This document shows, one piece after another, positions 1-64,000 of a stretch of 64,000 nt of DNA; positions within the stretch are counted from its first letter, which is position 1; each line of letters begins with the position of its first letter. A program made the translations under genes and the position numbers. The stretch spans positions 1 to 64,000 of the forward strand of contig MFYT01000070.1 in assembly GCA_001789205.1 (NCBI GenBank). Direction: 5' to 3'. The DNA comes from Candidatus Raymondbacteria bacterium RIFOXYA2_FULL_49_16. Its GTDB lineage: Bacteria; Fibrobacterota; OXYB2-FULL-49-7; XYB2-FULL-49-35. The notes beneath the pieces are model-generated. The model was not told the DNA's origin, did no database searches, and was given only the letters and a program-made list of their open reading frames with translations.

Positions 1-40
1 TGCAAGTCCGGTTCTGTGAGGGGCGTAAGGTGTCTCTCAT
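1..40 (+). mobile_element. 3' end of a group II intron (domain V distal strand and domain VI), partial
   Basis: The first bases read TGCAAGTCCGGTTCTGTGAG, which matches the 3' strand of group II intron domain V (typically ...CACGTCCGGTTC) and the linker into domain VI. GAGGGGCG (18-25) can pair with TGTCTCTC (31-38), counting G-U pairs, leaving a five-base loop as in a domain VI hairpin. The intron would then end with an AY dinucleotide at about 39-40. The branch-point bulge is not obvious, and the body of the intron lies outside the window. Inference: an intron inserted about 30 bp upstream of the first gene. Confidence 0.55.
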
Positions 41-70
41 GATAAATACACTTTATTGTAAGGAGATACT

Positions 71-2848
71 ATGACGCCTACTCGACAACTATCATTCATT
101 CTATGTGTATTTTTATTCCATTGGGCTTTTTGCGATGACATTGTTGTCCAGCTGCAGGAACGGAGCGGCGTCAGCCGGACCGGCGATCCTGTTTCCATCG
201 GCATTCCGTTTCCCCTAAACGCGGGGTATGTAAATACTTCGGGTTTCGGCGTATTCGACGGTTCGGGAAATCCTGTTGATGCGCAGTTCAAGGTCACCGG
301 CAGATGGGATGGCGAGCCTGATGCCGTGGCCAAGCCCATACGCTGGGTGCTCGTGGATTTCCAGGCAAACGTTGCGGCAAACGCCGAGGCGTCATATACC
401 ATCAGGACAACCGCTTCCACTCAACCAGGGTCAGGCATTACTGTCGCGGAAACAGACTCCCGTATTACCATACATACCGGCGTTGCCGTCTTTGAGATTG
501 ACAAGATCAATTTCAATCTGTTCGACAAGGTAACAGTGGGCGGTGTTGTCGTGGTTGATTCCGGCGCGTCACAGGGCGCGGTTTTGACTGACAGCGGAAC
601 TGTGTTTCGCGGAAATACAGGGGCGTTGGTATCAGTTGAGGAGCAGGGATCCATGAAGGTTGTTGTGCTGGCAAGCGGACACCATGGGGCACACTCTGAT
701 TTTACCTGCAGGCTGTATTTTTACAAAGACCAGTCCTTTGTAAAAGTGTTCTATCGCATGGAGAACAACAGGGACGGGATTGCGAGGCCCTCAGACGGAC
801 AACCCACGAACATCTACGACCTGGGCAGTGAAAACTCGGTCTATTTCGATGACCTCAGCCTGAATGTGCGGTTGAACGCGTCGAGCGGTCTTTCGTACGC
901 AGTGCAAGGGCAGAACACGCCATTGTCCGGTACGCTTTCCAGCCCGGTAAGCATTTATCAGGAATCAAGCGGTCTGGACAACTGGAACGCGCATGTTGGC
1001 ATGGGGCTCCGCCTTGACGCGAACGTGACATTCAGGGGATATAGGATACAGGATGGCGGCGCAACGATTGAGAGCGGGGACAGCGCGCTGGGGTGGTACG
1101 CGGTCGGTAACGGGTCAATAGGCATTATGACAGGGACCCGTGATTTCTGGCAGCAGTTTCCAAAGGCCGTCAGGGTTACACCGGATGGCACTGTTGCACT
1201 GTCGCTTTTTCCTGATGAATTTCCCGCATCGTTCAATTTCCGGGTGGGTGAATACAAGGTCCACGAGAGTTATTTCTATTTTTATACTGGCGCAAAAAAT
1301 CCAACCGAACTTTCAACGCTCGCGAAAAGCCTCAACGAACCGCTTGCCGGCCTTGCGCCGGCAAAGTGGTATATACAGTCAAAGGCCATGGATGAATTCC
1401 ACGAGTCCATGCGCGACAATTCAGACGCTGACGTCCAGGACTCGCTCTATGAACTTAGTGTCAATACAGTGATCGACGCAAATGTCGGCAAAGTATATCA
1501 GTCATGGTCATCCCTTGGCAGCCTGGTCGCTTCCCAGTGGAACAGCGGTATGTTCGGCTACCAGGACTTTGGCGACATCCCCATTGATTTTGAATGCAGC
1601 CGGGCGCAATACGGTTTTAAATACGATGGCAGCCTTGGATTTTTGATCCAGTTTCTCCGCACGCGCGATTATCGTTTCTGGGAGCTTGCTGACAATGGCG
1701 AACGCCACGAGGGGGACATGGACATTGTCCATACGGGAAGGACAAATCCCACCCGTTATTGGGATGGCGCGTATTTTGGCCACTCCTGGCACGATCAGTG
1801 CGGAGACAATAATCCGCATAGGAATTACGGCGGCGGCGGTCCGGATCTTGCTTTCGCGACATCAGCCCTTTTTCTGTATTATTACCTGACCGGATATCCG
1901 TGGGCCTATGAATACGCACTTGAGACTGCGGGGAACCTCGAACGCAAGGCGAACGCCAGGCAGACATCGACAGATCCCCTGCGTGGAAGGGGGACCGACA
2001 ATACAATCAAGGCCTTGTTCGAGGCTTACCGGGCAACCAGCGATACTAAATACGATGAGCATATCAGGCCACTCATCTACAATTTTTTCAACCTGGATTT
2101 TTCCGTACCAGCCCATACACTTTATAATTTCCTGAAGCATCTCGGTCAATATATAGATTATAAAGAAATGATCACCGAAGTGGAAGAGACGGCATTGCGC
2201 GAGAGTCTGCTTGTAAAAATCAACATATGCAAACTCGGCACCAAATCCGATGACGGGATACGTTATGCCGTTAACCCTGATTCAACAGATTGGTGCCGGA
2301 AGACCGCTGATGCTTTTGCGTATGCGTATAAATATTCCGGAGATACTTCATTGCTTTCTTTTGGAGGACGATGCCTGAACGCGGGTATAAATTACCAAGG
2401 GTTTCAAAACGGATGCAGCCCGGTTTTCGGTAATGATCGTATATATTGGAGCGATAGTTCGCATTGTTCAGTCATACGCTATTTTCAGTCCCAACGAGCA
2501 GTCAACGCTGGCCTCGACGGCTTGGCGTATATGGCCCTGAAACATCCCGTGGAACCGTATACGACTTCAGGGCGCGAAAAAAGTGTTGCCGCAGCCGGAT
2601 GGCCGCTTATAACAGCATGGCCGAATCCGTTCAATCCTTCCGTGGTCATAGCCGTTTCAGGCGTCAAAACTCCCATTCGCACGCTCCGTGTCTATGATCT
2701 TTGCGGCCGCGTGGTCGCGGACCTTTTAAAGACAATGAAAGACGGGTGCGTTGTCTGGCACGCTTCTTCGAACGCGAGCGGCGTGTATATTGTGAAAGCC
2801 GAATGCGGCGCTATGATGGCGTTGAAACGTATCACAGTCATCAAATAG
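71..2848 (+). CDS. Secreted PcRGLX/YetA-like exo-rhamnogalacturonan lyase candidate with C-terminal sorting domain
   Basis: A 925-residue protein with a signal peptide (about residues 1-21, ending AFC). The N-terminal part, with SRTGDPVSIGIPFPL followed by a run of beta strands, resembles the RIFT-barrel domain of the exo-rhamnogalacturonan lyase (PcRGLX/YetA, PL26-like) family. Residues of about 550-830 are helical and rich in Trp/Tyr, as expected for the (alpha/alpha)6 barrel of that family. The last ~75 residues are a FlgD-like sorting module starting WPNPFNPSVVI and ending ALKRITVIK. AAGGAG lies 6 nt before the ATG. It is the first gene of a co-directional secreted-enzyme cluster, and 22 bp separate it from the next gene. 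The likely substrate is a rhamnogalacturonan or related uronic-acid backbone. The family call is by recognition, not a search. Confidence 0.65.
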   Translation: MTPTRQLSFILCVFLFHWAFCDDIVVQLQERSGVSRTGDPVSIGIPFPLNAGYVNTSGFGVFDGSGNPVDAQFKVTGRWDGEPDAVAKPIRWVLVDFQANVAANAEASYTIRTTASTQPGSGITVAETDSRITIHTGVAVFEIDKINFNLFDKVTVGGVVVVDSGASQGAVLTDSGTVFRGNTGALVSVEEQGSMKVVVLASGHHGAHSDFTCRLYFYKDQSFVKVFYRMENNRDGIARPSDGQPTNIYDLGSENSVYFDDLSLNVRLNASSGLSYAVQGQNTPLSGTLSSPVSIYQESSGLDNWNAHVGMGLRLDANVTFRGYRIQDGGATIESGDSALGWYAVGNGSIGIMTGTRDFWQQFPKAVRVTPDGTVALSLFPDEFPASFNFRVGEYKVHESYFYFYTGAKNPTELSTLAKSLNEPLAGLAPAKWYIQSKAMDEFHESMRDNSDADVQDSLYELSVNTVIDANVGKVYQSWSSLGSLVASQWNSGMFGYQDFGDIPIDFECSRAQYGFKYDGSLGFLIQFLRTRDYRFWELADNGERHEGDMDIVHTGRTNPTRYWDGAYFGHSWHDQCGDNNPHRNYGGGGPDLAFATSALFLYYYLTGYPWAYEYALETAGNLERKANARQTSTDPLRGRGTDNTIKALFEAYRATSDTKYDEHIRPLIYNFFNLDFSVPAHTLYNFLKHLGQYIDYKEMITEVEETALRESLLVKINICKLGTKSDDGIRYAVNPDSTDWCRKTADAFAYAYKYSGDTSLLSFGGRCLNAGINYQGFQNGCSPVFGNDRIYWSDSSHCSVIRYFQSQRAVNAGLDGLAYMALKHPVEPYTTSGREKSVAAAGWPLITAWPNPFNPSVVIAVSGVKTPIRTLRVYDLCGRVVADLLKTMKDGCVVWHASSNASGVYIVKAECGAMMALKRITVIK

Positions 2849-2870
2849 TATCAATATAAGGAGCGGGACC

Positions 2871-5198
2871 ATGGAATCCATCAGTACAAAAATTTTTCTG
2901 TTCTTTTTTACATTCATGACATGCTGTGTATGCACGCAAAAAGCGCGGGCAGCGGAAGGCATGTTCTTTGACGATCTTCCCGCGGCTTTTGCGCAATACG
3001 ATTCATTGACAAACACCTGGGTGTTTGGCAACTCACGCGTGCAACGTACTGTTCACTACGATACCGCGCAAAAAGGCTTGTATTGCTCATCGTGGAAAGA
3101 CATGCTTACTGGATTGGAAGTGGCCAATACGCCAAGCAGCGAAGGACGATTGGTTATTTCACACCAGAAAATAGACCTGGGGGCGAATTTTGGATTGGCC
3201 GCTCCTTCCTGGGAATTTGGGGACAATGAGGAAATAAAAGGGGGAGGCGTACAAACAGTGCAAATACATCTTGCCGGGGTCAATGCGAATGCGGGTATCC
3301 GTGTCAGCGTCTGCTATGATGTATATCCTGGGAATGAACCCTGGACCACAAAATGGTTCAAAATCGACGCCCCGGGCCTGGCAGATTCCCTTTTAGACAC
3401 AATAGTGTACGACCTTTTTAACGCGGACTCCCTGTTATCGGACACTATTGGTTGCGGCAACGCTTCCAGCTTAAAAATCATCACTTCAGCCCATGTGCAG
3501 AATGCCATGGCCATGGCCTCTATATTAAATTGGAACGCCTCCATATGGTTTCGGAATGGCGCATTCAATATACGGATGAGGCCCAATGCATATCTGGGCC
3601 CATATATGACATTGACCGGAGGAAACACCACAAAAGCCTTCGAGGGGTTTGGGAACATTTCACTGGAGACTGCCAAGTTTACCTATCAGGTGTTTCTTGT
3701 GGACCGTCACATTATGGCCGTACCGGGTTCAAGCGCGCCCTTTCATGAATGTTATTACGGAAATATGCGGGACATCATCGTCGACAGCACCGAAGCCATG
3801 GTCTTGAGGGCCAAAGCGTGCGGCATTGGCATAATGGCCAATGATCCCGCCGCGTTGACAGGGCTTGTGCATAGGGATCCCTCGCCCACGCCAGCACTGT
3901 CGCGGGCCGCTCTCTATGCCAGACAGACGCCGCCTTTTCTGGACCCTGAGAACGAAGGAAGCCTTGGGTATTATTGCGCGACACACGAGGTCCCGCTTTT
4001 TCTCTATCAGGGGAATGACGGGGTGGTCAACCACCTTGGCGTAAGCTTCTGCAACCCGGAGGAGGCCGCTTTTGTCGCCAGTTGGGCGGGTGAATTGTCC
4101 GCAATAACAAATGCAAGGGGCTGGTTTATTGAGGATCGTACTCCCGGCAGCAGTTGCACCCAATCAGGTCATCCGCACCCTCCTGGCAACGCAATGGTTT
4201 TATGGCAGGAAGGGTTCAGGAAAATAGCAAAAGCGATAAAAACAAGCGTCCCGGTCATCGCTGTGGGACGTACGTGGGTGTGGAACCTTGATGTCATGGA
4301 TGTGGCTGACTGGAGCCAGCCGGAAGATGAAGACAATGGCGGACCATGTTCCACATGGGCAAAAACCGTCATTGGACGCGCCCCGCTTCAACCGACCCTG
4401 GCGTTTAAAATATCAATGGGCATACACTGGGCGGGAGTGGATTCCACTGGATATGAAAGCATCATGTCGCGCGCCGCAATGGTCAGCTCCATGATGACTT
4501 CCCGGGGCCTGCAAGACGCGAAACCAACGGAAGCGCGGATACTTAACAAATGGTCTGAATGGCATAGCCAGAACCAGGAATGGCTGCAATATGGACAGTC
4601 GCTGGAAACGACCGGTTCCGACTCAATACTTGGCATTATGCATTTACGGAACAAACGATTGAATAAATATGGATGTATAGGATGGTGGTGGGCGTCCGCG
4701 CCTTTTACCGTTAAGGTTGACACAAGAAAATGGCTGCTCGACATACAAGACGATCTTTTAATAAAAAGCGTCCGTTCCGGCGAACCAATACCCTATGCGT
4801 TTAATGGAACGAACATTGAAATTGGCCCGGTTACGGCGGGATGGGACGTACTCGAGATTTCATCCTTGCATTCAAGCGTGACCGATCCTGCCATAGACAA
4901 ATTCCAGCAACCATGCCTTGAAATACTGAGCAGTCCCAATCCATTTAATCCATCCGTTGTCATCACATTAAGGACGCCGAATGGTCTTGCGCCAACGATC
5001 GATATAATCGATATATTTGATATTAATGGACAGAAGGTAACAAGACTCGCGTTACGCACCCTTCCTGATGGCGTTGTCGCGACAGCGGTGTGGGACGGAC
5101 GGGACGCGTATGGCAGCGCGGTTTCCGGCGGTATGTACATGGCCGTGGCCGCATATGGGAAAACGATATTGACAAAAAAGCTTCTCTATGTCAAATAG
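2871..5198 (+). CDS. Secreted putative glycosidase of unclear family with sorting domain
   Basis: A 775-residue secreted protein with a signal peptide ending near KARAAEG. I cannot name the family with confidence. The layout, a beta-rich N-terminal ~270 residues followed by an alpha/beta segment with acidic/aromatic loops (GWFIEDRTPG near 400, ADWSQPEDEDNGG near 480, GWWWASAP near 610), is reminiscent of clan GH-D/GH31-type TIM-barrel glycosidases. The C-terminus is a FlgD-like tail beginning NPFNPSVVI and ending KKLLYVK. The start is supported by AAGGAGCGGGACC. It sits between the lyase candidate and an esterase whose reading frame may overlap its end, so it is probably co-transcribed and acts on the same polysaccharide outside the cell. 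Confidence 0.5.
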   Translation: MESISTKIFLFFFTFMTCCVCTQKARAAEGMFFDDLPAAFAQYDSLTNTWVFGNSRVQRTVHYDTAQKGLYCSSWKDMLTGLEVANTPSSEGRLVISHQKIDLGANFGLAAPSWEFGDNEEIKGGGVQTVQIHLAGVNANAGIRVSVCYDVYPGNEPWTTKWFKIDAPGLADSLLDTIVYDLFNADSLLSDTIGCGNASSLKIITSAHVQNAMAMASILNWNASIWFRNGAFNIRMRPNAYLGPYMTLTGGNTTKAFEGFGNISLETAKFTYQVFLVDRHIMAVPGSSAPFHECYYGNMRDIIVDSTEAMVLRAKACGIGIMANDPAALTGLVHRDPSPTPALSRAALYARQTPPFLDPENEGSLGYYCATHEVPLFLYQGNDGVVNHLGVSFCNPEEAAFVASWAGELSAITNARGWFIEDRTPGSSCTQSGHPHPPGNAMVLWQEGFRKIAKAIKTSVPVIAVGRTWVWNLDVMDVADWSQPEDEDNGGPCSTWAKTVIGRAPLQPTLAFKISMGIHWAGVDSTGYESIMSRAAMVSSMMTSRGLQDAKPTEARILNKWSEWHSQNQEWLQYGQSLETTGSDSILGIMHLRNKRLNKYGCIGWWWASAPFTVKVDTRKWLLDIQDDLLIKSVRSGEPIPYAFNGTNIEIGPVTAGWDVLEISSLHSSVTDPAIDKFQQPCLEILSSPNPFNPSVVITLRTPNGLAPTIDIIDIFDINGQKVTRLALRTLPDGVVATAVWDGRDAYGSAVSGGMYMAVAAYGKTILTKKLLYVK

Positions 5199-5226
5199 TG
5201 TCAAACAAGCGCATATAGTGCACGGC

Positions 5227-6366
5227 ATGTCTCAGGCAGGCTTGCGGTCATTGAAACGCGCTATATACGCAGTTTGTTTGTGCACTGCTGTACCAGTTTT
5301 TTCACAAGTCGTGGATCTTTTTGAAGCCAGGACCCACAGAACCGCCTATGATACCGTAGTATACAGGCTTTTTGTGCCGGCACATTATGATGGAAACACT
5401 GAGTATCCCATTATTCTTACCTTTCATGGGGCGGGAGAGAGAGGCGATAATAATTATAGCCAGCTTGCAAACAATGTGGTGACCCCGTGGTTCGCGGATT
5501 CCTTCCAGGCGCGCCATCCTTGTTTTATTGTAAGTCCCCAATGTCCTGTTGATGAAAAATGGGCTGATTTTAGCTGGAGTTCAACAACATACAGGGTCTC
5601 GTCCACGCCGATCAGCGCTGCCATGCGTACGGTACTCAGTTTGTTGGATTCGCTTAAACGGGAATTTTCGCTTGATACGAACCGTTTTTACGTCTGCGGA
5701 TTGTCTATGGGAGGATGCGGCTCCTGGGACATTATCGCGCGCTATCCGGACATGTTCGCGGCCGCTGTGCCCGTGTGCGGTGTAGGCGATTCCTCCGCGG
5801 CAACGGACCTGCAAAAAACGGCAATCTGGGCATATCACGGTACGCTGGACCCAACCGTGCCGGTAGCCGGGTCGCGCGGTCCATTATCATCCCTTGAAGG
5901 CCGCGGGAATACGGTTGTTCGTTATATCAGCAAGCAGGATGGCGGCAATGCCAACATGAGCTGGGACACACTTACCGCAAAGGTCGCTGCAGGGGCCGAT
6001 TATATATATACGGAATATACCGATGGTGTACATGGAATTTGGAACACGGCATTTTTAAACCCCCTATTGCCGGAATGGCTTTTGTCCAAGGTAAAGAATC
6101 GGGGAAATACACGCATCTCGCTTTCCCGTGGCTTGCATACCGCGAAACCGGTTCTTTTTACAACGCAAAGCAATGGGACAATACAGGTGAAGGCGGCTGG
6201 CGGATATCATTTGAACATGTATTCGGTCACCGGTGTTATGGTGGCTTCGTACGAACGAATTGGCCCGGGGAATGTGCATGTAACGCACATTCCCAATGGG
6301 GTTTATTTCGTTGCATTACGCTGCAAACAGGGGATTCAGCGTGGCGTATTATCAAAGATTGATTAG
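5227..6366 (+). CDS. Secreted alpha/beta-hydrolase esterase (feruloyl/acetyl-xylan esterase-like, CE1/PHB-depolymerase type)
   Basis: About 379 residues. The nucleophile motif GLSMGGCG, an Asp segment (YHGTLDPTVPV) and a His segment (DGVHGIWNTAF) make a complete Ser-Asp-His triad in the order of the CE1/PHB-depolymerase-like esterases. An oxyanion-type HGAGERG motif comes earlier. The frame is open from 5188, overlapping the previous stop by 11 bp. I prefer the ATG at 5227 because the next residues form a normal signal peptide (basic n-region, then AIYAVCLCTAVPVFSQ). The C-terminal ~80 residues look like a degenerate sorting module without a clear NPFNP. Likely role: removal of acyl or feruloyl esters to expose glycan to the neighbouring lyases. 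Confidence 0.7.
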   Translation: MSQAGLRSLKRAIYAVCLCTAVPVFSQVVDLFEARTHRTAYDTVVYRLFVPAHYDGNTEYPIILTFHGAGERGDNNYSQLANNVVTPWFADSFQARHPCFIVSPQCPVDEKWADFSWSSTTYRVSSTPISAAMRTVLSLLDSLKREFSLDTNRFYVCGLSMGGCGSWDIIARYPDMFAAAVPVCGVGDSSAATDLQKTAIWAYHGTLDPTVPVAGSRGPLSSLEGRGNTVVRYISKQDGGNANMSWDTLTAKVAAGADYIYTEYTDGVHGIWNTAFLNPLLPEWLLSKVKNRGNTRISLSRGLHTAKPVLFTTQSNGTIQVKAAGGYHLNMYSVTGVMVASYERIGPGNVHVTHIPNGVYFVALRCKQGIQRGVLSKID

Positions 6367-6429
6367 AACATATTCTAAAAACAAAATAATGATATGTCGT
6401 TCATGCTGCCGCATGGCTGAAGTGAAACC

Positions 6430-8166
6430 ATGAAGTATCAAATGCCAATCTTTGTTTTATTGTTCTCTGTTTTGATTTGGCCTCAGAATGTTAATTTCAC
6501 CATACAGCCCAAACCATATCAATTCTTTGCCCGTGACGCATTGGATTCAGCATTGGTTACTGTGGCAGGTTCTGTTCCCTCTGCCGGATACGATTCCATT
6601 TCAGCGACAGTTTTAAAAAATGGGGTCTTCTGGAAACGGGCGGCAATAGAATTGCCGTACGATAATGGTAGCGCCCCTTTTACCATTTCAATAAAATTGC
6701 ACGCGGAATTATCCGAATATCGGGTTTCCATTGCATTGGACTCCACAGTAATCGTCATATCGGACAGCGTGGTATGCGGCGATGCGTTTTTAGCCGAAGG
6801 GCAATCCAATACCATAACCAGGGCATCCTGGGATTACAAGAGCCAATGGATACGCAGCTATGGCACTGGCGCTACTGACGGTCCTACATGCGCCGCGGAC
6901 AGCCAGTGGGGCCTGGCACAGGCAGGCACCCAGAATTCCCACTGCGCCATTGGGGTATGGGCAATGCAAATGTCAAAATCCATTGTCGATACCTACCATG
7001 TCCCGGTCTTTTTTCTTAATGGAGGAGTGGGTGGAACAGCCATCGTATCACACCTCCGGAACAATGCCAATAAAGGCGACCTGACCACCATATACGGCCG
7101 TTTTTACTCCCGCATCATCAAGAGCGGTCTTTCTGGGCATGTCAAAGCGCTGTTCTGGTATCAGGGGGAATCCCATACTACTCCCACCTGTTACAATTAC
7201 ACCAGCGATTGGGGAAACCTGCGCACCTGCTGGAAAGAAGATTTTCCCGGTTTAAACGCGTTCTACGTGGTTCAACTGCATCATTCTACGTTTTCCTCGT
7301 GCGCCGGCCCTCGCCAGGATTTTATCCGCGAAGCGCAACGCGCCCTGCCTTCTCATTATCCTGATGTGAAAGTGATATCCACTATGGGGCTTTCAGGCAA
7401 TGATGGCTGCCATTATAATGTTACGGGATATCAGGAACTGGGCGTCAACATCTTCCGTATAGTGGCCCGCGATTATTATAACTCAACAGACACCATAGCC
7501 ATTACACCGCCTGGCATTCAGCAAATCTATTACCTGAATACGGAACGGACGGAAATCGCCCTGGTATTTGACCAGCCCGTGGTCTGGCCGGACGACAGCG
7601 GAGGCTTATCCCTCCGTAACTATTTCTATTTTGACACTATACGGACGGGCGTTGAGGATACGGGAAAATCGGATATGGTGGATTCGGGAAAAACCGGCGG
7701 GGAAAACAGCATTCTTTTATACTTGAAGGCCCCGTCTTCCGCGCGAATGCTGACGTATCTGCCAAACTTCACCATTGGCGCTGTCTACAAAGGGCCATAT
7801 ATTAAAAACGTATGTAATATCGGCGCACTTACCTTTATGAATTTTCCCATTGATAGCGCACCATCAACCTATGTATCAAGGCGCAATGAATGGCAGGAAA
7901 CATCACCTGACATTTCCATTTTTCCGGATCCTTCTAACCCTTCGGCCGTAGTGATGCTGCATGGCAACCGATATTCCCCGGAAACACCGGCAGACATCCG
8001 TATTTACTCAGCAGACGGCACGCTCTGCAAGGCATTCAAGGCGGAGGTGTTACAGCTTTTAAGCGGCTGTACCATTGACGGAAAGAACTTGCACAGCGGA
8101 GTTTATTTCCTGCATTGCCAGATAGGGGAAAAACTTTTAGTACGGAAAATGGTTTTGGCAAAATAA
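6430..8166 (+). CDS. Secreted sialate O-acetylesterase-like SGNH hydrolase with sorting domain
   Basis: A 578-residue protein with a signal peptide (residues 1-~20, ending WPQN). The nucleophile block CGDAFLAEGQSNT is the signature of the sialate O-acetylesterase (SASA/CE6) branch of SGNH hydrolases. FWYQGESHT and, near residue 320, DGCHYNVTGY supply the other conserved blocks, including the Asp-x-x-His dyad. A beta-sandwich domain precedes the catalytic part, and another follows it. The C-terminal tail begins FPDPSNPSAVVML, a variant of NPFNP, and ends RKMVLAK. The next gene starts 11 bp after its stop. The likely reaction is removal of O-acetyl groups from a polysaccharide; the true substrate cannot be read from the sequence. 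Confidence 0.75.
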   Translation: MKYQMPIFVLLFSVLIWPQNVNFTIQPKPYQFFARDALDSALVTVAGSVPSAGYDSISATVLKNGVFWKRAAIELPYDNGSAPFTISIKLHAELSEYRVSIALDSTVIVISDSVVCGDAFLAEGQSNTITRASWDYKSQWIRSYGTGATDGPTCAADSQWGLAQAGTQNSHCAIGVWAMQMSKSIVDTYHVPVFFLNGGVGGTAIVSHLRNNANKGDLTTIYGRFYSRIIKSGLSGHVKALFWYQGESHTTPTCYNYTSDWGNLRTCWKEDFPGLNAFYVVQLHHSTFSSCAGPRQDFIREAQRALPSHYPDVKVISTMGLSGNDGCHYNVTGYQELGVNIFRIVARDYYNSTDTIAITPPGIQQIYYLNTERTEIALVFDQPVVWPDDSGGLSLRNYFYFDTIRTGVEDTGKSDMVDSGKTGGENSILLYLKAPSSARMLTYLPNFTIGAVYKGPYIKNVCNIGALTFMNFPIDSAPSTYVSRRNEWQETSPDISIFPDPSNPSAVVMLHGNRYSPETPADIRIYSADGTLCKAFKAEVLQLLSGCTIDGKNLHSGVYFLHCQIGEKLLVRKMVLAK

Positions 8167-8177
8167 GGCGGGCCGGA

Positions 8178-10256
8178 ATGAGATGCAGAACAGCATGCAT
8201 GTTCGGATTGCTATGCCTTGGATTATTCACAGTAGCGATAGGAGTTGCCATGCCGCCAAAAAAGACTGATAGACAGGCGCAGGGGACAGAGGTCCTTCCT
8301 TTTTCCTTGCTCTTTGACCAGAAATCGCTTGTAACGATACGCCGGACATTGAAGACTCCGTGGGGCTTAAAGATCATGGAGGATCTCCGGAACCAATGCA
8401 AAGAGATCCTGAACAAGGGGCTGGAAACAAAAGACGGCGCATGGGTGCAAGTAAGTCACGATGCCATGACGCTGGCCTTTGTGGGTTTTGTCGATGGATC
8501 AGAGGAGTATCTTTTTGCGGCAAAGGTGCGGGTCCTTGCGGTTTCCAGAACAGACCCGCTGTTGTGGAAGCAGATGCTCGACACGGGCGAAGGCGTCACC
8601 GGCATGTGTCTTGCCCTTGACTGGGGATGGAAAGCGTATTCGGAACAAGAGGCAATCGCTGTGATCGAAGCGATTATCGCCTCTGCAATTGAAAATGGCG
8701 ATCCTGCCGCGGCTTTGAACAACTACCCGGACAGCGGGCAGAATGATGGTTATACGCAATCACTCGCTGGTTTCTTACGCTACGACGCAAAGAGTCCCGA
8801 TCTCTGGGGTCTCAGCAATGCCAGGCCCTGGCACAAAGAGATATACACCACAAACAACTGGGACGTTGTCGTGGGTTCAGGCCTAATGCTTGGTTGGGCC
8901 GTGGTTGAGAAGGCGGTGAGCACCTTGAAACTTCCCATAGGAAAGACACGTGCATTGGGGTTTGCGCTGGACCAGAAGAAGATCGACACCTGGTACGGGA
9001 TCGCTAAACAACGGTATTTGAATTTTACCTCCAGATGTTATTCAGCCCGTGGTCAGTACTGCGAGGGTCCGGGTTATTACTCGTTCGGGACCCAGTATGG
9101 ATTGTTGGGCCTCGAGGTCGCCCGCAGGATGAAGAATGAAGACCTGTATTCGATTGGTCTGAAAAAATCCCCGTATTGGCAGCGGGAACTCTATCCCTGG
9201 GACGTTGCACAGGGTGCGATGAACCTAAACGATTCAAGGCTTGACGGGCATCCATACCCGCATATTATCGCCCGTCTTGCAGCTGAAAACCAGTCCGCCT
9301 GGATGCAGGAATTCTTTTTCAAACTCATTGAAGCTACGGACCGGTTCTCACCCTTAGCAATCATATGGGCTGATCCTGATCTGAAACCTGGATCCTTGCA
9401 GCCGGACCTGCTGTATGTCGATTTTGGTGAAACTGGCGACGCGGTCTGGCGCACAGGCCGCTCTGTGGAAAAGGACATGCAGTGTATATTTCGCTGTGGC
9501 AAGTGGAATGGCGCGCATACGCACAAAGACCGTAACTCTTTGGTCCTTTCCGCGTTTGGCGAACGGTTGCTGGTCGACGCCGGGGTCTCATGGCCCTATG
9601 GCACAGAGGTCTGCGAACAATACCAGCGGGCGACTATTGGCCACAACACAGTGCTTATGGGCGGCAAGGGCCAGACTGGCAGTAACGACTTGCCTACATG
9701 GGGCAGGGTCCTCAGATCAGAATGGGACAGCCTTGGCAACGCGTTTATTGTTGGCGATGCCAAGCATTGCTACGCAAAGGCGTCAACAGCCCTGCGGGCC
9801 GTGCGTTTCGATAGGGAAGGGTTTGTAGTCGTTTACGACTATTGTGAAAGCCCGGAAAAGGAGTATTCAGTCCTGTGGCATGCTGATAACAGGGATGGAA
9901 AAGCGGGCATTTCAGAAGAGGCGGATGGCGTTGTCAGGATCACGCGGCCGCGTGCGGAAGTTGTGATCATTCCATTGGTCGCCCCCGCAAGCATCAAACA
10001 GGGACAGGGATATATTGATCATGGCCCCAAGGGTTCGGGCGTGTACGTTGAAGTGAAGCAGAACAATGGGGTGTTTCTCAATGTCCTGGTACCGCTCAAA
10101 CCAGGGGAAAAGGCGCCCTATGAAATAAAGGGCAATGGGAAGGAAAGAGTCATATTGCTTACGCTTCGCGGAAAGAGGCACGTGCTCTCGTTATATGAAC
10201 AAGGTGCAGGGTTTCTTCTCGACAAGATACCTTTTGACCTGACCAAGTATTATTGA
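8178..10256 (+). CDS. Secreted heparinase II/III-like polysaccharide lyase
   Basis: About 692 residues from the ATG at 8178. The open frame extends back to 8115, but that would overlap the previous gene by 52 bp and put 21 residues before a good signal peptide (TACMFGLLCLGLFTVAIG). The N-terminal ~370 residues are helical, as in the (alpha/alpha) toroid of alginate/heparin lyases. The C-terminal half carries the heparinase II/III beta-sandwich signature: NGAHTHKDRNSLVLSAFGE, then LLVDAGVSWPYG and TIGHNTVLMGG. It is the only enzyme of this run without an NPFNP tail, so it may stay in the periplasm. That would fit a role in cleaving oligosaccharides taken in after the exported enzymes have acted. 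Confidence 0.75.
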   Translation: MRCRTACMFGLLCLGLFTVAIGVAMPPKKTDRQAQGTEVLPFSLLFDQKSLVTIRRTLKTPWGLKIMEDLRNQCKEILNKGLETKDGAWVQVSHDAMTLAFVGFVDGSEEYLFAAKVRVLAVSRTDPLLWKQMLDTGEGVTGMCLALDWGWKAYSEQEAIAVIEAIIASAIENGDPAAALNNYPDSGQNDGYTQSLAGFLRYDAKSPDLWGLSNARPWHKEIYTTNNWDVVVGSGLMLGWAVVEKAVSTLKLPIGKTRALGFALDQKKIDTWYGIAKQRYLNFTSRCYSARGQYCEGPGYYSFGTQYGLLGLEVARRMKNEDLYSIGLKKSPYWQRELYPWDVAQGAMNLNDSRLDGHPYPHIIARLAAENQSAWMQEFFFKLIEATDRFSPLAIIWADPDLKPGSLQPDLLYVDFGETGDAVWRTGRSVEKDMQCIFRCGKWNGAHTHKDRNSLVLSAFGERLLVDAGVSWPYGTEVCEQYQRATIGHNTVLMGGKGQTGSNDLPTWGRVLRSEWDSLGNAFIVGDAKHCYAKASTALRAVRFDREGFVVVYDYCESPEKEYSVLWHADNRDGKAGISEEADGVVRITRPRAEVVIIPLVAPASIKQGQGYIDHGPKGSGVYVEVKQNNGVFLNVLVPLKPGEKAPYEIKGNGKERVILLTLRGKRHVLSLYEQGAGFLLDKIPFDLTKYY

Positions 10257-10364
10257 ACTCGTAGGATTTGAAAGACCTTTCTTAACGTCGTAGCGCCGCT
10301 GCGGACACGCGCGCCCATTGGACAAAACTACATCCTGCACATTCGTCTTGAAACAAAAGCGGCA

Positions 10365-10436
10365 AGCCTTATTATGACTTTATTGATTTTCCATCAACAA
10401 ATATGAGTTTTTCTCAAATGTCCGATATATATTTAT
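10365..10436 (+). promoter_or_regulatory. AT-rich leader element A (shared with elements B and C)
   Basis: Beginning GCCTTATTATGACTTTATTG and ending CCGATATATATTTAT, this stretch aligns with the leaders at 13727-13798 and 19679-19750. All three keep, in the same order, CCTTAT-AT--C-TTA, a T-rich stretch, -ATG-GTTTTT-C-, and C/TCGATATATATT. It ends 18 nt before the next start codon. It is probably a promoter region. Unlike B and C it has no hairpin or GCGGTTGGGGG downstream. Confidence 0.5.
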
Positions 10437-10454
10437 AAGCAAAGGAGGCACGAC

Positions 10455-11669
10455 ATGAAAAGCATTATTGCATTAGTATTCGGGCTGATTTTTATTGTCC
10501 CTTGCCGTGGAGACGGTCTCAGGGGGGGATCAGGAACAGACATCGATAATTACTGCGTGGTTTTTACGCAGGCCATTATCGATAATTTAAGGACCCTGCA
10601 TACCGTATGGAAGCAGCATAGTCCGTCATGGAACAAATACAGGCTTGTAACCTGCGGCGACAGCAATACGCAGGGCCCATATATTTTGCAGGCATTCACC
10701 ATGCCCATCACAGGCATTTCAAATGCGGCCGCAATGAATGCTTTCAAGGATTCGACACTTGCGCAAAATGGATGGTGCGTGGATACAAATTGTAAAGGCG
10801 GGTGGCACTGCAATGGTGCGGGAGAATTGATAAGTTCCGTGGTACGGTGGGTGACCGACTGGGTGGTCAATCCCGCTGATACAATACACGCAAACGATAT
10901 CTTGGCTAAGGATAAACCCATGATAGGTTCGATCATGATTGGAACCAACAATGTGAGAGTCGCGGACTGGGACCCTCCGGACTCTGCGCAATACGCCATA
11001 GCTGTCAATAAAATGATTGCCGAAGGCGTAATGCCGATAATAATCACTGTCCCCGACATCAATGGCGCCAGTCCAACATGGGGTAAAACCTTTTCCTCTG
11101 ATTCATTTCTTTTGCCCTTTAATGACCAGTTACGGGCAATGGCCAGGGACAGGAATCTTCCCTTGCTGGACATTTACCAGTGGATGGCTGATCATGGAGG
11201 GGCGGCTGAATTGCTGGTTGATTGGGCCCATGGACGGACGTGCGGAAACGGCGGAAACTTCAGTGATAGCTGCCTTGGCGTTACCGGAAGAATGAGCTTC
11301 TATAATGCGGTAAATTACCTGCTGCTGAATGCAACCTATGATATTGTGCGGTATGTGGTGAATGAGGAGCCGTTCACGCCAGTCCAAACCAGTGCGACTT
11401 CTGTGATGTCTGGCAGCATAATGGTTTCTCCGAATCCATTGAGCAAAACCGCGACAATCACGGTGCATCCGGTTTTGGGCGCTGATAAAAGCGTTTTCGT
11501 AAAAATATACGATAGCAAGGGGAGGGTGGTAAAATTATTCCAGAACAGCCCTCAAGGCCCCTCTCGCACCTATGTGTTTGACGCGTCTCAATGCACGCCG
11601 GGTATTTATTTTGTTAAAGCATATTTCGCGGGACACGTCATGTCTAAAAAGCTTGCGGTAATCCGGTAA
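10455..11669 (+). CDS. Secreted GDSL/SGNH hydrolase with sorting domain (paralogue 1)
   Basis: A 404-residue protein with a signal peptide (MKSIIALVFGLIFIVPCRG). SGNH blocks are visible: VTCGDSNTQG (nucleophile Ser), MIGTNNVR (block III Asn), and VDWAHGRTC for the C-terminal Asp/His pair. The last ~80 residues are a FlgD-like tail (VSPNPLSKTATI ... SKKLAVIR). AAAGGAGG precedes the ATG. It is closely similar along its whole length to the protein at 16211-17413, so one arose from the other by duplication. Probable carbohydrate esterase; the substrate is unknown. Confidence 0.75.
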   Translation: MKSIIALVFGLIFIVPCRGDGLRGGSGTDIDNYCVVFTQAIIDNLRTLHTVWKQHSPSWNKYRLVTCGDSNTQGPYILQAFTMPITGISNAAAMNAFKDSTLAQNGWCVDTNCKGGWHCNGAGELISSVVRWVTDWVVNPADTIHANDILAKDKPMIGSIMIGTNNVRVADWDPPDSAQYAIAVNKMIAEGVMPIIITVPDINGASPTWGKTFSSDSFLLPFNDQLRAMARDRNLPLLDIYQWMADHGGAAELLVDWAHGRTCGNGGNFSDSCLGVTGRMSFYNAVNYLLLNATYDIVRYVVNEEPFTPVQTSATSVMSGSIMVSPNPLSKTATITVHPVLGADKSVFVKIYDSKGRVVKLFQNSPQGPSRTYVFDASQCTPGIYFVKAYFAGHVMSKKLAVIR

Positions 11670-11718
11670 CAGCATGTCAGTATCAAAGACGTTTGCTGGC
11701 GCTACATAGGGGTGATCT

Positions 11719-13689
11719 ATGCGTTCTCTTTTGATCTTGGCGCTATCGTCCATGATTTGTTCCGCCATCATGGTCATCCCCAGGCCCAAGGAGATCACGG
11801 ACGAGGCCGCGCAATGGACCTTTGGTCTGGCTGATGCGTGGGTCATTGTTCTGGGCGCTGCGTCCGACTCGGTGGAGGCTTATGCCGCCTCCATGCTCCA
11901 GTCCGACATTTCAAAGCGGTTTGGAAAGAACTGCGCTATCAGCAAAGAGAACGAAAGCCCAAGCGGATATTCCCTCACCATACTTCTGGGCAAGCGTGGA
12001 ACACATACCCTGCTCGACCAGATTTGCTCAGCCAATAGTTACCCGCTCTACGCGGACACGCCCGGGGTGCACGGTTTTATCATCCGCATGTTGGACCAGG
12101 GCGGCATGAAAACCGTACTTATCGGTTCCATGGACAACAATGGCGCCATATATGGCCAGAACACCTTTTTCCAGCTTTTATCAAAGTCATTGGACACAGT
12201 GGCCGTGAATCTGGCGGATATACGCGATTGGCCGAGCATTAAGGACCGGGGCTGCGCTTATTTCCGGTACACTGATTTTTTACGAAACGGGGCGCTGGAC
12301 GCCTATGTGCGCGGCCGGCTTAACTATGTTGATATCCGGGGCAGTTGCGGCGCATATACCGGATGCAGCGGTACAGACCGGGTCAGCGACATTGACAGCG
12401 TTAAAGCTGCGACATTGTCTCGCGAAGCGCACCAAAGGGGTTTCTTTGTCTGGGGAACTGTTAAATGCGGCATAGGGTCTACTGCTGAAATACCGGGTCG
12501 CCTGGATATTTTTCGCCATTACCAGTATTCCTGGGGAGCCGATGGACTCTGGGCCTCATATGACGATGCTGGCAGCGGTAATTCCGCGGAACTGCTGCTC
12601 AATGAATTGATTCACTTCGCTGATTCCGTCGGGCTTGCGCGGGACCGCATTCGCATAGTGCCCCCTAGTCCGGATTATTGCCGGGTTGACGCTCCATGGA
12701 ACGATACAATTATTTCGAGAGCGCCTGAAACAAAAACCATACGATGGATATGGACTGATAATCCCGGACCTTCCAAACTGGCTACTGCAGAGAGCATGGG
12801 GTTTCTTTTCAAACCTGAGTGGTGGTGGAACTGGCCAAGACCTGGCATAGGCTTCACCCATTCCGGATATTATGGTGTTCCGGTTGGCGACAGTATGATG
12901 TACAACGAGCTTCTGCCGCTTCAAAATGGCTGGAGATGGGGCTGGGAGCCCAACCCGGATTTTGAATCAGCGGCCATGCGGGAGTCCTGGAAATATATGC
13001 ACAGCGCCCTTTTCTGGGCGCCAGACCTGCAGAATGAATACCTGGCCATGGGATTCGGGTTATGGGCGTGGTGCCCGGAACAGTACTATTTCAACGAAGT
13101 CAGACAGTATATATGGGAGACTGTTTTTGGAGATAAATGGGCAGCGGCCCAGGCTTTTGACAGCAGCCTTGCGCAGCTTCGGGACAGGTTTGATGTTTCC
13201 GCGCCCCGTCCGTGGCCGCTTAAAACCAACACACCTCGCTATCAGGCCGAATCCCTGGCTGTTGAATGCGCAAAACAGCTGGCCGTGCTCCGGACAAACC
13301 AATCCACGCTCCTTGATTCCCTCCGATATCTGGAACGCTATATCGCCCCCATGGAAAAGGCAGTCCGCACTGCCCATGAATATCTGGGTCTTTCCTATGT
13401 ACCCGATACCCATGGAGAAAACCAAGGCGAAATGGAAAGAAAGACTGAAAGCATTTCCCTGCAGGTAATGCCTAATCCTTTTAACCCAGCGGCGAATATC
13501 ATGCTGACAACCATGGGACAACTGGCGCGCATTTCCATATTTTATTTGTCAGGGGAAAAGGTCACTGATTTGAGGTATGTTGGGAAAGAATTGGTTTGGA
13601 ACGCCTCGGTCTACCCTTCAGGCGTATATTTTATCCGGGCGGAAATAGGGTCTAAAGTATTGTTGAAAAAGGCCGTTCTGCTGCGATAA
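11719..13689 (+). CDS. Secreted hexosaminidase-like glycoside hydrolase (GH20/GH84-like) with sorting domain
   Basis: A 656-residue protein with a signal peptide. Residues ~18-165 match the layout of the GH20b/GH84 N-terminal domain: VIPRPKEI at the start, then DNNGAIYGQNTFFQLL and the linker RDWPSIKDRG that leads into a TIM barrel. The barrel carries GLWASYDDAGSG, placed like the acidic pair of GH84-type enzymes, and an aromatic stretch PEWWWNWPRPG. A helical segment (about 480-560) precedes the sorting tail, MPNPFNPAANIML ... LLKKAVLLR. I assign it to the hexosaminidase-like superfamily by these motifs; the exact family needs a profile search. Its last codons (13661-13689) are echoed in the intergenic DNA at 19613-19641. 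Confidence 0.6.
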   Translation: MRSLLILALSSMICSAIMVIPRPKEITDEAAQWTFGLADAWVIVLGAASDSVEAYAASMLQSDISKRFGKNCAISKENESPSGYSLTILLGKRGTHTLLDQICSANSYPLYADTPGVHGFIIRMLDQGGMKTVLIGSMDNNGAIYGQNTFFQLLSKSLDTVAVNLADIRDWPSIKDRGCAYFRYTDFLRNGALDAYVRGRLNYVDIRGSCGAYTGCSGTDRVSDIDSVKAATLSREAHQRGFFVWGTVKCGIGSTAEIPGRLDIFRHYQYSWGADGLWASYDDAGSGNSAELLLNELIHFADSVGLARDRIRIVPPSPDYCRVDAPWNDTIISRAPETKTIRWIWTDNPGPSKLATAESMGFLFKPEWWWNWPRPGIGFTHSGYYGVPVGDSMMYNELLPLQNGWRWGWEPNPDFESAAMRESWKYMHSALFWAPDLQNEYLAMGFGLWAWCPEQYYFNEVRQYIWETVFGDKWAAAQAFDSSLAQLRDRFDVSAPRPWPLKTNTPRYQAESLAVECAKQLAVLRTNQSTLLDSLRYLERYIAPMEKAVRTAHEYLGLSYVPDTHGENQGEMERKTESISLQVMPNPFNPAANIMLTTMGQLARISIFYLSGEKVTDLRYVGKELVWNASVYPSGVYFIRAEIGSKVLLKKAVLLR

Positions 13690-13726
13690 ATATCCGGTTT
13701 CACTCTTTTTATATCCACTCGTAATG

Positions 13727-13798
13727 GCCTTATGATGGCCTTATTAATTTTAATTTAATAAACATGCGTTTTTCCCAGATCTTTCGATATATATTATT
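13727..13798 (+). promoter_or_regulatory. AT-rich leader element B
   Basis: Runs from CCTTATGATGGCC to CTTTCGATATATATTATTCC. It is closely similar to element C and recognisably similar to element A. It sits about 90-160 nt upstream of the transglutaminase-like start and is followed by the hairpin at 13808-13825. The likely function is a promoter with an AT-rich upstream part. Confidence 0.5.
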
Positions 13799-13807
13799 CC
13801 GTAGAAC

Positions 13808-13840
13808 GGGAACGCATTCGTTTCCATGCGGTTGGGGGGA
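13808..13840 (+). ncRNA. Leader hairpin plus GCGGTTGGGGG motif (copy 1)
   Basis: GGGAACG (13808-13814) pairs with CGTTTCC (13819-13825) around a CATT loop, a 7-bp stem with one G-U pair. It is followed directly by ATGCGGTTGGGGG. The same arrangement occurs at 19760-19790, where an A-U pair of this stem is replaced by G-C (13812/13821 versus 19764/19773), one compensatory change. It lies within the probable 5' untranslated leader. Could be an RNA regulator; only two copies support it. Confidence 0.4.
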
Positions 13841-13888
13841 GAAGACCGCAGAAAATACCAAAGTCAACTTTTAACGAAAGGGAATGGT

Positions 13889-16183
13889 ATGTATTTTCTG
13901 CAAACAGTCTTGTTATGTTCTGTCCTTTTTTTCACATGGGCCGATGCAAGGCTTAGGAATCCATGGGTGCTTGTTGACCGCGACCTTAATTTGTGGAGTT
14001 GCGCAAAAACCACGCAAACGCATGATCATTTTCCTGGTTTTCCGGAATATAATTCTCAAAATCCTGACGAGTTTTTCAAGTCAATGCATGATTCCATATG
14101 CGCCGGGGAACACCGCTGCAATGACAATGCAGGAGGAATTTACTCGGACTGGGGCGGTGATTGCCTCAAAGCCCGTAAAAACGAATATTTTGCCCACTTT
14201 TCGTCCAATCCAAATGAACGTCCCCTGGGAGGCGGGGATTATTTGGCTGTCCTGGACCCAATAAAATTTCTCAATGGATATGGATCCTGCTATTGCTATG
14301 GTGCCGCAGGAGTATTGGTCAATTATTACCAGACATTGGGTTTTGAGTCCAGGTCCGTGGCCCTCAACGGCCATGTGATCACTGAGGTGTATTACAATGG
14401 CCGCTGGCATTACTTTGACTGGGACGAAGGCGGGTGGGGAGCAGATGCAAATGGCGTCACCTTTGGGGTGGATTCCGCGTCCGCGCGCGCGTCTATATGG
14501 GAGCAATGTCCGGTTAAGTCGGATTATTTCTGGAGTTTTCCTGGCGATTTAGATTATATAAAAGGCGCCATTGCTTCACCGGTGTATTTGATTTTTGGCG
14601 CGGACAACGGCAGTGGCGGAGATATGAGTTTATGCCTGCGAATTGGAGAAAAAATTGAACGTTTTTATCAAATGATCAATTCCGCCTACCTGCATCCGCG
14701 CACCTCTGTTCTGCCCGCGTATCTTGGCAATGCAAGGATAACATACGAACCCACGTTAAAAAGCGGTTTTGCTGATTACAAAGACGGTATATACGATGAG
14801 GAGAATGCCGTGCTGGATTCAAATGGGGTCTGTCTAACCGCGGGTTACGCAGTATGGGCGGTCCGCTCTCCATATGCTATATACAATTCCATTGTTTCAG
14901 TGGACAGCAGCGGAAATCTTTCCACGGAGATTTCCTTTGATCTGGGAAAAACCTGGGTCAGCGATACCAGTGAATTTCAGGCACAGCAATTTTATTCTTA
15001 TCTGCTGAAAATATCGGGAACCGGCACAATCAAAGGCCTTAAGATTGTAACAATAGCGGCGCTCAATCCCGGTGGTCTGCCTATTTTGCGTCCCGGCATG
15101 AACAATGTACGGTTTGTCATGTACGAGAACGACGAGACCTTTGCGTTTGTTCCTGACTGGAGGACTGAGGCGAGTTTTAACAAGCACGTTGTAGATAAAA
15201 ACGAATACGCCTATGGACCGCCGTCACAGACGGGAAGAAACCAGGGCATGACAACCAAAAATGATTCAGGCGCGTATCTTACGTTCGAACTTGATGGGCC
15301 GCAAAATGGCACTGTTGTATCTTTAAGCGGTCACATGACGGCGTTTGGCCGCGCCCAGAGACCAAACTTCATTGTTTCGCCCACAAACACGTTCAGTATA
15401 AAGGTCGGCAACAGCATCCCGAACCTTGCCTTGTCAACAACCGCTCCGCCTCATATGCATGGAACAACTTTGGCGGGAGGATTTGGCTCCAGCGGATGGG
15501 CCATAAACTTTGAACGCGATTCGATTGCACAGCCTGGGACCAAGGCATATGTCCAACTTTTAAACACCGGCCAGGCCGCGACCATTGCGGCATGCGAACT
15601 ATATATGCATTATTATGTTAACCATTTGGACAAGGATTATTTAAATGATATAAAAATCACCCATATCATAAACACAAATAATGGTGCCAGCAAAGACACT
15701 ATCGTACATGCGATTACGGCAAAGCAAATAGCGGATAACAATGGCGTCATAGATTACACTGTAGACGCGACCGGGGCCTGGGTGAAGGATCCAAGCTATT
15801 GTATCATCATGGAGGTGGAGGGAGGCGTGCTTATTTCTGATTTGCAGGAACAACCAACCGCTGGCATTGTAAAAGATATTTTCCGCGAAAACGAAAGGAT
15901 GTCAGGCATTTCATTGGAACAAAACACACCCAATCCATTCAATCCTTTGACGGAAATACGTTTTACCATCAAAGGGCCAAGCAGGGAAATACAGTTGGCC
16001 GTATACAATATAAAGGGTGAATTGATAAAAATATTAAAAGATGAAATAGTAGACCCAGGGGAACATGTGGTAAAATGGGATTGCACGACGCATAGAAATG
16101 CGAAGGTCAATAGTGGAATTTATGTGTGTAAACTTACTGACGGAAATGTTGTTTTCACAAGAAAGATGATATTTGTCAGATAA
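13889..16183 (+). CDS. Secreted transglutaminase-like protein with sorting domain (paralogue 1)
   Basis: About 764 residues from the ATG at 13889, which has AAAGGG upstream and begins a clean signal peptide (YFLQTVLLCSVLFFTWADA). The longer frame from 13826 would start inside the conserved leader motif and is rejected. A transglutaminase/papain-like core is visible at about 130-210: GSCYCYGAAGVLVNYYQTLG supplies the Cys, NGHVITEVYYNGRWHYFDWD supplies the His and the Asp. Beta-rich domains follow, then a sorting tail NTPNPFNPLTEIRF ... RKMIFVR. It shares ARLRNPWVL near the N-terminus and many blocks with the protein at 28087-30414. The role in a glycan-degrading cluster is unclear: amide or peptide cleavage, or cross-linking, are the possibilities. 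Confidence 0.7.
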   Translation: MYFLQTVLLCSVLFFTWADARLRNPWVLVDRDLNLWSCAKTTQTHDHFPGFPEYNSQNPDEFFKSMHDSICAGEHRCNDNAGGIYSDWGGDCLKARKNEYFAHFSSNPNERPLGGGDYLAVLDPIKFLNGYGSCYCYGAAGVLVNYYQTLGFESRSVALNGHVITEVYYNGRWHYFDWDEGGWGADANGVTFGVDSASARASIWEQCPVKSDYFWSFPGDLDYIKGAIASPVYLIFGADNGSGGDMSLCLRIGEKIERFYQMINSAYLHPRTSVLPAYLGNARITYEPTLKSGFADYKDGIYDEENAVLDSNGVCLTAGYAVWAVRSPYAIYNSIVSVDSSGNLSTEISFDLGKTWVSDTSEFQAQQFYSYLLKISGTGTIKGLKIVTIAALNPGGLPILRPGMNNVRFVMYENDETFAFVPDWRTEASFNKHVVDKNEYAYGPPSQTGRNQGMTTKNDSGAYLTFELDGPQNGTVVSLSGHMTAFGRAQRPNFIVSPTNTFSIKVGNSIPNLALSTTAPPHMHGTTLAGGFGSSGWAINFERDSIAQPGTKAYVQLLNTGQAATIAACELYMHYYVNHLDKDYLNDIKITHIINTNNGASKDTIVHAITAKQIADNNGVIDYTVDATGAWVKDPSYCIIMEVEGGVLISDLQEQPTAGIVKDIFRENERMSGISLEQNTPNPFNPLTEIRFTIKGPSREIQLAVYNIKGELIKILKDEIVDPGEHVVKWDCTTHRNAKVNSGIYVCKLTDGNVVFTRKMIFVR

Positions 16184-16210
16184 CGGTTGGATTTTAAGGA
16201 GGAAAGAGTT

Positions 16211-17413
16211 ATGAAAAGTATCATAGCATTAGTATTCGGGTTTGTTTTTATGGTCCCTTGCCAAGGAGACGGCCTGAAAGGCGGATCGGGCACGGACATC
16301 GATAATTACTGCGTGACCTTTACGCAGGACATTATTGATAATTTAATAGCCATCCATACTACGTGGCAGCAGCATGATCCGCCATGGAACAAATACCGGG
16401 TCATGACATGCGGCAACAGCAATACGTACGGTCCATATATTTTGCAGGCATTCTCGGGGTCTGTCACCGGTGTTTCAAATGCGGCCGCGATGAACGCTTT
16501 CAAGGATTCGACACTTGCGCAGAATGGGTGGTGCCTTCAAGAGAACTGCAAAGGCGCACCTCATTGCAATATGGCAGGGGAATTGATAAGTTCCGTATTA
16601 CGGTGGGTGAGTGATACTGGCGATACGCTTCATTTAAACAACATCTTACCGGTTGATATGCCGATGATTGCCTCGGTCATGATTGGCACCAACAACATTA
16701 GGATCACGTGGGAGCGGCCTGATTCTGCGAGATACGCCGGTATTATCGATAAAATGATTGCCGAAGGCGTCATGCCGATCATTATTACGGTCCCCGCCAT
16801 CAATGGCGCTGATTCCGTATGGGACAAGACCTGGACTCCCGAAGAATATCTTCTCCCGTTCAACGATCAGTTACGGGCAATGGCCCGGGACAGAAAGCTT
16901 CCTTTGATAGACATTTACCAGTGGATGGTTGACCATGGAGGCCCGGGAGAATTGCTGGTTGATTGGGCCCATGGACGGATCTGCGGAACTAGCGGAGCGG
17001 ACTTCAAAGATGATTGCCTTGATGGCGGGATAAGCGGTAGCTTTTATAATGCCATAAACTACCTGCTGTTGAACGCGACCTATGACATTGTGCGGTATGT
17101 GGTGAACAATGAACCGTTCACTCCAGTACAGACCAGTGTAACTTCAATGATATCCGGCAGTTTAACGGTTTCCCCAAATCCAATAAGCAACACAACGACA
17201 GTCACCGTTTGTCCGGCCCAGGGTGCCAATAGAGACGTTTTTATAAAGATATGTGACATTAAGGGGCGGGTGATGAAATCATTCCAGAACAGCCATCGAG
17301 GCCCTTCTTATGCATATATTTTCGATGCGTCTCAATGTGCACCTGGCATTTACTTTATAAAGGTTCATTTCGGGGAACAAGTCATGTCAAAAATGATCGC
17401 GGTAATTCGTTAA
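16211..17413 (+). CDS. Secreted GDSL/SGNH hydrolase with sorting domain (paralogue 2)
   Basis: About 400 residues from the ATG at 16211, preceded by AAGGAGGAAAGAGTT; the frame is open from 16187, but the upstream residues would spoil the signal peptide. Blocks are VMTCGNSNTYG (where paralogue 1 has CGDSNTQG), MIGTNNIR and VDWAHGRIC. The nucleophile Ser and the Asp/His pair are kept, but the Asp of GDSN is Asn here. The tail is VSPNPISNTTTV ... SKMIAVIR. It lies 27 bp after the transglutaminase-like gene and 11 bp before the next, so it is probably in one transcript with both. Confidence 0.75.
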   Translation: MKSIIALVFGFVFMVPCQGDGLKGGSGTDIDNYCVTFTQDIIDNLIAIHTTWQQHDPPWNKYRVMTCGNSNTYGPYILQAFSGSVTGVSNAAAMNAFKDSTLAQNGWCLQENCKGAPHCNMAGELISSVLRWVSDTGDTLHLNNILPVDMPMIASVMIGTNNIRITWERPDSARYAGIIDKMIAEGVMPIIITVPAINGADSVWDKTWTPEEYLLPFNDQLRAMARDRKLPLIDIYQWMVDHGGPGELLVDWAHGRICGTSGADFKDDCLDGGISGSFYNAINYLLLNATYDIVRYVVNNEPFTPVQTSVTSMISGSLTVSPNPISNTTTVTVCPAQGANRDVFIKICDIKGRVMKSFQNSHRGPSYAYIFDASQCAPGIYFIKVHFGEQVMSKMIAVIR

Positions 17414-17424
17414 AGGAGGAACGC

Positions 17425-19584
17425 ATGTGTTCTCGACGTCTTTGTTTCTTGATGACACTTATTTTACAATTAACAATTTTCGGCGCAAAGCCAACAAATA
17501 CAACCGCTTTTTTCCGGTCTGGCCAGGTATTTCTTACCTGGAATGAGGTGACAAGCGGCCAGAAGTACGTGATTTACAGCAGCGCGTCGCCGATAACCGC
17601 TGGCGATCTCATTACGGCGAACATACGGCATGAGGTGATCCAGGGGTCCGCAGGCAGCAAACTGCTGGCACGGACAACCACGAACAACGCAAGTAACCTG
17701 CATCCAACAATAGCGTGGGATAGAATGCCAATATCAGCCGTTGATCCAAGCGGTCCGGGAGTCTCTCCTGAAGTGGCTGATGGCGTTGGTATGATCGTTT
17801 TAACTACTCATCAGGATGGGGCGTATTATTATGCGGTTACAGCCGTTGTTGGAGGAATAGAGGATAAAACCGTTGATGCGGGAAATATGGTTGGGCCTAT
17901 TAACGAAATTGTTGAAGATCCTGCCCCGGTATTAATTTGGCAGTCAGACAGCATGATGGCGCGGTTTTACCTGCAGTATCTTGATGTTGATTCGTTCAAC
18001 CCGACAATAGGCGGAATATACGCCTGGCCATACTGGGTTGGGGTAAACCAGAATTATAATTCCACAACAGATAAGAAACCAGTCCGGTTGTTGCTTGGCG
18101 GATACGACGGTCAGGCGCAGAATTTGCGTGACAAATGGCGGTATTTTTCTGAAGGCATTGAAGTAGTGCCAGATGAACAGGGAAACTGGTGGTTCGGTTA
18201 CAGTCAGACATGGGCATATGACACCTCGAAATTAGGGGCTAGCAATGGCAATGCAGGCACTCCCACCACAGGCCCTGTGATAAATTTTGTTGAAGCGCGG
18301 GTCATGAATTTCATGAAATATCTGATGCTTGTCGATCCCTATTATTCGAGCCGCATCGATTCCAATAGAATCCATATTCTCGGCGGTTCCATGGGTGGAG
18401 GCGGGGGCATTTTATTTGCCCAGAACTATCCTGACTTTTTTGCCTTCTGCCGTCTCGGGGTGCCTCCGACAAACTATCTTGAGGTGGGGGTCTGGACCTA
18501 TAAGGGAAACCTGGAGTCAAAATGGGGCGCGTATGACGACGACAATATGACAATGGCCTTTGCCGGATGGCGCAGTGAATGGCTCAATCAAAAATACAAA
18601 GGCATGCCTGTCCACAGATTCGTCAATTCAGAATACATTGTCCAGGGGCTTGAAGGAATTGACATGCCATTTATTAATTGTACCTCGGGCGCTTTGGACG
18701 ATAACGTTACCTGGCCCCTGCAGGGAAGAAATTACTATGCGCAACTCGACAGCAGCAGGAGGGCCTGGGGAGGCAGCGTTGAGTATAATTCGGGCCATGA
18801 TTGCTGTTCCATGAGCGACCGGTGGGACCAGCCCCAGCTCTGGACCATCAGGAAAAACAATTCATTTCCTGCTTTCTCGAATGTTGCCAAAAATCCGACC
18901 TTCCCCATACCAGACGCTCCAACTGCGAACTGCATCTACAATCTTCATCTGATCTGGAGCACGCTGTATTACAAGGTGGGCGGATACCAGAATCAGGTTG
19001 ACCAGACAAACAGGTACGAGATTGTTATTGCCTCGTATCGAAGCAATTACGACAGTCTGAAGGGCAATGATACGGCTGACGTGACCCCCCGCCGCCTGCA
19101 AAATTTTGTGGTTATTCCGGGCGAGGATTATATTGTCAAAAACACTGCGGTAAACGATACAAATCAGGTCTATCAGATAGATACGATTACCGCGGATACC
19201 TTCGGTCTTGTCACCTATACGGGGTTCCATGTAATGGCAGGGAACAATACCAGCGGCGGTTCACGTTTCATCATGGCGCCGCTTGAGCCAATCACAGGTA
19301 TTGCACCAACTGCGGAAACAAGTAAAAAGCGCGCCATTCAGGCCTGTCCCAATCCATTTAATGCCAGTACGGTGATAAGCATTAACGGGCAAGGACATGA
19401 AGGCCCCCTTGAATTTAAAATATATGATTTAAAGGGAGCTGTTGTGAAAACCTTGACGGCAACCAGTGACAGGGGAAACTATTCATGTGTATGGAATGGG
19501 ACGAAATTCCCCAGCAATGTCTATTTTGTCCAAGTTGCCATATCGGACGCAATAGTGAATAAAAAAATAATAATGATAAAATAA
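17425..19584 (+). CDS. Secreted alpha/beta-hydrolase (esterase-like) with N-terminal Fn3-like domain and sorting tail
   Basis: About 719 residues from the ATG at 17425 (TAAAGGAGGAACGC upstream, only 11 bp after the previous stop). The signal peptide spans about residues 1-22. An Fn3-like beta-sandwich (SGQVFLTWNEV ... GAYYYAVTAV) precedes the hydrolase. HILGGSMGGGGG supplies the nucleophile Ser, CTSGALDDNVTWP a likely Asp, and NSGHDCCSM a likely His. The C-terminal tail is CPNPFNASTVISI ... NKKIIMIK. It resembles large secreted PHB-depolymerase/esterase-like proteins; the ester cleaved is unknown. Confidence 0.65.
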   Translation: MCSRRLCFLMTLILQLTIFGAKPTNTTAFFRSGQVFLTWNEVTSGQKYVIYSSASPITAGDLITANIRHEVIQGSAGSKLLARTTTNNASNLHPTIAWDRMPISAVDPSGPGVSPEVADGVGMIVLTTHQDGAYYYAVTAVVGGIEDKTVDAGNMVGPINEIVEDPAPVLIWQSDSMMARFYLQYLDVDSFNPTIGGIYAWPYWVGVNQNYNSTTDKKPVRLLLGGYDGQAQNLRDKWRYFSEGIEVVPDEQGNWWFGYSQTWAYDTSKLGASNGNAGTPTTGPVINFVEARVMNFMKYLMLVDPYYSSRIDSNRIHILGGSMGGGGGILFAQNYPDFFAFCRLGVPPTNYLEVGVWTYKGNLESKWGAYDDDNMTMAFAGWRSEWLNQKYKGMPVHRFVNSEYIVQGLEGIDMPFINCTSGALDDNVTWPLQGRNYYAQLDSSRRAWGGSVEYNSGHDCCSMSDRWDQPQLWTIRKNNSFPAFSNVAKNPTFPIPDAPTANCIYNLHLIWSTLYYKVGGYQNQVDQTNRYEIVIASYRSNYDSLKGNDTADVTPRRLQNFVVIPGEDYIVKNTAVNDTNQVYQIDTITADTFGLVTYTGFHVMAGNNTSGGSRFIMAPLEPITGIAPTAETSKKRAIQACPNPFNASTVISINGQGHEGPLEFKIYDLKGAVVKTLTATSDRGNYSCVWNGTKFPSNVYFVQVAISDAIVNKKIIMIK

Positions 19585-19612
19585 TGCCCGGCCGTTTGCC
19601 GTTATTTATTGT

Positions 19613-19641
19613 TGTTGAAAAAGGCCATGTTGTTGAGATAG
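19613..19641 (+). pseudogene. Vestigial 3' end of a sorting-domain gene
   Basis: TGTTGAAAAAGGCCATGTTG and the bases after it encode, in frame, LLKKAMLLR followed by a stop. This is almost the same as the LLKKAVLLR end of the glycoside hydrolase at 13689. Homology continues without a break into the downstream leader (to about 19800), so this is the relic of a duplicated gene-plus-leader block whose upstream coding part is gone. Confidence 0.65.
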
Positions 19642-19678
19642 ATATCCGAATTCCACGCTTTTTGAATCCATTCGCAAG

Positions 19679-19750
19679 GGCCTTATTATAACCTTAATAA
19701 CTTTGTTTTAAAATACATGCGTTTTTTCCAGATCTTCGATATATATTATT
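19679..19750 (+). promoter_or_regulatory. AT-rich leader element C
   Basis: Aligns with element B (13727-13798) base for base over most of its length: GGCCTTATTATAACCTTAAT, then ACATGCGTTTTTTCCAGATC, then TTCGATATATATTATTTC. It stands about 110 nt upstream of the SGNH/CBM96-like gene and probably drives it. Confidence 0.5.
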
Positions 19751-19759
19751 TCATATGAA

Positions 19760-19790
19760 GGGAGCGCCTTCGCTATCGTGCGGTTGGGGG
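19760..19790 (+). ncRNA. Leader hairpin plus GCGGTTGGGGG motif (copy 2)
   Basis: GGGAGCG (19760-19766) pairs with CGCTATC (19771-19777) around CCTT, with one mismatch and one G-U, followed by GTGCGGTTGGGGG. It is the second instance of the element at 13808-13840. One stem pair has changed from A-U to G-C, which keeps pairing. Confidence 0.4.
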
Positions 19791-19856
19791 AAAAGAAACT
19801 ATAAAAGATACTGGACAAATAAATGCGGGGATTTTCATGTTTGAAAGGAGCATTTT

Positions 19857-21932
19857 ATGTCATTGCTGAGATTTAGGTGCTTTGCACCTCTGGTGCTTTT
19901 TTTCTTTGTTTTTAACAGCGTCGCTTATGTAATTCCCGAGATCAATGCCCAGGTCAAGGCAAACCTGCGCAGCATCCTGAAACGGGGGCAGGCGCTTGGC
20001 CGGCGGGCGGGCATCACTGGCCAGTGGGGAGACAGCATCACGAACACCTGGGTGTACCTTGCTGGCATCGGCACCTTTGGCTGCGGCGGCTATGGTGCGG
20101 CGTGTACGGCGTACGAACCAGTCTGGCAATGGATGGGCGCCTCGCGGCCAACGGGTGACTGGACCAATCCTTTGCAGGCATTCAAGGACGAGTATCATTG
20201 CAACGCACCGGGCTGGACAATGCCAACCGGGAGCGGATGCATTACTGGTGCGATTCCCCTTGAAAATCCGTCCTGGACCCTTGTCATGTACGGAACAAAC
20301 GACCTTATGACCGCAACAGCGAGCCAGCAGTGGACCGATGCCACAGCGGAACAGAATAAGCAGCGGATGAAATTTCTCTTGTCCGGCGTTTCCGAATACG
20401 GGATTATTCCCTGTGTGAGTACCGTACCACCGCTTATCGACCGCCAGCCAAGCGTCAGCCTATACAATCAAAAATTAAAGACTCTGGCCGCGGATGAACT
20501 CCAAATACCGCTTGTTGATTTTTACGAGGCTTTGACCGCGTATCACCCGACTGACTGGCAAGGCACCAGCATAAGCAACGACGGGATCCATCCATCAGCA
20601 CGCAACAGCGACTGGAGCGCGGATTCATTTAACAGCGATGGCTATGGTATGCGGAACAGGTTGACAGGGGACCTGGCCACAAAGCTGAAAGCCATGATTT
20701 TCGAGAATAGTCCGCCTGATGGCCCGGATTATCCCATTCTTGATGTGGTTTCGCCAACGCATGCCTGGGGAGAATATTCGGCAGTTGCTGATGTGGAGTT
20801 CTCGTGGTCGCTCGATGGCGGCGCAACCGCAACCGAATACAGTTATGTCTTTGACCAAGCCTCAAACACAATTCCTGACAGTGTAAGTGAAGGCGCGGCA
20901 ACATCCGTAGAATTCACCTCTGTTCAACCTGGTAACTGGTACTTCCACGTGCGCGCCAACAGCGCGCTGGGCTGGGGACCAGCCACGCATTATCTGGTCC
21001 GTATTGTGCCTCCGGGGCAAATCGTCATTCAGAATGGCGTAAATGGATATACGGGTTCGAAAGACGCGTGTCTGAATAAATTAGGCGCTGATGGCAATTA
21101 TAGCACCTATGCTTTTTCGTTTCAACAGTTTTTTACCGGCAGTTATGGGGATTACAAAAAAAGGATGATTATACGGTTCGACGATATTTCCTCCATTTTG
21201 GCGGGAAAAACAATTTACAGCGCCTCTTTCAATATAATGCTGATGGAAGATTTGCCAAGATATGTATTGTCGGACAGCGACTCCCTTTCCCTGCATGAGG
21301 TGACCAGCACCTGGAATCCCTCAAAGGTTACCTATAACAGCCGGGACAGCGCAACTCCCTGGACCACTGCGGGCGGTGATTTCAATGCACAGCGCATTGG
21401 GACAGTATGGACCCCGCCGGCACACGCAAATACATGGCTCAGTTTCGACGTTACCGCGCAGGTGCAGGCCTGGGCCGCCAATCCTTCATTGAATAACGGG
21501 TTGATATTATGCGCTATTGGGCCGTCCTCCACCGGAGGCGCGATTGTCGGCAGGCACCATGTTGCTATTTCCATGCGGCCAAAGCTTGTTATCAACACTG
21601 ATCCAGGTTCAAAGGTGAATGCGGCGGCAGGGGGCGATGTTGTCATACCGGTACTTGGGGCGGTCTATCCCAACCCGGGCAATCCTGCGGTGACCATCCC
21701 TATCCTGTGCGGGCCGCGTTCAGAAGTATTGGTCCAGATTTTCGCTGTCAATGGAGCGCTGGTGAAGTCCTTTAACGTACGGAATCCAGGACATTCCACC
21801 GTGGTGCAGAACCTGACCTGGAAAGGGGACGACAAGGCCGGGAAAAATGTGTCATCAGGCGTCTATTTTGCGCAAGCAATAGCGGCTGGACATCAAAGCG
21901 CGGGATTGCGGACAATAATGCTTTGTAGATAA
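19857..21932 (+). CDS. Secreted SGNH hydrolase with Fn3-like and CBM96/DNRLRE-like domains and sorting tail
   Basis: A 691-residue protein with a signal peptide (ending NSVAYV). Residues ~35-270 form an SGNH hydrolase: TGQWGDSITNT (Ser), MYGTNDLMT (Asn), SNDGIHPSARN (Asp-x-x-His). A beta-sandwich of Fn3 type follows (about 290-380). Next comes a domain of ~160 residues with the pattern of DNRLRE/CBM96 modules (KRMIIRFDDIS ... SLHEVTSTWNPSKVTYNSR ... WLSFDVTAQVQAW), which bind alginate and other acidic polysaccharides. The tail is VYPNPGNPAVTIPI. GAAAGGAG precedes the ATG. It is the last gene of the cluster; its stop is only 12 bp from the convergent recD2 stop, with no clear terminator between them. 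Confidence 0.75.
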   Translation: MSLLRFRCFAPLVLFFFVFNSVAYVIPEINAQVKANLRSILKRGQALGRRAGITGQWGDSITNTWVYLAGIGTFGCGGYGAACTAYEPVWQWMGASRPTGDWTNPLQAFKDEYHCNAPGWTMPTGSGCITGAIPLENPSWTLVMYGTNDLMTATASQQWTDATAEQNKQRMKFLLSGVSEYGIIPCVSTVPPLIDRQPSVSLYNQKLKTLAADELQIPLVDFYEALTAYHPTDWQGTSISNDGIHPSARNSDWSADSFNSDGYGMRNRLTGDLATKLKAMIFENSPPDGPDYPILDVVSPTHAWGEYSAVADVEFSWSLDGGATATEYSYVFDQASNTIPDSVSEGAATSVEFTSVQPGNWYFHVRANSALGWGPATHYLVRIVPPGQIVIQNGVNGYTGSKDACLNKLGADGNYSTYAFSFQQFFTGSYGDYKKRMIIRFDDISSILAGKTIYSASFNIMLMEDLPRYVLSDSDSLSLHEVTSTWNPSKVTYNSRDSATPWTTAGGDFNAQRIGTVWTPPAHANTWLSFDVTAQVQAWAANPSLNNGLILCAIGPSSTGGAIVGRHHVAISMRPKLVINTDPGSKVNAAAGGDVVIPVLGAVYPNPGNPAVTIPILCGPRSEVLVQIFAVNGALVKSFNVRNPGHSTVVQNLTWKGDDKAGKNVSSGVYFAQAIAAGHQSAGLRTIMLCR

Positions 21933-21944
21933 CGCAAGAGAAGA

Positions 21945-24131
21945 TTACTCCCGCGCCTGCAGGCGCTGTGCCAGCAGGGTGAAACGCCGCCGCGTGGCGT
22001 CGTTTTTCACCGCTATGGAGAGCGCCTTTTTTGTTCCAACCAGTACTGCCAGTTTTTTCGCCCGCGTCACCGCCGTGTAGAGCAGGGTACGCTGCAGCAT
22101 GATAAAATGCGTTGTATGTACGGGGATAATGACAGCCGGGTATTCGCTTCCCTGTGATTTGTGGATTGAAATTGCGTAGGCGAGCATCAGGTCGTCGAGT
22201 TCGGTGAAATCGTAGGACACGGCGCGGCCGTCAAAGAGGACCTCCACGGTCTGCTCTTCAGGATCAATGGTCCGGATAAAACCCAGGTCACCGTTAAAGA
22301 CATCCTTGTCATAATTGTTCTGCACCTGCATTATTTTGTCGCCTTCGCGGAAGCAGCGGCCTCCTCGTGCCAGTTCCCTGCCATGGGGATTCAGCGCTTC
22401 CTGCAACGCGGCATTGAGCATTGCTGTCCCGATTTCACCCTTGTGCATGGGCGAAAGTACCATAATGTCCTTGAGCGGATCAAGATTGAATTTATCCGGT
22501 ATGCGTTTTGTCACCAAGTCGATAATTGCCGCGCGCACATCCATGGGATCGCTGTTCTCGAAAAAGAAGAAGTCTTGGGGTGTGTCCGCACCGGGCTGTG
22601 AAAGCTCGGGCATGTCTCCGCTGTTAATTCTGTGGGCGTTTGTCACAATACGGCTGCCCATGGCCTGTCTGAATATTTCAGTGAGTTCAACCACGGGTAC
22701 GGCCCCGGACCGCATGATGTCGGCAAGCACAGTGCCTGCTCCAACCGAGGGCAATTGGTGGGCGTCGCCTACAAGTACAAGCACCGCGTGGTCGGGAATT
22801 GCCAGCAGCAGGTGGTACATGAGGCTGGTGTCGACCATGGAGACTTCATCCACGATGCACGCATGGGCGTCGAGTTGGTTGGCCATGGTGCACTTGAATC
22901 CCTGCTCCTTGAAGTCCCATTCCAAAAGGCGGTGGATGGTCTTTACGGCATGGCCAGTTGATTCAGCGAGCCGTTTGGCCGCCCGTCCTGTGGGCGCGGC
23001 CATCACGATCTTGTCAGTTGTTTTTTTGAATATCGCGAGCACCGCCTTTATCATGGTAGTTTTTCCAGTCCCCGGGCCGCCCGTGATCACCAGCACCTTT
23101 TTTTTCAGGGCCGCGCGCACACCTTCTGCCTGTTTTGGCGCAAGACTGATGCCCGTGGCCTGTTGCACCCAGGCAATGGCATGGTCAGCGTTGGTTGTGG
23201 AAAAAAGAGATTTCCCGCTTGCCAATGCTTTGATTCTCCTGGCAACGCCGCTTTCCGCAGCATGGAGCCAGGCTGGATACACGGCCTTGTTGTCAGGTTT
23301 GAAATCAGCGTCAGCCGTGTTCAGGTCTTCCACCACAACCTTTCGCTGCTCAAAAATGCGTGCAAACCCCTTGAGCGCGCCATCCCGCTCAATTCCCAAC
23401 ATGTCCACGCATTTGTCCAGAAGTTCGACGTAGGGATAGAAGCAATGGCCCTCATTGGTCATGCTCTCGAGCGTGTAGAGCAGACCCGCCTCGGCGCGCA
23501 GGGGAGAATCGTGGGCAATGCCCATGGTACGGGCAATGGCGTCCGCGGTCTTGAAGCCAATGCCGTGCACTTCATCGGCGAGACGGAAGGGATTTTCTTT
23601 GAGCAGGGTGATGGTGGCCTGGCCGTAGCGGCGGTAGATGCGCGCGGCCGTTGCCAGGCCCACACCGTATTCTTGGAGAAACATCATCACTTTCCTGATA
23701 CCCATCTGGGTCTGCCAGGCCGCTTTGATCATGTCAGCGCGTTTTTCTCCAATACCCGGCACTTCGCCCAGCTTGTCCGGGTCGCTGTCTATCACATTAA
23801 GGGTCTCAACGCCGAAACGTTCCACCAGTTTCCGGGCAAAGTGGGGGCCAATGCCTTTTATGAGGCCGCTGCCTAGGTATTTCTCTATTGCAAAGACCGA
23901 GTCGGGTGCGATGGTCTTAAAGCCAGCGAGTTTGAATTGTCTTCCAAACTTGGGGTGCGTGCTCCACTCGCCTGAAAGTTCGAGCATTTCGCCTTCGGCG
24001 ATATCGGGCAGAATTCCCACGACAGTACTACGGCCCGTGCTGCCGGGAATGGCGGCTTTGGCAATGGTATAGCCATTTTCAGGATTTGTGAAGGTGATTC
24101 GTTCAATCTGGCAGCGCAGCGTCTCGGTCAT
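21945..24131 (-). CDS. recD2: RecD2-type ATP-dependent 5'-3' DNA helicase
   Basis: A 728-residue protein with the RecD2 (YrrC) layout. An N-terminal OB-like domain is followed by helix-hairpin-helix motifs (GIGPHFARKLVERFG, EVPGIGEKRADMI and VHGIGFKTADAIA, in the first 200 residues). SF1B helicase motifs are Walker A GGPGTGKTT at about 352, VDEVSMVD for motif II, and the C-terminal LAYAISIHKSQGSEYPAVI (motif V) and LYTAVTRAKKL (motif VI). The UvrD-like C-terminal fold is complete. The length is normal. It works in recombination and repair independently of RecBC. It is followed downstream on the same strand by nothing and convergent with the secreted-enzyme cluster; rhlE lies 12 bp upstream. 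Confidence 0.93.
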   Translation of the reverse strand: MTETLRCQIERITFTNPENGYTIAKAAIPGSTGRSTVVGILPDIAEGEMLELSGEWSTHPKFGRQFKLAGFKTIAPDSVFAIEKYLGSGLIKGIGPHFARKLVERFGVETLNVIDSDPDKLGEVPGIGEKRADMIKAAWQTQMGIRKVMMFLQEYGVGLATAARIYRRYGQATITLLKENPFRLADEVHGIGFKTADAIARTMGIAHDSPLRAEAGLLYTLESMTNEGHCFYPYVELLDKCVDMLGIERDGALKGFARIFEQRKVVVEDLNTADADFKPDNKAVYPAWLHAAESGVARRIKALASGKSLFSTTNADHAIAWVQQATGISLAPKQAEGVRAALKKKVLVITGGPGTGKTTMIKAVLAIFKKTTDKIVMAAPTGRAAKRLAESTGHAVKTIHRLLEWDFKEQGFKCTMANQLDAHACIVDEVSMVDTSLMYHLLLAIPDHAVLVLVGDAHQLPSVGAGTVLADIMRSGAVPVVELTEIFRQAMGSRIVTNAHRINSGDMPELSQPGADTPQDFFFFENSDPMDVRAAIIDLVTKRIPDKFNLDPLKDIMVLSPMHKGEIGTAMLNAALQEALNPHGRELARGGRCFREGDKIMQVQNNYDKDVFNGDLGFIRTIDPEEQTVEVLFDGRAVSYDFTELDDLMLAYAISIHKSQGSEYPAVIIPVHTTHFIMLQRTLLYTAVTRAKKLAVLVGTKKALSIAVKNDATRRRFTLLAQRLQARE

Positions 24132-24143
24132 GGCGCAAAGAGG

Positions 24144-25391
24144 TCATTTTCCTCGGCGGCCGTACATGTATTTCCGCGGGCCGCGCAGACCGCGACCCTG
24201 TCCTTTGCGTTCGGCGGATGGTTTTGACATGGTGGAGATAAGCAGGGCTTCATTGTCGGGAATGGGCACTGCCTCGTACCGGTCGATCTTGATCGGCCGT
24301 CCCACCAACGCCTCAATGCGCCGTATGTGCGGCACTTCGTTGAACGAGACAAGGGTAATGGCAATGCCTGAGTGGTTGGCGCGGCCAGTGCGGCCGATGC
24401 GGTGCACGTAGTCTTCGGCAAAAGCAGGCACATCGTAGTTGACCACATGAGATACACCCACAATGTCGATGCCGCGCGCGGCAATGTCCGTGGCCACAAG
24501 CACTTTAAACTGGCCGCGTTTAAAACCTTCGAGCGCCTGCCTGCGCTGGCCCTGGGTGCGGTTGGCGTGGATGGCCGCGGTGCGCACGCCTTGCTGCAGC
24601 AGCCGTTTCGCAATACGGTCAGCGCCGTGCTTGGTACGCGAGAACACGAGCATGCTTTCCACTTCCTCGTGTACAATGATGTCGTAGAGGATGGGAAGCT
24701 TATAATTTTGCGGGGCCATGACAAAAAACTGGTCCACGGTTTTTACGGGTGAATTTGGGGCTATTTCGATAAGTTCGGGATTTTTCAGAATATCAGAAAC
24801 CAGGCTTTTTATTGACGATGACATAGTGGCGGAGAAAAGCATGGTCTGACGGGTTTTGGGAACATGGCTGATTATCCGGCGCACGTCGTGAATAAAGCCC
24901 ATGTCGTACATGCGGTCAGCCTCGTCGAGAACAAGGATTTCGACTCGTGAAAGGTCGATGGTCCGACGCTGCATGTGGTCGAGCAGGCGGCCGGGTGTGG
25001 CAATTACAATGTCAATGCCGCGCTGTAGTTCGCTTATCTGGTTGCCCATGCCCACGCCGCCGTATATGGGCGCTGAACGCACGCCTGCGAACCTGCCGTA
25101 GTTGAGCACCGAATGGTCAATCTGGTGCGCGAGTTCGCGTGTTGGCGTAAGCGCCAGCACTTTGGGGAAATGGTGGCGCCGGTCAGAGGCGTGGAGCTTT
25201 AAGAGATGTTCGAGTATGGGGAGCACAAAGGCTGCGGTCTTTCCGGTCCCTGTGGGCGCGCAACAGATGAGGTCCCTGCCTGCGAGTGCCAGGGGAATGG
25301 CGCGCAATTGTATTTCAGTGGGAATAGTGTATCCAGAAGCCTGTACGCCTCGCAGCACTATGTCGGAAAGGCCGATCTTTGTAAAACCCAT
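24144..25391 (-). CDS. rhlE: RhlE-type DEAD-box RNA helicase
   Basis: 415 residues with all DEAD-box motifs: Q-motif (F-K-I-GLSDIVLRGVQASGY-IPTEIQ), Walker A APTGTGKT, PTRELA, TPGRLLD, VLDEADRMYDMGF, SATM, ATDIAARGID and HRIGRTGRA. The length and C-terminal basic tail (GRGLRGPRKYMYGRRGK) match RhlE-like helicases involved in ribosome assembly and RNA decay. It is transcribed towards recD2 and divergently from the FapA-like gene, with only 34 bp between the two starts, so the two promoters must overlap. Confidence 0.92.
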   Translation of the reverse strand: MGFTKIGLSDIVLRGVQASGYTIPTEIQLRAIPLALAGRDLICCAPTGTGKTAAFVLPILEHLLKLHASDRRHHFPKVLALTPTRELAHQIDHSVLNYGRFAGVRSAPIYGGVGMGNQISELQRGIDIVIATPGRLLDHMQRRTIDLSRVEILVLDEADRMYDMGFIHDVRRIISHVPKTRQTMLFSATMSSSIKSLVSDILKNPELIEIAPNSPVKTVDQFFVMAPQNYKLPILYDIIVHEEVESMLVFSRTKHGADRIAKRLLQQGVRTAAIHANRTQGQRRQALEGFKRGQFKVLVATDIAARGIDIVGVSHVVNYDVPAFAEDYVHRIGRTGRANHSGIAITLVSFNEVPHIRRIEALVGRPIKIDRYEAVPIPDNEALLISTMSKPSAERKGQGRGLRGPRKYMYGRRGK

Positions 25392-25425
25392 TGGTTACAT
25401 AATATACAATATTATATTTACTGCT

Positions 25426-27057
25426 ATGGGAGAAAAAACGCAGACCCGTTCACTCACCTTTGAAACGCGTGAAGACGGTGTGTACCTGGTCGCGGCTGAA
25501 TACGACCCTGCCGCCATTTCTCCGGCAGCTGTGCAGAAGGAACTTTTTTCGCTTGGCATCATGAACGCCGACCTTGCCGTAATAATGAAGGCAGCAGGGG
25601 AAAAGCGGAAAAACGACGTCAGGGTGGGGCCGGTTTTTATCAGATACAACTTTAGCAAAGACCGTCATATCACGCTGAAAAATTCCGAGTCCAGGGCTTA
25701 TCTCCGGATTTCCGAGACAGCATACGATCTGTCGGACCGGATTACGCCCGACGATCTCCTGTTTCTGCTTGCGCGAAACAACATCATCCATGGCATCAAA
25801 GAGTCTGAGATAACCCGGATGGCCCGCGAACTGATGTACGGCCGCGACATTCTTGTGGCGGAAGCCACGTTGCCTGTTCCAGGAACAGATGCCCGTATCG
25901 AGGAATTGGTACCAATTGACTCAACGGCAAAACCCCTGCAGATTGAAGGCGGCCGCGTTGATTTCAAGTCCCTGGACATTATTAAAATGGTCGATGAACG
26001 GCAGAAAGTGTGTGTCAAACACCCGGCCACTCCGGGAACTAACGGCACCTCAATTTTTGGCCAGCCCATTGCCGCGCTGTATGGCCGCGACCTCATGTTT
26101 TCCTGCGGCGAAAACATGTATGTGTCCGAAGATGGTCTGTCCATGCACGCGGCGTGCGGCGGCTATCTCTACCGCTCGGGCATTGGCATAAGCGTGGGAA
26201 ACGTTTATCTGATACGCGGCAATGTAGACTATTCAACCGGAAATGTTAAATACAAGGGTAGTGTCATTGTCAAAGGTTCGGTGCTCTCGGGTTTTTCCGT
26301 TGAAAGTGACGGCAGTATCCTTGTTGCCGGAGATGTTGAAGGAGCGCGGGTATGGTCCCGCGCGGGAAACGTGGAAATTCGTAAAGGCGTGTTCGGCAGG
26401 GGCAAGGCAAAAATATTTGCCAAGAAGGATGTCCGGCTCTCTTTTGCTCAAGACGCGGATATTGAGGCAGGGGAAAATGTCTTTGCGACCAAATATCTTC
26501 TCAACTGCACGGTCTCCGCAGGAACAAACGTCGATGTGTCCGCGCGCAACGCGGCCATCATTGGGGGCGAAACAAGCGCTTTTGGCGGCATTGCGGTCTG
26601 GAATGCGGGATCCGAGAAAATGGTTTCAACGATTCTGCGCATAAAAAGCAGGGAACAGGAAGAGCTTCAGGAGCGTTGCGCCGCGTTCGAGAAACTGCGG
26701 GAAGGTCTTGCGGACGAACTGTCGGTTATTGCCGGGGCTCTGAAAACAGGACAGCAGTTGCTCAAACAGGTGGCGGAAGTCCGGGCTGAAAAGAAAGAGG
26801 AACTTTCGGTGCTGGCGAAGAAATATCAGGTAGTATTGAACCGGATCAAGGTGATGGACGGCAAAATAGAAGGGGCCAAGGCGGCGCTTGACACGGCAGC
26901 CGCACCAGGTGGCGACATACGGGTGGCAAACGAGGTCTTTGCCCATGTCCAGATGTTTCTCTATTCTGCGGTCTACCTTGTGCAGGAAGGGAAGAAAAAA
27001 GCGCGATTTTACTTTAACGACGGATGGGTCGCTGCTGAACGGCTTGCTGAAGCCTGA
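25426..27057 (+). CDS. FapA/DUF342 domain protein
   Basis: About 543 residues from the ATG at 25426. The open frame reaches back into rhlE, but those residues are antisense to the helicase. The central part (about 190-370) carries the FapA beta-helix signature: PATPGTNGTSIFG, then GDVEGARVWSRAGNVEIRKG and later short glycine-rich turns. A coiled-coil segment (~410-480, rich in Glu/Lys/Leu) and a short C-terminal region follow. DUF342/FapA proteins are found near flagellar and polar-localisation genes in other bacteria, but no such genes are in this window. No good Shine-Dalgarno sequence is seen. It is followed 29 bp later by the tandem-STAS gene, probably in one operon. Confidence 0.8.
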   Translation: MGEKTQTRSLTFETREDGVYLVAAEYDPAAISPAAVQKELFSLGIMNADLAVIMKAAGEKRKNDVRVGPVFIRYNFSKDRHITLKNSESRAYLRISETAYDLSDRITPDDLLFLLARNNIIHGIKESEITRMARELMYGRDILVAEATLPVPGTDARIEELVPIDSTAKPLQIEGGRVDFKSLDIIKMVDERQKVCVKHPATPGTNGTSIFGQPIAALYGRDLMFSCGENMYVSEDGLSMHAACGGYLYRSGIGISVGNVYLIRGNVDYSTGNVKYKGSVIVKGSVLSGFSVESDGSILVAGDVEGARVWSRAGNVEIRKGVFGRGKAKIFAKKDVRLSFAQDADIEAGENVFATKYLLNCTVSAGTNVDVSARNAAIIGGETSAFGGIAVWNAGSEKMVSTILRIKSREQEELQERCAAFEKLREGLADELSVIAGALKTGQQLLKQVAEVRAEKKEELSVLAKKYQVVLNRIKVMDGKIEGAKAALDTAAAPGGDIRVANEVFAHVQMFLYSAVYLVQEGKKKARFYFNDGWVAAERLAEA

Positions 27058-27086
27058 ACCAGCGCGGCCGATAGAGGAGGCTCATT

Positions 27087-27800
27087 ATGAAAATGTACAC
27101 TGAAGGCACATGTGTGGTCGTGGAAATTCCCGACGACCTGCAGGGACCCACGATAGAAGAGCTTGACGACCAACTGGCCGGTCTTGCGGCACAACGATGC
27201 GCTACGGTCCTTGTCGATTTCACACAGGTGCAGTACTTGTACAGCAGGGGTGTGGGTATTCTCATCAAATACAACCGTATTTTCCGGGAGCAGGGCGCGA
27301 CCTTTGCCATTGTCAATGTGAGCAGGAAGACCATGGATTTTATCAACCAGTTCAAGTTAGGCTTAGTGCTCTCCATCTACCAAACCAGGGAGGAATTTGA
27401 TTTTGCTTCCCAGTCCACTGACGCTGAAAGTAATGAAACTGCCGTGGCTGCGGGTCTGCGGGCCACTGTGCGCGAGGAGGTTGCGGGAAGCGTGGTCGAT
27501 TTGGCAGGGACCTGCGATTCGCGCGCCGATCTCCGCGCTCTTTCCATTGTTATTGGCCCCCTAGTTTTTGGCAAGGGCCGGATTGTGTACATTAACGCTG
27601 TCAATCTCATCTACGTGGACGAAGACGGCGTTGCCATGCTCGAAGATTTTGGCGCCAAGGCAAAGGCCGCGGGCGGCGTAGCTGCCCTGTGCGGGGCAAA
27701 TGAGGTCGTTGCCGAGCGTTTCAGTGAAATAGGAAAGGGATCACTTGGTTTTTTTATTAGCGTGGCAGAGGCGCAGCGTCTTCTTCAATTGAAAACATAA
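27087..27800 (+). CDS. Tandem STAS-domain protein (anti-sigma-factor antagonist-like)
   Basis: A 237-residue soluble protein made of two STAS domains: residues ~1-105 (VLVDFTQVQYLYSRGVGILIKYNRIFREQG) and ~125-237 (RIVYINAVNLIYVDEDGVAMLEDFGAKAKAAGG). In classical antagonists the first position of the recognition helix is a phosphorylatable Ser/Thr (D-S-S/T-G-hh). Here domain 1 has YSRGVG and domain 2 has VDEDGV, so only the first keeps a Ser. GGAGG is upstream. It pairs with the FapA-like gene and may signal through partner switching; no cognate anti-sigma kinase is present. Confidence 0.75.
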   Translation: MKMYTEGTCVVVEIPDDLQGPTIEELDDQLAGLAAQRCATVLVDFTQVQYLYSRGVGILIKYNRIFREQGATFAIVNVSRKTMDFINQFKLGLVLSIYQTREEFDFASQSTDAESNETAVAAGLRATVREEVAGSVVDLAGTCDSRADLRALSIVIGPLVFGKGRIVYINAVNLIYVDEDGVAMLEDFGAKAKAAGGVAALCGANEVVAERFSEIGKGSLGFFISVAEAQRLLQLKT

Positions 27801-27843
27801 AAGGCAATAATGTATCTTTATTTGCGTTTCACACGGTAAAATA

Positions 27844-27927
27844 GCCCAGATGGTGAAATTGGCAAACACGCTAGATTCAGGGTCTAGTGCCCGCAAGGGT
27901 TTGGAGGTTCAAGTCCTCTTCTGGGCA
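27844..27927 (+). tRNA. tRNA-Leu (CAG anticodon)
   Basis: An 84-nt tRNA: acceptor strands GCCCAGA / TCTGGGC close exactly, the anticodon arm is CTAGA-TTCAGGG-TCTAG with CAG at the centre, there is a long variable arm (TGCCCGCAAGGGTTT), and the T-arm has GGTTCAAGTCC. The long variable arm is as expected for a class II leucine tRNA. CCA is not encoded. The discriminator base is A. Confidence 0.95.
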
Positions 27928-27939
27928 GAATGATAAAAG

Positions 27940-27974
27940 ACAAGGGCTTGCGATAAAAAATCGCAAGCCCTTGT
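27940..27974 (+). terminator. Perfect 15-bp hairpin downstream of tRNA-Leu
   Basis: ACAAGGGCTTGCGAT (27940-27954) is exactly complementary to 27960-27974, leaving a five-A loop. It follows the tRNA by 12 nt and is its probable terminator, though the 3' side is only moderately T-rich (TGTATCTTG). Confidence 0.6.
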
Positions 27975-28020
27975 TGTATCTTGCTCAATCTGAAACCCTG
28001 CCAAAGTCTGTGAATGGCGA

Positions 28021-28058
28021 AAATAAAAAGGGCTGCCCCCTGGTATTGGGGACGGCCC
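28021..28058 (-). terminator. Rho-independent terminator of the second transglutaminase-like gene
   Basis: On the minus strand GGGC-CGT-CCCC pairs with GGGG-GCA-GCCC and is followed by TTTTTATTT. It lies about 30 nt beyond the stop codon at 28087. Confidence 0.75.
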
Positions 28059-28086
28059 GTAGAAGCATCAAAGAATTTTGATCGTA

Positions 28087-30414
28087 TTATCTTGCTAGGA
28101 TCATTTTACGCGTGAGTACCGTATTACCGGCAGTTAGCTTGCATATATATACGCCGCCACTGACATTCAGCTCCTTTTGGTCTGTACCGTTCCACTCCGC
28201 GGTATAAGCGCCGGCCTTGAACGTACCGTGTGTCAGGACCTTAATCAACTCGCCTTTCAGATTATAGACAGCAAGATGCACGGTTTTTTCCATTTTTCCG
28301 CTGATGGAGAATGTGACCGCTGTGGCCGGGTTGAAAGGATTGGGTATATTTTGTTCGAGTGCGATACCCTGAGACGCAACAGTGCCTGTATTGCGAGCTG
28401 AGAGCGTTGGTTTGTTCTGAAGGTCTGTAAGCAGCACACCGCTCGCCACGGACATGGAAATGCTGTAATTGGGATCTTGCGGCAGCGGGCTGGATACATC
28501 GGCGATATAATTTACCACGCCATTGCCAGAGGCAATGTCCTCCGCGGAGATATTCTGGACAATGGAATCCGTGCCGCCGCTGCTCCGGTTATACACGTGG
28601 CAGATCCGGAGATCGTTCAGGTAATCGGCCGCCAGGTGATTAACATAATAATGCATGTACAGTTCGCATTCGCGCAGGTTTGCGTACTGGCCTCCATTGT
28701 AGCATTGGACATACCCGACATTACTCGGATTCTCGATGGAATCGCGCTCAAAGTTCAGCGCATGGCCCCACCATCCGAACCCGTATTCGCTGAAGCGGGA
28801 GTCGGACATAGTGGCAACCGTGGTGCTTATATGCGGGGGAACAATGGTGCGCGTGACCAGATTCGAGGTACTGTTGCCAGTTTTGAACTGGAAGGTATTG
28901 CGCGCCAGGGTCTCGAACGACGCGTTTTTTGTGCGGCTGGCAAGGAAATTACCGCTTGCGGACACGACCTTGCCTGTGCTTGGTCCTGTCAGCTCGATCG
29001 TGAGGTAGGAGCCGCTTGAGCCGCCGCCGGTTTGGCCGCCGTTTTTGCCGTAGGTGTTTGCAGCGGAGTAACTGAACCCCTGAGTCGCAACCACGTGCGT
29101 GTTGAAACCAGTGGATGTCCGCCAGTCAGGAAGCAGGGCCAGAGTTTCGTCGTTCTCGTACAGTGCAAAGCGGACATTGTTGCTGCCTGAATGGAGCTTG
29201 GGCAGGGCGCCTGGATTGCATTGGCCAATGGTCACGACATTGAGCGTGTTGATTTTTCCAGTGCCCGACACTTTCAGCAGGTAGCTATAATATTGTTGGG
29301 CCTGGGTCGCGCTTGTGTAAGTAACCCATGTTTTACCCAAGTCGAATGAAATTTCCGTGGCAAGGCTGCCGGTTGAGCCCACAGTGACCGTTGAGTTATA
29401 AATGCAATATGGGGAGCGGATTGCCCAGGTTACGTAACCGTTTGCAAGGTTGACACCATCAGCTTCAAGTGTGGCATTGCTTTGTTCATAGATGCCGTCA
29501 AGATAGTCGGCGTAGCCGCTTTGAAGCTGCGGATTGTAGGTGATGCGCGCATTGCCAAAAGGCTGGGGCGTGCCTGAGGGAAGAGACGCATTGGGCTGCA
29601 GGTAGCTTGCGTTGAGGGGCTGGAAAAAACGCTCCATTTTTTCGCCAATGCGGAGACAGAAGCTCATATCAGCACCGCCGCCGTGGTCTGAACCCATGAA
29701 CAGATAGGAAGGCTGGTTAAGAAGGTTCTTGACGCCGGAAAGGTCGCTTCCATAGCTCCAGAAATATTGGCTTTTTACAGGCACTTGATCCCATGTTGAC
29801 GCGTGTGTTGTGGCATAATCAAGGCCATAGGAGTTGCCGCTTGCATCCGCGCCCCATCCGCCTTCGTCCCAGTCGAAATAGTGCCAGCCGCCGTTGTAAT
29901 ACGTATCACAGACGCGGTGGCCGCCATTGGCAAGGTTCCACTGGCGCGCCTCGTATCCGAGGGTCTGGTAAAAATTGCACGCAGCCGCACCGTAAAAAAG
30001 GCAGTATCCATAGCCAAATACATTCCAGTATTTCATGGGATCGCATACTCTCTGATAATTGCCGGTTATGTTCAGCGGATCTTCTATATAATCGCTGCCT
30101 GAATGGAAATAATACTCGTTTTTAATGGCAAAGTTACACAGACCGGCCCACTCCACATAGACCGCTCCAGTTTGGCTGCAGCGGTGTTCGCCGCAGCATA
30201 TGGAGTCGTGCCATGCTTTGAAAAAAGCATCGGGATTTGCCGCGTTAAAAGCAGGGAATTCCGGACAGTTGTCATGAGTTGTTGTGGTTTTGGTGACACT
30301 CCATATATTGAGATCGTGATCACCCAAGACCCATGGGTTGCGCAGTCGCGCATCAGGGTTCGTGACCAGAAGAGCTAGGAGAAAAAACAGAGACACCACT
30401 GCAAAATGCTTCAT
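28087..30414 (-). CDS. Secreted transglutaminase-like protein with sorting domain (paralogue 2)
   Basis: A 775-residue protein with a signal peptide (AVVSLFFLLALLVTNPDA). The core has YGYCLFYGAAACNFYQTLGY for the Cys region (the Cys aligned with CYGAAG in paralogue 1 is displaced: here the block reads CLFYGAAAC), GGHRVCDTYYNGGWHYFDWD for His and Asp, then the same beta-rich domains and tail (NIPNPFNPATAVTF ... RKMILAR). It shares ARLRNPWVL, TTTTHDN-like and DSIC-GEHRC blocks with the protein at 13889. It has its own AAAGGGGG ribosome site and its own terminator, so it is a single-gene unit outside the main cluster. Confidence 0.7.
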   Translation of the reverse strand: MKHFAVVSLFFLLALLVTNPDARLRNPWVLGDHDLNIWSVTKTTTTHDNCPEFPAFNAANPDAFFKAWHDSICCGEHRCSQTGAVYVEWAGLCNFAIKNEYYFHSGSDYIEDPLNITGNYQRVCDPMKYWNVFGYGYCLFYGAAACNFYQTLGYEARQWNLANGGHRVCDTYYNGGWHYFDWDEGGWGADASGNSYGLDYATTHASTWDQVPVKSQYFWSYGSDLSGVKNLLNQPSYLFMGSDHGGGADMSFCLRIGEKMERFFQPLNASYLQPNASLPSGTPQPFGNARITYNPQLQSGYADYLDGIYEQSNATLEADGVNLANGYVTWAIRSPYCIYNSTVTVGSTGSLATEISFDLGKTWVTYTSATQAQQYYSYLLKVSGTGKINTLNVVTIGQCNPGALPKLHSGSNNVRFALYENDETLALLPDWRTSTGFNTHVVATQGFSYSAANTYGKNGGQTGGGSSGSYLTIELTGPSTGKVVSASGNFLASRTKNASFETLARNTFQFKTGNSTSNLVTRTIVPPHISTTVATMSDSRFSEYGFGWWGHALNFERDSIENPSNVGYVQCYNGGQYANLRECELYMHYYVNHLAADYLNDLRICHVYNRSSGGTDSIVQNISAEDIASGNGVVNYIADVSSPLPQDPNYSISMSVASGVLLTDLQNKPTLSARNTGTVASQGIALEQNIPNPFNPATAVTFSISGKMEKTVHLAVYNLKGELIKVLTHGTFKAGAYTAEWNGTDQKELNVSGGVYICKLTAGNTVLTRKMILAR

Positions 30415-30573
30415 ACAAAACCCCCTTTAAATTTGTTGAATGCAATGATATATAATATATACAATTGCCTATTAAATATCAAATACCTTTTTATGCATGC
30501 ATACATAAAATTCTACTTAAGCGGCTACCCGTTCGAATTACTTTTGCATTGGTAGTGGAAACAGGCGTTTCCA
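30415..30573. other. AT-rich intergenic region upstream of the transglutaminase-like gene
   Basis: Contains AT-rich tracts (ATATATAATATATAC around 30449) that could serve as a promoter for the minus-strand gene. None of the leader elements A-C is present here. Its right part is a perfect palindrome listed separately. Confidence 0.4.
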
Positions 30574-30580
30574 CTACCAA
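30549..30580. repeat. Perfect 14-bp inverted repeat with 4-nt loop
   Basis: TTGGTAGTGGAAAC (30549-30562) is exactly complementary to 30567-30580, with AGGC between. It coincides with the point where the remnant gene at 30574-30741 breaks off: the last sense codon before the stop falls in the right arm. Confidence 0.7.
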
Positions 30581-30741
30581 TATGCTGTGAACCAGTTCTT
30601 TTTTATCGGGGGTTCGACAAGGTCTGTTGGAAAGCCATCTACGGTCATGTTGATGAGCGGCCGCTTGAGTTCGCCCGCCCACCAACGCGTGTAATTTTCC
30701 TTGATAACGTCCCACTGTGTGGGTGTGAATAAGTGGTTCAT
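30574..30741 (-). pseudogene. N-terminal remnant of a uroporphyrinogen-decarboxylase-like gene
   Basis: The 55-codon frame begins MNHLFTPTQWDVIKENYTRW and continues WAGELKRPLIN. The W-(W/E)-x-GEL-x-RPLI pattern is typical of the extreme N-terminus of uroporphyrinogen decarboxylase/methyltransferase-like (UroD/MtbA-type) proteins. It stops in the palindrome at 30549-30580, so the gene is truncated. Assignment rests on a short motif. Confidence 0.4.
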
Positions 30742-30817
30742 AGTGTGAAAAAATTAATGAATTGCAGTTGAGTCGCGCAAGAACGGTTATGGCGCCGTTA
30801 TTTGACCTGCCTGGTAA

Positions 30818-31207
30818 CTATATTATTTTCAGGCCAAGATAGGGCGACATGATGTCGAAGTCCCTGTCGTTATGGATCAGGCCAAGGCCGTTTTCCACGC
30901 AGTAGGTGCCGATGATGACGTCAATGGTTTTGCGGATGGTGATTCCCTTTGAGCGCAGAATCGTGTAATTACGTGACGCCTTTTCCGCGATCGGGAAGCC
31001 GACCATGGGACATCGTGTGAGTGAATTGAAAAGTGTGGAAATCTGGTCCCATTCATGCCGGTACCGGATACCCTGCAGAACTTCGCAGTAGACCAGATCG
31101 CCGATGCCGACTATTTCTCCTTCCAGAGCTTCATCCACTTTCTGGACCACGCGCGGTATTCCATTGTTGAAATATTCAATCCATGCTGACGTATCAATGA
31201 TTATCAT
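30818..31207 (-). CDS. vapC: VapC-type PIN-domain ribonuclease toxin
   Basis: 129 residues. PIN signature acids are visible: MIIIDTSAWIEYF (Asp5), EVLQGIR (Glu), TIDVIIGTYC (Asp) and HNDRDFDIM (Asp). The start lies one base after the stop of the antitoxin gene. VapC toxins cut tRNA or rRNA when free of VapB. Confidence 0.88.
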   Translation of the reverse strand: MIIIDTSAWIEYFNNGIPRVVQKVDEALEGEIVGIGDLVYCEVLQGIRYRHEWDQISTLFNSLTRCPMVGFPIAEKASRNYTILRSKGITIRKTIDVIIGTYCVENGLGLIHNDRDFDIMSPYLGLKII

Positions 31208-31208
31208 G

Positions 31209-31403
31209 CTAGGAATCGGCTCTCATTTCTTCAAGATTTCCTTCCCAATGGATTTTTCCGCGCAAATTCCTCAATTCTTTCTGGCTGTTTACCTGAACGA
31301 GCATTTTGAGGCCCTGTTCGATGGCGGCTCTTTTTGTCCGGCAGCCCCCGATCTTCAACGCCCGTCGCATCAGCCGGTCGTCGATCACGACATTTGTCCG
31401 CAT
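31209..31403 (-). CDS. vapB: VapB-type antitoxin
   Basis: 64 residues. The N-terminus MRTNVVIDDRLMRRALKIGG has the look of the VapB/DUF2191 ribbon-helix-helix DNA-binding domain, and the C-terminus (RGKIHWEGNLEEMRAD) is the usual acidic-aromatic toxin-neutralising tail. It is the first gene of a two-gene operon; an AT-rich stretch with repeated TATA/TATAC units (31419-31445) upstream probably holds promoter and operator. Confidence 0.85.
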   Translation of the reverse strand: MRTNVVIDDRLMRRALKIGGCRTKRAAIEQGLKMLVQVNSQKELRNLRGKIHWEGNLEEMRADS

Positions 31404-31480
31404 AATACACCTCCGTTATGTGTATATAATATACACATAATATGGATACATTTCAAGGGTCAAAATATGATCGTGTTTGA

Positions 31481-32236
31481 TCAATTCCTGATGTCTTTTG
31501 CGTACAGGGCGCATCCAAGCGCACCGGCGGCCTGTGCATGTTCATGCACACATATCTCCATTCCAAGCGTCTGTTCGAGTATGCGGATCAAGGCGTTGTT
31601 GCGAGAGCCGCCACCCGTAACAGCGACAGGCCCTGGAACCGGATCAAGCCGCTTGAACATGGATTCTATGCGCTTGGCAATGCTCTTGTGCAATGCATAT
31701 GCAATGTCCTTTGGGTTTTTTCCCCTGTTCAGCAGACCGATGATTTCTGATTCGGCAAATACCGTGCACATGGCGCTGATGACTATTCCATCAGCACCCT
31801 GCATGGCCGCGGCGCCGAATACATCAAGACCATACCCAAGCCTCCTGGCCATGACGTCCAGGAATTTCCCCGTGCCGGCAGAGCACCTGTCATTCATTTC
31901 GAAACGGGCAACACGGCCTTTTTTATCCAATGAAATTATTTTAAGGTCCTGCCCGCCGATGTCTATAACCGTGGAGCAGTCTGGAAACAGAAAGCGCGCA
32001 CCGAGCGCGTGCGCTTTAATTTCTGTTATAGTGGGGAACGCGTGTTTTATTTCGAGCAGGTCGCGGCCATACCCTGTCGCGACTGTTGGACAATCAGCGC
32101 CGTTAGAGAGGAGTCTTTCAGCCGTTTCCAAGGGGTTGGAGGCAGCGTCAACCACTTCCAGCTTAATAATTTTCTGGCCATCGAGCACGGCGATTTTTAC
32201 CGTGCTCGATCCCATATCAATACCCGCCGTTACCAT
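31481..32236 (-). CDS. 2-hydroxyacyl-CoA dehydratase activator-like ATPase (BadF/HgdC family)
   Basis: 251 residues of ASKHA fold: AGIDMGSSTVK (phosphate 1), DIGGQDLKII (phosphate 2), NDRCSAGTGKFLD and VTGGGSRNNAL (adenosine). The Cys in NDRCSAGTG and the one in SAMCTVFAESE correspond to the ligands of the [4Fe-4S] cluster bridging the dimer. ATP hydrolysis drives one-electron transfer to the partner. Its start overlaps the stop of the partner gene (TAATG), showing translational coupling. Confidence 0.88.
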   Translation of the reverse strand: MVTAGIDMGSSTVKIAVLDGQKIIKLEVVDAASNPLETAERLLSNGADCPTVATGYGRDLLEIKHAFPTITEIKAHALGARFLFPDCSTVIDIGGQDLKIISLDKKGRVARFEMNDRCSAGTGKFLDVMARRLGYGLDVFGAAAMQGADGIVISAMCTVFAESEIIGLLNRGKNPKDIAYALHKSIAKRIESMFKRLDPVPGPVAVTGGGSRNNALIRILEQTLGMEICVHEHAQAAGALGCALYAKDIRN

Positions 32237-33516
32237 TATCCTTTAAGCCTTTCTATGAACGCCTGAATCCTTGTTTTCAGCTGGCCCATATCCTCCTGGC
32301 TGTAATCTGTCTCGATCCTGAGCGCGGGAATGCCGTCCTTTTCCAGTTCTTTTTCAATGCCCATGGCTTCCATGGTATATGGCGCACAGAATTGCAGACC
32401 ATAAAGAATAACGCCATTGGCTTTGTATTTCTCGTACATCTCCCGGATATGTTCGCGCCGTTCATCGTTGGGCGAGAAAATGGCGCAGTCTATCTTTAGA
32501 TACCGCGAAACAAGTGCGTCCATGAGCGCGTCAATGGTTTTACCGCTGTTGTCAACCAGGTTGCGAGTACCGCGCTCGCCCACGCACGATTCTTCGCCAA
32601 CAATAGCAGCGCCGGAAGTCTCGATGATCGCGGGCAGCTTCCAGTTGGGCACTGCCATTGGGCAGCCTGAGATAAGGATGCGCGGTGTGCCTTCGGGCGC
32701 CACGGAAACCCCTTCTCTGATGCGCGCTTCCAGTTCGTCGCACAGACCATTGATCTGCGAAGTGAAACGCACAGGGTCCTCGTAGAAAAAGATCTGGTTG
32801 ATGAGCAGGCTGTCCAACCCGGAAATGGGGAGTTTCTTGTTTGCCCTGAGTGCTGATAAACGGTGGATCACGGAGCGTTTTGCGTTGACCGTATCGATGG
32901 CTTTTTTCAGGTTTTCCACGGTAATCGTCTTTCCGGTCAGTTGTTCAATGTGTTTCCTGAACTTGTCATACTCGGCGCGGAGAAGCTTGTGCGCATTCTC
33001 GTTCTTTGTCTGCGGTAAATCGACCACATACAGGTCTTTGACCAGGCTTTTAAGGATTTCGTACGCTTTTTTCTTGCCATCGCAGGTGTTTTCGCCCACA
33101 ATCAGGTCGCTTGCCTCAAGATAGGGGCAAACGCCGCCGAGTTTGAAGCCAAAAGTTGATTTGATGAGTGCGCACGTGTTCTTGGGCAGGTATTTTCCCG
33201 CTTCTTCGGTCGAAAAATCAGCGCCCGCGCACAGGCCAACCATGACGCTGTCCGCTGCGAGGATGATTTCTTCGGGCACGAATGTGCAGTATGTGCCAAT
33301 GACCTTTTTACCCTGTTTCTTTCCATCGACCAGTTCCTTTATGCGAAGGCCATGGACTTCGGACATGACAAAATCAAGGTACTCGGTTTTTTTTGGACGG
33401 TTTTTCTGCGACAGGAAGATATCACCGTAAACTTTTCCCAGAACTTCGAGGAGTGTGTCGTGGTTTTTGAGGTTGAGGCCAAGGTCTGTCCACATCTGGC
33501 GGTAATTGTCTGGCAT
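32236..33516 (-). CDS. Double-cubane-cluster / 2-hydroxyacyl-CoA dehydratase-like reductase component
   Basis: 426 residues of the HgdB/BcrB-like family. Cysteines in GTYCTFVPEE, GGVCPYLEAS, VGENTCDGKKK, ISGCPMAVPN, GEESCVGERGT and GLQFCAPYT are placed as in double-cubane-cluster proteins (DCCP, YjiM-like), which work alone with one activator rather than as a two-subunit dehydratase. Only one catalytic subunit and no CoA-transferase is present, so DCCP is preferred over a true hydroxyacyl-CoA dehydratase. AAAAGGAG precedes the ATG. Substrate unknown; known DCCPs reduce small molecules such as acetylene in vitro. Confidence 0.8.
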   Translation of the reverse strand: MPDNYRQMWTDLGLNLKNHDTLLEVLGKVYGDIFLSQKNRPKKTEYLDFVMSEVHGLRIKELVDGKKQGKKVIGTYCTFVPEEIILAADSVMVGLCAGADFSTEEAGKYLPKNTCALIKSTFGFKLGGVCPYLEASDLIVGENTCDGKKKAYEILKSLVKDLYVVDLPQTKNENAHKLLRAEYDKFRKHIEQLTGKTITVENLKKAIDTVNAKRSVIHRLSALRANKKLPISGLDSLLINQIFFYEDPVRFTSQINGLCDELEARIREGVSVAPEGTPRILISGCPMAVPNWKLPAIIETSGAAIVGEESCVGERGTRNLVDNSGKTIDALMDALVSRYLKIDCAIFSPNDERREHIREMYEKYKANGVILYGLQFCAPYTMEAMGIEKELEKDGIPALRIETDYSQEDMGQLKTRIQAFIERLKG

Positions 33517-33542
33517 GAGAGGCTCCTTTTTTGTTTGGTGTC

Positions 33543-33586
33543 TTGTTCGCCTGATACGGCCGACCGGCCTTATCAGTGAACGTTGT
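33543..33586. repeat. Palindromic direct repeat, copy 1
   Basis: Reads TGTTCGCCTGATACGGCC and on to ATCAGTGAACG. GTTC/GAAC, CTGAT/ATCAG and GGCC/GGCC can pair in a three-segment stem with a GACC loop. A copy in the same orientation lies at 35592-35636 with about three differences. It overlaps the last codons of the DUF3343 gene. Confidence 0.75.
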
Positions 33587-33830
33587 TATTCAATAATACC
33601 CTGTTTTTTAAACTGGTTAAGGAATGTGTCTTTACTGCGATCCGTTCTTTTTCCAGCAGTTCGTTGACACGAGCGAGCAGCGCCGTTTGCAGAACAATAG
33701 CCATGCCGCACTCGGAAGAGAACTGTTTTGGTACTGGGATTACGGTGCAGGCGATCCCTGTCGCGTTCAGAAGACTTTCCGCCTTTATTACCGCGCGGGT
33801 TGACTGGAAAAGGAGGATTGTCTCGTTCAT
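33573..33830 (-). CDS. DUF3343 protein (putative Se/S carrier-like)
   Basis: About 85 residues starting [20 protein letters not shown]; the pattern of a short beta strand, a helix ('[15 protein letters not shown]'), then [17 protein letters not shown] is that of DUF3343. The single Cys (SECGMA) is the conserved one proposed as the Se/S carrier site. The ATG at 33830 forms an ATGA overlap with the stop of the cysteine desulfurase gene; a start three codons earlier is possible. The last seven codons are formed by the palindromic repeat, so the C-terminus may have been altered by insertion of that repeat. Confidence 0.75.
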
Positions 33831-34948
33831 GCGGCGCACACCTGTTCTATTGCGGTCAGCAGGTGTTTGAAATCACCGGACGAGTGATATGGTGATGGTG
33901 CAATGCGGACCGATCCTTGCGGGAATGAACCGAGCGTGGTATGGGCGAGGGGAGAGCAATGAAGCCCGGCGCGCGTTTCAACCCCGTGTCTTTCCCATAA
34001 ATCAGCGGCAATCATCGCCGGATCCTTTGTGCTGTGGGTAAAGGAAAATACCGGTCCCTGATTTGCCGGGTCCCTGGCGTAAAGCACGGAGAGGCTAGGA
34101 ATATTTTTAATTTCGTTGATTAAAGCCAGAAGATCGTTATCGGTATATTGCGGACGTGGAGGGTTGCCGACGGCTGCGCCGAGGCCGAGTATTCCGGCCA
34201 TGTTCAGCGTTCCCGCCTCGAATTTGTCCGGCAGGAAATCCGGCATCTCAAAACTGTCAGACCTGCTGCCTGTACCGCCATTGATAAGCGCGGAGACTGT
34301 TCCAGGGTCGCGCAGGTACAGGCCACCGGTTCCTGTTGGTCCCAGGAGTCCCTTGTGGCCGGTGAACGCGAAATAATCGATGTTCCATTCCTCAAGCCGC
34401 AGGTCCAGATGACCGCATGACTGGGCGCCGTCAACAAGCACTGGGATTTTTCCCGCAGCCTTTTTGATTTCGCGGATCGGCTGCACAAGCCCGTTGACGT
34501 TGCTTTGATGGTTGATTATCACCAGAGCTGTATCAGTAGTAAGCGCGCCTGGCACTGCGGCGATATCGACAAGGCCGTCGTTAAAATGCGGGAGCATATC
34601 CCAGGTAAGGTCAAATTTTTTCTTCAACATGTGGAGGGGACGCATGACCGCGTTGTGTTCAAGCGGAGAGACAAGTACGCGTTTGCCTTCCAATGCAAGG
34701 CCGTTGAGGACGGTGTTTATACCCTGGGTGGCGTTCTGGCAGAACACGATTTTTTCCGCGCTTGCCCCGAGTATTCCCGCCATACGCTCCCGCACGTGTT
34801 CCACATCCGAAGATGCCTGAAAGGCGCGGGCATAGGCGCTTCGTCCATAGGGCCCGCCGGTTTCGTCAATGTACCGGCGCATTGCCAGACTCACTGCCGC
34901 TGGTTTGGGGAACGATGTGGCTGCGTTGTCAAAGTAACCGTTGAACAC
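33827..34948 (-). CDS. Cysteine desulfurase-like class V aminotransferase (TIGR01977-type)
   Basis: 373 residues. It begins with [11 protein letters not shown], has the PLP-Lys segment [14 protein letters not shown], the Asp/Gln block [14 protein letters not shown], and the active-site Cys region [15 protein letters not shown]. This matches the family-I-like cysteine desulfurases found beside yedF and DUF3343. It would mobilise sulfur or selenium from cysteine/selenocysteine onto the TusA-like YedF. It lies 14 bp after yedF. Confidence 0.85.
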
Positions 34949-34962
34949 GGGTAATCTCCGCT

Positions 34963-35574
34963 TTAGGGGCAGACGATATGACCGGCGCTGGTCAGTGACT
35001 GGGTAATATCGTACATGTTTGACACAATGCCCGCTCCCAATTCAGCCTTTTTTCCGTAATAATCCAGACATGTGCCACATACCAGGATTTTCACCTTTTT
35101 CTCCTGAAGGTCAACAAGGGCATTGATGACCGGCGAATCCGTGAGCGCGAGAAATATCCCCTTATTGTAGAATACTATTGAACCAGGAAGCGGCGACGCC
35201 TCTTTGATTGTGTTTATAAACGCTTTTATAAGTATGCGTCCAAGGTCCTCTTCACCATGGCCCATGGTGTCGGCCTTTATGCAGATGACATGGGGATTTG
35301 CAGGCTGAATGGCAGTGCAGTAGCTTTCAGCGTCCGGATGTGCGAGTGCCAGCGTTTTTTTAACAGCTTTCAGGGTGAAAAGGCCGTTCTCACTGGTCAC
35401 GGTCACAGCTGCGCCGTTATCCGTTAAAAAGCGTTCAACATTCGATTTCGAGGTTTCGTTGTCTATGAGAATCGTCAGCTCTTCGCCGGGGGTAAGTCCT
35501 GAAAATTCTTTTTTAGTGAGGATCAGAGGTTTGGGGCAGAGAAGCCCGCGTGCGTCAACGGTTTTGATGGCCAT
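34963..35574 (-). CDS. yedF: YedF, TusA-like plus DsrE-like sulfur/selenium relay protein
   Basis: 203 residues with two domains. Residues 1-~75 are TusA-like with the CPKP motif ([16 protein letters not shown]). Residues ~95-203 are DsrE-like, with [14 protein letters not shown] holding a CxxC pair. This is the layout of YedF, which occurs in anaerobes together with selenium metabolism. AGGGAGA is upstream. First gene of the three-gene unit yedF-csd-DUF3343; no selD is in the window. Confidence 0.88.
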
Positions 35575-35591
35575 GGATGTCTCCCTGTATA

Positions 35592-35636
35592 TTGTTCGCC
35601 CGATACGGCCGACCGGCCTTCTCAGTGAACGGTGTT
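35592..35636. repeat. Palindromic direct repeat, copy 2
   Basis: TGTTCGCCCGATACGGCC, then GACCGGCCTTCTCAGTGAAC. Same orientation as the copy at 33543-33586 and about 93% identical. It lies 18 bp upstream of the yedF start, so it stands in the promoter region of the cassette; the changes weaken the CTGAT/ATCAG part of the stem. Confidence 0.75.
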
Positions 35637-35758
35637 TTTCAGTGCTTTTCCTGTTTTCAGTTTATATGGCTTTTATCTTTGTCGCAGAACAAAATAGTGA
35701 TTTTAATATAGTCGGTTCAAGATGTATACATGCCCAGGGAAATCCTGTTTTGGGCGTA

Positions 35759-36916
35759 TCACTGAGTCCGGGTGAATATGGCGCCGCCCCAGAGTTTCTC
35801 CAGGAACAATCTCCACGGCATAACCGCTATTCCATCGTCGGTAATGCGGGGTTTGGGGTCGTGCGAAACAAGGATAGCCTGGCCGGGGTTAAATTCGACT
35901 TTGAACTCCCGCAACCCCTTCAGATGGCCGTCATGCGCAAGGGATGTTGTCTTGAATTCAACCGCAACCTCGCCGTCGCCCAGAACCAGGTCAACTTCGA
36001 ACTGGGATGTGGTGCGCCAATATGAAAGAGGATAATACAGCCCGGAATAATGTGAATGGGCCAGTATTTCAAGGTACATGAAATGCTCAAAGGTCTTCCC
36101 GAATAATTCAGATCCGGGTTCAACGTTTCCCCTGCGCGTAAGTTCGGCGGTCACGCCAACATCAAACAGATAAAACTTGGGAGCCTGAACGACCCTGCGT
36201 TTGGCCCGCCTCACAAAGGCGGGAAGCATTGTGCCGATCAGTGTATCCTGTGCGATGGAGAAATATTCTTTCACCGTTGGCGGGCTGACAGCGCATTCGC
36301 GCGCGATATTTGAGTAATTGATGATTTCCCCGTTTGAGAGCGCGGCTACTTCAAGAAAACGTGAGAATGCCTGGATATTTCTGGTAAGGGCTTCCGTGGC
36401 GATTTCTTCCTTGAGATAATCGGCAACATATGACCGTATCAATGGCTTATGATCTTCTGCGCGGTAATGACGCGGCAGAAGGCCGGCGTTCAGCGCCTTT
36501 TCAAGCGAGAAGTCGGGAATTTCCCGGCTTACCAGCGGATGCATCTCAATACGCACGGCTCTGCCGCCCAACAGGTTGCCATGATGCCGCTTCAGCTTAC
36601 GGGCGCTTGAACCGCAGAGGATGAACTTAAGCCTGCGATTCTCAATGAGCCAATGAACTTCATCCAGTAAATCAGGGACCTTCTGAATTTCATCGATTAT
36701 TATGAGGCTTGAATCAGGAAAAAGTGCCCTGGTTTCCTGACGCAGAAGGGATGGGTCCCGCACAAGCCGGATAAATAAATCATTCTGAAGAAGATCATAC
36801 CATGTTGCTTCGGGGAATAACTGTTTCAGCAGGGTGCTTTTTCCTGTCTGTCGCGGTCCCCAAAGAAAAATCGATTCTGTTTTTGTTATTGATAAATCAG
36901 CTATTCTTTTATACAT
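35759..36916 (-). CDS. AAA ATPase with DUF4143 domain
   Basis: 385 residues. The N-terminal AAA_14 domain has Walker A WGPRQTGKST and Walker B SLIIIDEIQKV, then the sensor-like FILCGSSARKLKR. The C-terminal half is DUF4143: a winged-helix-like part (INYSNIARECAVSPPTVKEYF) and a nuclease-like fold with F-E-VDLVLGDGEVAVEFK. This family is common in accessory regions and its role is unproven. It stands alone, with AT-rich DNA (36917-37053) upstream that shows tracts of TATTATA but nothing else. Confidence 0.85.
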   Translation of the reverse strand: MYKRIADLSITKTESIFLWGPRQTGKSTLLKQLFPEATWYDLLQNDLFIRLVRDPSLLRQETRALFPDSSLIIIDEIQKVPDLLDEVHWLIENRRLKFILCGSSARKLKRHHGNLLGGRAVRIEMHPLVSREIPDFSLEKALNAGLLPRHYRAEDHKPLIRSYVADYLKEEIATEALTRNIQAFSRFLEVAALSNGEIINYSNIARECAVSPPTVKEYFSIAQDTLIGTMLPAFVRRAKRRVVQAPKFYLFDVGVTAELTRRGNVEPGSELFGKTFEHFMYLEILAHSHYSGLYYPLSYWRTTSQFEVDLVLGDGEVAVEFKTTSLAHDGHLKGLREFKVEFNPGQAILVSHDPKPRITDDGIAVMPWRLFLEKLWGGAIFTRTQ

Positions 36917-37053
36917 GTATATATAAAATACTATTTTTAATTTTCATAATCAAGCACTATTTATTATAAATCATATGCTTACACTAAAAGATATTATAGT
37001 ATATTATGTTAATATCATAAAATATGATAAATTATAATGGCTGCCAGGTCGAA

Positions 37054-37773
37054 TTACTGTTGCAGCCGTAAGGGCAGCTCAAGGTCATTAGATTCCAGCA
37101 GTACCTTGTCCTGAAGAATGGTATGACATTGCCCATCAGCCGCGATTGTGCCATGAGAAATCAGGATGACGCGCGAACAGGTGTCCCAGACAAAATCCAG
37201 GTCGTGTGACACGATGATTCGGGTCATGGCCATGGAATTGAGCAGGGAAATGAGCTTTTTTCTGTTTCTCGGGTCAAGGTCAGACGTTGGTTCGTCAAGA
37301 ACAAGCATGGAAGGTTTCATCACAAGGATCGCGGCAATGGCAGCGAACCGTTTCTGGCCCTGCGAAAGGGTAAAGGGCGGTCTGTCGGCCAGATCACCGA
37401 GTCCAAGGTCATGCAGCGCGTCTTCAGCAGCATGATGGGCTGCGTGTTCATCCATGCCCAGGTTCAGGGGGCCAAAGAGCACATCGTCTATCACCCGTGG
37501 CATGAAGAGCATGTCGTCCGGGTTCTGGAACACCACGCCCACCTTTTTCCTGATATTCTCGAAGGATTTTTTTTCAACAGCAATCCCGTCAATGGCTACT
37601 GAACCGGAAGAGGGGAGAAGCACGCCGTTCAGATGGTTTACCAGCGTTGATTTTCCCGCGCCATTGGGGCCGATGATTCCAACGGTTTCGCCGGCGTTAA
37701 TGGACAGGGAGACGTTCGTCAAGGCAGAAACGCCGGTGGGGTAGGTGTAGGAGAGTGATTGGACGTTAATCAT
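37054..37773 (-). CDS. cbiO: CbiO-like ECF transporter ATPase (nickel/cobalt)
   Basis: About 239 residues from the ATG at 37773; upstream codons in this frame belong to another gene's end. Walker A GPNGAGKST, signature LSQGQKRFAAIA, Walker B SMLVLDEPTSDLD, switch His IVSHDLD. It is the last gene of the six-gene minus-strand operon that begins with cbiM at 42251. It is the expected motor for the CbiMN-CbiQ permease, although three genes of another transporter type stand between them. Confidence 0.85.
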   Translation of the reverse strand: MINVQSLSYTYPTGVSALTNVSLSINAGETVGIIGPNGAGKSTLVNHLNGVLLPSSGSVAIDGIAVEKKSFENIRKKVGVVFQNPDDMLFMPRVIDDVLFGPLNLGMDEHAAHHAAEDALHDLGLGDLADRPPFTLSQGQKRFAAIAAILVMKPSMLVLDEPTSDLDPRNRKKLISLLNSMAMTRIIVSHDLDFVWDTCSRVILISHGTIAADGQCHTILQDKVLLESNDLELPLRLQQ

Positions 37774-37816
37774 GGGTGGCGATCTTAATTTTTCACATTG
37801 ATGTAATGAGCATGAA

Positions 37817-38476
37817 TCACCCTGATTTTGCAATGATGCCCAGCGAAAGTTCATAGCGCGTATCCGCGCAGCGTGCAACATCAGGATTGTGTGTAACCAA
37901 CACAATCGTTGACTTCCGGACGTGGAGGGCCCTGAATATGTCCATGATTTCCATGGAACTCCGAGGGTCTAAATTGCCGGTTGGTTCATCCACCAGCAAT
38001 AACTCGGGATCATTTATTAACGCCCTTGCAATGGCGGTCTTTTGCCGCTGGCCCATGCTAAGCTCATCGGGCCTGTGCATGGCATGTTCATGCAGGCCGA
38101 CAAGCTCCAGTACATTAAACGCTTTTGCTTGAATGGCCTGGTTCTGTTCCTTTGCCGCAAAAAGCACATTTTCCAATACCGACAGATACGGAAAAAGATA
38201 GAACTCCTGAAACACCATTCCGACATGAGCCTGCCGCCATTTTGCCTTTTGGCTTTGAGTCATTCCCAAAACATCCGTATTGTCAATAGTCAGGCCCCCT
38301 CCATCAGGCTGCATGAGGCCGGAAAGGACCATTAAAAGCGTGCTCTTGCCGCTGCCGCTCGGTCCGGAAATTGCGACCCATTCCCCTTTTGACACTTCAA
38401 GATTGGCATTTTCCAATGCTTTTACAACCCGGCCATTTTTATTGAAGTATTTACTTAAATGTTCCGTTTTTATCAT
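37817..38476 (-). CDS. MacB/LolD-type ABC transporter ATPase
   Basis: 219 residues. Walker A GPSGSGKST, signature LSMGQRQKTAIARAL, Walker B LLLVDEPTGNLD, switch His VTHNPD. The short length and the LSMGQRQ/EPTGNLD motifs place it with LolD/MacB/FtsE ATPases, not with CbiO. It is adjacent (2 bp) to the FtsX-like permease. It lies inside a CbiMNQO operon. Confidence 0.88.
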   Translation of the reverse strand: MIKTEHLSKYFNKNGRVVKALENANLEVSKGEWVAISGPSGSGKSTLLMVLSGLMQPDGGGLTIDNTDVLGMTQSQKAKWRQAHVGMVFQEFYLFPYLSVLENVLFAAKEQNQAIQAKAFNVLELVGLHEHAMHRPDELSMGQRQKTAIARALINDPELLLVDEPTGNLDPRSSMEIMDIFRALHVRKSTIVLVTHNPDVARCADTRYELSLGIIAKSG

Positions 38477-38478
38477 AT

Positions 38479-39627
38479 TTAGCTTTCTCTGAATATTTTT
38501 GCAGGTTCAAGTCTTAACGCATAAAAAAGCGGTATGCAGCCAGACAGGACGCATATCAGCAATGCGGCGCCGGTGCAAAAGACAAGGCTTGGCCAGTTGA
38601 CCTGCATTCCGCTGATCATGGAGTCGGGCTTGAATAAAAGGCTGAAGAGTGTGCCGCCGGTAAAACCAAGCAGGCTTCCGGGTATTGCAAGGATGATGTT
38701 TTTCGTCAAGAAAATGGCGGCAATTGAGCTTGCCGGCCTGCCGACAGCCCGCATTATGGCGATTTCTCTCTGCCGTTCCCTGACTTCCATTATTCCCAGC
38801 ATGGTCAGAAACAAAAAGACAAAAAGCATGGCAACCTGCAAGAGACTGTAGAAATAATCGTCCGTGGCTTTTCTGGCCTTGTATCGAAGCAGGGCTATTT
38901 CCTTGAGTTGTATGACGATCAGATACGGATGGTCTTTTTGAATGGATGCCTCCATCTCTTTTATCTGTGATTCAACCCCCCCGATGCCGCAAAGGCATTC
39001 CAGCGCCTCGATACTGTTGATTTTTCCGGGTAATTTGAAAATCTCCTGGGCGTCTTCAAGGTTCATAAATACCTTGGCGTCATTGATGGTGCCGGACTGG
39101 GACATGATTTCATCAACCATGAAAGGCTTGCCGGCAATTGTGATTTGGTTCTTACCTTTGGCGTTCAAGGCCAAAGCAGCTTCGCTGCCAAGCCTGACCG
39201 TCCCTTTCGGAACAAGCTTAAACGGGTTTTCTGCACCCCGCGGGTTCTGGTATATCCCCTTATATTCCTTTTTACCGCTTATTATTACTTCGGTTCCGCT
39301 GTCCAGCGCAAGACGTTTTTCAAGGCACGCAAGATAATAGGTGGCTGCTATTGTCTTATTGGCAGAAATCTTTTGCGTGACAGACTGATCGAACAGAGGG
39401 ATGTCTTTTACGGCTGTATAATAGTCCAGCCTGTCGCCCTTTTCATGGAGGATCACAATGTTCTGGCCAAGGTTTTTCATAAGGATTTGCATGGTTCTGA
39501 TAGACGCCTTTGACGTTGTCTGGATAAAGGTAATGATTGAAAGCATGGAAAGCAGGAAAAAAATTACAATGATCGCCCGGACCCGGCGGAACGAGATCTC
39601 TTTCAAGACAACATAAAAAAGGTCCAT
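38479..39627 (-). CDS. MacB/FtsX-type ABC transporter permease
   Basis: About 382 residues from the ATG at 39627, which begins MDLFYVVLKEISFRRVRA followed by a transmembrane helix (IIVIFFLLSMLSIITFI). A ~220-residue periplasmic domain (39.5-38.9 kb) follows, then three C-terminal helices (the one near FLTMLGIMEVRERQREIAIMRAVG is diagnostic of FtsX/MacB permeases). The upstream frame is open to 39702 but overlaps the neighbouring gene. Probably a mechanotransmission-type exporter or lipoprotein-handling complex with the ATPase that follows. Confidence 0.8.
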   Translation of the reverse strand: MDLFYVVLKEISFRRVRAIIVIFFLLSMLSIITFIQTTSKASIRTMQILMKNLGQNIVILHEKGDRLDYYTAVKDIPLFDQSVTQKISANKTIAATYYLACLEKRLALDSGTEVIISGKKEYKGIYQNPRGAENPFKLVPKGTVRLGSEAALALNAKGKNQITIAGKPFMVDEIMSQSGTINDAKVFMNLEDAQEIFKLPGKINSIEALECLCGIGGVESQIKEMEASIQKDHPYLIVIQLKEIALLRYKARKATDDYFYSLLQVAMLFVFLFLTMLGIMEVRERQREIAIMRAVGRPASSIAAIFLTKNIILAIPGSLLGFTGGTLFSLLFKPDSMISGMQVNWPSLVFCTGAALLICVLSGCIPLFYALRLEPAKIFRES

Positions 39628-39655
39628 AATGACAGCTGCAGCGGCGTTAAAAGTT

Positions 39656-40414
39656 TTATTTCTCGAATCTGCCCATGAATATCCTTGGTATCTGGATCTC
39701 AATGTTCTCGGCCTCCCCCTGGACGGGGCGGTTCAGCAGGCTAGCGGCGTCGCATACCGCATCCATTGTCGGTATTTTGTTTTTCCATGCCCGTAAAACC
39801 ATGCCCCTTCCAAACAACAGGGCAATCAGGGTCTTGTCGTCCTTTTTAAAACCAAGGTTGTTTCGCAAAACCGTGTTATCGTCATCATCCAGGTCAATGT
39901 TGATAATTTCCATTTTAATGTCCAGCAGATCAGCAGAGGCCTTCTTGAACTGTTTTATTTGTTTAAATTCATCCTTGGAACAATGGCCCAAAATAACAAT
40001 ATCGTTCTTTAACAGAAATTTTTTTAATTTAATCAAGAAGGGATTCTTCGCAATCTTCTGGACTGTGACCAGGTCAGGGACGCCTTCTTTTTCAAAAAGG
40101 ACTTTACGGGACATGTTGAGAAGTCGGCAAGTCGTGACAGCGCTTCCCTCTATCGGCGGGACGGCGTTTTCAATAGAATACACCTCCACGGACAGTCCTG
40201 GCAGGTCTTTCAGTCGCAGTGCTTTATTTCGAAGATTGTTTGCGACAGAGTCGTAATGGTCAAACGAATCTTCAGGCACCAGGATTTCTAGCACAAACGG
40301 TTTATGAATGAAATAAACGGCAGAGTCCAGCTGAGTCAGAGACGTGAAGTCGCAGGCGCAGATCTGGACTGCAAATCCAAGAACAACAACAATTCGAAGC
40401 GATCCATTGATCAT
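39656..40414 (-). CDS. Secreted protein of unknown function in the ABC/ECF operon
   Basis: 252 residues with a signal peptide (SLRIVVVLGFAVQICA). The sequence ICAC at the cleavage region may be a lipobox, which would make it a lipoprotein. Two repeated alpha/beta segments are hinted at (DSAVYFIHKPFVLEILVPED early, then DIVILGHCSKDEFKQIKQF). A near-terminal DKTLIALLFGRGMVLRAW suggests a periplasmic thioredoxin- or peroxiredoxin-like fold, but I do not recognise a family. It lies 47 bp after cbiQ and 28 bp before the permease, so it probably serves the MacB-like complex. Confidence 0.5.
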   Translation of the reverse strand: MINGSLRIVVVLGFAVQICACDFTSLTQLDSAVYFIHKPFVLEILVPEDSFDHYDSVANNLRNKALRLKDLPGLSVEVYSIENAVPPIEGSAVTTCRLLNMSRKVLFEKEGVPDLVTVQKIAKNPFLIKLKKFLLKNDIVILGHCSKDEFKQIKQFKKASADLLDIKMEIINIDLDDDDNTVLRNNLGFKKDDKTLIALLFGRGMVLRAWKNKIPTMDAVCDAASLLNRPVQGEAENIEIQIPRIFMGRFEK

Positions 40415-40461
40415 ATATTAAAATATAAAAAATGTTATGGCAGCCATGCAGGGGCTGACCG

Positions 40462-41235
40462 TTAGAAAATGACTCTCATTATTAAAAACGATCCAATAGT
40501 AATTGTTGTAAACGCCGCATCAGCGGACCCGAAAGCCCTTTCAGCCTGGCAGCACGACACTGTTCCGTGAAACCCGCGCGAAAGCATGGCATCGTGGATG
40601 CGGGTTGCGCGGGCCATTGACCTGAGCAGAAGCGAACCAATGAGCCGCGCGGTCACGCCAATGCCTTTGCCTTTTCCGTTGAACGAACGCAGATCGCGCG
40701 CCTGTCTCATTGAGTGCGCTTCATCAGCAAGCACAAAAGTATACCTGTGCAGGAGCATTAGCTGCGTGGTGAACGCCTCGGGCGCATGCAGCTTTCTCAG
40801 GGCATGGCATATGTGATCAAACGGCATGCACGCGGCGATCGTCAGTATCGTGAGCACTGAAACCAGGGCCTTGAGAAGAATGACCAGACCGGAGATCGTG
40901 CCTGAACTGATCGTGAGGCCCGCGATTTCCAGAAGGGGCCTGCGATCGAAAAAGGGGTTTGCGGCTGCCGAAAGAAGGATAAACGGGGAAATGATCAGCA
41001 GCCGTTTTATAATCGGTTGAATGGGCACGCCCGATGCTGCGATCAGGAACAGCGGTATTGCCGCAAACACAAGAACACCGGTCAGATCAAATTTCGGGAC
41101 AGATATGAGCAGCATTGTGTACATGAACCATGAAACCAGTACGGCGCGGGCATCAAGGCGCGCAAAAAAGGACACGGGATGGGCATGGCTGTGGCCGTGG
41201 TGGCTGTGAAGAAGTGCCTCTTTTATTGCTGTCAT
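40462..41235 (-). CDS. cbiQ: CbiQ-like ECF transporter T component
   Basis: 257 residues with about 5-6 membrane helices. The coupling motifs of T components are visible: SMRQARDLRSFNG and SMARATRIHDAMLSRGF (the two A-R-G type helices that bind CbiO). The N-terminus is His-rich (HSHHGHSHAH), typical of nickel/cobalt systems. Its ATG overlaps the stop of cbiM by 4 bp (ATGA). Confidence 0.88.
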   Translation of the reverse strand: MTAIKEALLHSHHGHSHAHPVSFFARLDARAVLVSWFMYTMLLISVPKFDLTGVLVFAAIPLFLIAASGVPIQPIIKRLLIISPFILLSAAANPFFDRRPLLEIAGLTISSGTISGLVILLKALVSVLTILTIAACMPFDHICHALRKLHAPEAFTTQLMLLHRYTFVLADEAHSMRQARDLRSFNGKGKGIGVTARLIGSLLLRSMARATRIHDAMLSRGFHGTVSCCQAERAFGSADAAFTTITIGSFLIMRVIF

Positions 41236-42251
41236 GCGTGTCCGTGGGTTTTTGTTCTGCGCCGGATAATATACCCCATGCAGCCTGCAAGCGCAAGCAC
41301 CATGACACTGCCCGCAATCCCCGAGACGGATGTACCTGCAGATACAACAGAGCTGTTTTTATCAGTTTCTGTTCCGGTTGCCGTAGCCCTGAAAGAATAG
41401 TCCGGTAAAAAGGCCAGCTTTCCCTGTATCGCCTCAAGCCGCGAGGTAATGACGTTTGTTCTGCCTTCCAATTCCTCTTTGCCGGTCACCTTTGCCATGG
41501 ACCATTCAAGCCCATCCGGGTGTGATGAGGCGAACCATGAGACCATGCCGCCAACCACAAGTGCCAGGATGATAAAAGGGACGATAATATTTCTGCCCAT
41601 ATTCTGGCCGGTTGCACCTGACAATAATGATGGCTGTGCTTTGCGAACAAATGAAAGTACGCTGAATACAACCAGGCCTTCAACCAGGCCTATGCAAAAA
41701 TGAATGGGGAGCATGAAAAGAACAAAGGTCTTGAAGGGCAGCTCGGTAATGCCGGATAAAACGGTCTCTAAAATTACAGATGATGCACCCATGAGCAATC
41801 CAATATCAGCGGCAATGAAACTGGCAAGGGCCAGCCGTCCTTTGTTTTCCATGTTTCCGGCAATGGGCTTGAATATGAGTGGATATGCAATGAAAGCAGG
41901 AAAAAAGGCAAGATTAAAGATATTACATCCAAGGGCAAGCAGGCCGCCATCGGCAAAAAAGAGGCATTGTATGGTCAGCACAGAAGCCAGCGTCAGAAAT
42001 GCCCTGTACGGTCCCAGAAGCGCTGCTAATAGCAGGCCGCCGCCGATGTGGCCTGACGAACCGGTGCCGGGAATGGTGAAGTTGATCATCTGCGCGGCAA
42101 AAATAAAAGCGCCGGTGACCGCCATGAGCGGGGTTTTAAATGTATCTTCGTCTTCGCGTATTTTTTTCGCTGAATAAGCGATCAGGCCGCCGGAAACAGC
42201 CCAGAAAGCGCCACCGACAACAGGATTTAATAATGCGTCTGACATGTGCAT
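41232..42251 (-). CDS. cbiM: CbiM-type nickel/cobalt ECF S component with C-terminal PDGLE/CbiN-like domain
   Basis: About 339 residues from the ATG at 42251, which gives the canonical N-terminus MHMSDALLNP. In CbiM/NikM the N-terminal amine and His2 bind the metal. The signature GTGSSGHIGGGLLAALLGP follows near residue 75. From about residue 225 there is an extra helix-loop-helix with SSHPDGLEWSMAKV, the PDGLE motif of CbiN/NikN-like subunits, so this is a CbiMN or NikMN-type fusion. It is the first gene of its operon and divergent from the 42462 operon; 210 bp lie between them. Confidence 0.9.
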   Translation of the reverse strand: MHMSDALLNPVVGGAFWAVSGGLIAYSAKKIREDEDTFKTPLMAVTGAFIFAAQMINFTIPGTGSSGHIGGGLLLAALLGPYRAFLTLASVLTIQCLFFADGGLLALGCNIFNLAFFPAFIAYPLIFKPIAGNMENKGRLALASFIAADIGLLMGASSVILETVLSGITELPFKTFVLFMLPIHFCIGLVEGLVVFSVLSFVRKAQPSLLSGATGQNMGRNIIVPFIILALVVGGMVSWFASSHPDGLEWSMAKVTGKEELEGRTNVITSRLEAIQGKLAFLPDYSFRATATGTETDKNSSVVSAGTSVSGIAGSVMVLALAGCMGYIIRRRTKTHGHA

Positions 42252-42345
42252 GGTATCGGTTCCTTGTACTGAATGTCTAAAAGATAATAATCGCAAAGGC
42301 CGGCCATTAACCGAGACCCTTACTGTCATAATAGAATGGGATTAT

Positions 42346-42364
42346 CGAATAATAAAAATATTCG
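42346..42364. promoter_or_regulatory. Palindrome between the divergent nickel/cobalt and zinc-type operons
   Basis: CGAATA (42346-42351) and TATTCG (42359-42364) are inverted repeats 7 nt apart in the intergenic region. Immediately downstream is GTGCTAC (42364-42370), the same heptamer as in the palindrome at 51486-51512. It could be an operator for either or both operons. Confidence 0.35.
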
Positions 42365-42461
42365 TGCTACTAATGACGCAAGTTTGTTTTTCAAGAAGAG
42401 TTGCGATAAGGGTGGAATATTGAAACAAGTAATCCAGAATTGCTATATTGTATATAATTTT

Positions 42462-42887
42462 ATGAAAACAAAACGGTTGTCATTTTCTTATAGCGGCAGC
42501 ATCTTTCGCGGGCCTATCATCCGGATCGTACTGTTCTTTTTTGTTATATTCTATCCTACCTTTGTTTTTCTCAATCCGGATATTTTTCCAGTTTTAGTTC
42601 ACGAACGTGTTTTCCACCACAAGGGAAGTGAAATTAACCACGGCCATGCCGACCAGTCCATCCACGCCTTTTACCGGCATGCGTCTAATAGCTCCAAGCA
42701 AGCAGCACTCAATACACCTGTAAAGATTTTACTTGTTTATTTATTCGTATTGAACATGGTATATGCTTTTGCAAAAGCATTGCCGCTTGTAGCAGTTGTT
42801 TTTACATGTTTCATTCTGCTGTTCTGGCAAAAAACCCCCGAATTAGTTCTTGTTAATCCCCGGTCCCGTTCACCGCCGAGTTTATAA
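42462..42887 (+). CDS. Small membrane protein with His-rich periplasmic loop
   Basis: About 141 residues from the ATG at 42462; I do not recognise a family. Two hydrophobic segments (IIRIVLFFFVIFYPTFVFL and VKILLVYLFVLNMVYAFA...AVVFTCFILLFW) flank a loop with HHKGSEINHGHADQSIHAFYRH, which holds seven His plus Glu and Asp. This is a likely transition-metal ligand set. It is the first gene of a plus-strand set with an outer-membrane protein, a ZnuA-like binding protein and a ZnuB-like permease, so a role in metal handling is inferred. Confidence 0.55.
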   Translation: MKTKRLSFSYSGSIFRGPIIRIVLFFFVIFYPTFVFLNPDIFPVLVHERVFHHKGSEINHGHADQSIHAFYRHASNSSKQAALNTPVKILLVYLFVLNMVYAFAKALPLVAVVFTCFILLFWQKTPELVLVNPRSRSPPSL

Positions 42888-42987
42888 AGACAATTCACCA
42901 GATTTCTGACAGGGACAACCGCAATAATTGATATGCGGATATCCCTGTTGTGATGCCGAACCAACGATTCAAAAAAGAGGTGTATTT

Positions 42988-44070
42988 ATGGTTTTTCCAG
43001 CGTTTTTTGTTTTTATGCTGAGCTTTCTATTTGTTTCGGACGGAATTGCTCAGTCGTTTCAGGGAGGCGCGGTCACTCAGTCAAAAATGAACCCTGCGAT
43101 CGCGGCTGTCGGCGAGTTCGAGGCATCGGCAAGCGATGACAAATCCCTCGCGCACCCCCATCAACTGCGTTTTCTTGGCGGAGACCTTGATATCTATGCT
43201 TATGTCGATCCTTACTTTAAAGCAGAAATGGTTATTTGCCTTCATCATAAACACGCAGGTTTTGAAGAGGCTTATCTCGAAAGCATGACACTGCCTGCGG
43301 GTCTTAAACTCAGGATAGGAAAATTCAAGGCGCCATTCGGCAAGTGGAACACGGTTCATGGCCATGCGCTCCCGGTCATCAACATGCCCGCATGCTGGGA
43401 ACGGGTGTTCGGAGAAGACGGCCTGAATGAATCAGGCATTGCCGTTTCGGAGATGATACCGTTTCTGCCAACATACCACGAAATCATAGGCCTGGCCCTC
43501 AACGGCGAAAACCAGACAGCTTTCAACGGGGCCGCTACAAGGGACCTTCTCTATATGGGACATCTGAAGAACTTTTTTGAACTGGGAGGGTACCGCACGC
43601 TGGAAATAGGGATATCCCATGCAAGAGGCCGTAATAACAATATCAACAGCCCGAGGCTTTACACCAATGTTACCGGCGCCAACGCAATATTCCAATGGAA
43701 GAATTCCATGCTTCCCTTGGAACGCGCATTCACGCTTTGGAGCGAGATCTATTATAACCAGCGGGACACATTGGATGTTGATGACGTTCAGAAGACGCAT
43801 ATTTCGACGGGGTATTTTATACTGGGCAAGCTTCAGTTTTTAAAAAGATGGTATGCAACGTGCATGTACGATTATTCAGGCGACCCCGTTAATACAGGTG
43901 AAATCATAAGAAACGTCAGCACCGGGGTTTCGTTTCAGCCTTCTGAATTCTCGGAAATCAAACTTGAATACAGGCGGACCATGAGTGACCGTAGCGAGCA
44001 AGACCCCATTAACGAATTAAAGGCAATGGTTGTGTTCACCATCGGCGCCCACGGTCCGCATGCATTCTAA
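42988..44070 (+). CDS. Outer-membrane beta-barrel protein linked to metal uptake
   Basis: About 360 residues from the ATG at 42988 (AAAAAGAGGTGT upstream). It has a signal peptide ending GIAQS, then alternating strand patterns and a terminal Phe (GAHGPHAF), as in outer-membrane barrels. Conserved-looking segments are LRIGKFKAPFGKWNTVHGHALP and the repeated GY-LGKLQFLKRWY. It resembles porin-like proteins located next to Znu-type transporters; several His-rich patches (LHHKHAGFEE) are visible. It ends 16 bp before the ZnuA-like start. Confidence 0.6.
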   Translation: MVFPAFFVFMLSFLFVSDGIAQSFQGGAVTQSKMNPAIAAVGEFEASASDDKSLAHPHQLRFLGGDLDIYAYVDPYFKAEMVICLHHKHAGFEEAYLESMTLPAGLKLRIGKFKAPFGKWNTVHGHALPVINMPACWERVFGEDGLNESGIAVSEMIPFLPTYHEIIGLALNGENQTAFNGAATRDLLYMGHLKNFFELGGYRTLEIGISHARGRNNNINSPRLYTNVTGANAIFQWKNSMLPLERAFTLWSEIYYNQRDTLDVDDVQKTHISTGYFILGKLQFLKRWYATCMYDYSGDPVNTGEIIRNVSTGVSFQPSEFSEIKLEYRRTMSDRSEQDPINELKAMVVFTIGAHGPHAF

Positions 44071-44086
44071 AACCAAGGAGAAAACA

Positions 44087-45097
44087 ATGAAATACGCAAT
44101 ATGCCTGTTAGGAATTTTTGCTTTTTGCATCAATGCACACGCTGGAAAGCTCAGGGTCATCGCGACTTTTCCGGACCTGCAATGGGCGGCAGAGCAGATT
44201 GGAAAAGACGAGATCACCGTCGAGGCGCTTGGACAGGGCAATCAAGACCCTCATCATGTGGACGCTAAACCTTCGTTCATGCTCAAATTGAACAAGGCGG
44301 ATATTTTCATCCAGAACGGAATGGAACAGGAAATCGGCTGGGTGCCTCCGTTACTTGAGGGTGCGCGCAACGCAAAAATATTAAAAGGTTCGCCGGGTTT
44401 TATCGATGTTTCCAAAGGTATTCCGGCAAAAGAGGTCCCCGTGACCCTTGACCGCAGTCTTGGCGATGTCCACCCCGGGGGTAACCCGCATTTTTTAATC
44501 GATCCGGGCTGCATGCTTGTTGTTTTCGATAATATTTGCGAAGGATTTGAGAACAACAGGCCCGAAAAACAGGAATACTTCAGGAACAACCTTTCCGTTT
44601 CAAAAAAGGCCCTTCTTGCCAGGATTGTTGGAGAGGCCCTTGTCACGGCGCTTGGGACCGACGAGGCGCAGCGTTTTCTTATGTCAGGTGATCTTGAACG
44701 TTCATTGAACGAAAACACCCTGCCTGCGCCGCTGGGCGGATGGCTGTTGAAGGCGCGGCCGTTAAAGGGAACCAAGATCATCTGTTACCACCAGTCATGG
44801 AAATATTTTACCGATCGTTTTGGTTTGAATATAGTGGGATATCTGGAGCCGAAACCGGGCATACCGCCAAGTCCGGCCCATCTGCTGCAGGTAAAAAACA
44901 GGATCATAGGCGAAAAAATCCCCCTGATAATCACCGATACGTATAATAGCCCCAAAACAGGTGAAAAATTGGAGGAACTGACAGGGGCAAGGGCGCTTTG
45001 GCTGCCCAATCTGGTCAGGGGCGCTGCTCATATAAAAACGTACGATGAACTTATTGAAAACAACCTGAATGAAATGCTGAAAGCATTATCAAAATAA
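44087..45097 (+). CDS. znuA: ZnuA-like metal ABC transporter substrate-binding protein
   Basis: About 336 residues from the ATG at 44087 (AAGGAGAAAACA). The signal peptide is KYAICLLGIFAFCINAHA. Ligand positions of cluster A-I (PF01297) proteins are intact: DPHHVDAKPS (His), GGNPHFLID (His), CYHQSWKYF (His) and IITDTYNSPKTG (Asp). It lacks the long His/Asp-rich loop of classical ZnuA. Specificity for Zn, Mn or Fe cannot be read from sequence; zinc is the default guess. Confidence 0.85.
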   Translation: MKYAICLLGIFAFCINAHAGKLRVIATFPDLQWAAEQIGKDEITVEALGQGNQDPHHVDAKPSFMLKLNKADIFIQNGMEQEIGWVPPLLEGARNAKILKGSPGFIDVSKGIPAKEVPVTLDRSLGDVHPGGNPHFLIDPGCMLVVFDNICEGFENNRPEKQEYFRNNLSVSKKALLARIVGEALVTALGTDEAQRFLMSGDLERSLNENTLPAPLGGWLLKARPLKGTKIICYHQSWKYFTDRFGLNIVGYLEPKPGIPPSPAHLLQVKNRIIGEKIPLIITDTYNSPKTGEKLEELTGARALWLPNLVRGAAHIKTYDELIENNLNEMLKALSK

Positions 45098-45110
45098 GAA
45101 AGGCGGAAAA

Positions 45111-45935
45111 ATGGAAGTGATCATCTTCATGCTGCCCGCGTTTATGGCAGCCCTTGTTATCGCGGGCATTCATTGCTATCTTGGACTGCATATTGTTTCA
45201 CGGGGCATCATTTTTATCGATCTGTCCCTTGCGCAGATCGCGGCCCTGGGCTATGCAATTGCCCTTATCCTTGGTTACCATATCGGAGACTGGCAGGCCA
45301 TATTCATGGCGCTTGTTTTTGCCGTGATAGGTTCATTGCTTTTCAGCTATGCCCAGCCGCTCGAGCGACGCATTCCTCTGGAGGCCGTCATAGGCATCGG
45401 ATATGTCGTTGCCGCCGCTGCAGCGGTTCTTGTGCTTTCGTTTTCTTCGTCTGGCACAGAGGACTTTGAAAAACTCGCCATGGGGAACATCCTTGTGGTC
45501 TCCTGGCATGACATCACGAAAACAATCGTCATTTACGCCGGCGTCGGCCTGCTTCATTGGTTTTATAGAAAGAAATTCATGGAAGCAACCTTCAACAGGG
45601 CATGCACACGATCGAAATTGTGGGATTTCTTGTTTTATTTATCGCTGGGAGTGGTGGTCACCTATTCAGTGGCAATAGCAGGGGTGCTTCTGGTTTTCAG
45701 CTACCTGGTTATTCCGGCCGTATGTGCGCTTATTTTCTGTGATACGATAAAAACCCGCCTGATATGCGGGTGGCTTGTCGGTTTTATAATATCGGCCCTG
45801 GGCCTGTTGATCTCATTCAAATTCGACCTTCCAACTGCGCCGGCCATAACGGTCTGTTTTGGGATATTGTTCATTGTTATTGCGCTTGCCGGCTTGAAGA
45901 TGGGCAGATATAATGGCAATGGGGCCTGTCGGTAA
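45111..45935 (+). CDS. znuB: ZnuB-like metal ABC transporter permease
   Basis: 274 residues with about eight membrane helices. SLAQIAALGYAIALILGYH and the later VLLVFSYLVIPAVCALIF fit the ABC-3 family (ZnuB/MntB/SitC). It starts 13 bp after znuA. No ZnuC-type ATPase is encoded next to it; the gene after it is convergent. Confidence 0.87.
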   Translation: MEVIIFMLPAFMAALVIAGIHCYLGLHIVSRGIIFIDLSLAQIAALGYAIALILGYHIGDWQAIFMALVFAVIGSLLFSYAQPLERRIPLEAVIGIGYVVAAAAAVLVLSFSSSGTEDFEKLAMGNILVVSWHDITKTIVIYAGVGLLHWFYRKKFMEATFNRACTRSKLWDFLFYLSLGVVVTYSVAIAGVLLVFSYLVIPAVCALIFCDTIKTRLICGWLVGFIISALGLLISFKFDLPTAPAITVCFGILFIVIALAGLKMGRYNGNGACR

Positions 45936-45974
45936 TGCTGGAAAGGTGTTAAAGGAAACTGGCCGTAAAGAGCC

Positions 45975-46679
45975 TTATATCTTACTGTCATCAAGGCAGA
46001 GTTCGGCTTTTTTAAAATCAACTCCTTCGGAATGGGTCTTTCCGGCGTTGAGCAGAACATACCGGCTGCATACACTGGCGGCAAAGGGAATGTCGTGCGT
46101 GGCGACCAGCATTGCGGCATTAATTCCTGAAAGCGTTACGGCGAGTGAACGCTTGCCTGCCGGATCGAGCGCGGACGAGGGTTCGTCGAGCAGCAGCAGG
46201 GGAGGGGCCGCAACCAAGGCGCCTGCGAGCGCGACACGCTGGCGCTGGCCGTGCGACAATTGAAAGGGTGATTTGTCCGCCAGGTCCGCAGCGCCAAGGC
46301 GGGCAAGCGCGTCATGCGCCCGTGCATGCGCTTCTTTTACCGGTATTTTCCTTCGCGTCAGCGAAAAGGCCGTGTCGTCAATCACACGGGGAAACAATAT
46401 CTGGTCCTCGGGCGTACTGAACAGAAATCCGATGCGGTCGCGGACCGTATCTGCGGTCTTTTTCGTCAGTTCAATCCCGTCAACTACGATTCTTCCCGTG
46501 AATGGCAGCAGGCCGGTTGCGGCAAGGAGAAGGGTCGTTTTACCGGAGCCATTAAGACCGAAAAGCGCCACACGTTCATTGCTTGAAACGCCCATGGTGA
46601 TACCCGACAGGACAGATGCGCTTTTATCGTGGTACCTGACTGTGACATCCTTAAAAATCAGGGTTTTCTCAGAGGTCAT
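45975..46679 (-). CDS. CbiO-like ECF transporter ATPase (TonB-linked operon)
   Basis: 234 residues. Walker A GLNGSGKTT, signature LSHGQRQRVALAGAL, Walker B LLLLDEPSSALD, switch His VATHDIPFA. It overlaps the CbiQ-like gene by 4 bp. It is the last gene of the operon that starts with two lipoproteins at 51467. It could also energise the orphan ZnuB, but that is unlikely on family grounds. Confidence 0.85.
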   Translation of the reverse strand: MTSEKTLIFKDVTVRYHDKSASVLSGITMGVSSNERVALFGLNGSGKTTLLLAATGLLPFTGRIVVDGIELTKKTADTVRDRIGFLFSTPEDQILFPRVIDDTAFSLTRRKIPVKEAHARAHDALARLGAADLADKSPFQLSHGQRQRVALAGALVAAPPLLLLDEPSSALDPAGKRSLAVTLSGINAAMLVATHDIPFAASVCSRYVLLNAGKTHSEGVDFKKAELCLDDSKI

Positions 46680-47419
46680 GACAGTATCCTCAGAACAAGG
46701 GAACCAACAGCAATACAGCCGGTTGTGACAAGCATCAGAATATCTTTACCTGCATAACAACTGACAGAGGCAGGAAGCCCGTCACGAACCGTGTATCCGC
46801 GCATGGTCATTGCCATTGCCGTTCGTTCGGCTCGAAACAGCATACGGCCCATCCAGACAACAGGGAACGAAAACAGGAGCCGCACATGCAGGCCGCGGCC
46901 GGCGCCCCGCAGGCGGATTGCGCGGATGACCCGTCCGGTTTCCTCGATCAAAAAGAGCGTCTGGTTCAGCATCTGAACAAGCAGCACAGCGGCGGTACGG
47001 GGCAGCGGCAACCCTGCGAACGCAGTGTGCGCCTCGCTCAGTGGGAGGGCCGTTATGGTCGCAAACGAGATGAACAGGCACAGGCTGGCGCGAAGCGCTA
47101 TGGTTCCGGAAGCGGCAAGGCGGCCTGCCATTGCGCTGTTATGTGCGTCTCCAGCCTGTATCCATGGCGTCATCAGAAGGATGGGAACAAACAGCGCTCC
47201 CGCGATTCCAAGGCAGAGGACGGCACGTCGAAGGGGCATGCCGCAGAGAAGGCACCAAAGAGCGGTCAATCCAACTGCGCAGGCGGTTCCTGCAGAAGTG
47301 CTAAACGGCAGGAGCATGCAGGATGTGAAAACCGCTGTTCCGCACAGCATCCTGGTTTGAGGCAGAAGCCGGAGCGCAGGACCGTTTCCACTGCCCCACA
47401 TGTCAAAAGGTACATTCAT
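46676..47419 (-). CDS. CbiQ-like ECF transporter T component (TonB-linked operon)
   Basis: 247 residues with about five membrane helices. The coupling helices appear as VIRAIRLRGAGRGLHVR and RAERTAMAMTMRGYTV. It has no His-rich N-terminus, unlike the other CbiQ of the window. It overlaps both neighbours by 4 bp (ATGA), evidence for tight translational coupling with the methyltransferase gene and the ATPase gene. Confidence 0.85.
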   Translation of the reverse strand: MNVPFDMWGSGNGPALRLLPQTRMLCGTAVFTSCMLLPFSTSAGTACAVGLTALWCLLCGMPLRRAVLCLGIAGALFVPILLMTPWIQAGDAHNSAMAGRLAASGTIALRASLCLFISFATITALPLSEAHTAFAGLPLPRTAAVLLVQMLNQTLFLIEETGRVIRAIRLRGAGRGLHVRLLFSFPVVWMGRMLFRAERTAMAMTMRGYTVRDGLPASVSCYAGKDILMLVTTGCIAVGSLVLRILS

Positions 47420-48048
47420 GACTGCGTTTTTGACAGTGGTTTTCGCGCGCTTACCAGGTATCTGGTATCGCTATCAACCATTTTATCAACAATAAAACCG
47501 GTCTGTGCCAGCAGGTCGCCGGTCTTTGCCGCAGGCTGGAGTATATGATCGCGTACGGCTTCAGAGGCTTCAGAATGAATTTTATTTACAGCGTCCCTCG
47601 AAATCAGGTGCCATATATCAAGAGCGCCTCCTGGCTTGAGGAGATTCAGGAACACTGCTGCGGCTTTTCGCGGATTTGTCAGGTGGGGCCATACGGAATA
47701 GCAGATGATCCGGTCAAACGGCCCGGTGTCGTTGTCTAGATGTTCCACTGCGTCGCAGAGCCATGTCACCCTGGGGTCGCGGATCTTTGATTGCGCGATG
47801 GCGATCATGCGGTCCGACATGTCGATAGCGGTCACCTTTCCTTGGGCAGATACTTGACGAAGAATCGCGGCCGTAAGGTTGCCTGTCCCGCACCCGACAT
47901 CAAGAACATGATCGTCCGGTTGTATACCAAAGCGCGCAAGTTCCGCGTCGAGTTTTGCCGGAAGCGTTGCCAAATCTTCCCAAGAATCCCATTTAGAGGC
48001 AATGGAATCAAAAAAAGCTGTGCTTTCTTTTTGGCAGCATTCACACAT
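47416..48048 (-). CDS. Class I SAM-dependent methyltransferase with N-terminal Cys cluster, in an ECF operon
   Basis: About 210 residues. I start at 48048 (MCECCQKES) because AAGGAG lies 8 nt upstream; the frame is open 5 codons further. The Rossmann signature is VLDVGCGTGNLTAAIL, then VTAIDMSDRMI and KAAAVFLNLLKPGGAL. The first residues C-E-C-C form a Cys cluster that could bind metal. The closest type is the ubiE/arsM-like small-molecule methyltransferases. Its position between the ECF S and T genes implies that it modifies the imported substrate, or a chelate, in the cytoplasm. Confidence 0.75.
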   Translation of the reverse strand: MCECCQKESTAFFDSIASKWDSWEDLATLPAKLDAELARFGIQPDDHVLDVGCGTGNLTAAILRQVSAQGKVTAIDMSDRMIAIAQSKIRDPRVTWLCDAVEHLDNDTGPFDRIICYSVWPHLTNPRKAAAVFLNLLKPGGALDIWHLISRDAVNKIHSEASEAVRDHILQPAAKTGDLLAQTGFIVDKMVDSDTRYLVSARKPLSKTQS

Positions 48049-48574
48049 GTCTCGCTCCTTCATGAGTGGTCAAACCACCTGTTTTTCGTGAAATGCGGAG
48101 AATAGCGGGAATGACCGCTATCATAAGTATGATGCCCGGCCATCCGCTGAGAAGCGATGCGCCTGCGATGAATTTCGCCGGCAACTGCATGCACCGGGCC
48201 GCCGCGTATATGAGGCCCACGCCAATACATCGGCCAAGAAGCAGCACCGGAACCAGGATAGCCAGATCATGCAGGCGCGGGAAAGACAGGCGCAAAGCAG
48301 AGATGAGAGAACTCATAACAGCCAGTTCAATGCTCATGATTGGCCCAACAGGCGGATAAAAGGGAGGCATACCCGTGGCTGCGCCTGAAAGCAGGGGGGC
48401 CAGAAGCGCGGTCAGGCCGGCAGGCAGGGGCCTGACAAAGAAACCGAGTGTTACCAGCGGCAGGTACATGGGCATGAACACATGGCCCAGATGAAACAGG
48501 TGGAACACCAGCGGTAAAAGCAGAGCTGCCGCGCCAAAGACACCGCAATACGCGATTTCACGAGGGTGTATCAT
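48041..48574 (-). CDS. ECF transporter S component of unknown specificity
   Basis: About 177 residues from the ATG at 48574, one base after the stop of the TonB-receptor gene. Five or six membrane helices are visible. The block LVFHLFHLGHVFMPMYLPLVTLG, followed by GAATGMPPFYPP, is typical of a large uncharacterised ECF S family. The His residues near the start might coordinate metal. It overlaps the methyltransferase gene by 8 bp. Confidence 0.75.
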   Translation of the reverse strand: MIHPREIAYCGVFGAAALLLPLVFHLFHLGHVFMPMYLPLVTLGFFVRPLPAGLTALLAPLLSGAATGMPPFYPPVGPIMSIELAVMSSLISALRLSFPRLHDLAILVPVLLLGRCIGVGLIYAAARCMQLPAKFIAGASLLSGWPGIILMIAVIPAILRISRKTGGLTTHEGARHV

Positions 48575-48575
48575 G

Positions 48576-50468
48576 TTATATCCCCAGCCGGAGTCCGGCA
48601 AGAAAGTGAAGCCCGGGCATACTATAGTATTTAATATATTCGTATTGTGAATCAAGCAGATTTCTCACCAGTACGTAGGGTTCCACGGTAATGTCTGATG
48701 GGCTGACGGCTTTGTACCGCAGAGAACCGTCAAAGACAAGGACATCGTCGAGTTGGTCGCGGCAATAGTTATTCATATAAATATCATGCACCCACTCGCC
48801 GCTCACGGCGCAAACCAGGACGCCATGAGCCATGGTGCGGCTCCATTCGCCGCGTACATTTGCCTTTGCCCCAGGGTTCTGTTTGGTAAAACGCCCCACG
48901 TTTTGCCAACAACCAGTTAGAAAAAACCTGAAAGGGTTCCATGCTTTTAGTTCCAATTCCCCCTCAATCCCGGATATTTCCATCTGGTCTATGTTGACGA
49001 CCTCTGCCGAGGGCCACATGCCGAAATATTTTATCAGGTTTTGCGCCCATGTTTTGTATACCGAACATGAAAGATGGAGGAAACGGGGCGAAAGTTCAAT
49101 GCCAGCGTCCCAGTTGGTTGCATGTTCGGGTTTGAGGCCGGGATTTGCGGTCGGATAGGGAAGATAGAGTTCGCGGAGCGTGGGCTGCCTGAAATTGCGG
49201 GTAATGCGGGAGTGGAGTGTCAGCAACTGGAACACACCCCATGCAATCCCCGCCTTGTACAATGGAACATATCCGTACCGTGTGCTATAATACGCCCTGA
49301 CTCCGCCCACAAGCGTGAGGCCGGGCTTGGGAGACACGGAGAGTTGGCTATATGCTGATCCTCCGGACATGGGTTTCACTGTTTCAGTCTCATCGGTGAT
49401 CCGGTTTGTAACCAAACCATCGATATGGTCGCCTCCTGCGCCAAGGAGCAGCTCAATTTTTGAATCAAGGAAACTGCGTGTTGCCTCAACCGTTGTTCCT
49501 GCAGTGTAGTCCCGGGAAAAAAAGCCGTCATAAAGCCGGTGTTCCCCAAAATTGAACCAGGGGACAACGGAGAGGTTCCAGTCAATAAGGGACATCTTGA
49601 GACGGCCGGTGAACGTATTTCTGAGCACCTCGAACCATCGGTCCGTGTAGGGATGGAACGCGGGACCGGGATCGCCGCCATTAAGATGGATGGCTTTGTC
49701 TCGTAATGATAGCGTGGCGCTCTGTCCCAGATGGAAGCGCACGCCAATCTGGCCCGCTGTGCTGCTGCCCGATGCGCCGTCCCGGTGTCCATCCGTGGAA
49801 AACGAGGAGAACCCGCCAACTGCGTCAATGGCGCCGTTCTTGCAGAACAGTGAAATACGGTCCCGAAAGGTATTGAAAGTGCCATAGGCAGCGTCGTGGT
49901 CCAGGGAAACGCCATTGTTGCCGGGCCATTTATTCTCGATGGCAATAATTCCTCCCATGGCATTGGTGCCATAAAGCACCCCGTCGCCTCCTTTTATGAC
50001 AAGGACCCTGTCGATGAGGGCCGGTGAAAAAGCGTCGGGTATGGGGTGGCCGAATATACCCATGTAATCGGGCGCGCCATCTTCAACAACGAGTATCTGT
50101 GAATTGGGACTGCCGCCCAGGCCGCGGATGTAGATTCCGCCGGAAGCTCCGGAAGAAACGCCGTGCAGGCCAGCGCCCCTGCTTGAGACATAGATGTCTG
50201 CGGATTCCTGCGAAAGGGCCTCAAGCGCGGTGGTCCGTTCCGTGGAGCGGATTTGTTCCCCTGCGACCACCGTTGGCCTGTGTGTAGCGTCTTTTGAAAT
50301 TGGTTTGTCTATGACCAGTATCTCATAATCAGGATAAATGGCGGCTGTGTCAATCAGGTCTCTCTCGGGTATGGAAGGAGTGCCTGAACCGGGGCCTGTA
50401 CCTGCAGGAGGTTCTGCGCCAACCGCGATAACGGCCAAAAAGGCAATCAATACCGGCTTAATGTCCAT
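48576..50468 (-). CDS. TonB-dependent outer-membrane receptor
   Basis: About 630 residues from the ATG at 50468 (MDIKPVLIAFLAVIAVGA as signal peptide); the frame is open to 50507 but would overlap the upstream gene by 50 bp. A plug domain with GGIYIRGLGGSPNSQILVVEDG, then LYGTNAMGGIIAIENK, is followed by a barrel with the usual NLLDSQYEYIKYYSMPG box and final aromatic-poor strand. It is closest in layout to small vitamin/metallophore receptors (BtuB/CirA-like). A C-terminal Ile, not Phe, ends the barrel. It belongs to the lipoprotein-receptor-ECF operon. Confidence 0.88.
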   Translation of the reverse strand: MDIKPVLIAFLAVIAVGAEPPAGTGPGSGTPSIPERDLIDTAAIYPDYEILVIDKPISKDATHRPTVVAGEQIRSTERTTALEALSQESADIYVSSRGAGLHGVSSGASGGIYIRGLGGSPNSQILVVEDGAPDYMGIFGHPIPDAFSPALIDRVLVIKGGDGVLYGTNAMGGIIAIENKWPGNNGVSLDHDAAYGTFNTFRDRISLFCKNGAIDAVGGFSSFSTDGHRDGASGSSTAGQIGVRFHLGQSATLSLRDKAIHLNGGDPGPAFHPYTDRWFEVLRNTFTGRLKMSLIDWNLSVVPWFNFGEHRLYDGFFSRDYTAGTTVEATRSFLDSKIELLLGAGGDHIDGLVTNRITDETETVKPMSGGSAYSQLSVSPKPGLTLVGGVRAYYSTRYGYVPLYKAGIAWGVFQLLTLHSRITRNFRQPTLRELYLPYPTANPGLKPEHATNWDAGIELSPRFLHLSCSVYKTWAQNLIKYFGMWPSAEVVNIDQMEISGIEGELELKAWNPFRFFLTGCWQNVGRFTKQNPGAKANVRGEWSRTMAHGVLVCAVSGEWVHDIYMNNYCRDQLDDVLVFDGSLRYKAVSPSDITVEPYVLVRNLLDSQYEYIKYYSMPGLHFLAGLRLGI

Positions 50469-50943
50469 AAGGCCCTGGTACGGAAAAATCCTGTTCCATG
50501 TCATCAAGGGTGATTTCGATTATAGAATAACCACCACTGCTGACATTCGTGGAAGAGATGGTCTGATAATTATACCAGAGCGGTGTTGCCGAAATGATGG
50601 AACTGTCCTTTATTGCAGCCGCGGTATCGCACATGCAGAGTGTGTCGATCAGGCCGTATTCCACCTGCCGCACGCAATATGCGTATGGATCGAATTTCTG
50701 GAAATGGACCTTGCCCTGTCCGCGCATGCATCGCCGCGGCGACGTGGCTTCCTCATATTTCAGTACCGTGTTCCAGACAATGCCGTTGATGCACGGGTTT
50801 TTTATAAGGACCTGTGGGGCGATTTTGTTGATAACGACCACTTCCGGTTGCATGATGGAACAGGACAGCAGTGAGAAAAAAATAAAAACGGCGGCCGGGA
50901 AAAGCCGCCGTTGCAGGATTCTGCGATTATTCAGTCCAGGCAT
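50458..50943 (-). CDS. Cys-rich lipoprotein of unknown function, upstream of the TonB receptor
   Basis: 161 residues with a lipobox (FSLLSCS, about residue 28). The mature part holds several Cys (KNPCINGIVW, SPRRCMRGQG, YAYCVRQ, DTLCMCDTAA), a likely metal- or cofactor-binding set. I recognise no family. Its start overlaps the end of the previous gene by 13 bp, and its signal-peptide codons contain the terminator-like hairpin at 50875-50912. It probably assists the TonB receptor at the cell surface. Confidence 0.6.
   Translation of the reverse strand: MPGLNNRRILQRRLFPAAVFIFFSLLSCSIMQPEVVVINKIAPQVLIKNPCINGIVWNTVLKYEEATSPRRCMRGQGKVHFQKFDPYAYCVRQVEYGLIDTLCMCDTAAAIKDSSIISATPLWYNYQTISSTNVSSGGYSIIEITLDDMEQDFSVPGPYGH
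50875..50912 (-). terminator. Intrinsic terminator-like hairpin inside the lipoprotein gene
   Basis: On the minus strand AACGGCGGC pairs with GCCGCCGTT (9 bp, loop of 8) and is followed by TTTTATTTTTTTC. This is a textbook intrinsic terminator, placed just after the first gene's stop but inside codons ~10-24 of the second gene, where the U-tract encodes FIFF. It could attenuate transcription from the first lipoprotein gene into the receptor and ECF genes. Confidence 0.65.
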
Positions 50944-51467
50944 TCTGGATTGTTCGTGCGCTGGTCATATGGCAGGAACTGGTACTCCGGATACAGGTCA
51001 AGTATGCGGTCGTACAAGCTGTCCGGAATGGGCTGGACGCCTTCGGGCGGGCACGGCCCCTGGTGGTTTGGCGCGTTGATGGCAATGGTGCGCGTTTGGC
51101 CGTCAACAACCTCCTCCTCAATTTTGCTTGCCACGGGCAGGCAGTTTTGGGTGCTGCAGGCGGTGTCGTTCCAGGCAAGGACCATGAGAACGTAGTCGAT
51201 TCCGGGAGAGACTTCCCTGGCAGCGCTTGAATCGCCCTGAAGGACTTTGCCGAACTCGACCCCGCGGTAGTTACATTTACAGATGGTCCATGGCGGTTTC
51301 ATGGCCATGGCCGGGTTGTTGAAATCGTTCTTTACCCGGACAGTGGCGACAGGATCCTGTTCATCAGGGCCCTCGGGGTCGGTGGTCTTGTTGCACGATG
51401 GAAGAAGCGTGCCCAGCATAACCGTCATTGCGAGGGTTAATGCGATGGCGAGATTGAATTTCATCAA
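50931..51467 (-). CDS. Cys-containing lipoprotein, first gene of the TonB-ECF operon
   Basis: 178 residues with a lipobox (TLLPSCNK, about residue 25). The mature sequence has Cys at CKCNYRG, DTACSTQNCLP, GPCPPEG and NPECLD, seven in all, and reads like a beta-rich lipoprotein; I know no family. AAAGGAGG is not seen, but AGAGGCTTTG lies ahead of the start. The palindrome at 51486-51512 lies 19 bp upstream, probably over its promoter. Confidence 0.6.
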   Translation of the reverse strand: MMKFNLAIALTLAMTVMLGTLLPSCNKTTDPEGPDEQDPVATVRVKNDFNNPAMAMKPPWTICKCNYRGVEFGKVLQGDSSAAREVSPGIDYVLMVLAWNDTACSTQNCLPVASKIEEEVVDGQTRTIAINAPNHQGPCPPEGVQPIPDSLYDRILDLYPEYQFLPYDQRTNNPECLD

Positions 51468-51485
51468 AGCCTCTCTATTTTCCTA

Positions 51486-51512
51486 GTAGCACTAATATAA
51501 TAAACGTGCTAC
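51486..51512. promoter_or_regulatory. Operator-like palindrome GTAGCAC-N13-GTGCTAC
   Basis: Perfect 7-bp inverted repeats separated by 13 nt of AT-rich DNA, centred about 32 bp upstream of the lipoprotein start. The N13 spacing is like that described for NikR-type sites in deltaproteobacteria (GTGTTAC-N13-GTAACAC), though the half-sites are not the same. One half-site, GTGCTAC, recurs at 42364-42370 between the other metal operons. The regulator itself is not in the window. Confidence 0.5.
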
Positions 51513-51573
51513 CACCGATCAAGAAAAAATATTAGACGTGCATGCGGCTGCATAAACCTAAAACCGTTTGAAG

Positions 51574-51882
51574 CTATACCGCGGTCTCGCCGTTCTCCTT
51601 GGTGCTTATCCTGACCGCTTCCTCCACCGGACACACATAGACCTTGCCGTCCCCGCGCAGGCCTTCGTGCGCGGCATCCAGAATGGTGTTGATGACCTTC
51701 CCGGCCAGGCCGTCTTTGCAGAACACCTCCACGCGGTCCATTTTTACTAAATCAATCGCCGGGCCGCGGCCAAATCCCTGCACAGCGCCATGACTCATGC
51801 CCGTCAGGCCTTCGATTTCCCGCAAGGCTTCGGCGACTTCCGGGAGCTTGTGGGATTTGACATATGCTATTACCTGTTTCAT
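51574..51882 (-). CDS. P-II-like regulatory protein with shortened T-loop, in metal efflux operon
   Basis: 102 residues with the P-II/GlnB fold: MKQVIAYVKSHKLPEVAEAL at the start, VQGFGRGP at the T-loop base, and GDGKVYVCPVEEAVRISTKENG at the C-loop. The T-loop is about a dozen residues shorter than in GlnB, with no Tyr51-like residue, so classical nitrogen signalling is unlikely. It lies 27 bp after the RND gene and is the last gene of the efflux operon. P-II-like proteins of this kind are known beside heavy-metal RND pumps. Confidence 0.8.
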   Translation of the reverse strand: MKQVIAYVKSHKLPEVAEALREIEGLTGMSHGAVQGFGRGPAIDLVKMDRVEVFCKDGLAGKVINTILDAAHEGLRGDGKVYVCPVEEAVRISTKENGETAV

Positions 51883-51909
51883 GAGAAGATCCTTTCGATA
51901 CGTTAGACG

Positions 51910-54900
51910 TTAATTCGATCCTCGCTCATTCCCCGGCACAAACCATGAGTAGAGCGCTGGTATGACAAACAATGTGAGAAGCGTTGATGTCACTAATCCG
52001 CACACAACGACCACAGCCAGCGGACGCTGCACCTCAGCCCCAAGGCCGCTCGAAAGAAGCAGCGGAGTGAGTCCAAGAGCGGTGGTGAGGGCGGTCATGA
52101 GCACGGGCCGCAATCGCATGACCGCGCCCTGGACAATCGCTTCACCAACCGTCGTGCCTTCTGTGCGCAGGTAGTCGATGAACGAGACCAGTACCACGCC
52201 GTTCTGTACCGCCACGCCGAAAAGGGCGATAAACCCCACGGCCGCGGGAACAGACAGGTATTCACCGGTCAGCAGCAACCCAAAAATTCCTCCAATAAGG
52301 GCAAACGGCACATTGGTGATTATAAGCGCTGCCGTGCGCACCTTTCCAAAGGCCATGTAGAGCATGAAAAAGATAAGCAGGATAGTGAGTGGTACAATAA
52401 TGGCAAGCCGGGCCATTGCCCTTTGCTGGTTTTCGAACTGGCCGCCAAATTCGATCTGGTATCCCGGAGGCAATTGCACATTGTTTTGAATCAGCTTCCG
52501 GATGTCCGCAACTACGCTGCCCATGTCTCGGCCGCGTACATTGGCCTGCAGGACCCACCGGCGCTGGTTGTTCTCACGGTTAATCTGGATAGGACCAATG
52601 ACTTTTTTAATTTCAGTGACCTGGGAGAGCGGTACGCTTCCCCCGCCTTGGGTGTGGACCAGCAAGCTGCCTACCGCTTCAGGATCATTTCTGTACTGCT
52701 CCTGATAGCGGACCTGGATACCGAACCTCCGGGTGTTCAGATAAATCTGATCTATTACTTCACCCCCGATGGCCAGTTCCACAATCTCAAGCAGTTCGGA
52801 TATGTCGACCCCATAGCGCGCGCACGCGTCCCTGTCCGCGATGATCTGCACCTGCGGCTGGCCAAAACTCTGTTCCACCGAAAGGTCAACTAGTCCCGGC
52901 ACATCAACAATGGCTTCCTTGATCTCCCCGGCCTTCTGGCGGAGAATATTCAGGTCATCGCCGTAAAGCTTTATGGCAAGCTGCGCCTTGATTCCCGAAA
53001 TGAGTTCATCGAACGCATTCTGGATGGGTTGCGTGAAATTGAGCGCTACCCCGGGATATACTGATAATTCCCTGTTTAGGGCTTCGACCAGCTGTTTTTT
53101 ATTTTTAAAACGCTTCCACGTATTCATATCGGTCAGTTCAATATGAATTTCAGCCGAATTAACCGGATGAGGATGACTTCCCGCCTCGGGACGGCCGATG
53201 CGCGAAACTGTCTCTTTGGCCTCCGGAAATTTGACGATCACCTGCTCCAGTTTCATGACAGTTTCCGTGGCTTTTTCAAGCGAAATGGACGGCGTCATGG
53301 TCACGCCGATAAGGATGGAACCCTCTTCAAGCGTGGGGATGAACTCAGTGCCAAGAAAGGGGACCATGCCGAGGCTTGCGACAAGCGCCGCAACGGCCGC
53401 GCCCACCACGGTCTTCTTTTTTCGAAGGGCCTTTTCAAGCAAGGGCTGATAGAGCTCCTTAATCCTGCGTACGACCACGAACTCCTTTTCCGCATGGCTT
53501 TTGAGCAGGAACATGGCAAGAACCGGCGCAACAACCAGTGCGGCAAGGATCGAACCCAGCAGGGCGAATGAAATAGTAAAGGCCATGGGTGAAAACATTT
53601 TGCCTTCCACGCCCTGCAGGGTGAATAACGGCAGAAAAACCAGTACAATTATAAGCACCGCGAATGTTATGGGCCGCCCTACTTCGTGCGCAGCCTGAAG
53701 TATGACCCCGAACTTGTTGTGGCTGCTGCCGTCTTTGGATGTCAGGTGGCGGTGAATGTTTTCCACCATGACAATGGACCCGTCGGCCAGCATGCCAATG
53801 GCAATGGCAATGCCGCCAAGGGACATCAGGTTGGCCGGCATTTTGGCAATCCCCATCATGAGCGCCGCGAAAAAAACACACAAGGGCAATGAGACCACGA
53901 CTATGAACGCTGACCGTATGTTGCCCAGGAAAAGCAGCAGCACAATACTGATGAGCACCGCGCCTTGCATAAGCGCCATTTTCACTGTCCCATTGGCTTT
54001 TTCGACTAAATTTGCCTGCTCGTAATAAGGGATGATTTTTACCCCTTCGGGCAACGATGTCTGGACTGTCTGGACTTTTTCGTACAGTTTTTTAATTACC
54101 TCCGCCGTGTTGGCGCCATAAAGCTGAAGAACAATACCGGAAACGACCTCCTCTTTCCCGTTTTTGGTCACTACGCCGCGCCGTATCTCTTTACCAAATT
54201 CAACCTGAGCTATATCGCCGATTTTAACCGGCACGCCGTTCACTGATGACACTGGTATGTGCCGCAGGTGTTCAAGCGAACCCACAAGTCCCAGGCCGCG
54301 GACCAGGTATTCTTCCGAGCCGATCAAGAGGAATTGCCCGCCCGCGTTCTTATTGTTTTTCTCAATGGCTTCGACGACCCGTTCCAGGGTCAGAGAATAT
54401 TTGTTGAGCGCATAGGGATTGATATTTATCTGATATTGAAGCACATGCCCGCCAACGGAGAGGATATCGGTCACCCCGGTCACGGTCTGGAGGCCGTATT
54501 TGACAATCCAGTCATTTATCTCACGAAGATAGGTGCCCTTTTCCTTGCCTTGAAGGTCAGTCGCACTGTCGGCAGTCAGGTAATAAATAAATATCTGGCC
54601 CAACCCCGTGGAAATGGGGCCAAGCGTGGGCGGTTCCAGTCCAACGGGCAGGGCGGCCATGGAACTGGCAAGCCGTTCGCCCACAATCTGCCGCGCAAAA
54701 TACATGTCGGTTTCATCGGTGAAATAGACATAGATAACGGCCATGCCAAAGGCTGACGTTGATTTGACATTGGTGACGCCGGGCAGGCCTTTCATCTTGG
54801 ATTCTATCGGGAACGTGATAAGGCGCTCTATCTCTTCAGGCGCCATCCCATGCGCTTCAGCGAAGACAGGTACCATGACAGGCGATATGTCTGGGAACGC

Positions 54901-55011
54901 ATCGACCTGGAGCCTGCTGTACTGGAACATGCCAAGCCCGGTGAGTGCGACAACAAGCACAATCACCAGCACCTTTTGTTTGAGCGCGAGTTCTATAAGT
55001 TTGTCGATCAT
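51910..55011 (-). CDS. CusA/CzcA-family heavy-metal RND efflux pump
   Basis: 1033 residues, the normal length. HME-RND features: first helix MIDKLIELALKQKVLVIVLVVALTG, large periplasmic loops, and helix 4 with GGIAIAIGMLADGSIVMVENIHRHL, which carries the proton-relay Asp and VEN. The AIG...ADG...VEN signature is neither the DFG...DGA of CzcA nor the AIG...DAA...IEN of CusA, so metal specificity is left open. The C-terminal half repeats the topology (SGLGAEVQRPLAVVVVCGL). It works with the periplasmic adaptor and TolC-like channel encoded upstream. Confidence 0.92.
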   Translation of the reverse strand: MIDKLIELALKQKVLVIVLVVALTGLGMFQYSRLQVDAFPDISPVMVPVFAEAHGMAPEEIERLITFPIESKMKGLPGVTNVKSTSAFGMAVIYVYFTDETDMYFARQIVGERLASSMAALPVGLEPPTLGPISTGLGQIFIYYLTADSATDLQGKEKGTYLREINDWIVKYGLQTVTGVTDILSVGGHVLQYQININPYALNKYSLTLERVVEAIEKNNKNAGGQFLLIGSEEYLVRGLGLVGSLEHLRHIPVSSVNGVPVKIGDIAQVEFGKEIRRGVVTKNGKEEVVSGIVLQLYGANTAEVIKKLYEKVQTVQTSLPEGVKIIPYYEQANLVEKANGTVKMALMQGAVLISIVLLLFLGNIRSAFIVVVSLPLCVFFAALMMGIAKMPANLMSLGGIAIAIGMLADGSIVMVENIHRHLTSKDGSSHNKFGVILQAAHEVGRPITFAVLIIVLVFLPLFTLQGVEGKMFSPMAFTISFALLGSILAALVVAPVLAMFLLKSHAEKEFVVVRRIKELYQPLLEKALRKKKTVVGAAVAALVASLGMVPFLGTEFIPTLEEGSILIGVTMTPSISLEKATETVMKLEQVIVKFPEAKETVSRIGRPEAGSHPHPVNSAEIHIELTDMNTWKRFKNKKQLVEALNRELSVYPGVALNFTQPIQNAFDELISGIKAQLAIKLYGDDLNILRQKAGEIKEAIVDVPGLVDLSVEQSFGQPQVQIIADRDACARYGVDISELLEIVELAIGGEVIDQIYLNTRRFGIQVRYQEQYRNDPEAVGSLLVHTQGGGSVPLSQVTEIKKVIGPIQINRENNQRRWVLQANVRGRDMGSVVADIRKLIQNNVQLPPGYQIEFGGQFENQQRAMARLAIIVPLTILLIFFMLYMAFGKVRTAALIITNVPFALIGGIFGLLLTGEYLSVPAAVGFIALFGVAVQNGVVLVSFIDYLRTEGTTVGEAIVQGAVMRLRPVLMTALTTALGLTPLLLSSGLGAEVQRPLAVVVVCGLVTSTLLTLFVIPALYSWFVPGNERGSN

Positions 55012-55031
55012 TTTTCAGGGCCTTTCTCCTG

Positions 55032-56039
55032 TTAGTGTCCATGTCCGGCATGGCCGCCGCCAAGCGACTTGAGCGTGAGTTGCGCTTTCAGTTCAAATGC
55101 CCCTTTGCACACATATTCGGCGTCCTTTGATAACCCGGAAAGTATCTCGGTATGGGACTTGCCCTGTACGCCCAATTGCACAGGGACCGGATGGTATTCA
55201 TCCCCGTCTTCTTTCATGAATACACAGGACTTCTCATTGATTATCTGGACCGCCTCGTTGCACACGAGCAGGACTTCAGTATCCGAAGTTATATCAAACG
55301 ATGCTTTTATGAATGTTCCAGGCCGCCAGATGTTGTTGGGGTTGGGAAGCACCACCCGGGCCGCCAGGCTGCGTGTGGCTTCGCTGAAAATAGGGCTGAT
55401 GTAACTGATTGTCCCGCTTGAAACGGTCTTTCCGCCAACCGCTTCGATTGTTACCCTTTGCCCGAAAGCGACTTCAGCCGCATCCTTGCCATATACGGCG
55501 ATGTTCACCCAGACCTCTGAGAGGTCTGCGATTATAAAGAGGTCCCTCTCTTCATTGACGAATTCGCCGGGAACCACATGTTTTTCAATTATTCTGCCTG
55601 AACCGTGGGCCACAACATTATACAGGCTGAGATTCTCATTGCTCTCAACAGTCGCCAAAACTTCGCCTTCTTTCACATGGTCCCCTATGTTTTTACGCAC
55701 CTCTTTGACAATGCCGGGAAAGCGCGGGACCACATGGACCACCTTGTCGCCATTGGGGACCACCTCACCGGGCAGTCCGAGCGTTTTTTTGACGCGTCCC
55801 ATCCGTACCTTGTCCGTGGCAAGGCCTATCTTTGCCGCGATCTTTTCGGGCAGGGCAACGGCGTCTTCCTCGCCCTCGTGACCATGACCGCTATGTTCCC
55901 CGCCATGTTCTTCAGGCACCACTGCTTTTTCTTCATGACCTTCTTTCCCATGCTCTTCATGGGCCTTTTCGTGTTTCTCTCCGCACCCAGGCGTCAAAAC
56001 AAGGGCGGCCACTGCCATGGCTATGATGATATTCCGCAT
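55032..56039 (-). CDS. Periplasmic adaptor of the efflux pump, His-rich lipoprotein (CusB/CzcB-like)
   Basis: About 335 residues from the ATG at 56039. Lipobox LTPGCGEK. A His/Glu-rich stretch follows (HEKAHEEHGKEGHEE, then GEHSGHGHEGEE) like the metal-trapping N-terminus of CzcB. The barrel-sandwich hybrid is recognisable: VHVVPRFPGIVKEVRKNIGD, then EGEVLATVESNENLSLYNV and RIIEKHVVPGEFV. The C-terminus is also His-rich (GGGHAGHGH). Length is near the low end for the family. Confidence 0.9.
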   Translation of the reverse strand: MRNIIIAMAVAALVLTPGCGEKHEKAHEEHGKEGHEEKAVVPEEHGGEHSGHGHEGEEDAVALPEKIAAKIGLATDKVRMGRVKKTLGLPGEVVPNGDKVVHVVPRFPGIVKEVRKNIGDHVKEGEVLATVESNENLSLYNVVAHGSGRIIEKHVVPGEFVNEERDLFIIADLSEVWVNIAVYGKDAAEVAFGQRVTIEAVGGKTVSSGTISYISPIFSEATRSLAARVVLPNPNNIWRPGTFIKASFDITSDTEVLLVCNEAVQIINEKSCVFMKEDGDEYHPVPVQLGVQGKSHTEILSGLSKDAEYVCKGAFELKAQLTLKSLGGGHAGHGH

Positions 56040-56061
56040 GATAATCGACTCCTTTTTTATT

Positions 56062-57282
56062 TTACTGTTGTCCGGTAAGTTCGATGATATCCGCAAGTGC
56101 CAGCCGGATTTCGGTTTCCGTGGTAAGGTAATCGCGCCAGGCGTCCACAAGTTCGCGCTGTGTGGTGATAAGCTCCACATATCCGCTTTTGCCCGCTTCA
56201 AAAAGGCGCCGTAATTCCACGAGCACTTCGCCTGTCTGGGGAATGACCCTCTCTTTCAGCTCAGTGGCCTTGAATTCGAGCTGGTCTATTTGGCCAAGAC
56301 TTTGCATCAACCGTGCATATAGTTCGTTCCGGAGTTCATCGGCTTTCTTGCCCGCGGCGCCTGTTCGATTTATGGCCGCGGCCACAGCATCCTTGTTCCG
56401 GTTAAACAGGGGTAGGCCTACGGTAGCGCCAAGGGAATAGAGATTATCGCCGGCTCCGGCATCGCGGGCATATCCGCCTTTGATCGAAAATTCAGGAACG
56501 CCTTGGGCGCGGCTGGCGTTTTCCTGTGCTATTGCAGCCTCGATTTCGGCAAGCGCGGCGTGCAGGAGAGGGCTTTGCTCCACATATGTTTCCAGGCTGT
56601 CGCGGATGGCGGAGCGTCTTGATGTCTGAAGTTCCCCTGAAACCCCTTGTATCGAGTTTTTCCCCGCGCCCCACAAGGCGCCAAGTGCAATAATGCTGTT
56701 TTCGTATTCACGTACAAGGGTATTTTGTTCTATGCGCAGAAGCGTGATGTCCTTCATGCTGCGCAAAAGTTCGGTCTTGCCCGAACGGCCTATTTCCACC
56801 TGCTTCTCTATGTTCGTTTTGATGCTTTCAGCAAACAGGATCAAGCTGTCGAGTTGTTCAATCTGCTTTTGATGGCTGAGTGCTTTATAAAAACGCCGGT
56901 GTGTCTCGGCAATGATTGCCGCCCGGCGGGTTTCAAGTTCAGCAAAGGCTTTTAGTGAATCGGCGCGGGCCATCCTGACGCGGGCCTTCCGTTTTCCGCC
57001 AAGTTCCACTGGTTGGGACAACTTCAGGCTTGTAGTGGCGTCCCCCAGGTTCTCGGTCTCGACTTCAAGCTCCGGATTGGGAAGTCTGGCAGCCTGGCGT
57101 AATCCATGGCGCGTTGCCGCCTGTTCCTTCAGCGCAGCCTGGATCCCGCCATTCTGTTCAAGCACATGTGCAATTGCCTTATTAATTGTCAGCGTCTCCT
57201 GCGCGCTGGGATGTCCCGGCAAAATGAAAAGCAGCAGAAGCGGCAACAGCGCCGTCTTTTTTAATGTGAATGTACTATCCAT
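56062..57282 (-). CDS. TolC-family outer-membrane channel (CusC/CzcC-like)
   Basis: About 406 residues from the ATG at 57282 (GGAGAAAGCTGT before it). Signal peptide ending PGHPSAQE. Two OEP repeats: LTINKAIAHVLEQNGGIQAALKEQ at the start, then LPNPELEVETENLG, and GLPLFNRNKDAVAAAINRTG for the second repeat. Long helical segments with A-A-K/E patterns form the tunnel. It starts the three-component CzcCBA-like set and ends 22 bp before the adaptor gene. Confidence 0.9.
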   Translation of the reverse strand: MDSTFTLKKTALLPLLLLFILPGHPSAQETLTINKAIAHVLEQNGGIQAALKEQAATRHGLRQAARLPNPELEVETENLGDATTSLKLSQPVELGGKRKARVRMARADSLKAFAELETRRAAIIAETHRRFYKALSHQKQIEQLDSLILFAESIKTNIEKQVEIGRSGKTELLRSMKDITLLRIEQNTLVREYENSIIALGALWGAGKNSIQGVSGELQTSRRSAIRDSLETYVEQSPLLHAALAEIEAAIAQENASRAQGVPEFSIKGGYARDAGAGDNLYSLGATVGLPLFNRNKDAVAAAINRTGAAGKKADELRNELYARLMQSLGQIDQLEFKATELKERVIPQTGEVLVELRRLFEAGKSGYVELITTQRELVDAWRDYLTTETEIRLALADIIELTGQQ

Positions 57283-57341
57283 ACAGCTTTCTCCATTTAT
57301 TATAATAACCGGCCTTGATAAAATAAGAGAAGAGAAAGCAG

Positions 57342-57680
57342 CTAGACGCGAAGAACGTTGGGAAGCGCGGGGTCCTGGCAAGACAAAGGAGCTTTTTCTA
57401 TAGCATTAGTACCGGGAAATGATACAAACGTTAGATATGTTGGATTAAACGCGGGCAATGGGTTCAGCCCAATATATTTTATGTCAAGAGAACGAATAGG
57501 CATTGTCTGTATCTGGTTCTGGATGGGTTGCGCGGCATGGCAATGGCATTCGCAGGACTCGGGCGACGTAATGTGCGGCGTTCCAGACATTTCCACGGGT
57601 TCAAGAAGACAGGAAAAACAAATTGAAGTGCAGGCAATAAGGAGATACGATAACAGGAGCCTGGCCAAACAATTATTCAT
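57342..57680 (-). CDS. Small secreted Cys/His-motif protein at the head of the efflux operon
   Basis: 112 residues with a hydrophobic N-terminus that fits a lipoprotein or secreted signal (LLLSYLLIACTSICFSCLLEP). A compact CECHCHAAQ motif at about residue 43 could bind a metal ion, for example Cu or Zn. I recognise no family. The start codon overlaps an AT-rich inverted repeat (ATTGTT...AACAAT, 57679-57699), a possible operator. It is 59 bp upstream of the TolC-like gene and in the same direction. Confidence 0.5.
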   Translation of the reverse strand: MNNCLARLLLSYLLIACTSICFSCLLEPVEMSGTPHITSPESCECHCHAAQPIQNQIQTMPIRSLDIKYIGLNPLPAFNPTYLTFVSFPGTNAIEKAPLSCQDPALPNVLRV

Positions 57681-57729
57681 TGTTTAAAAATTTAACAATT
57701 ACGGGAATAAAAGTCAAATATGTAACAAG

Positions 57730-58050
57730 TTAAAAGGTTATAACCTTATCGGCCCATTCGACCATCTTAATGCAGTCAATCATGGTTGAAAGGGGACAGG
57801 CTTCGGTCCCGTTCATCTGGCGGGATTTAAGGCACGTCCCGCAGGCCAATATGGTTCCGCCCGCAGCCATGAATGCTTTCAGTTGTCCGGCCACATCAAA
57901 TTTCTCATGCGTTAAGTTTTCGCACTCAACGGCCTCACCCATAAGAAAAACTTTGACTTCATGCCCGTTCTTCCTTGATGTCGTCGCAAACCTTAAAGCG
58001 TTCCAGGCCTTTTCCGCTTCTTTGGTTTCAAGGATAATGCCGAATTTCAT
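57730..58050 (-). CDS. DsrE-family sulfur relay protein
   Basis: About 106 residues from the ATG at 58050 (AAAGGAGAATTAA before it). The DsrE pattern is WNALRFATTSRKNGHEVKVFLMGEAVEC, then MAAGGTILACGTCLKSR with a CxxC pair, and VEWADKVITF at the end. It belongs to the ArsR-NifS-DsrE operon and would accept persulfide sulfur from the cysteine desulfurase. Confidence 0.85.
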   Translation of the reverse strand: MKFGIILETKEAEKAWNALRFATTSRKNGHEVKVFLMGEAVECENLTHEKFDVAGQLKAFMAAGGTILACGTCLKSRQMNGTEACPLSTMIDCIKMVEWADKVITF

Positions 58051-58066
58051 GTTTAATTCTCCTTTG

Positions 58067-59191
58067 TTATAGAGCCTTTTCATCTGCCATGATTGATAAT
58101 TTATCCAAAACAGCATTGATCTCGTCCTGCGTTGTATAGCGGCCAAGACTAAACCTGATGGTTGTCTCCGAATTGGATTCACGAATTCCCATGGCCTTCA
58201 GGACTGAAGACAGGGATGTGGCGCCAGAATGGCAGGCCGAACCCGTGGAAACCGCGACATCTCCCAGCGCTGAAAGTACGGCAGGTGTTGTAACACCCGA
58301 AAAGCCGATATAGAGCGTGTTCGGCAGCCGCTGGGCCGGATGGCCGAAAAGCCTGATTTTATTTCCAAAGCGCTCTTTCATTCGATTCAAAAAATAATCC
58401 GTAAGTTGACGGATCTGTTCCACGCCGGAGAGCGCCCCCGCAATCTCGCATGCTTTTCCCAGGCCAACGGCAAAGATCACATTCTCTGTCCCGGCCCTTC
58501 TGCCATTTTCATGGCCTGCACCGTGGATCAGGGGTTCAATTGACAGCCCATTTCTGATGTAGAGAGCGCCAATGCCTTTTGGCGCATACAGTTTATGGCC
58601 TGCCACGGACAAGAAATCCACGCCCAATTCGTTTACCCGCGTGGGGATTTTTCCGACAGACTGCGCGGTGTCGGTGTGAAATAAGACGCCCCTTTTCCGG
58701 CAAACCTTGGAAATTTCTGCAATTGGCTGAATAGTCCCGGTCTCATTGTTCGCGTGCATGACAGTGACAAGTATTGTCATCTCAGTAATGGCCGTCTCGA
58801 TATCAGCCGGATTAACCATCCCGTATCCATCAACAGGCAGATAGGTAATGGTGTAGCCGTTCTTTTCGAGAAATCTGCAAGGGTTCAGCACTGCCGGATG
58901 CTCAATCATGGAAGTGATTATGTGGTTCCCTTTGCTCCTGTACGTATTGGCAACCCCTTTGATAACCATGTTATTGGATTCGCTGCCGCCGCTGGTGAAA
59001 ACGATTTCTGAAGGTGAAGCTCCCAGCATTTGCGCCACTTGCCCCCGCGCTGTCTCAACAGCCTCTTTTGCCAGGATTCCTAACTCATGGCTGCTTGAAG
59101 GGTTCCCGAAGCTCCCGTGAATAAAGGGCAGCATGGCTTCGGCAACACTCTTGTCGATTGGGGTGGTGGCGTTGTAATCGAGGTATATCAT
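58067..59191 (-). CDS. nifS: NifS/IscS-type cysteine desulfurase
   Basis: 374 residues. N-terminus MIYLDYNATTPIDKSVAEAM, PLP-Lys block VAGHKLYAPKGIGALY, His block HANNETGTIQPI, and the active-site Cys in STGSACHSGATSLS. It begins 7 bp after the ArsR-type gene. It differs in class (type I) from the other desulfurase of this window, at 33827-34948. Confidence 0.92.
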   Translation of the reverse strand: MIYLDYNATTPIDKSVAEAMLPFIHGSFGNPSSSHELGILAKEAVETARGQVAQMLGASPSEIVFTSGGSESNNMVIKGVANTYRSKGNHIITSMIEHPAVLNPCRFLEKNGYTITYLPVDGYGMVNPADIETAITEMTILVTVMHANNETGTIQPIAEISKVCRKRGVLFHTDTAQSVGKIPTRVNELGVDFLSVAGHKLYAPKGIGALYIRNGLSIEPLIHGAGHENGRRAGTENVIFAVGLGKACEIAGALSGVEQIRQLTDYFLNRMKERFGNKIRLFGHPAQRLPNTLYIGFSGVTTPAVLSALGDVAVSTGSACHSGATSLSSVLKAMGIRESNSETTIRFSLGRYTTQDEINAVLDKLSIMADEKAL

Positions 59192-59198
59192 TTGCTTC

Positions 59199-59522
59199 TC
59201 ATTTTTTGAATTGTTTGAGGGCTTTTGCTTCTTCTTCCAGTTTGCCGATTAGGACCTCCCGCATGATATCGCATGCTTTGGTGATCCTTTCATCTGAAAG
59301 CTTATACAGGACATTTATACCTTCGCGTTTTGACTTTACCACCCCTTTCTGGACAAGCACTGCCATGTGCTGTGAAAGGTTGGCTTTGCTGATATCCATT
59401 AATTTCAGGAGTTCACTTGCGGACAGTTCCTTGCCATCGCGAAGGGCGTTGATGATCTCCAGCCTTTTCGGGTTTGAGAAGGTCTTACAGATATCGGCGT
59501 GCCGGATGAACAGGTTTGCCAT
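59199..59522 (-). CDS. ArsR-family transcriptional regulator of the sulfur operon
   Basis: 107 residues with the winged-helix pattern of ArsR proteins: TFSNPKRLEIINALRDGKELSASELLKLMDISKANLSQHMAVLVQKGVV. There is no CVC-type alpha3 metal site. Two Cys remain, Cys12 and Cys84, at the helices that flank the dimer interface; a sulfide- or persulfide-responsive disulfide is one reading. Its own start region (59530-59580) holds TTACTAA and GTTAAT-type AT-rich repeats that could be its operator. Confidence 0.85.
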   Translation of the reverse strand: MANLFIRHADICKTFSNPKRLEIINALRDGKELSASELLKLMDISKANLSQHMAVLVQKGVVKSKREGINVLYKLSDERITKACDIMREVLIGKLEEEAKALKQFKK

Positions 59523-59622
59523 GAAATTTCCTTGCTATAAGTTACTAAATATAACAGTTAATAAACAAGTTAACAATATAGATTTTTTACCGATCGGATA
59601 TCAATTCGCTTCTAATGGAGTG

Positions 59623-60447
59623 TTAAAAAACGAAAGCCACGCCGCCCATGTGGAACGTGTTTGTTCCAGTGGACATTTCCATGTATTTAAACCGGTACGA
59701 TAGCCCAATATGCCGGGTCAGAAAAACATTTGCCATGGCTGATATGGTGGGGTAAAGAGTATCAGCGTCGAATGTTGCGTGATATTTGCCTTCAAGGTCA
59801 ATAAAATGGAAGATATTGGCATTGACACCTAGACCCGCAAGGGCGAACCAGTCGTCTGCGACAATGTCCGCGTGTGTGGGATACTGGAATACGGGAAAAT
59901 CGACCTCCATTTTCCCGCGCACTCCCTGGTATTGCACGCCTGCCCAGGGGAACACCGAGAGTCTGACAATTCCCATGAGCTGTGAGAGTTTGTATCCGGC
60001 TCGAATAAATGGGGTATATACCATGTTTTGCATTTCAAAGTCGCTGAAGCTGGTGTGTCCGCCATTGGTCATGGGCATTGAGTTTGAATCAGCGTCCATG
60101 TTAATTGAAATAAGTTCCGAACCAGCGCCTGCAAGGCCAGTTCCCCAGCGTGAAGCGAGGAAATATACGTCGCCCATGAGGTGGCCGCCCCACACAGAGC
60201 TGTAATTGATGTCCGATGACTGATACAGGAATGTGTTGACCTGGAAAACCTGGGGCCTGATCCATTGAAAGAAAAGCCCTTTCAGCAGGGCTGTGTCTTC
60301 GAGTGTGAGGGTATAGCTATGATGCGAGGTCTCGACTTCATTGATTAACGCGCCGGCATAGGGGCAGAGAATGCGAATATCATTTGCAGCAGGAGGGCCA
60401 GCCAATAATCCTGCGAAAATACAGCAGGTAATGAACAATCGTATCAT
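59623..60447 (-). CDS. Outer-membrane beta-barrel-like protein, function unknown
   Basis: 274 residues with a signal peptide (FITCCIFAGLLAGPPAA) and alternating strands ending FHMGGVAFVF, as in outer-membrane barrels. No family recognised. It lies 15 bp after the lipoprotein gene at 60463 and is probably co-expressed with it. Confidence 0.55.
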   Translation of the reverse strand: MIRLFITCCIFAGLLAGPPAANDIRILCPYAGALINEVETSHHSYTLTLEDTALLKGLFFQWIRPQVFQVNTFLYQSSDINYSSVWGGHLMGDVYFLASRWGTGLAGAGSELISINMDADSNSMPMTNGGHTSFSDFEMQNMVYTPFIRAGYKLSQLMGIVRLSVFPWAGVQYQGVRGKMEVDFPVFQYPTHADIVADDWFALAGLGVNANIFHFIDLEGKYHATFDADTLYPTISAMANVFLTRHIGLSYRFKYMEMSTGTNTFHMGGVAFVF

Positions 60448-60462
60448 AGATACAAAAATACG

Positions 60463-60948
60463 CTATTGTTTTTTCAGCACCAGGGTTCCCAGATCGCGCT
60501 GGTTTGCTTTGTTGTCAATGTTAATGAAATTTGTGATCGTTAGAGTGTCGTTCGATATGCTGCCTGTATACACTGGCCGCAAGGAATCGGTCGGGACCAT
60601 TTGATGTTGTGCATTGCTATAGCGATCTATTGTTGGAGTAAAAGTGCGGACCGAACCAGCAGCCACATAGCTGCCTTCCTCTCCCGATGGCACGGTCCAT
60701 CCCATGCCTACGTTTTCATCGACAATAAAGTCGCCGTCAGTATATAACGTGTACCTGTATTGCGAGCCTGTATAGGTTATATGGGCTGTCGCAAATATGG
60801 CAGCCAGAACAGTGTCATACAAGGTTCCCTGGTATATGGTGCTGTCCAGACCGGGTGTTCCTGCAGGATTGTTTGTATTCTCATCTTTGGAGCAGCCTGC
60901 CAGCACACCCAGGACAATTACTGTTGATATAACTAGATTACGAAACAT
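60463..60948 (-). CDS. Lipoprotein of unknown function
   Basis: 161 residues with a lipobox (GVLAGCSKDE, about residue 19). The mature part is beta-rich and low in Cys. No family recognised. AAGGAGTTTC lies ahead of the start. A 24-bp palindrome centred 49 bp upstream of the start codon is a likely operator. Confidence 0.6.
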   Translation of the reverse strand: MFRNLVISTVIVLGVLAGCSKDENTNNPAGTPGLDSTIYQGTLYDTVLAAIFATAHITYTGSQYRYTLYTDGDFIVDENVGMGWTVPSGEEGSYVAAGSVRTFTPTIDRYSNAQHQMVPTDSLRPVYTGSISNDTLTITNFINIDNKANQRDLGTLVLKKQ

Positions 60949-60985
60949 GTGAAACTCCTTTGTTTTTAGTAGGAAAAATATACAT

Positions 60986-61009
60986 ATTTGTTAGTGGTTA
61001 CTAACAAAT
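60986..61009. promoter_or_regulatory. Palindromic operator candidate upstream of the lipoprotein/OMP pair
   Basis: ATTTGTTAGT (60986-60995) is exactly complementary to 61000-61009, with GGTT between. It lies 38 bp upstream of the lipoprotein start codon. The half-site contains TTAGTxxxxACTAA, and TTACTAA recurs near 59543 upstream of the ArsR gene, so the same regulator may bind both. Confidence 0.5.
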
Positions 61010-61048
61010 ACTTTATTAGGAGGGTTTGAACGCTGTGCCAAGCCGTTC

Positions 61049-61293
61049 TGCTATTGGCGTTTTTTCTCAGACGGTCTCAGAACTCCCAACGCCTTCCTGC
61101 ATGCGGCAATCGAAGTTTTCTTTATTTACGGCTTCCCGGAAGTACGAAATGTATGTGCGGATGGGCTGGAATTGGCTGAATCCTTACCCAGGGGTTGGCT
61201 GGATGTGACAAAAACTGTCGCATAAGAAAGAAATATGAATTTCGCTTTTGGAGGTGGTTTATGCTGTTGTCAGGAAAAATAGTATCTGCTTAC
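61049..61293. repeat. ~240-bp near-identical repeat, copy 1
   Basis: About 97% identical to 62703-62943 in the same direction. One frame is open through most of both copies: it contains VSELPTPSCMRQSKFSLFT and MYVRMGWNWLNPYP, and of the differences about three fall at silent positions. Near the 3' end a GGAGGTGGTTT precedes a short frame MLLSGKIVSAY. Family unknown. Confidence 0.85.
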
Positions 61294-61296
61294 GCT

Positions 61297-61421
61297 AAGG
61301 TTTGGTGAAGTACCCGGCGTTGGACAGCGTGACGGAGCTTTGCGACATGACACGCTGTATTCAGACGCCGGGTATTTGCCGAAGGCCAAGGGCGGCTTTG
61401 CGCCCGCAGCATCCAAACCTT
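61297..61421. repeat. Three-way-junction-like inverted repeat element 1
   Basis: Outer stem AAGGTTTGG (61297-61305) pairs with CCAAACCTT (61413-61421). Inside, TACCCGGCGT (61311-61320) pairs with 61365-61374, then ACAGCGTG (61324-61331) with 61351-61358; a second arm has GGGCG (61390-61394) with CGCCC (61401-61405). It stands directly after repeat copy 1 and before TTTGTTGGGTGC. Confidence 0.6.
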
Positions 61422-61549
61422 TGTTGGGTGCTTTAAGCCGGAATGCTACCATATTTCAAATTCTTGTTTGCGCCGTCTTCTCTTTTGTCTTTCTCTTGCA
61501 GCGCCCATTCTTTTTCGGCTCGGCGGAGGATGAGCCGAGCCGTGGTTCT
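61422..61549. other. Intergenic stretch downstream of the BRO-N gene
   Basis: Starts with TGTTGGGTGC. The rest has C/T-rich runs (TTCTCTTTTGTCTTTCTCTTG) that read as the minus-strand tail of the BRO-N gene transcript. No gene or clear hairpin seen. Confidence 0.3.
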
Positions 61550-62374
61550 CTAATCTTTTATTCGTTTTCTATCGGTGTTATCCAGATAATTTTTAGAGGA
61601 AATAACCTTTTTCTTCGTCTGATCCTCAATATCTTTCCGTGTTCTTCCGGCAACTGCTCCGCCATCTTTTGCGTCGTTGTGTAACAATTCAAAACCGATG
61701 CTGTTTCGGTCTTGGTGTAATTTTGTTGTTGTCGCCTCGCCAAGCATGGTAAGAATCAGCTCAATATCGTTCATGTGATCCCGAAGGTTTTCCCGGTCAA
61801 GATTTTTGAAACGTTTGTATTCTTCTACGGTTTTTTCAAAAGTTCCCTTCATGATTTCATTCGTTAAAATCGCATATTCGAGATCAGACTGAGTACCGCG
61901 ATTACTCCACTCATCTGTTAGGCTCTTTCGCACGGCTATGCCACGGATACGTTTATCGATCCAGTCTTTCGGATAGCCCTTTTTCTGATAAATCTCCTTC
62001 ATCCTGTGCATGGCGAGTTCAGGATTTTCAATCTCATCAATGCGTTCCTTGCCGACCCTCGCAAGCCACCGTTTTAGCGGCTCTACCTTGGGGGACGGTA
62101 CCGACTGAATAATGCGAAATATTGTCTCGGTTTCCGCGCAGTCGGTTTCCCGCAATTTTCCGTCAGGAGCGGGCAATTTCAACTGTCCGATTTTTTCGGA
62201 CACTTCAACGTAACCCTCTGCAACTAGCTTCTTTTTCAAGTCGTTCCAATATTTACGCGGTCGCCCGCCACCCACCAAAACTTCAATGATATCAATGATA
62301 GAAAACCACCATTGGTCATTATGAAGAACCTTTCGAATATGCTTTCCCTGAAAAACTGCGATTTTATTTTCCAT
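61550..62374 (-). CDS. BRO-N domain protein, DinD-like
   Basis: About 274 residues from the ATG at 62374 (MENKIAVFQGKHIRK); the frame opens six codons earlier. The N-terminal part has the BRO-N/DinD layout: WWFSIIDIIEVLVGGGRPRKYWNDLKKKL, then KLPAPDGKLRETDCAETETIFRIIQ and PLKRWLARVGKERIDE. The C-terminal half matches DNA-damage-inducible protein D-like proteins (KRIRGIAVRKSLTDEW). It lies between the two 240-bp repeats, suggesting it came with a mobile element. Possible role: phage or stress response. Confidence 0.8.
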   Translation of the reverse strand: MENKIAVFQGKHIRKVLHNDQWWFSIIDIIEVLVGGGRPRKYWNDLKKKLVAEGYVEVSEKIGQLKLPAPDGKLRETDCAETETIFRIIQSVPSPKVEPLKRWLARVGKERIDEIENPELAMHRMKEIYQKKGYPKDWIDKRIRGIAVRKSLTDEWSNRGTQSDLEYAILTNEIMKGTFEKTVEEYKRFKNLDRENLRDHMNDIELILTMLGEATTTKLHQDRNSIGFELLHNDAKDGGAVAGRTRKDIEDQTKKKVISSKNYLDNTDRKRIKD

Positions 62375-62392
62375 CAATTGTGCCTTCCACAA

Positions 62393-62702
62393 TTTTAATC
62401 TCTTCGATGCGATATGATTTCAGAAAGGATCCGGTTGAACGAAGCCGTTTCGCGGAATCCTGATTCAGCTATGGGTTTTCAAAGCTGGTGATCCGTTAAC
62501 GGCCCGCTCACTTCAAGTAATATAATCACTGAGTAAGCCAAAGTAAAGTGATATGAGAGCATCAAAACGAGCGAGGTTAGCCATTCGCGGTTCCAAAGGG
62601 ACAATGTTTCGCCAGAACCTTTTAATGTAAGGCTTTCTATTGGCCGGCATCATGAGTGTGTCATTCTTTAAGCTGTTTGCAGAGCTCTACCCATGATTTG
62701 GT
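62393..62702. other. Non-coding stretch upstream of the BRO-N gene
   Basis: About 300 bp with no convincing gene; a 25-codon frame from 62553 (MRASKRARLAIRGSKG) is the longest possibility. It should hold the BRO-N promoter, but no clear motif is seen. Confidence 0.35.
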
Positions 62703-62943
62703 CTGGCGTTTTTCCTCAGGCGGTCTCAGAACTCCCAACGCCTTCTTGCATGCGGCAATCGAAATTTTCTTTATTTACGGCTTCCCGGAAGTACGAAATG
62801 TATGTGCGAATGGGCTGGAATTGGCTGAATCCTTACCCAGAGGTTGGCTGGATGTGACAAAAACTGTCGCATCAGAAAGAAATATGAATTTCGCTTTTGG
62901 AGGTGGTTTATGCTGTTGTCAGGAAAAATAGTATCTGCTTACG
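62703..62943. repeat. ~240-bp near-identical repeat, copy 2
   Basis: Second copy of 61049-61293, same orientation. Here the MLLSGKIVSAY frame (ATG at 62909 after GGAGGTGG) is open for another ~65 codons across the GC-rich element that follows, but those codons are formed by inverted repeats and are not likely to be protein. Confidence 0.85.
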
Positions 62944-63013
62944 GTCGCGCAGCCAGAAGTGCACCAGGAGGGGCTTGGGAACCGCTACCAGAGAAACGGA
63001 CCCGACTGCCGGA

Positions 63014-63134
63014 GCGATTGCGGCCGAACCCGCGACGGAGGGCCGCCTTAGCGGCCCGACATGACGCGGGTGAGGATGGGGCGCGCGCCGGCCTGCCGTC
63101 AGGACAGGCCGGACCAGCGCCCCACAGCAATCGC
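63014..63134. repeat. Three-way-junction-like inverted repeat element 2 (GC-rich)
   Basis: Outer stem GCGATTGC (63014-63021) pairs with 63127-63134. Arm 1: CCCGCG (63029-63034) pairs with CGCGGG (63065-63070) around the hairpin GGGCCGC/GCGGCCC (63040-63057). Arm 2: GGGGCGC (63078-63084) pairs with GCGCCCC (63117-63123) around CCGGCCTG/CAGGCCGG (63088-63112). It is far richer in G+C than its surroundings. Confidence 0.75.
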
Positions 63135-63159
63135 GGAGGGTAGTGCATTTGGGAGAGGG

Positions 63160-63194
63160 CAGGCAGAAATTCCATAATTATATTATTCTGCCTG
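63160..63194. repeat. 9-bp inverted repeat with AT-rich 17-nt loop
   Basis: CAGGCAGAA (63160-63168) pairs exactly with TTCTGCCTG (63186-63194). It lies between the GC-rich element and TTTGTTGGGTGC (63212-63223). Confidence 0.5.
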
Positions 63195-63223
63195 ACCGAA
63201 CCTGGCTGCGCTTTGTTGGGTGC

Positions 63224-63364
63224 AGTACTGCCAGCGTGCCTTTTGCTTTGTTTTGGCCAGCGCGTGCCTTTTTCAACCGAACCAGGGATGGTGAGGAAGT
63301 TTATTAACATGTTTCTAACCTGCTAACCTATGAATACGTTTTTGCCTAAAATGAATCAAAACAA
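63224..63364. other. Non-coding stretch downstream of the last gene
   Basis: No gene seen. Two closely spaced CTGGC/GCCAG halves (around 63202-63236) could form another hairpin. It is 3' to the minus-strand gene ending at 63365. Confidence 0.3.
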
Positions 63365-64000
63365 TTAATCGATTTTAATAAGGTTATATATTGCAGGATC
63401 ACTACGATATGGATCTAAAATAGAGCTGCATTGACAATATCGTCGAATCTCTGTGGGGGATTTTTCAATGGCCTTCATTAGAATCTTTGTTCCTTCTTCT
63501 TTTTTGCCTCCTGTTATATTGACAAGAGCCTCATTAAAGAGAATCACTGCTTTGGCGTGTCCTACTTTTTCACGAAAGTTGGCTGCTCGAATTAATTGTC
63601 TGGCTTGCTCATGCTCGCCCTTTAAGGATTTGCATAATGCGAGGTTTGATAGGGTAAATACATCATACCGACCTGAATGTAAAGCGCTATTTAATACCGT
63701 TATCGCATCATCAACGAAACCATGATGAAGTAAAAGAAAGCCTGCATTATTTTTATCGGGCGACATAACTTCAAACAAACCTCTTTTTTTTACAAAAACT
63801 AAAAAGGAAATACCCATCAAGCCTAACAATAATGCGCTAAATGGTACCAAATACGTGAAAATATCCCGTAGCTTATCTTTGGGGGTTTGCACCGTTGACT
63901 TAGGTTTTTCTTCTACTCCGAGACTTGCCTCACTTCTCACAAAAACCTTTGGTTTGTCTGGTGCCGTAAGAAGTAGGTTTAGTGTAAAGCCTTCATTTGG
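63365..64000 (-). CDS. Membrane-anchored TPR-like protein, 5' part beyond the window
   Basis: The frame stays open to the right edge, so the start is outside the window; a GTG at 63940 is not needed. The visible ~211 residues have one membrane helix (FTYLVPFSALLLGLMGISFLVFV) about a third of the way along, then repeated ~34-residue helical units (NNAGFLLLHHGFVDDAITVLNSALHSGRYD, then NLALCKSLKGEHEQARQLIRAA) that look like TPRs. It ends NLIKID. Function unknown. Confidence 0.6.
   Translation of the reverse strand, partial: PNEGFTLNLLLTAPDKPKVFVRSEASLGVEEKPKSTVQTPKDKLRDIFTYLVPFSALLLGLMGISFLVFVKKRGLFEVMSPDKNNAGFLLLHHGFVDDAITVLNSALHSGRYDVFTLSNLALCKSLKGEHEQARQLIRAANFREKVGHAKAVILFNEALVNITGGKKEEGTKILMKAIEKSPTEIRRYCQCSSILDPYRSDPAIYNLIKID

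Follow-up and report, generated by a model that had tools for sequence, protein, structure and literature searches.

A stretch of 64,000 nucleotides from contig MFYT01000070.1 of Candidatus Raymondbacteria bacterium RIFOXYA2_FULL_49_16, referred to below as the window, was found to carry a conserved ECF uptake operon of which a methyltransferase is almost certainly an integral part. On balance, we read this as a nickel-starvation operon, encoding a NikR-repressed importer for a nickel complex in which the methyltransferase would act on the ligand and nickel would be released.

Seven adjacent open reading frames occupy positions 45975-51464 of the minus strand, in the order LP1, LP2, TonB receptor, S, MT, T and A, where LP1 and LP2 are lipoproteins, S, T and A are the ECF components (A being the ATPase) and MT is the methyltransferase; related loci are given L numbers. 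Neighbouring frames either overlap by 4-23 nt or are separated by 1-nt gaps. The features are as follows.

51486..51512, no strand assigned: candidate NikR operator, GTAGCAC-N13-GTGCTAC, located 22-48 bp before LP1 begins
50931..51464, minus strand: LP1, Cys-rich lipoprotein with a beta-rich fold, lipobox LPSC24, without a known family
50458..50943, minus strand: LP2, second lipoprotein, lipobox LLSC28, invariant C-terminus PGPYGH
48576..50468 (5' end approximate), minus strand: TonB-dependent outer membrane receptor (PF00593, E 4.8e-26; PF07715, E 4.3e-14)
48041..48574, minus strand: ECF S component of a new family (PF12822 in 26/35 family members; AlphaFold2 fold)
47416..48048, minus strand: class I SAM-dependent MT (PF13649, E 1.3e-21)
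46676..47419, minus strand: ECF T component, divergent CbiQ-like (PF02361, E 2.7e-4, and ECF_T_CbiQ, E 1.8e-4, both below cut-off; same-place homologues in relatives)
45975..46679, minus strand: ECF ATPase, CbiO-like (PF00005, E 1.3e-28; best NCBIfam match ECF_ATPase_1, E 1.5e-45, below its cut-off)

The receptor, MT and ATPase of the window are firmly assigned by Pfam, and the T component weakly. The MT frame opens at 48063, and its likely start, by inspection, is the ATG at 48048, which is preceded by AAGGAG. S, T and ATPase are encoded together, giving the dedicated energising module of a group I ECF transporter, with the T match in the window being a weak one. All seven frames that the initial annotation had described as an overlapping or tightly spaced set were recovered, and their arrangement is not a chance gene order, since the same operon recurs in distant phyla.

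A scan of public genomes for the S component returned 20 loci, all of them metagenome-assembled, from Myxococcota, Acidobacteriota, Verrucomicrobiota/Kiritimatiellota/Lentisphaerota, Planctomycetota and others in addition to the window's own phylum, and further loci came from searches of genomes; the neighbourhood search proposed at the outset did find the operon across several phyla. The system is rare and patchy, occurring in 3 of 168 genomes of the window's phylum and, in other genome samples that partly overlap, in 7/284, 13/297 (two very weak), 9/379 (one weak) and 8/388 (four weak). The initial annotation had drawn attention to a methyltransferase inside the transporter genes and had let its reading hang partly on the conservation of that gene; MT was found downstream of S in all 39 loci compared (one per place, the window included and the contig-end-cut L020, L072 and L093 left out), with the order S, MT, T, A kept. 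At L003 the MT gene lies 5 kb past S, with inserted genes between them, and a divergent acidobacterial clade, whose S proteins are 34-38% identical over the alignment, has the same order of S, MT and ATPase. In three metagenome-assembled genomes (L001, L015 and L019) S and MT form a single open frame of 384-389 residues. Since these three fall in one supported clade, which they share with the unfused L071, the fusion is perhaps a single event. Pairwise distances of S and MT were correlated with r 0.94 overall and 0.85 in the main clade, values reached by 0 of 300 permutations. As the distances of S and the ATPase were about as tightly correlated (r 0.93 overall, 0.74 in the main clade), this correlation shows co-inheritance and not contact. 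More distant S-like proteins at L062/L063 and L094-L098 (E 1e-4 to 3e-9) were set aside as belonging to other S families; their loci had no recognisable MT or NikR site.

For deltaproteobacteria, an independent study gives the NikR operator as a 27-28 bp site, GTGTTAC-N13/14-GTAACAC or the reverse of this (PMC545781). Upstream of LP1, the palindrome at 51486-51512 has perfect 7-bp arms around a 13-bp spacer and agrees with this consensus at 12 of 14 positions. A broad pattern of the window site gave three matches in the whole genome and two for the control, and fully palindromic arms occurred only at 51486-51512. Many relatives had better matches than the window, reaching 14/14: across 32 upstream regions, each scored over up to 450 bp before the operon and the first 20 bp of its first gene, 17 scored at least 12/14 and 13 scored 13-14/14. 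Shuffled sequences reached 12/14 in 0.42% of cases and 13 never, and other stretches of the same loci reached 12 in 0.27%. The starts of the first genes were partly picked by eye, and the shuffles preserved base composition, not dinucleotide composition, but the enrichment far exceeds what start choice or shuffle type should explain. Another 13 of the 32 regions matched no better than background (9-10/14), which weighs against the preferred reading, although palindromic ATATTAC- or GTGCTAC-type sites are still present in several of them.

The nikR gene itself, recognised by sequence, is a recurrent neighbour family that adjoins the operon in 14 loci (L001, L006, L012, L016, L020, L059, L060, L061, L064, L068, L070, L071, L091 and L092), and at L091 and L092 it lies immediately before the receptor gene on the same strand. 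The genome of the window has one nikR gene (PF08753, E 1.1e-31), located on the same contig at 94705-95112, approximately 43 kb from the operon; this distance, like the imperfect match of the window's operator, weighs against the preferred reading. PF08753 was matched in 22 of 23 genomes bearing the system, versus 21 of 168 in the window's phylum. The operon is thus very probably under NikR control, as predicted from these sequences, and we infer that NikR represses it in vivo. No vitamin or corrinoid riboswitch was found upstream of the operon in the window or in 19 loci tested. At L061 one cobalamin riboswitch was seen, accompanying a separate minus-strand receptor gene.

Further links to nickel were found at L003, where the genes inserted between S and MT include LarC (Pfam 'Nickel insertion protein', E 3e-89) and, as read from the sequences, [FeFe]-hydrogenase-type subunits; a nickel-free [Fe] hydrogenase was earlier predicted to be under NikR control (PMC545781). 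Matches to the [NiFe]-hydrogenase family in 18 of the 23 genomes, including that of the window, lend weak support as a nickel link, as the family also catches related respiratory subunits. The proposal in the initial annotation that a TonB receptor and an ECF transporter take up a metal complex survives, and it can be made more specific: the NikR operators, the nikR genes nearby and LarC all indicate that the metal is nickel, and the substrate probably contains it.

The S component of the window has no Pfam or NCBIfam match of its own. Within its family, 26 of the 35 members match PF12822 (ECF_trnsprt), with a best E of 6e-8, and none of the 35 match the CbiM/NikM family PF01891. The window protein begins MIHPRE, without the N-terminal MH metal motif, and this start is variable among relatives. 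A profile of the family had no match to PDB chains up to E 10, and no family member matched a named vitamin S family above its curated cut-off, in agreement with the original view that this S family has no assigned substrate. H25, M36, M69, M80, E83 and R115 are invariant. An AlphaFold2 model (pLDDT 90, pTM 0.85) was compared with PDB structures, and each of the best 20 folds was that of an S component, such as RibU, FolT, ThiT or BioY, at E 0.02-0.9, with Foldseek probabilities of 0.85-1.00 and TM-scores between 0.4 and 0.7, mostly 0.5-0.7; neither NikM nor CbiM was among the best 50 fold matches listed. The protein therefore models as a vitamin-type S fold and not as NikM/CbiM.

This resemblance raises the idea of an ordinary vitamin ECF importer that lies near metal genes by chance, all the more as five family members, the window protein not among them, weakly match the folate (FolT) model with a best E of 0.002. 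We regard this as the least probable of the readings considered, and highly improbable, given NikR operators and neighbours in several phyla, a conserved MT and the lack of a vitamin riboswitch at the operon. Since the S fold is vitamin-type and yet is placed under NikR, an organic nickel complex, rather than the bare ion, is suggested as the cargo, and this appears the somewhat better supposition.

Neither LP1 nor LP2 has a Pfam or NCBIfam match. Both have a hydrophobic segment at the N-terminus, and the lipobox cysteine is C24 in LP1 and C28 in LP2. In LP1, whose relatives are 48-61% identical to the window protein, C103, C138, C175, H134 and W59 are invariant in 12 sequences, giving three cysteines beyond the lipid one, and in LP2 the C-terminal PGPYGH is invariant in an alignment of 13 sequences. 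The AlphaFold2 model of LP1 is confident (pLDDT 87) and had no convincing PDB match, and so the two surface lipoproteins are, as first described, without a known family. Both occur in the window, in its two phylum relatives and in many Myxococcota-like loci, while the truncated L003 has LP2 alone; they accompany one receptor type and are absent with the other. The receptor is distantly BtuB/heme-receptor-like, and its PDB match, to BtuB, is weak and covers part of the plug only.

The SAM motif of MT is intact, and because its residues D55, G57, C58 and G59 are invariant the enzyme looks active. H127, H152, H163 and Y202 are also invariant in 34 aligned sequences. Histidine is frequent at the H127 position in ordinary class I methyltransferases, and it was also found there in an alignment with other class I enzymes; H152 and H163 may be more specific. 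The protein matches many class I families, all below their cut-offs, and belongs to a broad class I group from whose sequences the substrate cannot be read. Its best NCBIfam match is CpaM, the corrinoid protein-associated methyltransferase, at 62.8 bits against a cut-off of 180, and a DVU_1556 methyltransferase match scored 59.5 bits against 155. An ArsM-type enzyme with metalloid-binding cysteines was considered and rejected (46.5 versus 263 bits; N-terminal cysteines not kept in relatives). The N-terminal C-E-C-C motif, to which the initial annotation had given weight, was present in the window MT and absent from all aligned relatives, and was discarded both as a defining feature of the enzyme and as a metal site.

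The CpaM match, although far below its cut-off, could be taken together with the distantly BtuB-like receptor and the Cbi-like T and A components to suggest that a cobalt compound or corrinoid is imported and acted on by MT. This is very improbable, as the operon in the window and in the 19 loci tested has no cobalamin riboswitch, its regulator is NikR, and the LarC and [FeFe] hydrogenase genes of L003 point to nickel.

The invariant histidines bear on another explanation, in which bare Ni(II) is carried as in NikM systems and MT is an accessory that either accepts or chaperones nickel or modifies the transporter itself. NikR control is compatible with any nickel importer, the S-MT fusion with a handover partner, and H25, M36, M69, M80 and E83 of S, along with H127, H152 and H163 of MT, could bind metal; the S pocket could hold bare Ni(II). 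We consider this unlikely since S is not CbiM/NikM by family or fold and has no N-terminal MH motif, the TonB receptor and two lipoproteins suggest a complex that is too big, or present at too low a concentration, to enter through porins, and MT, with its invariant SAM motif, looks like an active enzyme in which the H127 position is one often occupied by histidine in ordinary class I methyltransferases.

Uptake of a nickel complex followed by methylation is thus the reading we prefer, and it would proceed as follows. When nickel is plentiful, Ni-NikR would occupy the palindrome at 51486-51512 and keep the operon off, and when nickel is scarce the operon would be expressed. LP1, LP2 and the TonB receptor would bind a nickel complex on the outside of the cell and bring it into the periplasm, from which the vitamin-type S component, with its own T and ATPase, would carry it across the inner membrane. 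MT, located at the cytoplasmic end of S or fused to it, would methylate the incoming compound; the chance that the imported compound is methylated, with the ligand as acceptor, we put at about even. In the role preferred here for MT, methylation of a donor group of the ligand would cause Ni(II) to be let go. Ni(II), unlike iron, is hard to release by reduction. For this reason, and by parallel with HmuW of a heme uptake operon, a SAM enzyme that frees the metal after uptake (PMC10404700), release by methylation is favoured as the role of MT, although the causal step from methylation to nickel release is offered tentatively, by analogy.

The same gene evidence, namely the conserved order, the S-MT fusion and the NikR sites, together with the vitamin-type S fold, would also fit import of a small organic compound under nickel starvation, from which MT makes a nickelophore or part of a cofactor, so that its role would be biosynthesis and not release. 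No further biosynthesis genes recur across the neighbourhoods compared, and one methyl transfer would have to finish the product, making this explanation improbable. Returning to release on entry, it is possible, if doubtful, that the operon represents an ECF importer class of its own: MT would belong to the transporter and, by methylating the ligand of an imported organic chelate during entry, would set the nickel free.

To our knowledge, because Ni(II) is not readily released by reduction as iron is, it is largely an open question how bacteria that have taken up a tight organic nickel complex get the metal out of it. If the proposal is true, a nickel-controlled importer with a fused methyltransferase would be a testable answer to it, and a vitamin-type S family would gain a role in nickel supply. 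The system would also mark anaerobes that are short of nickel in sediments and digesters, and its presence would predict that a nickel-binding compound is available to these bacteria in the environment.

The closest known systems are NikMNQO and NikKMLQO (PMC545781), which likewise have a dedicated ECF T and A, a NikR operator upstream and a function in nickel supply. They differ in that S here is a PF12822 protein and not CbiM/NikM (PF01891), no NikN, NikK or NikL was recognised, and the present operon adds MT, two lipoproteins and a TonB receptor. The vitamin S components RibU, FolT, ThiT and BioY are similar in predicted fold and size, whereas S here has no sequence match to a PDB chain, its own invariant set of H, M, E and R residues, and NikR regulation. 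TonB-dependent nickel uptake is listed for FrpB4, FecA3 and CntO (PMC11247825), which are alike in role, as the outer membrane step for a nickel complex; the receptor here is paired with an ECF system and lipoproteins. The anaerobic heme uptake operons with ChuW, HutW or HmuW (PMC10404700) share the layout of an uptake operon with a SAM enzyme that acts on an imported metal compound, but those enzymes are radical SAM proteins that free iron from heme, whereas a class I methyltransferase is present here and release is only proposed. The open-access literature searched contained no account of an ECF system that is linked to NikR and carries a methyltransferase; what is new here is that an ECF system for metal supply has an S component of a different family and includes a methyltransferase as an integral part.

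The second lipoprotein of the nickel operon, LP2, ends in PGPYGH (50458-50478 in the window) in all 13 sequences, with an extra G in one relative, and the His in this unvarying C-terminus may serve as a ligand or as a tail for docking. Metal efflux genes lie immediately upstream of the operon:

Window 51574-56201, minus strand: gene for a small PII-like protein, together with CzcA/CzcB-like genes for metal efflux

The window genome has a single nikR, followed on the same strand by three further genes with which it possibly forms a nickel/iron-linked cluster:

L028 (region on the same contig, G000:C70) 7225-10302, all one strand: nikR, DtxR-type repressor, feoA, feoB

Two loci of relatives carrying the nickel operon had additional features, the riboswitch of L061 being near a separate TonB receptor, with nikR and the nickel operon adjoining:

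L003 2894-7976: response regulator, NuoE/NuoF-like, [FeFe]-hydrogenase-like and LarC genes, inserted between the S component and methyltransferase genes
L061 3632-3816, minus strand: cobalamin riboswitch

Two further gene sets in the window are divergently oriented:

Window 42928-45935, plus strand: possible outer membrane protein, ZnuA-family binding protein, ABC-3 permease
Window 37054-42329, minus strand: second metal ECF system, of conventional type

The possible outer membrane protein had no Pfam match, and no ZnuC was seen adjoining the ZnuA-family protein and permease. In the ECF system, CbiM with a PDGLE domain and CbiQ are followed by three genes, apparently for a lipoprotein and for an FtsX-type permease with its ATPase, and then by a CbiO-like ATPase. 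The insertion of these export-like genes is unusual.
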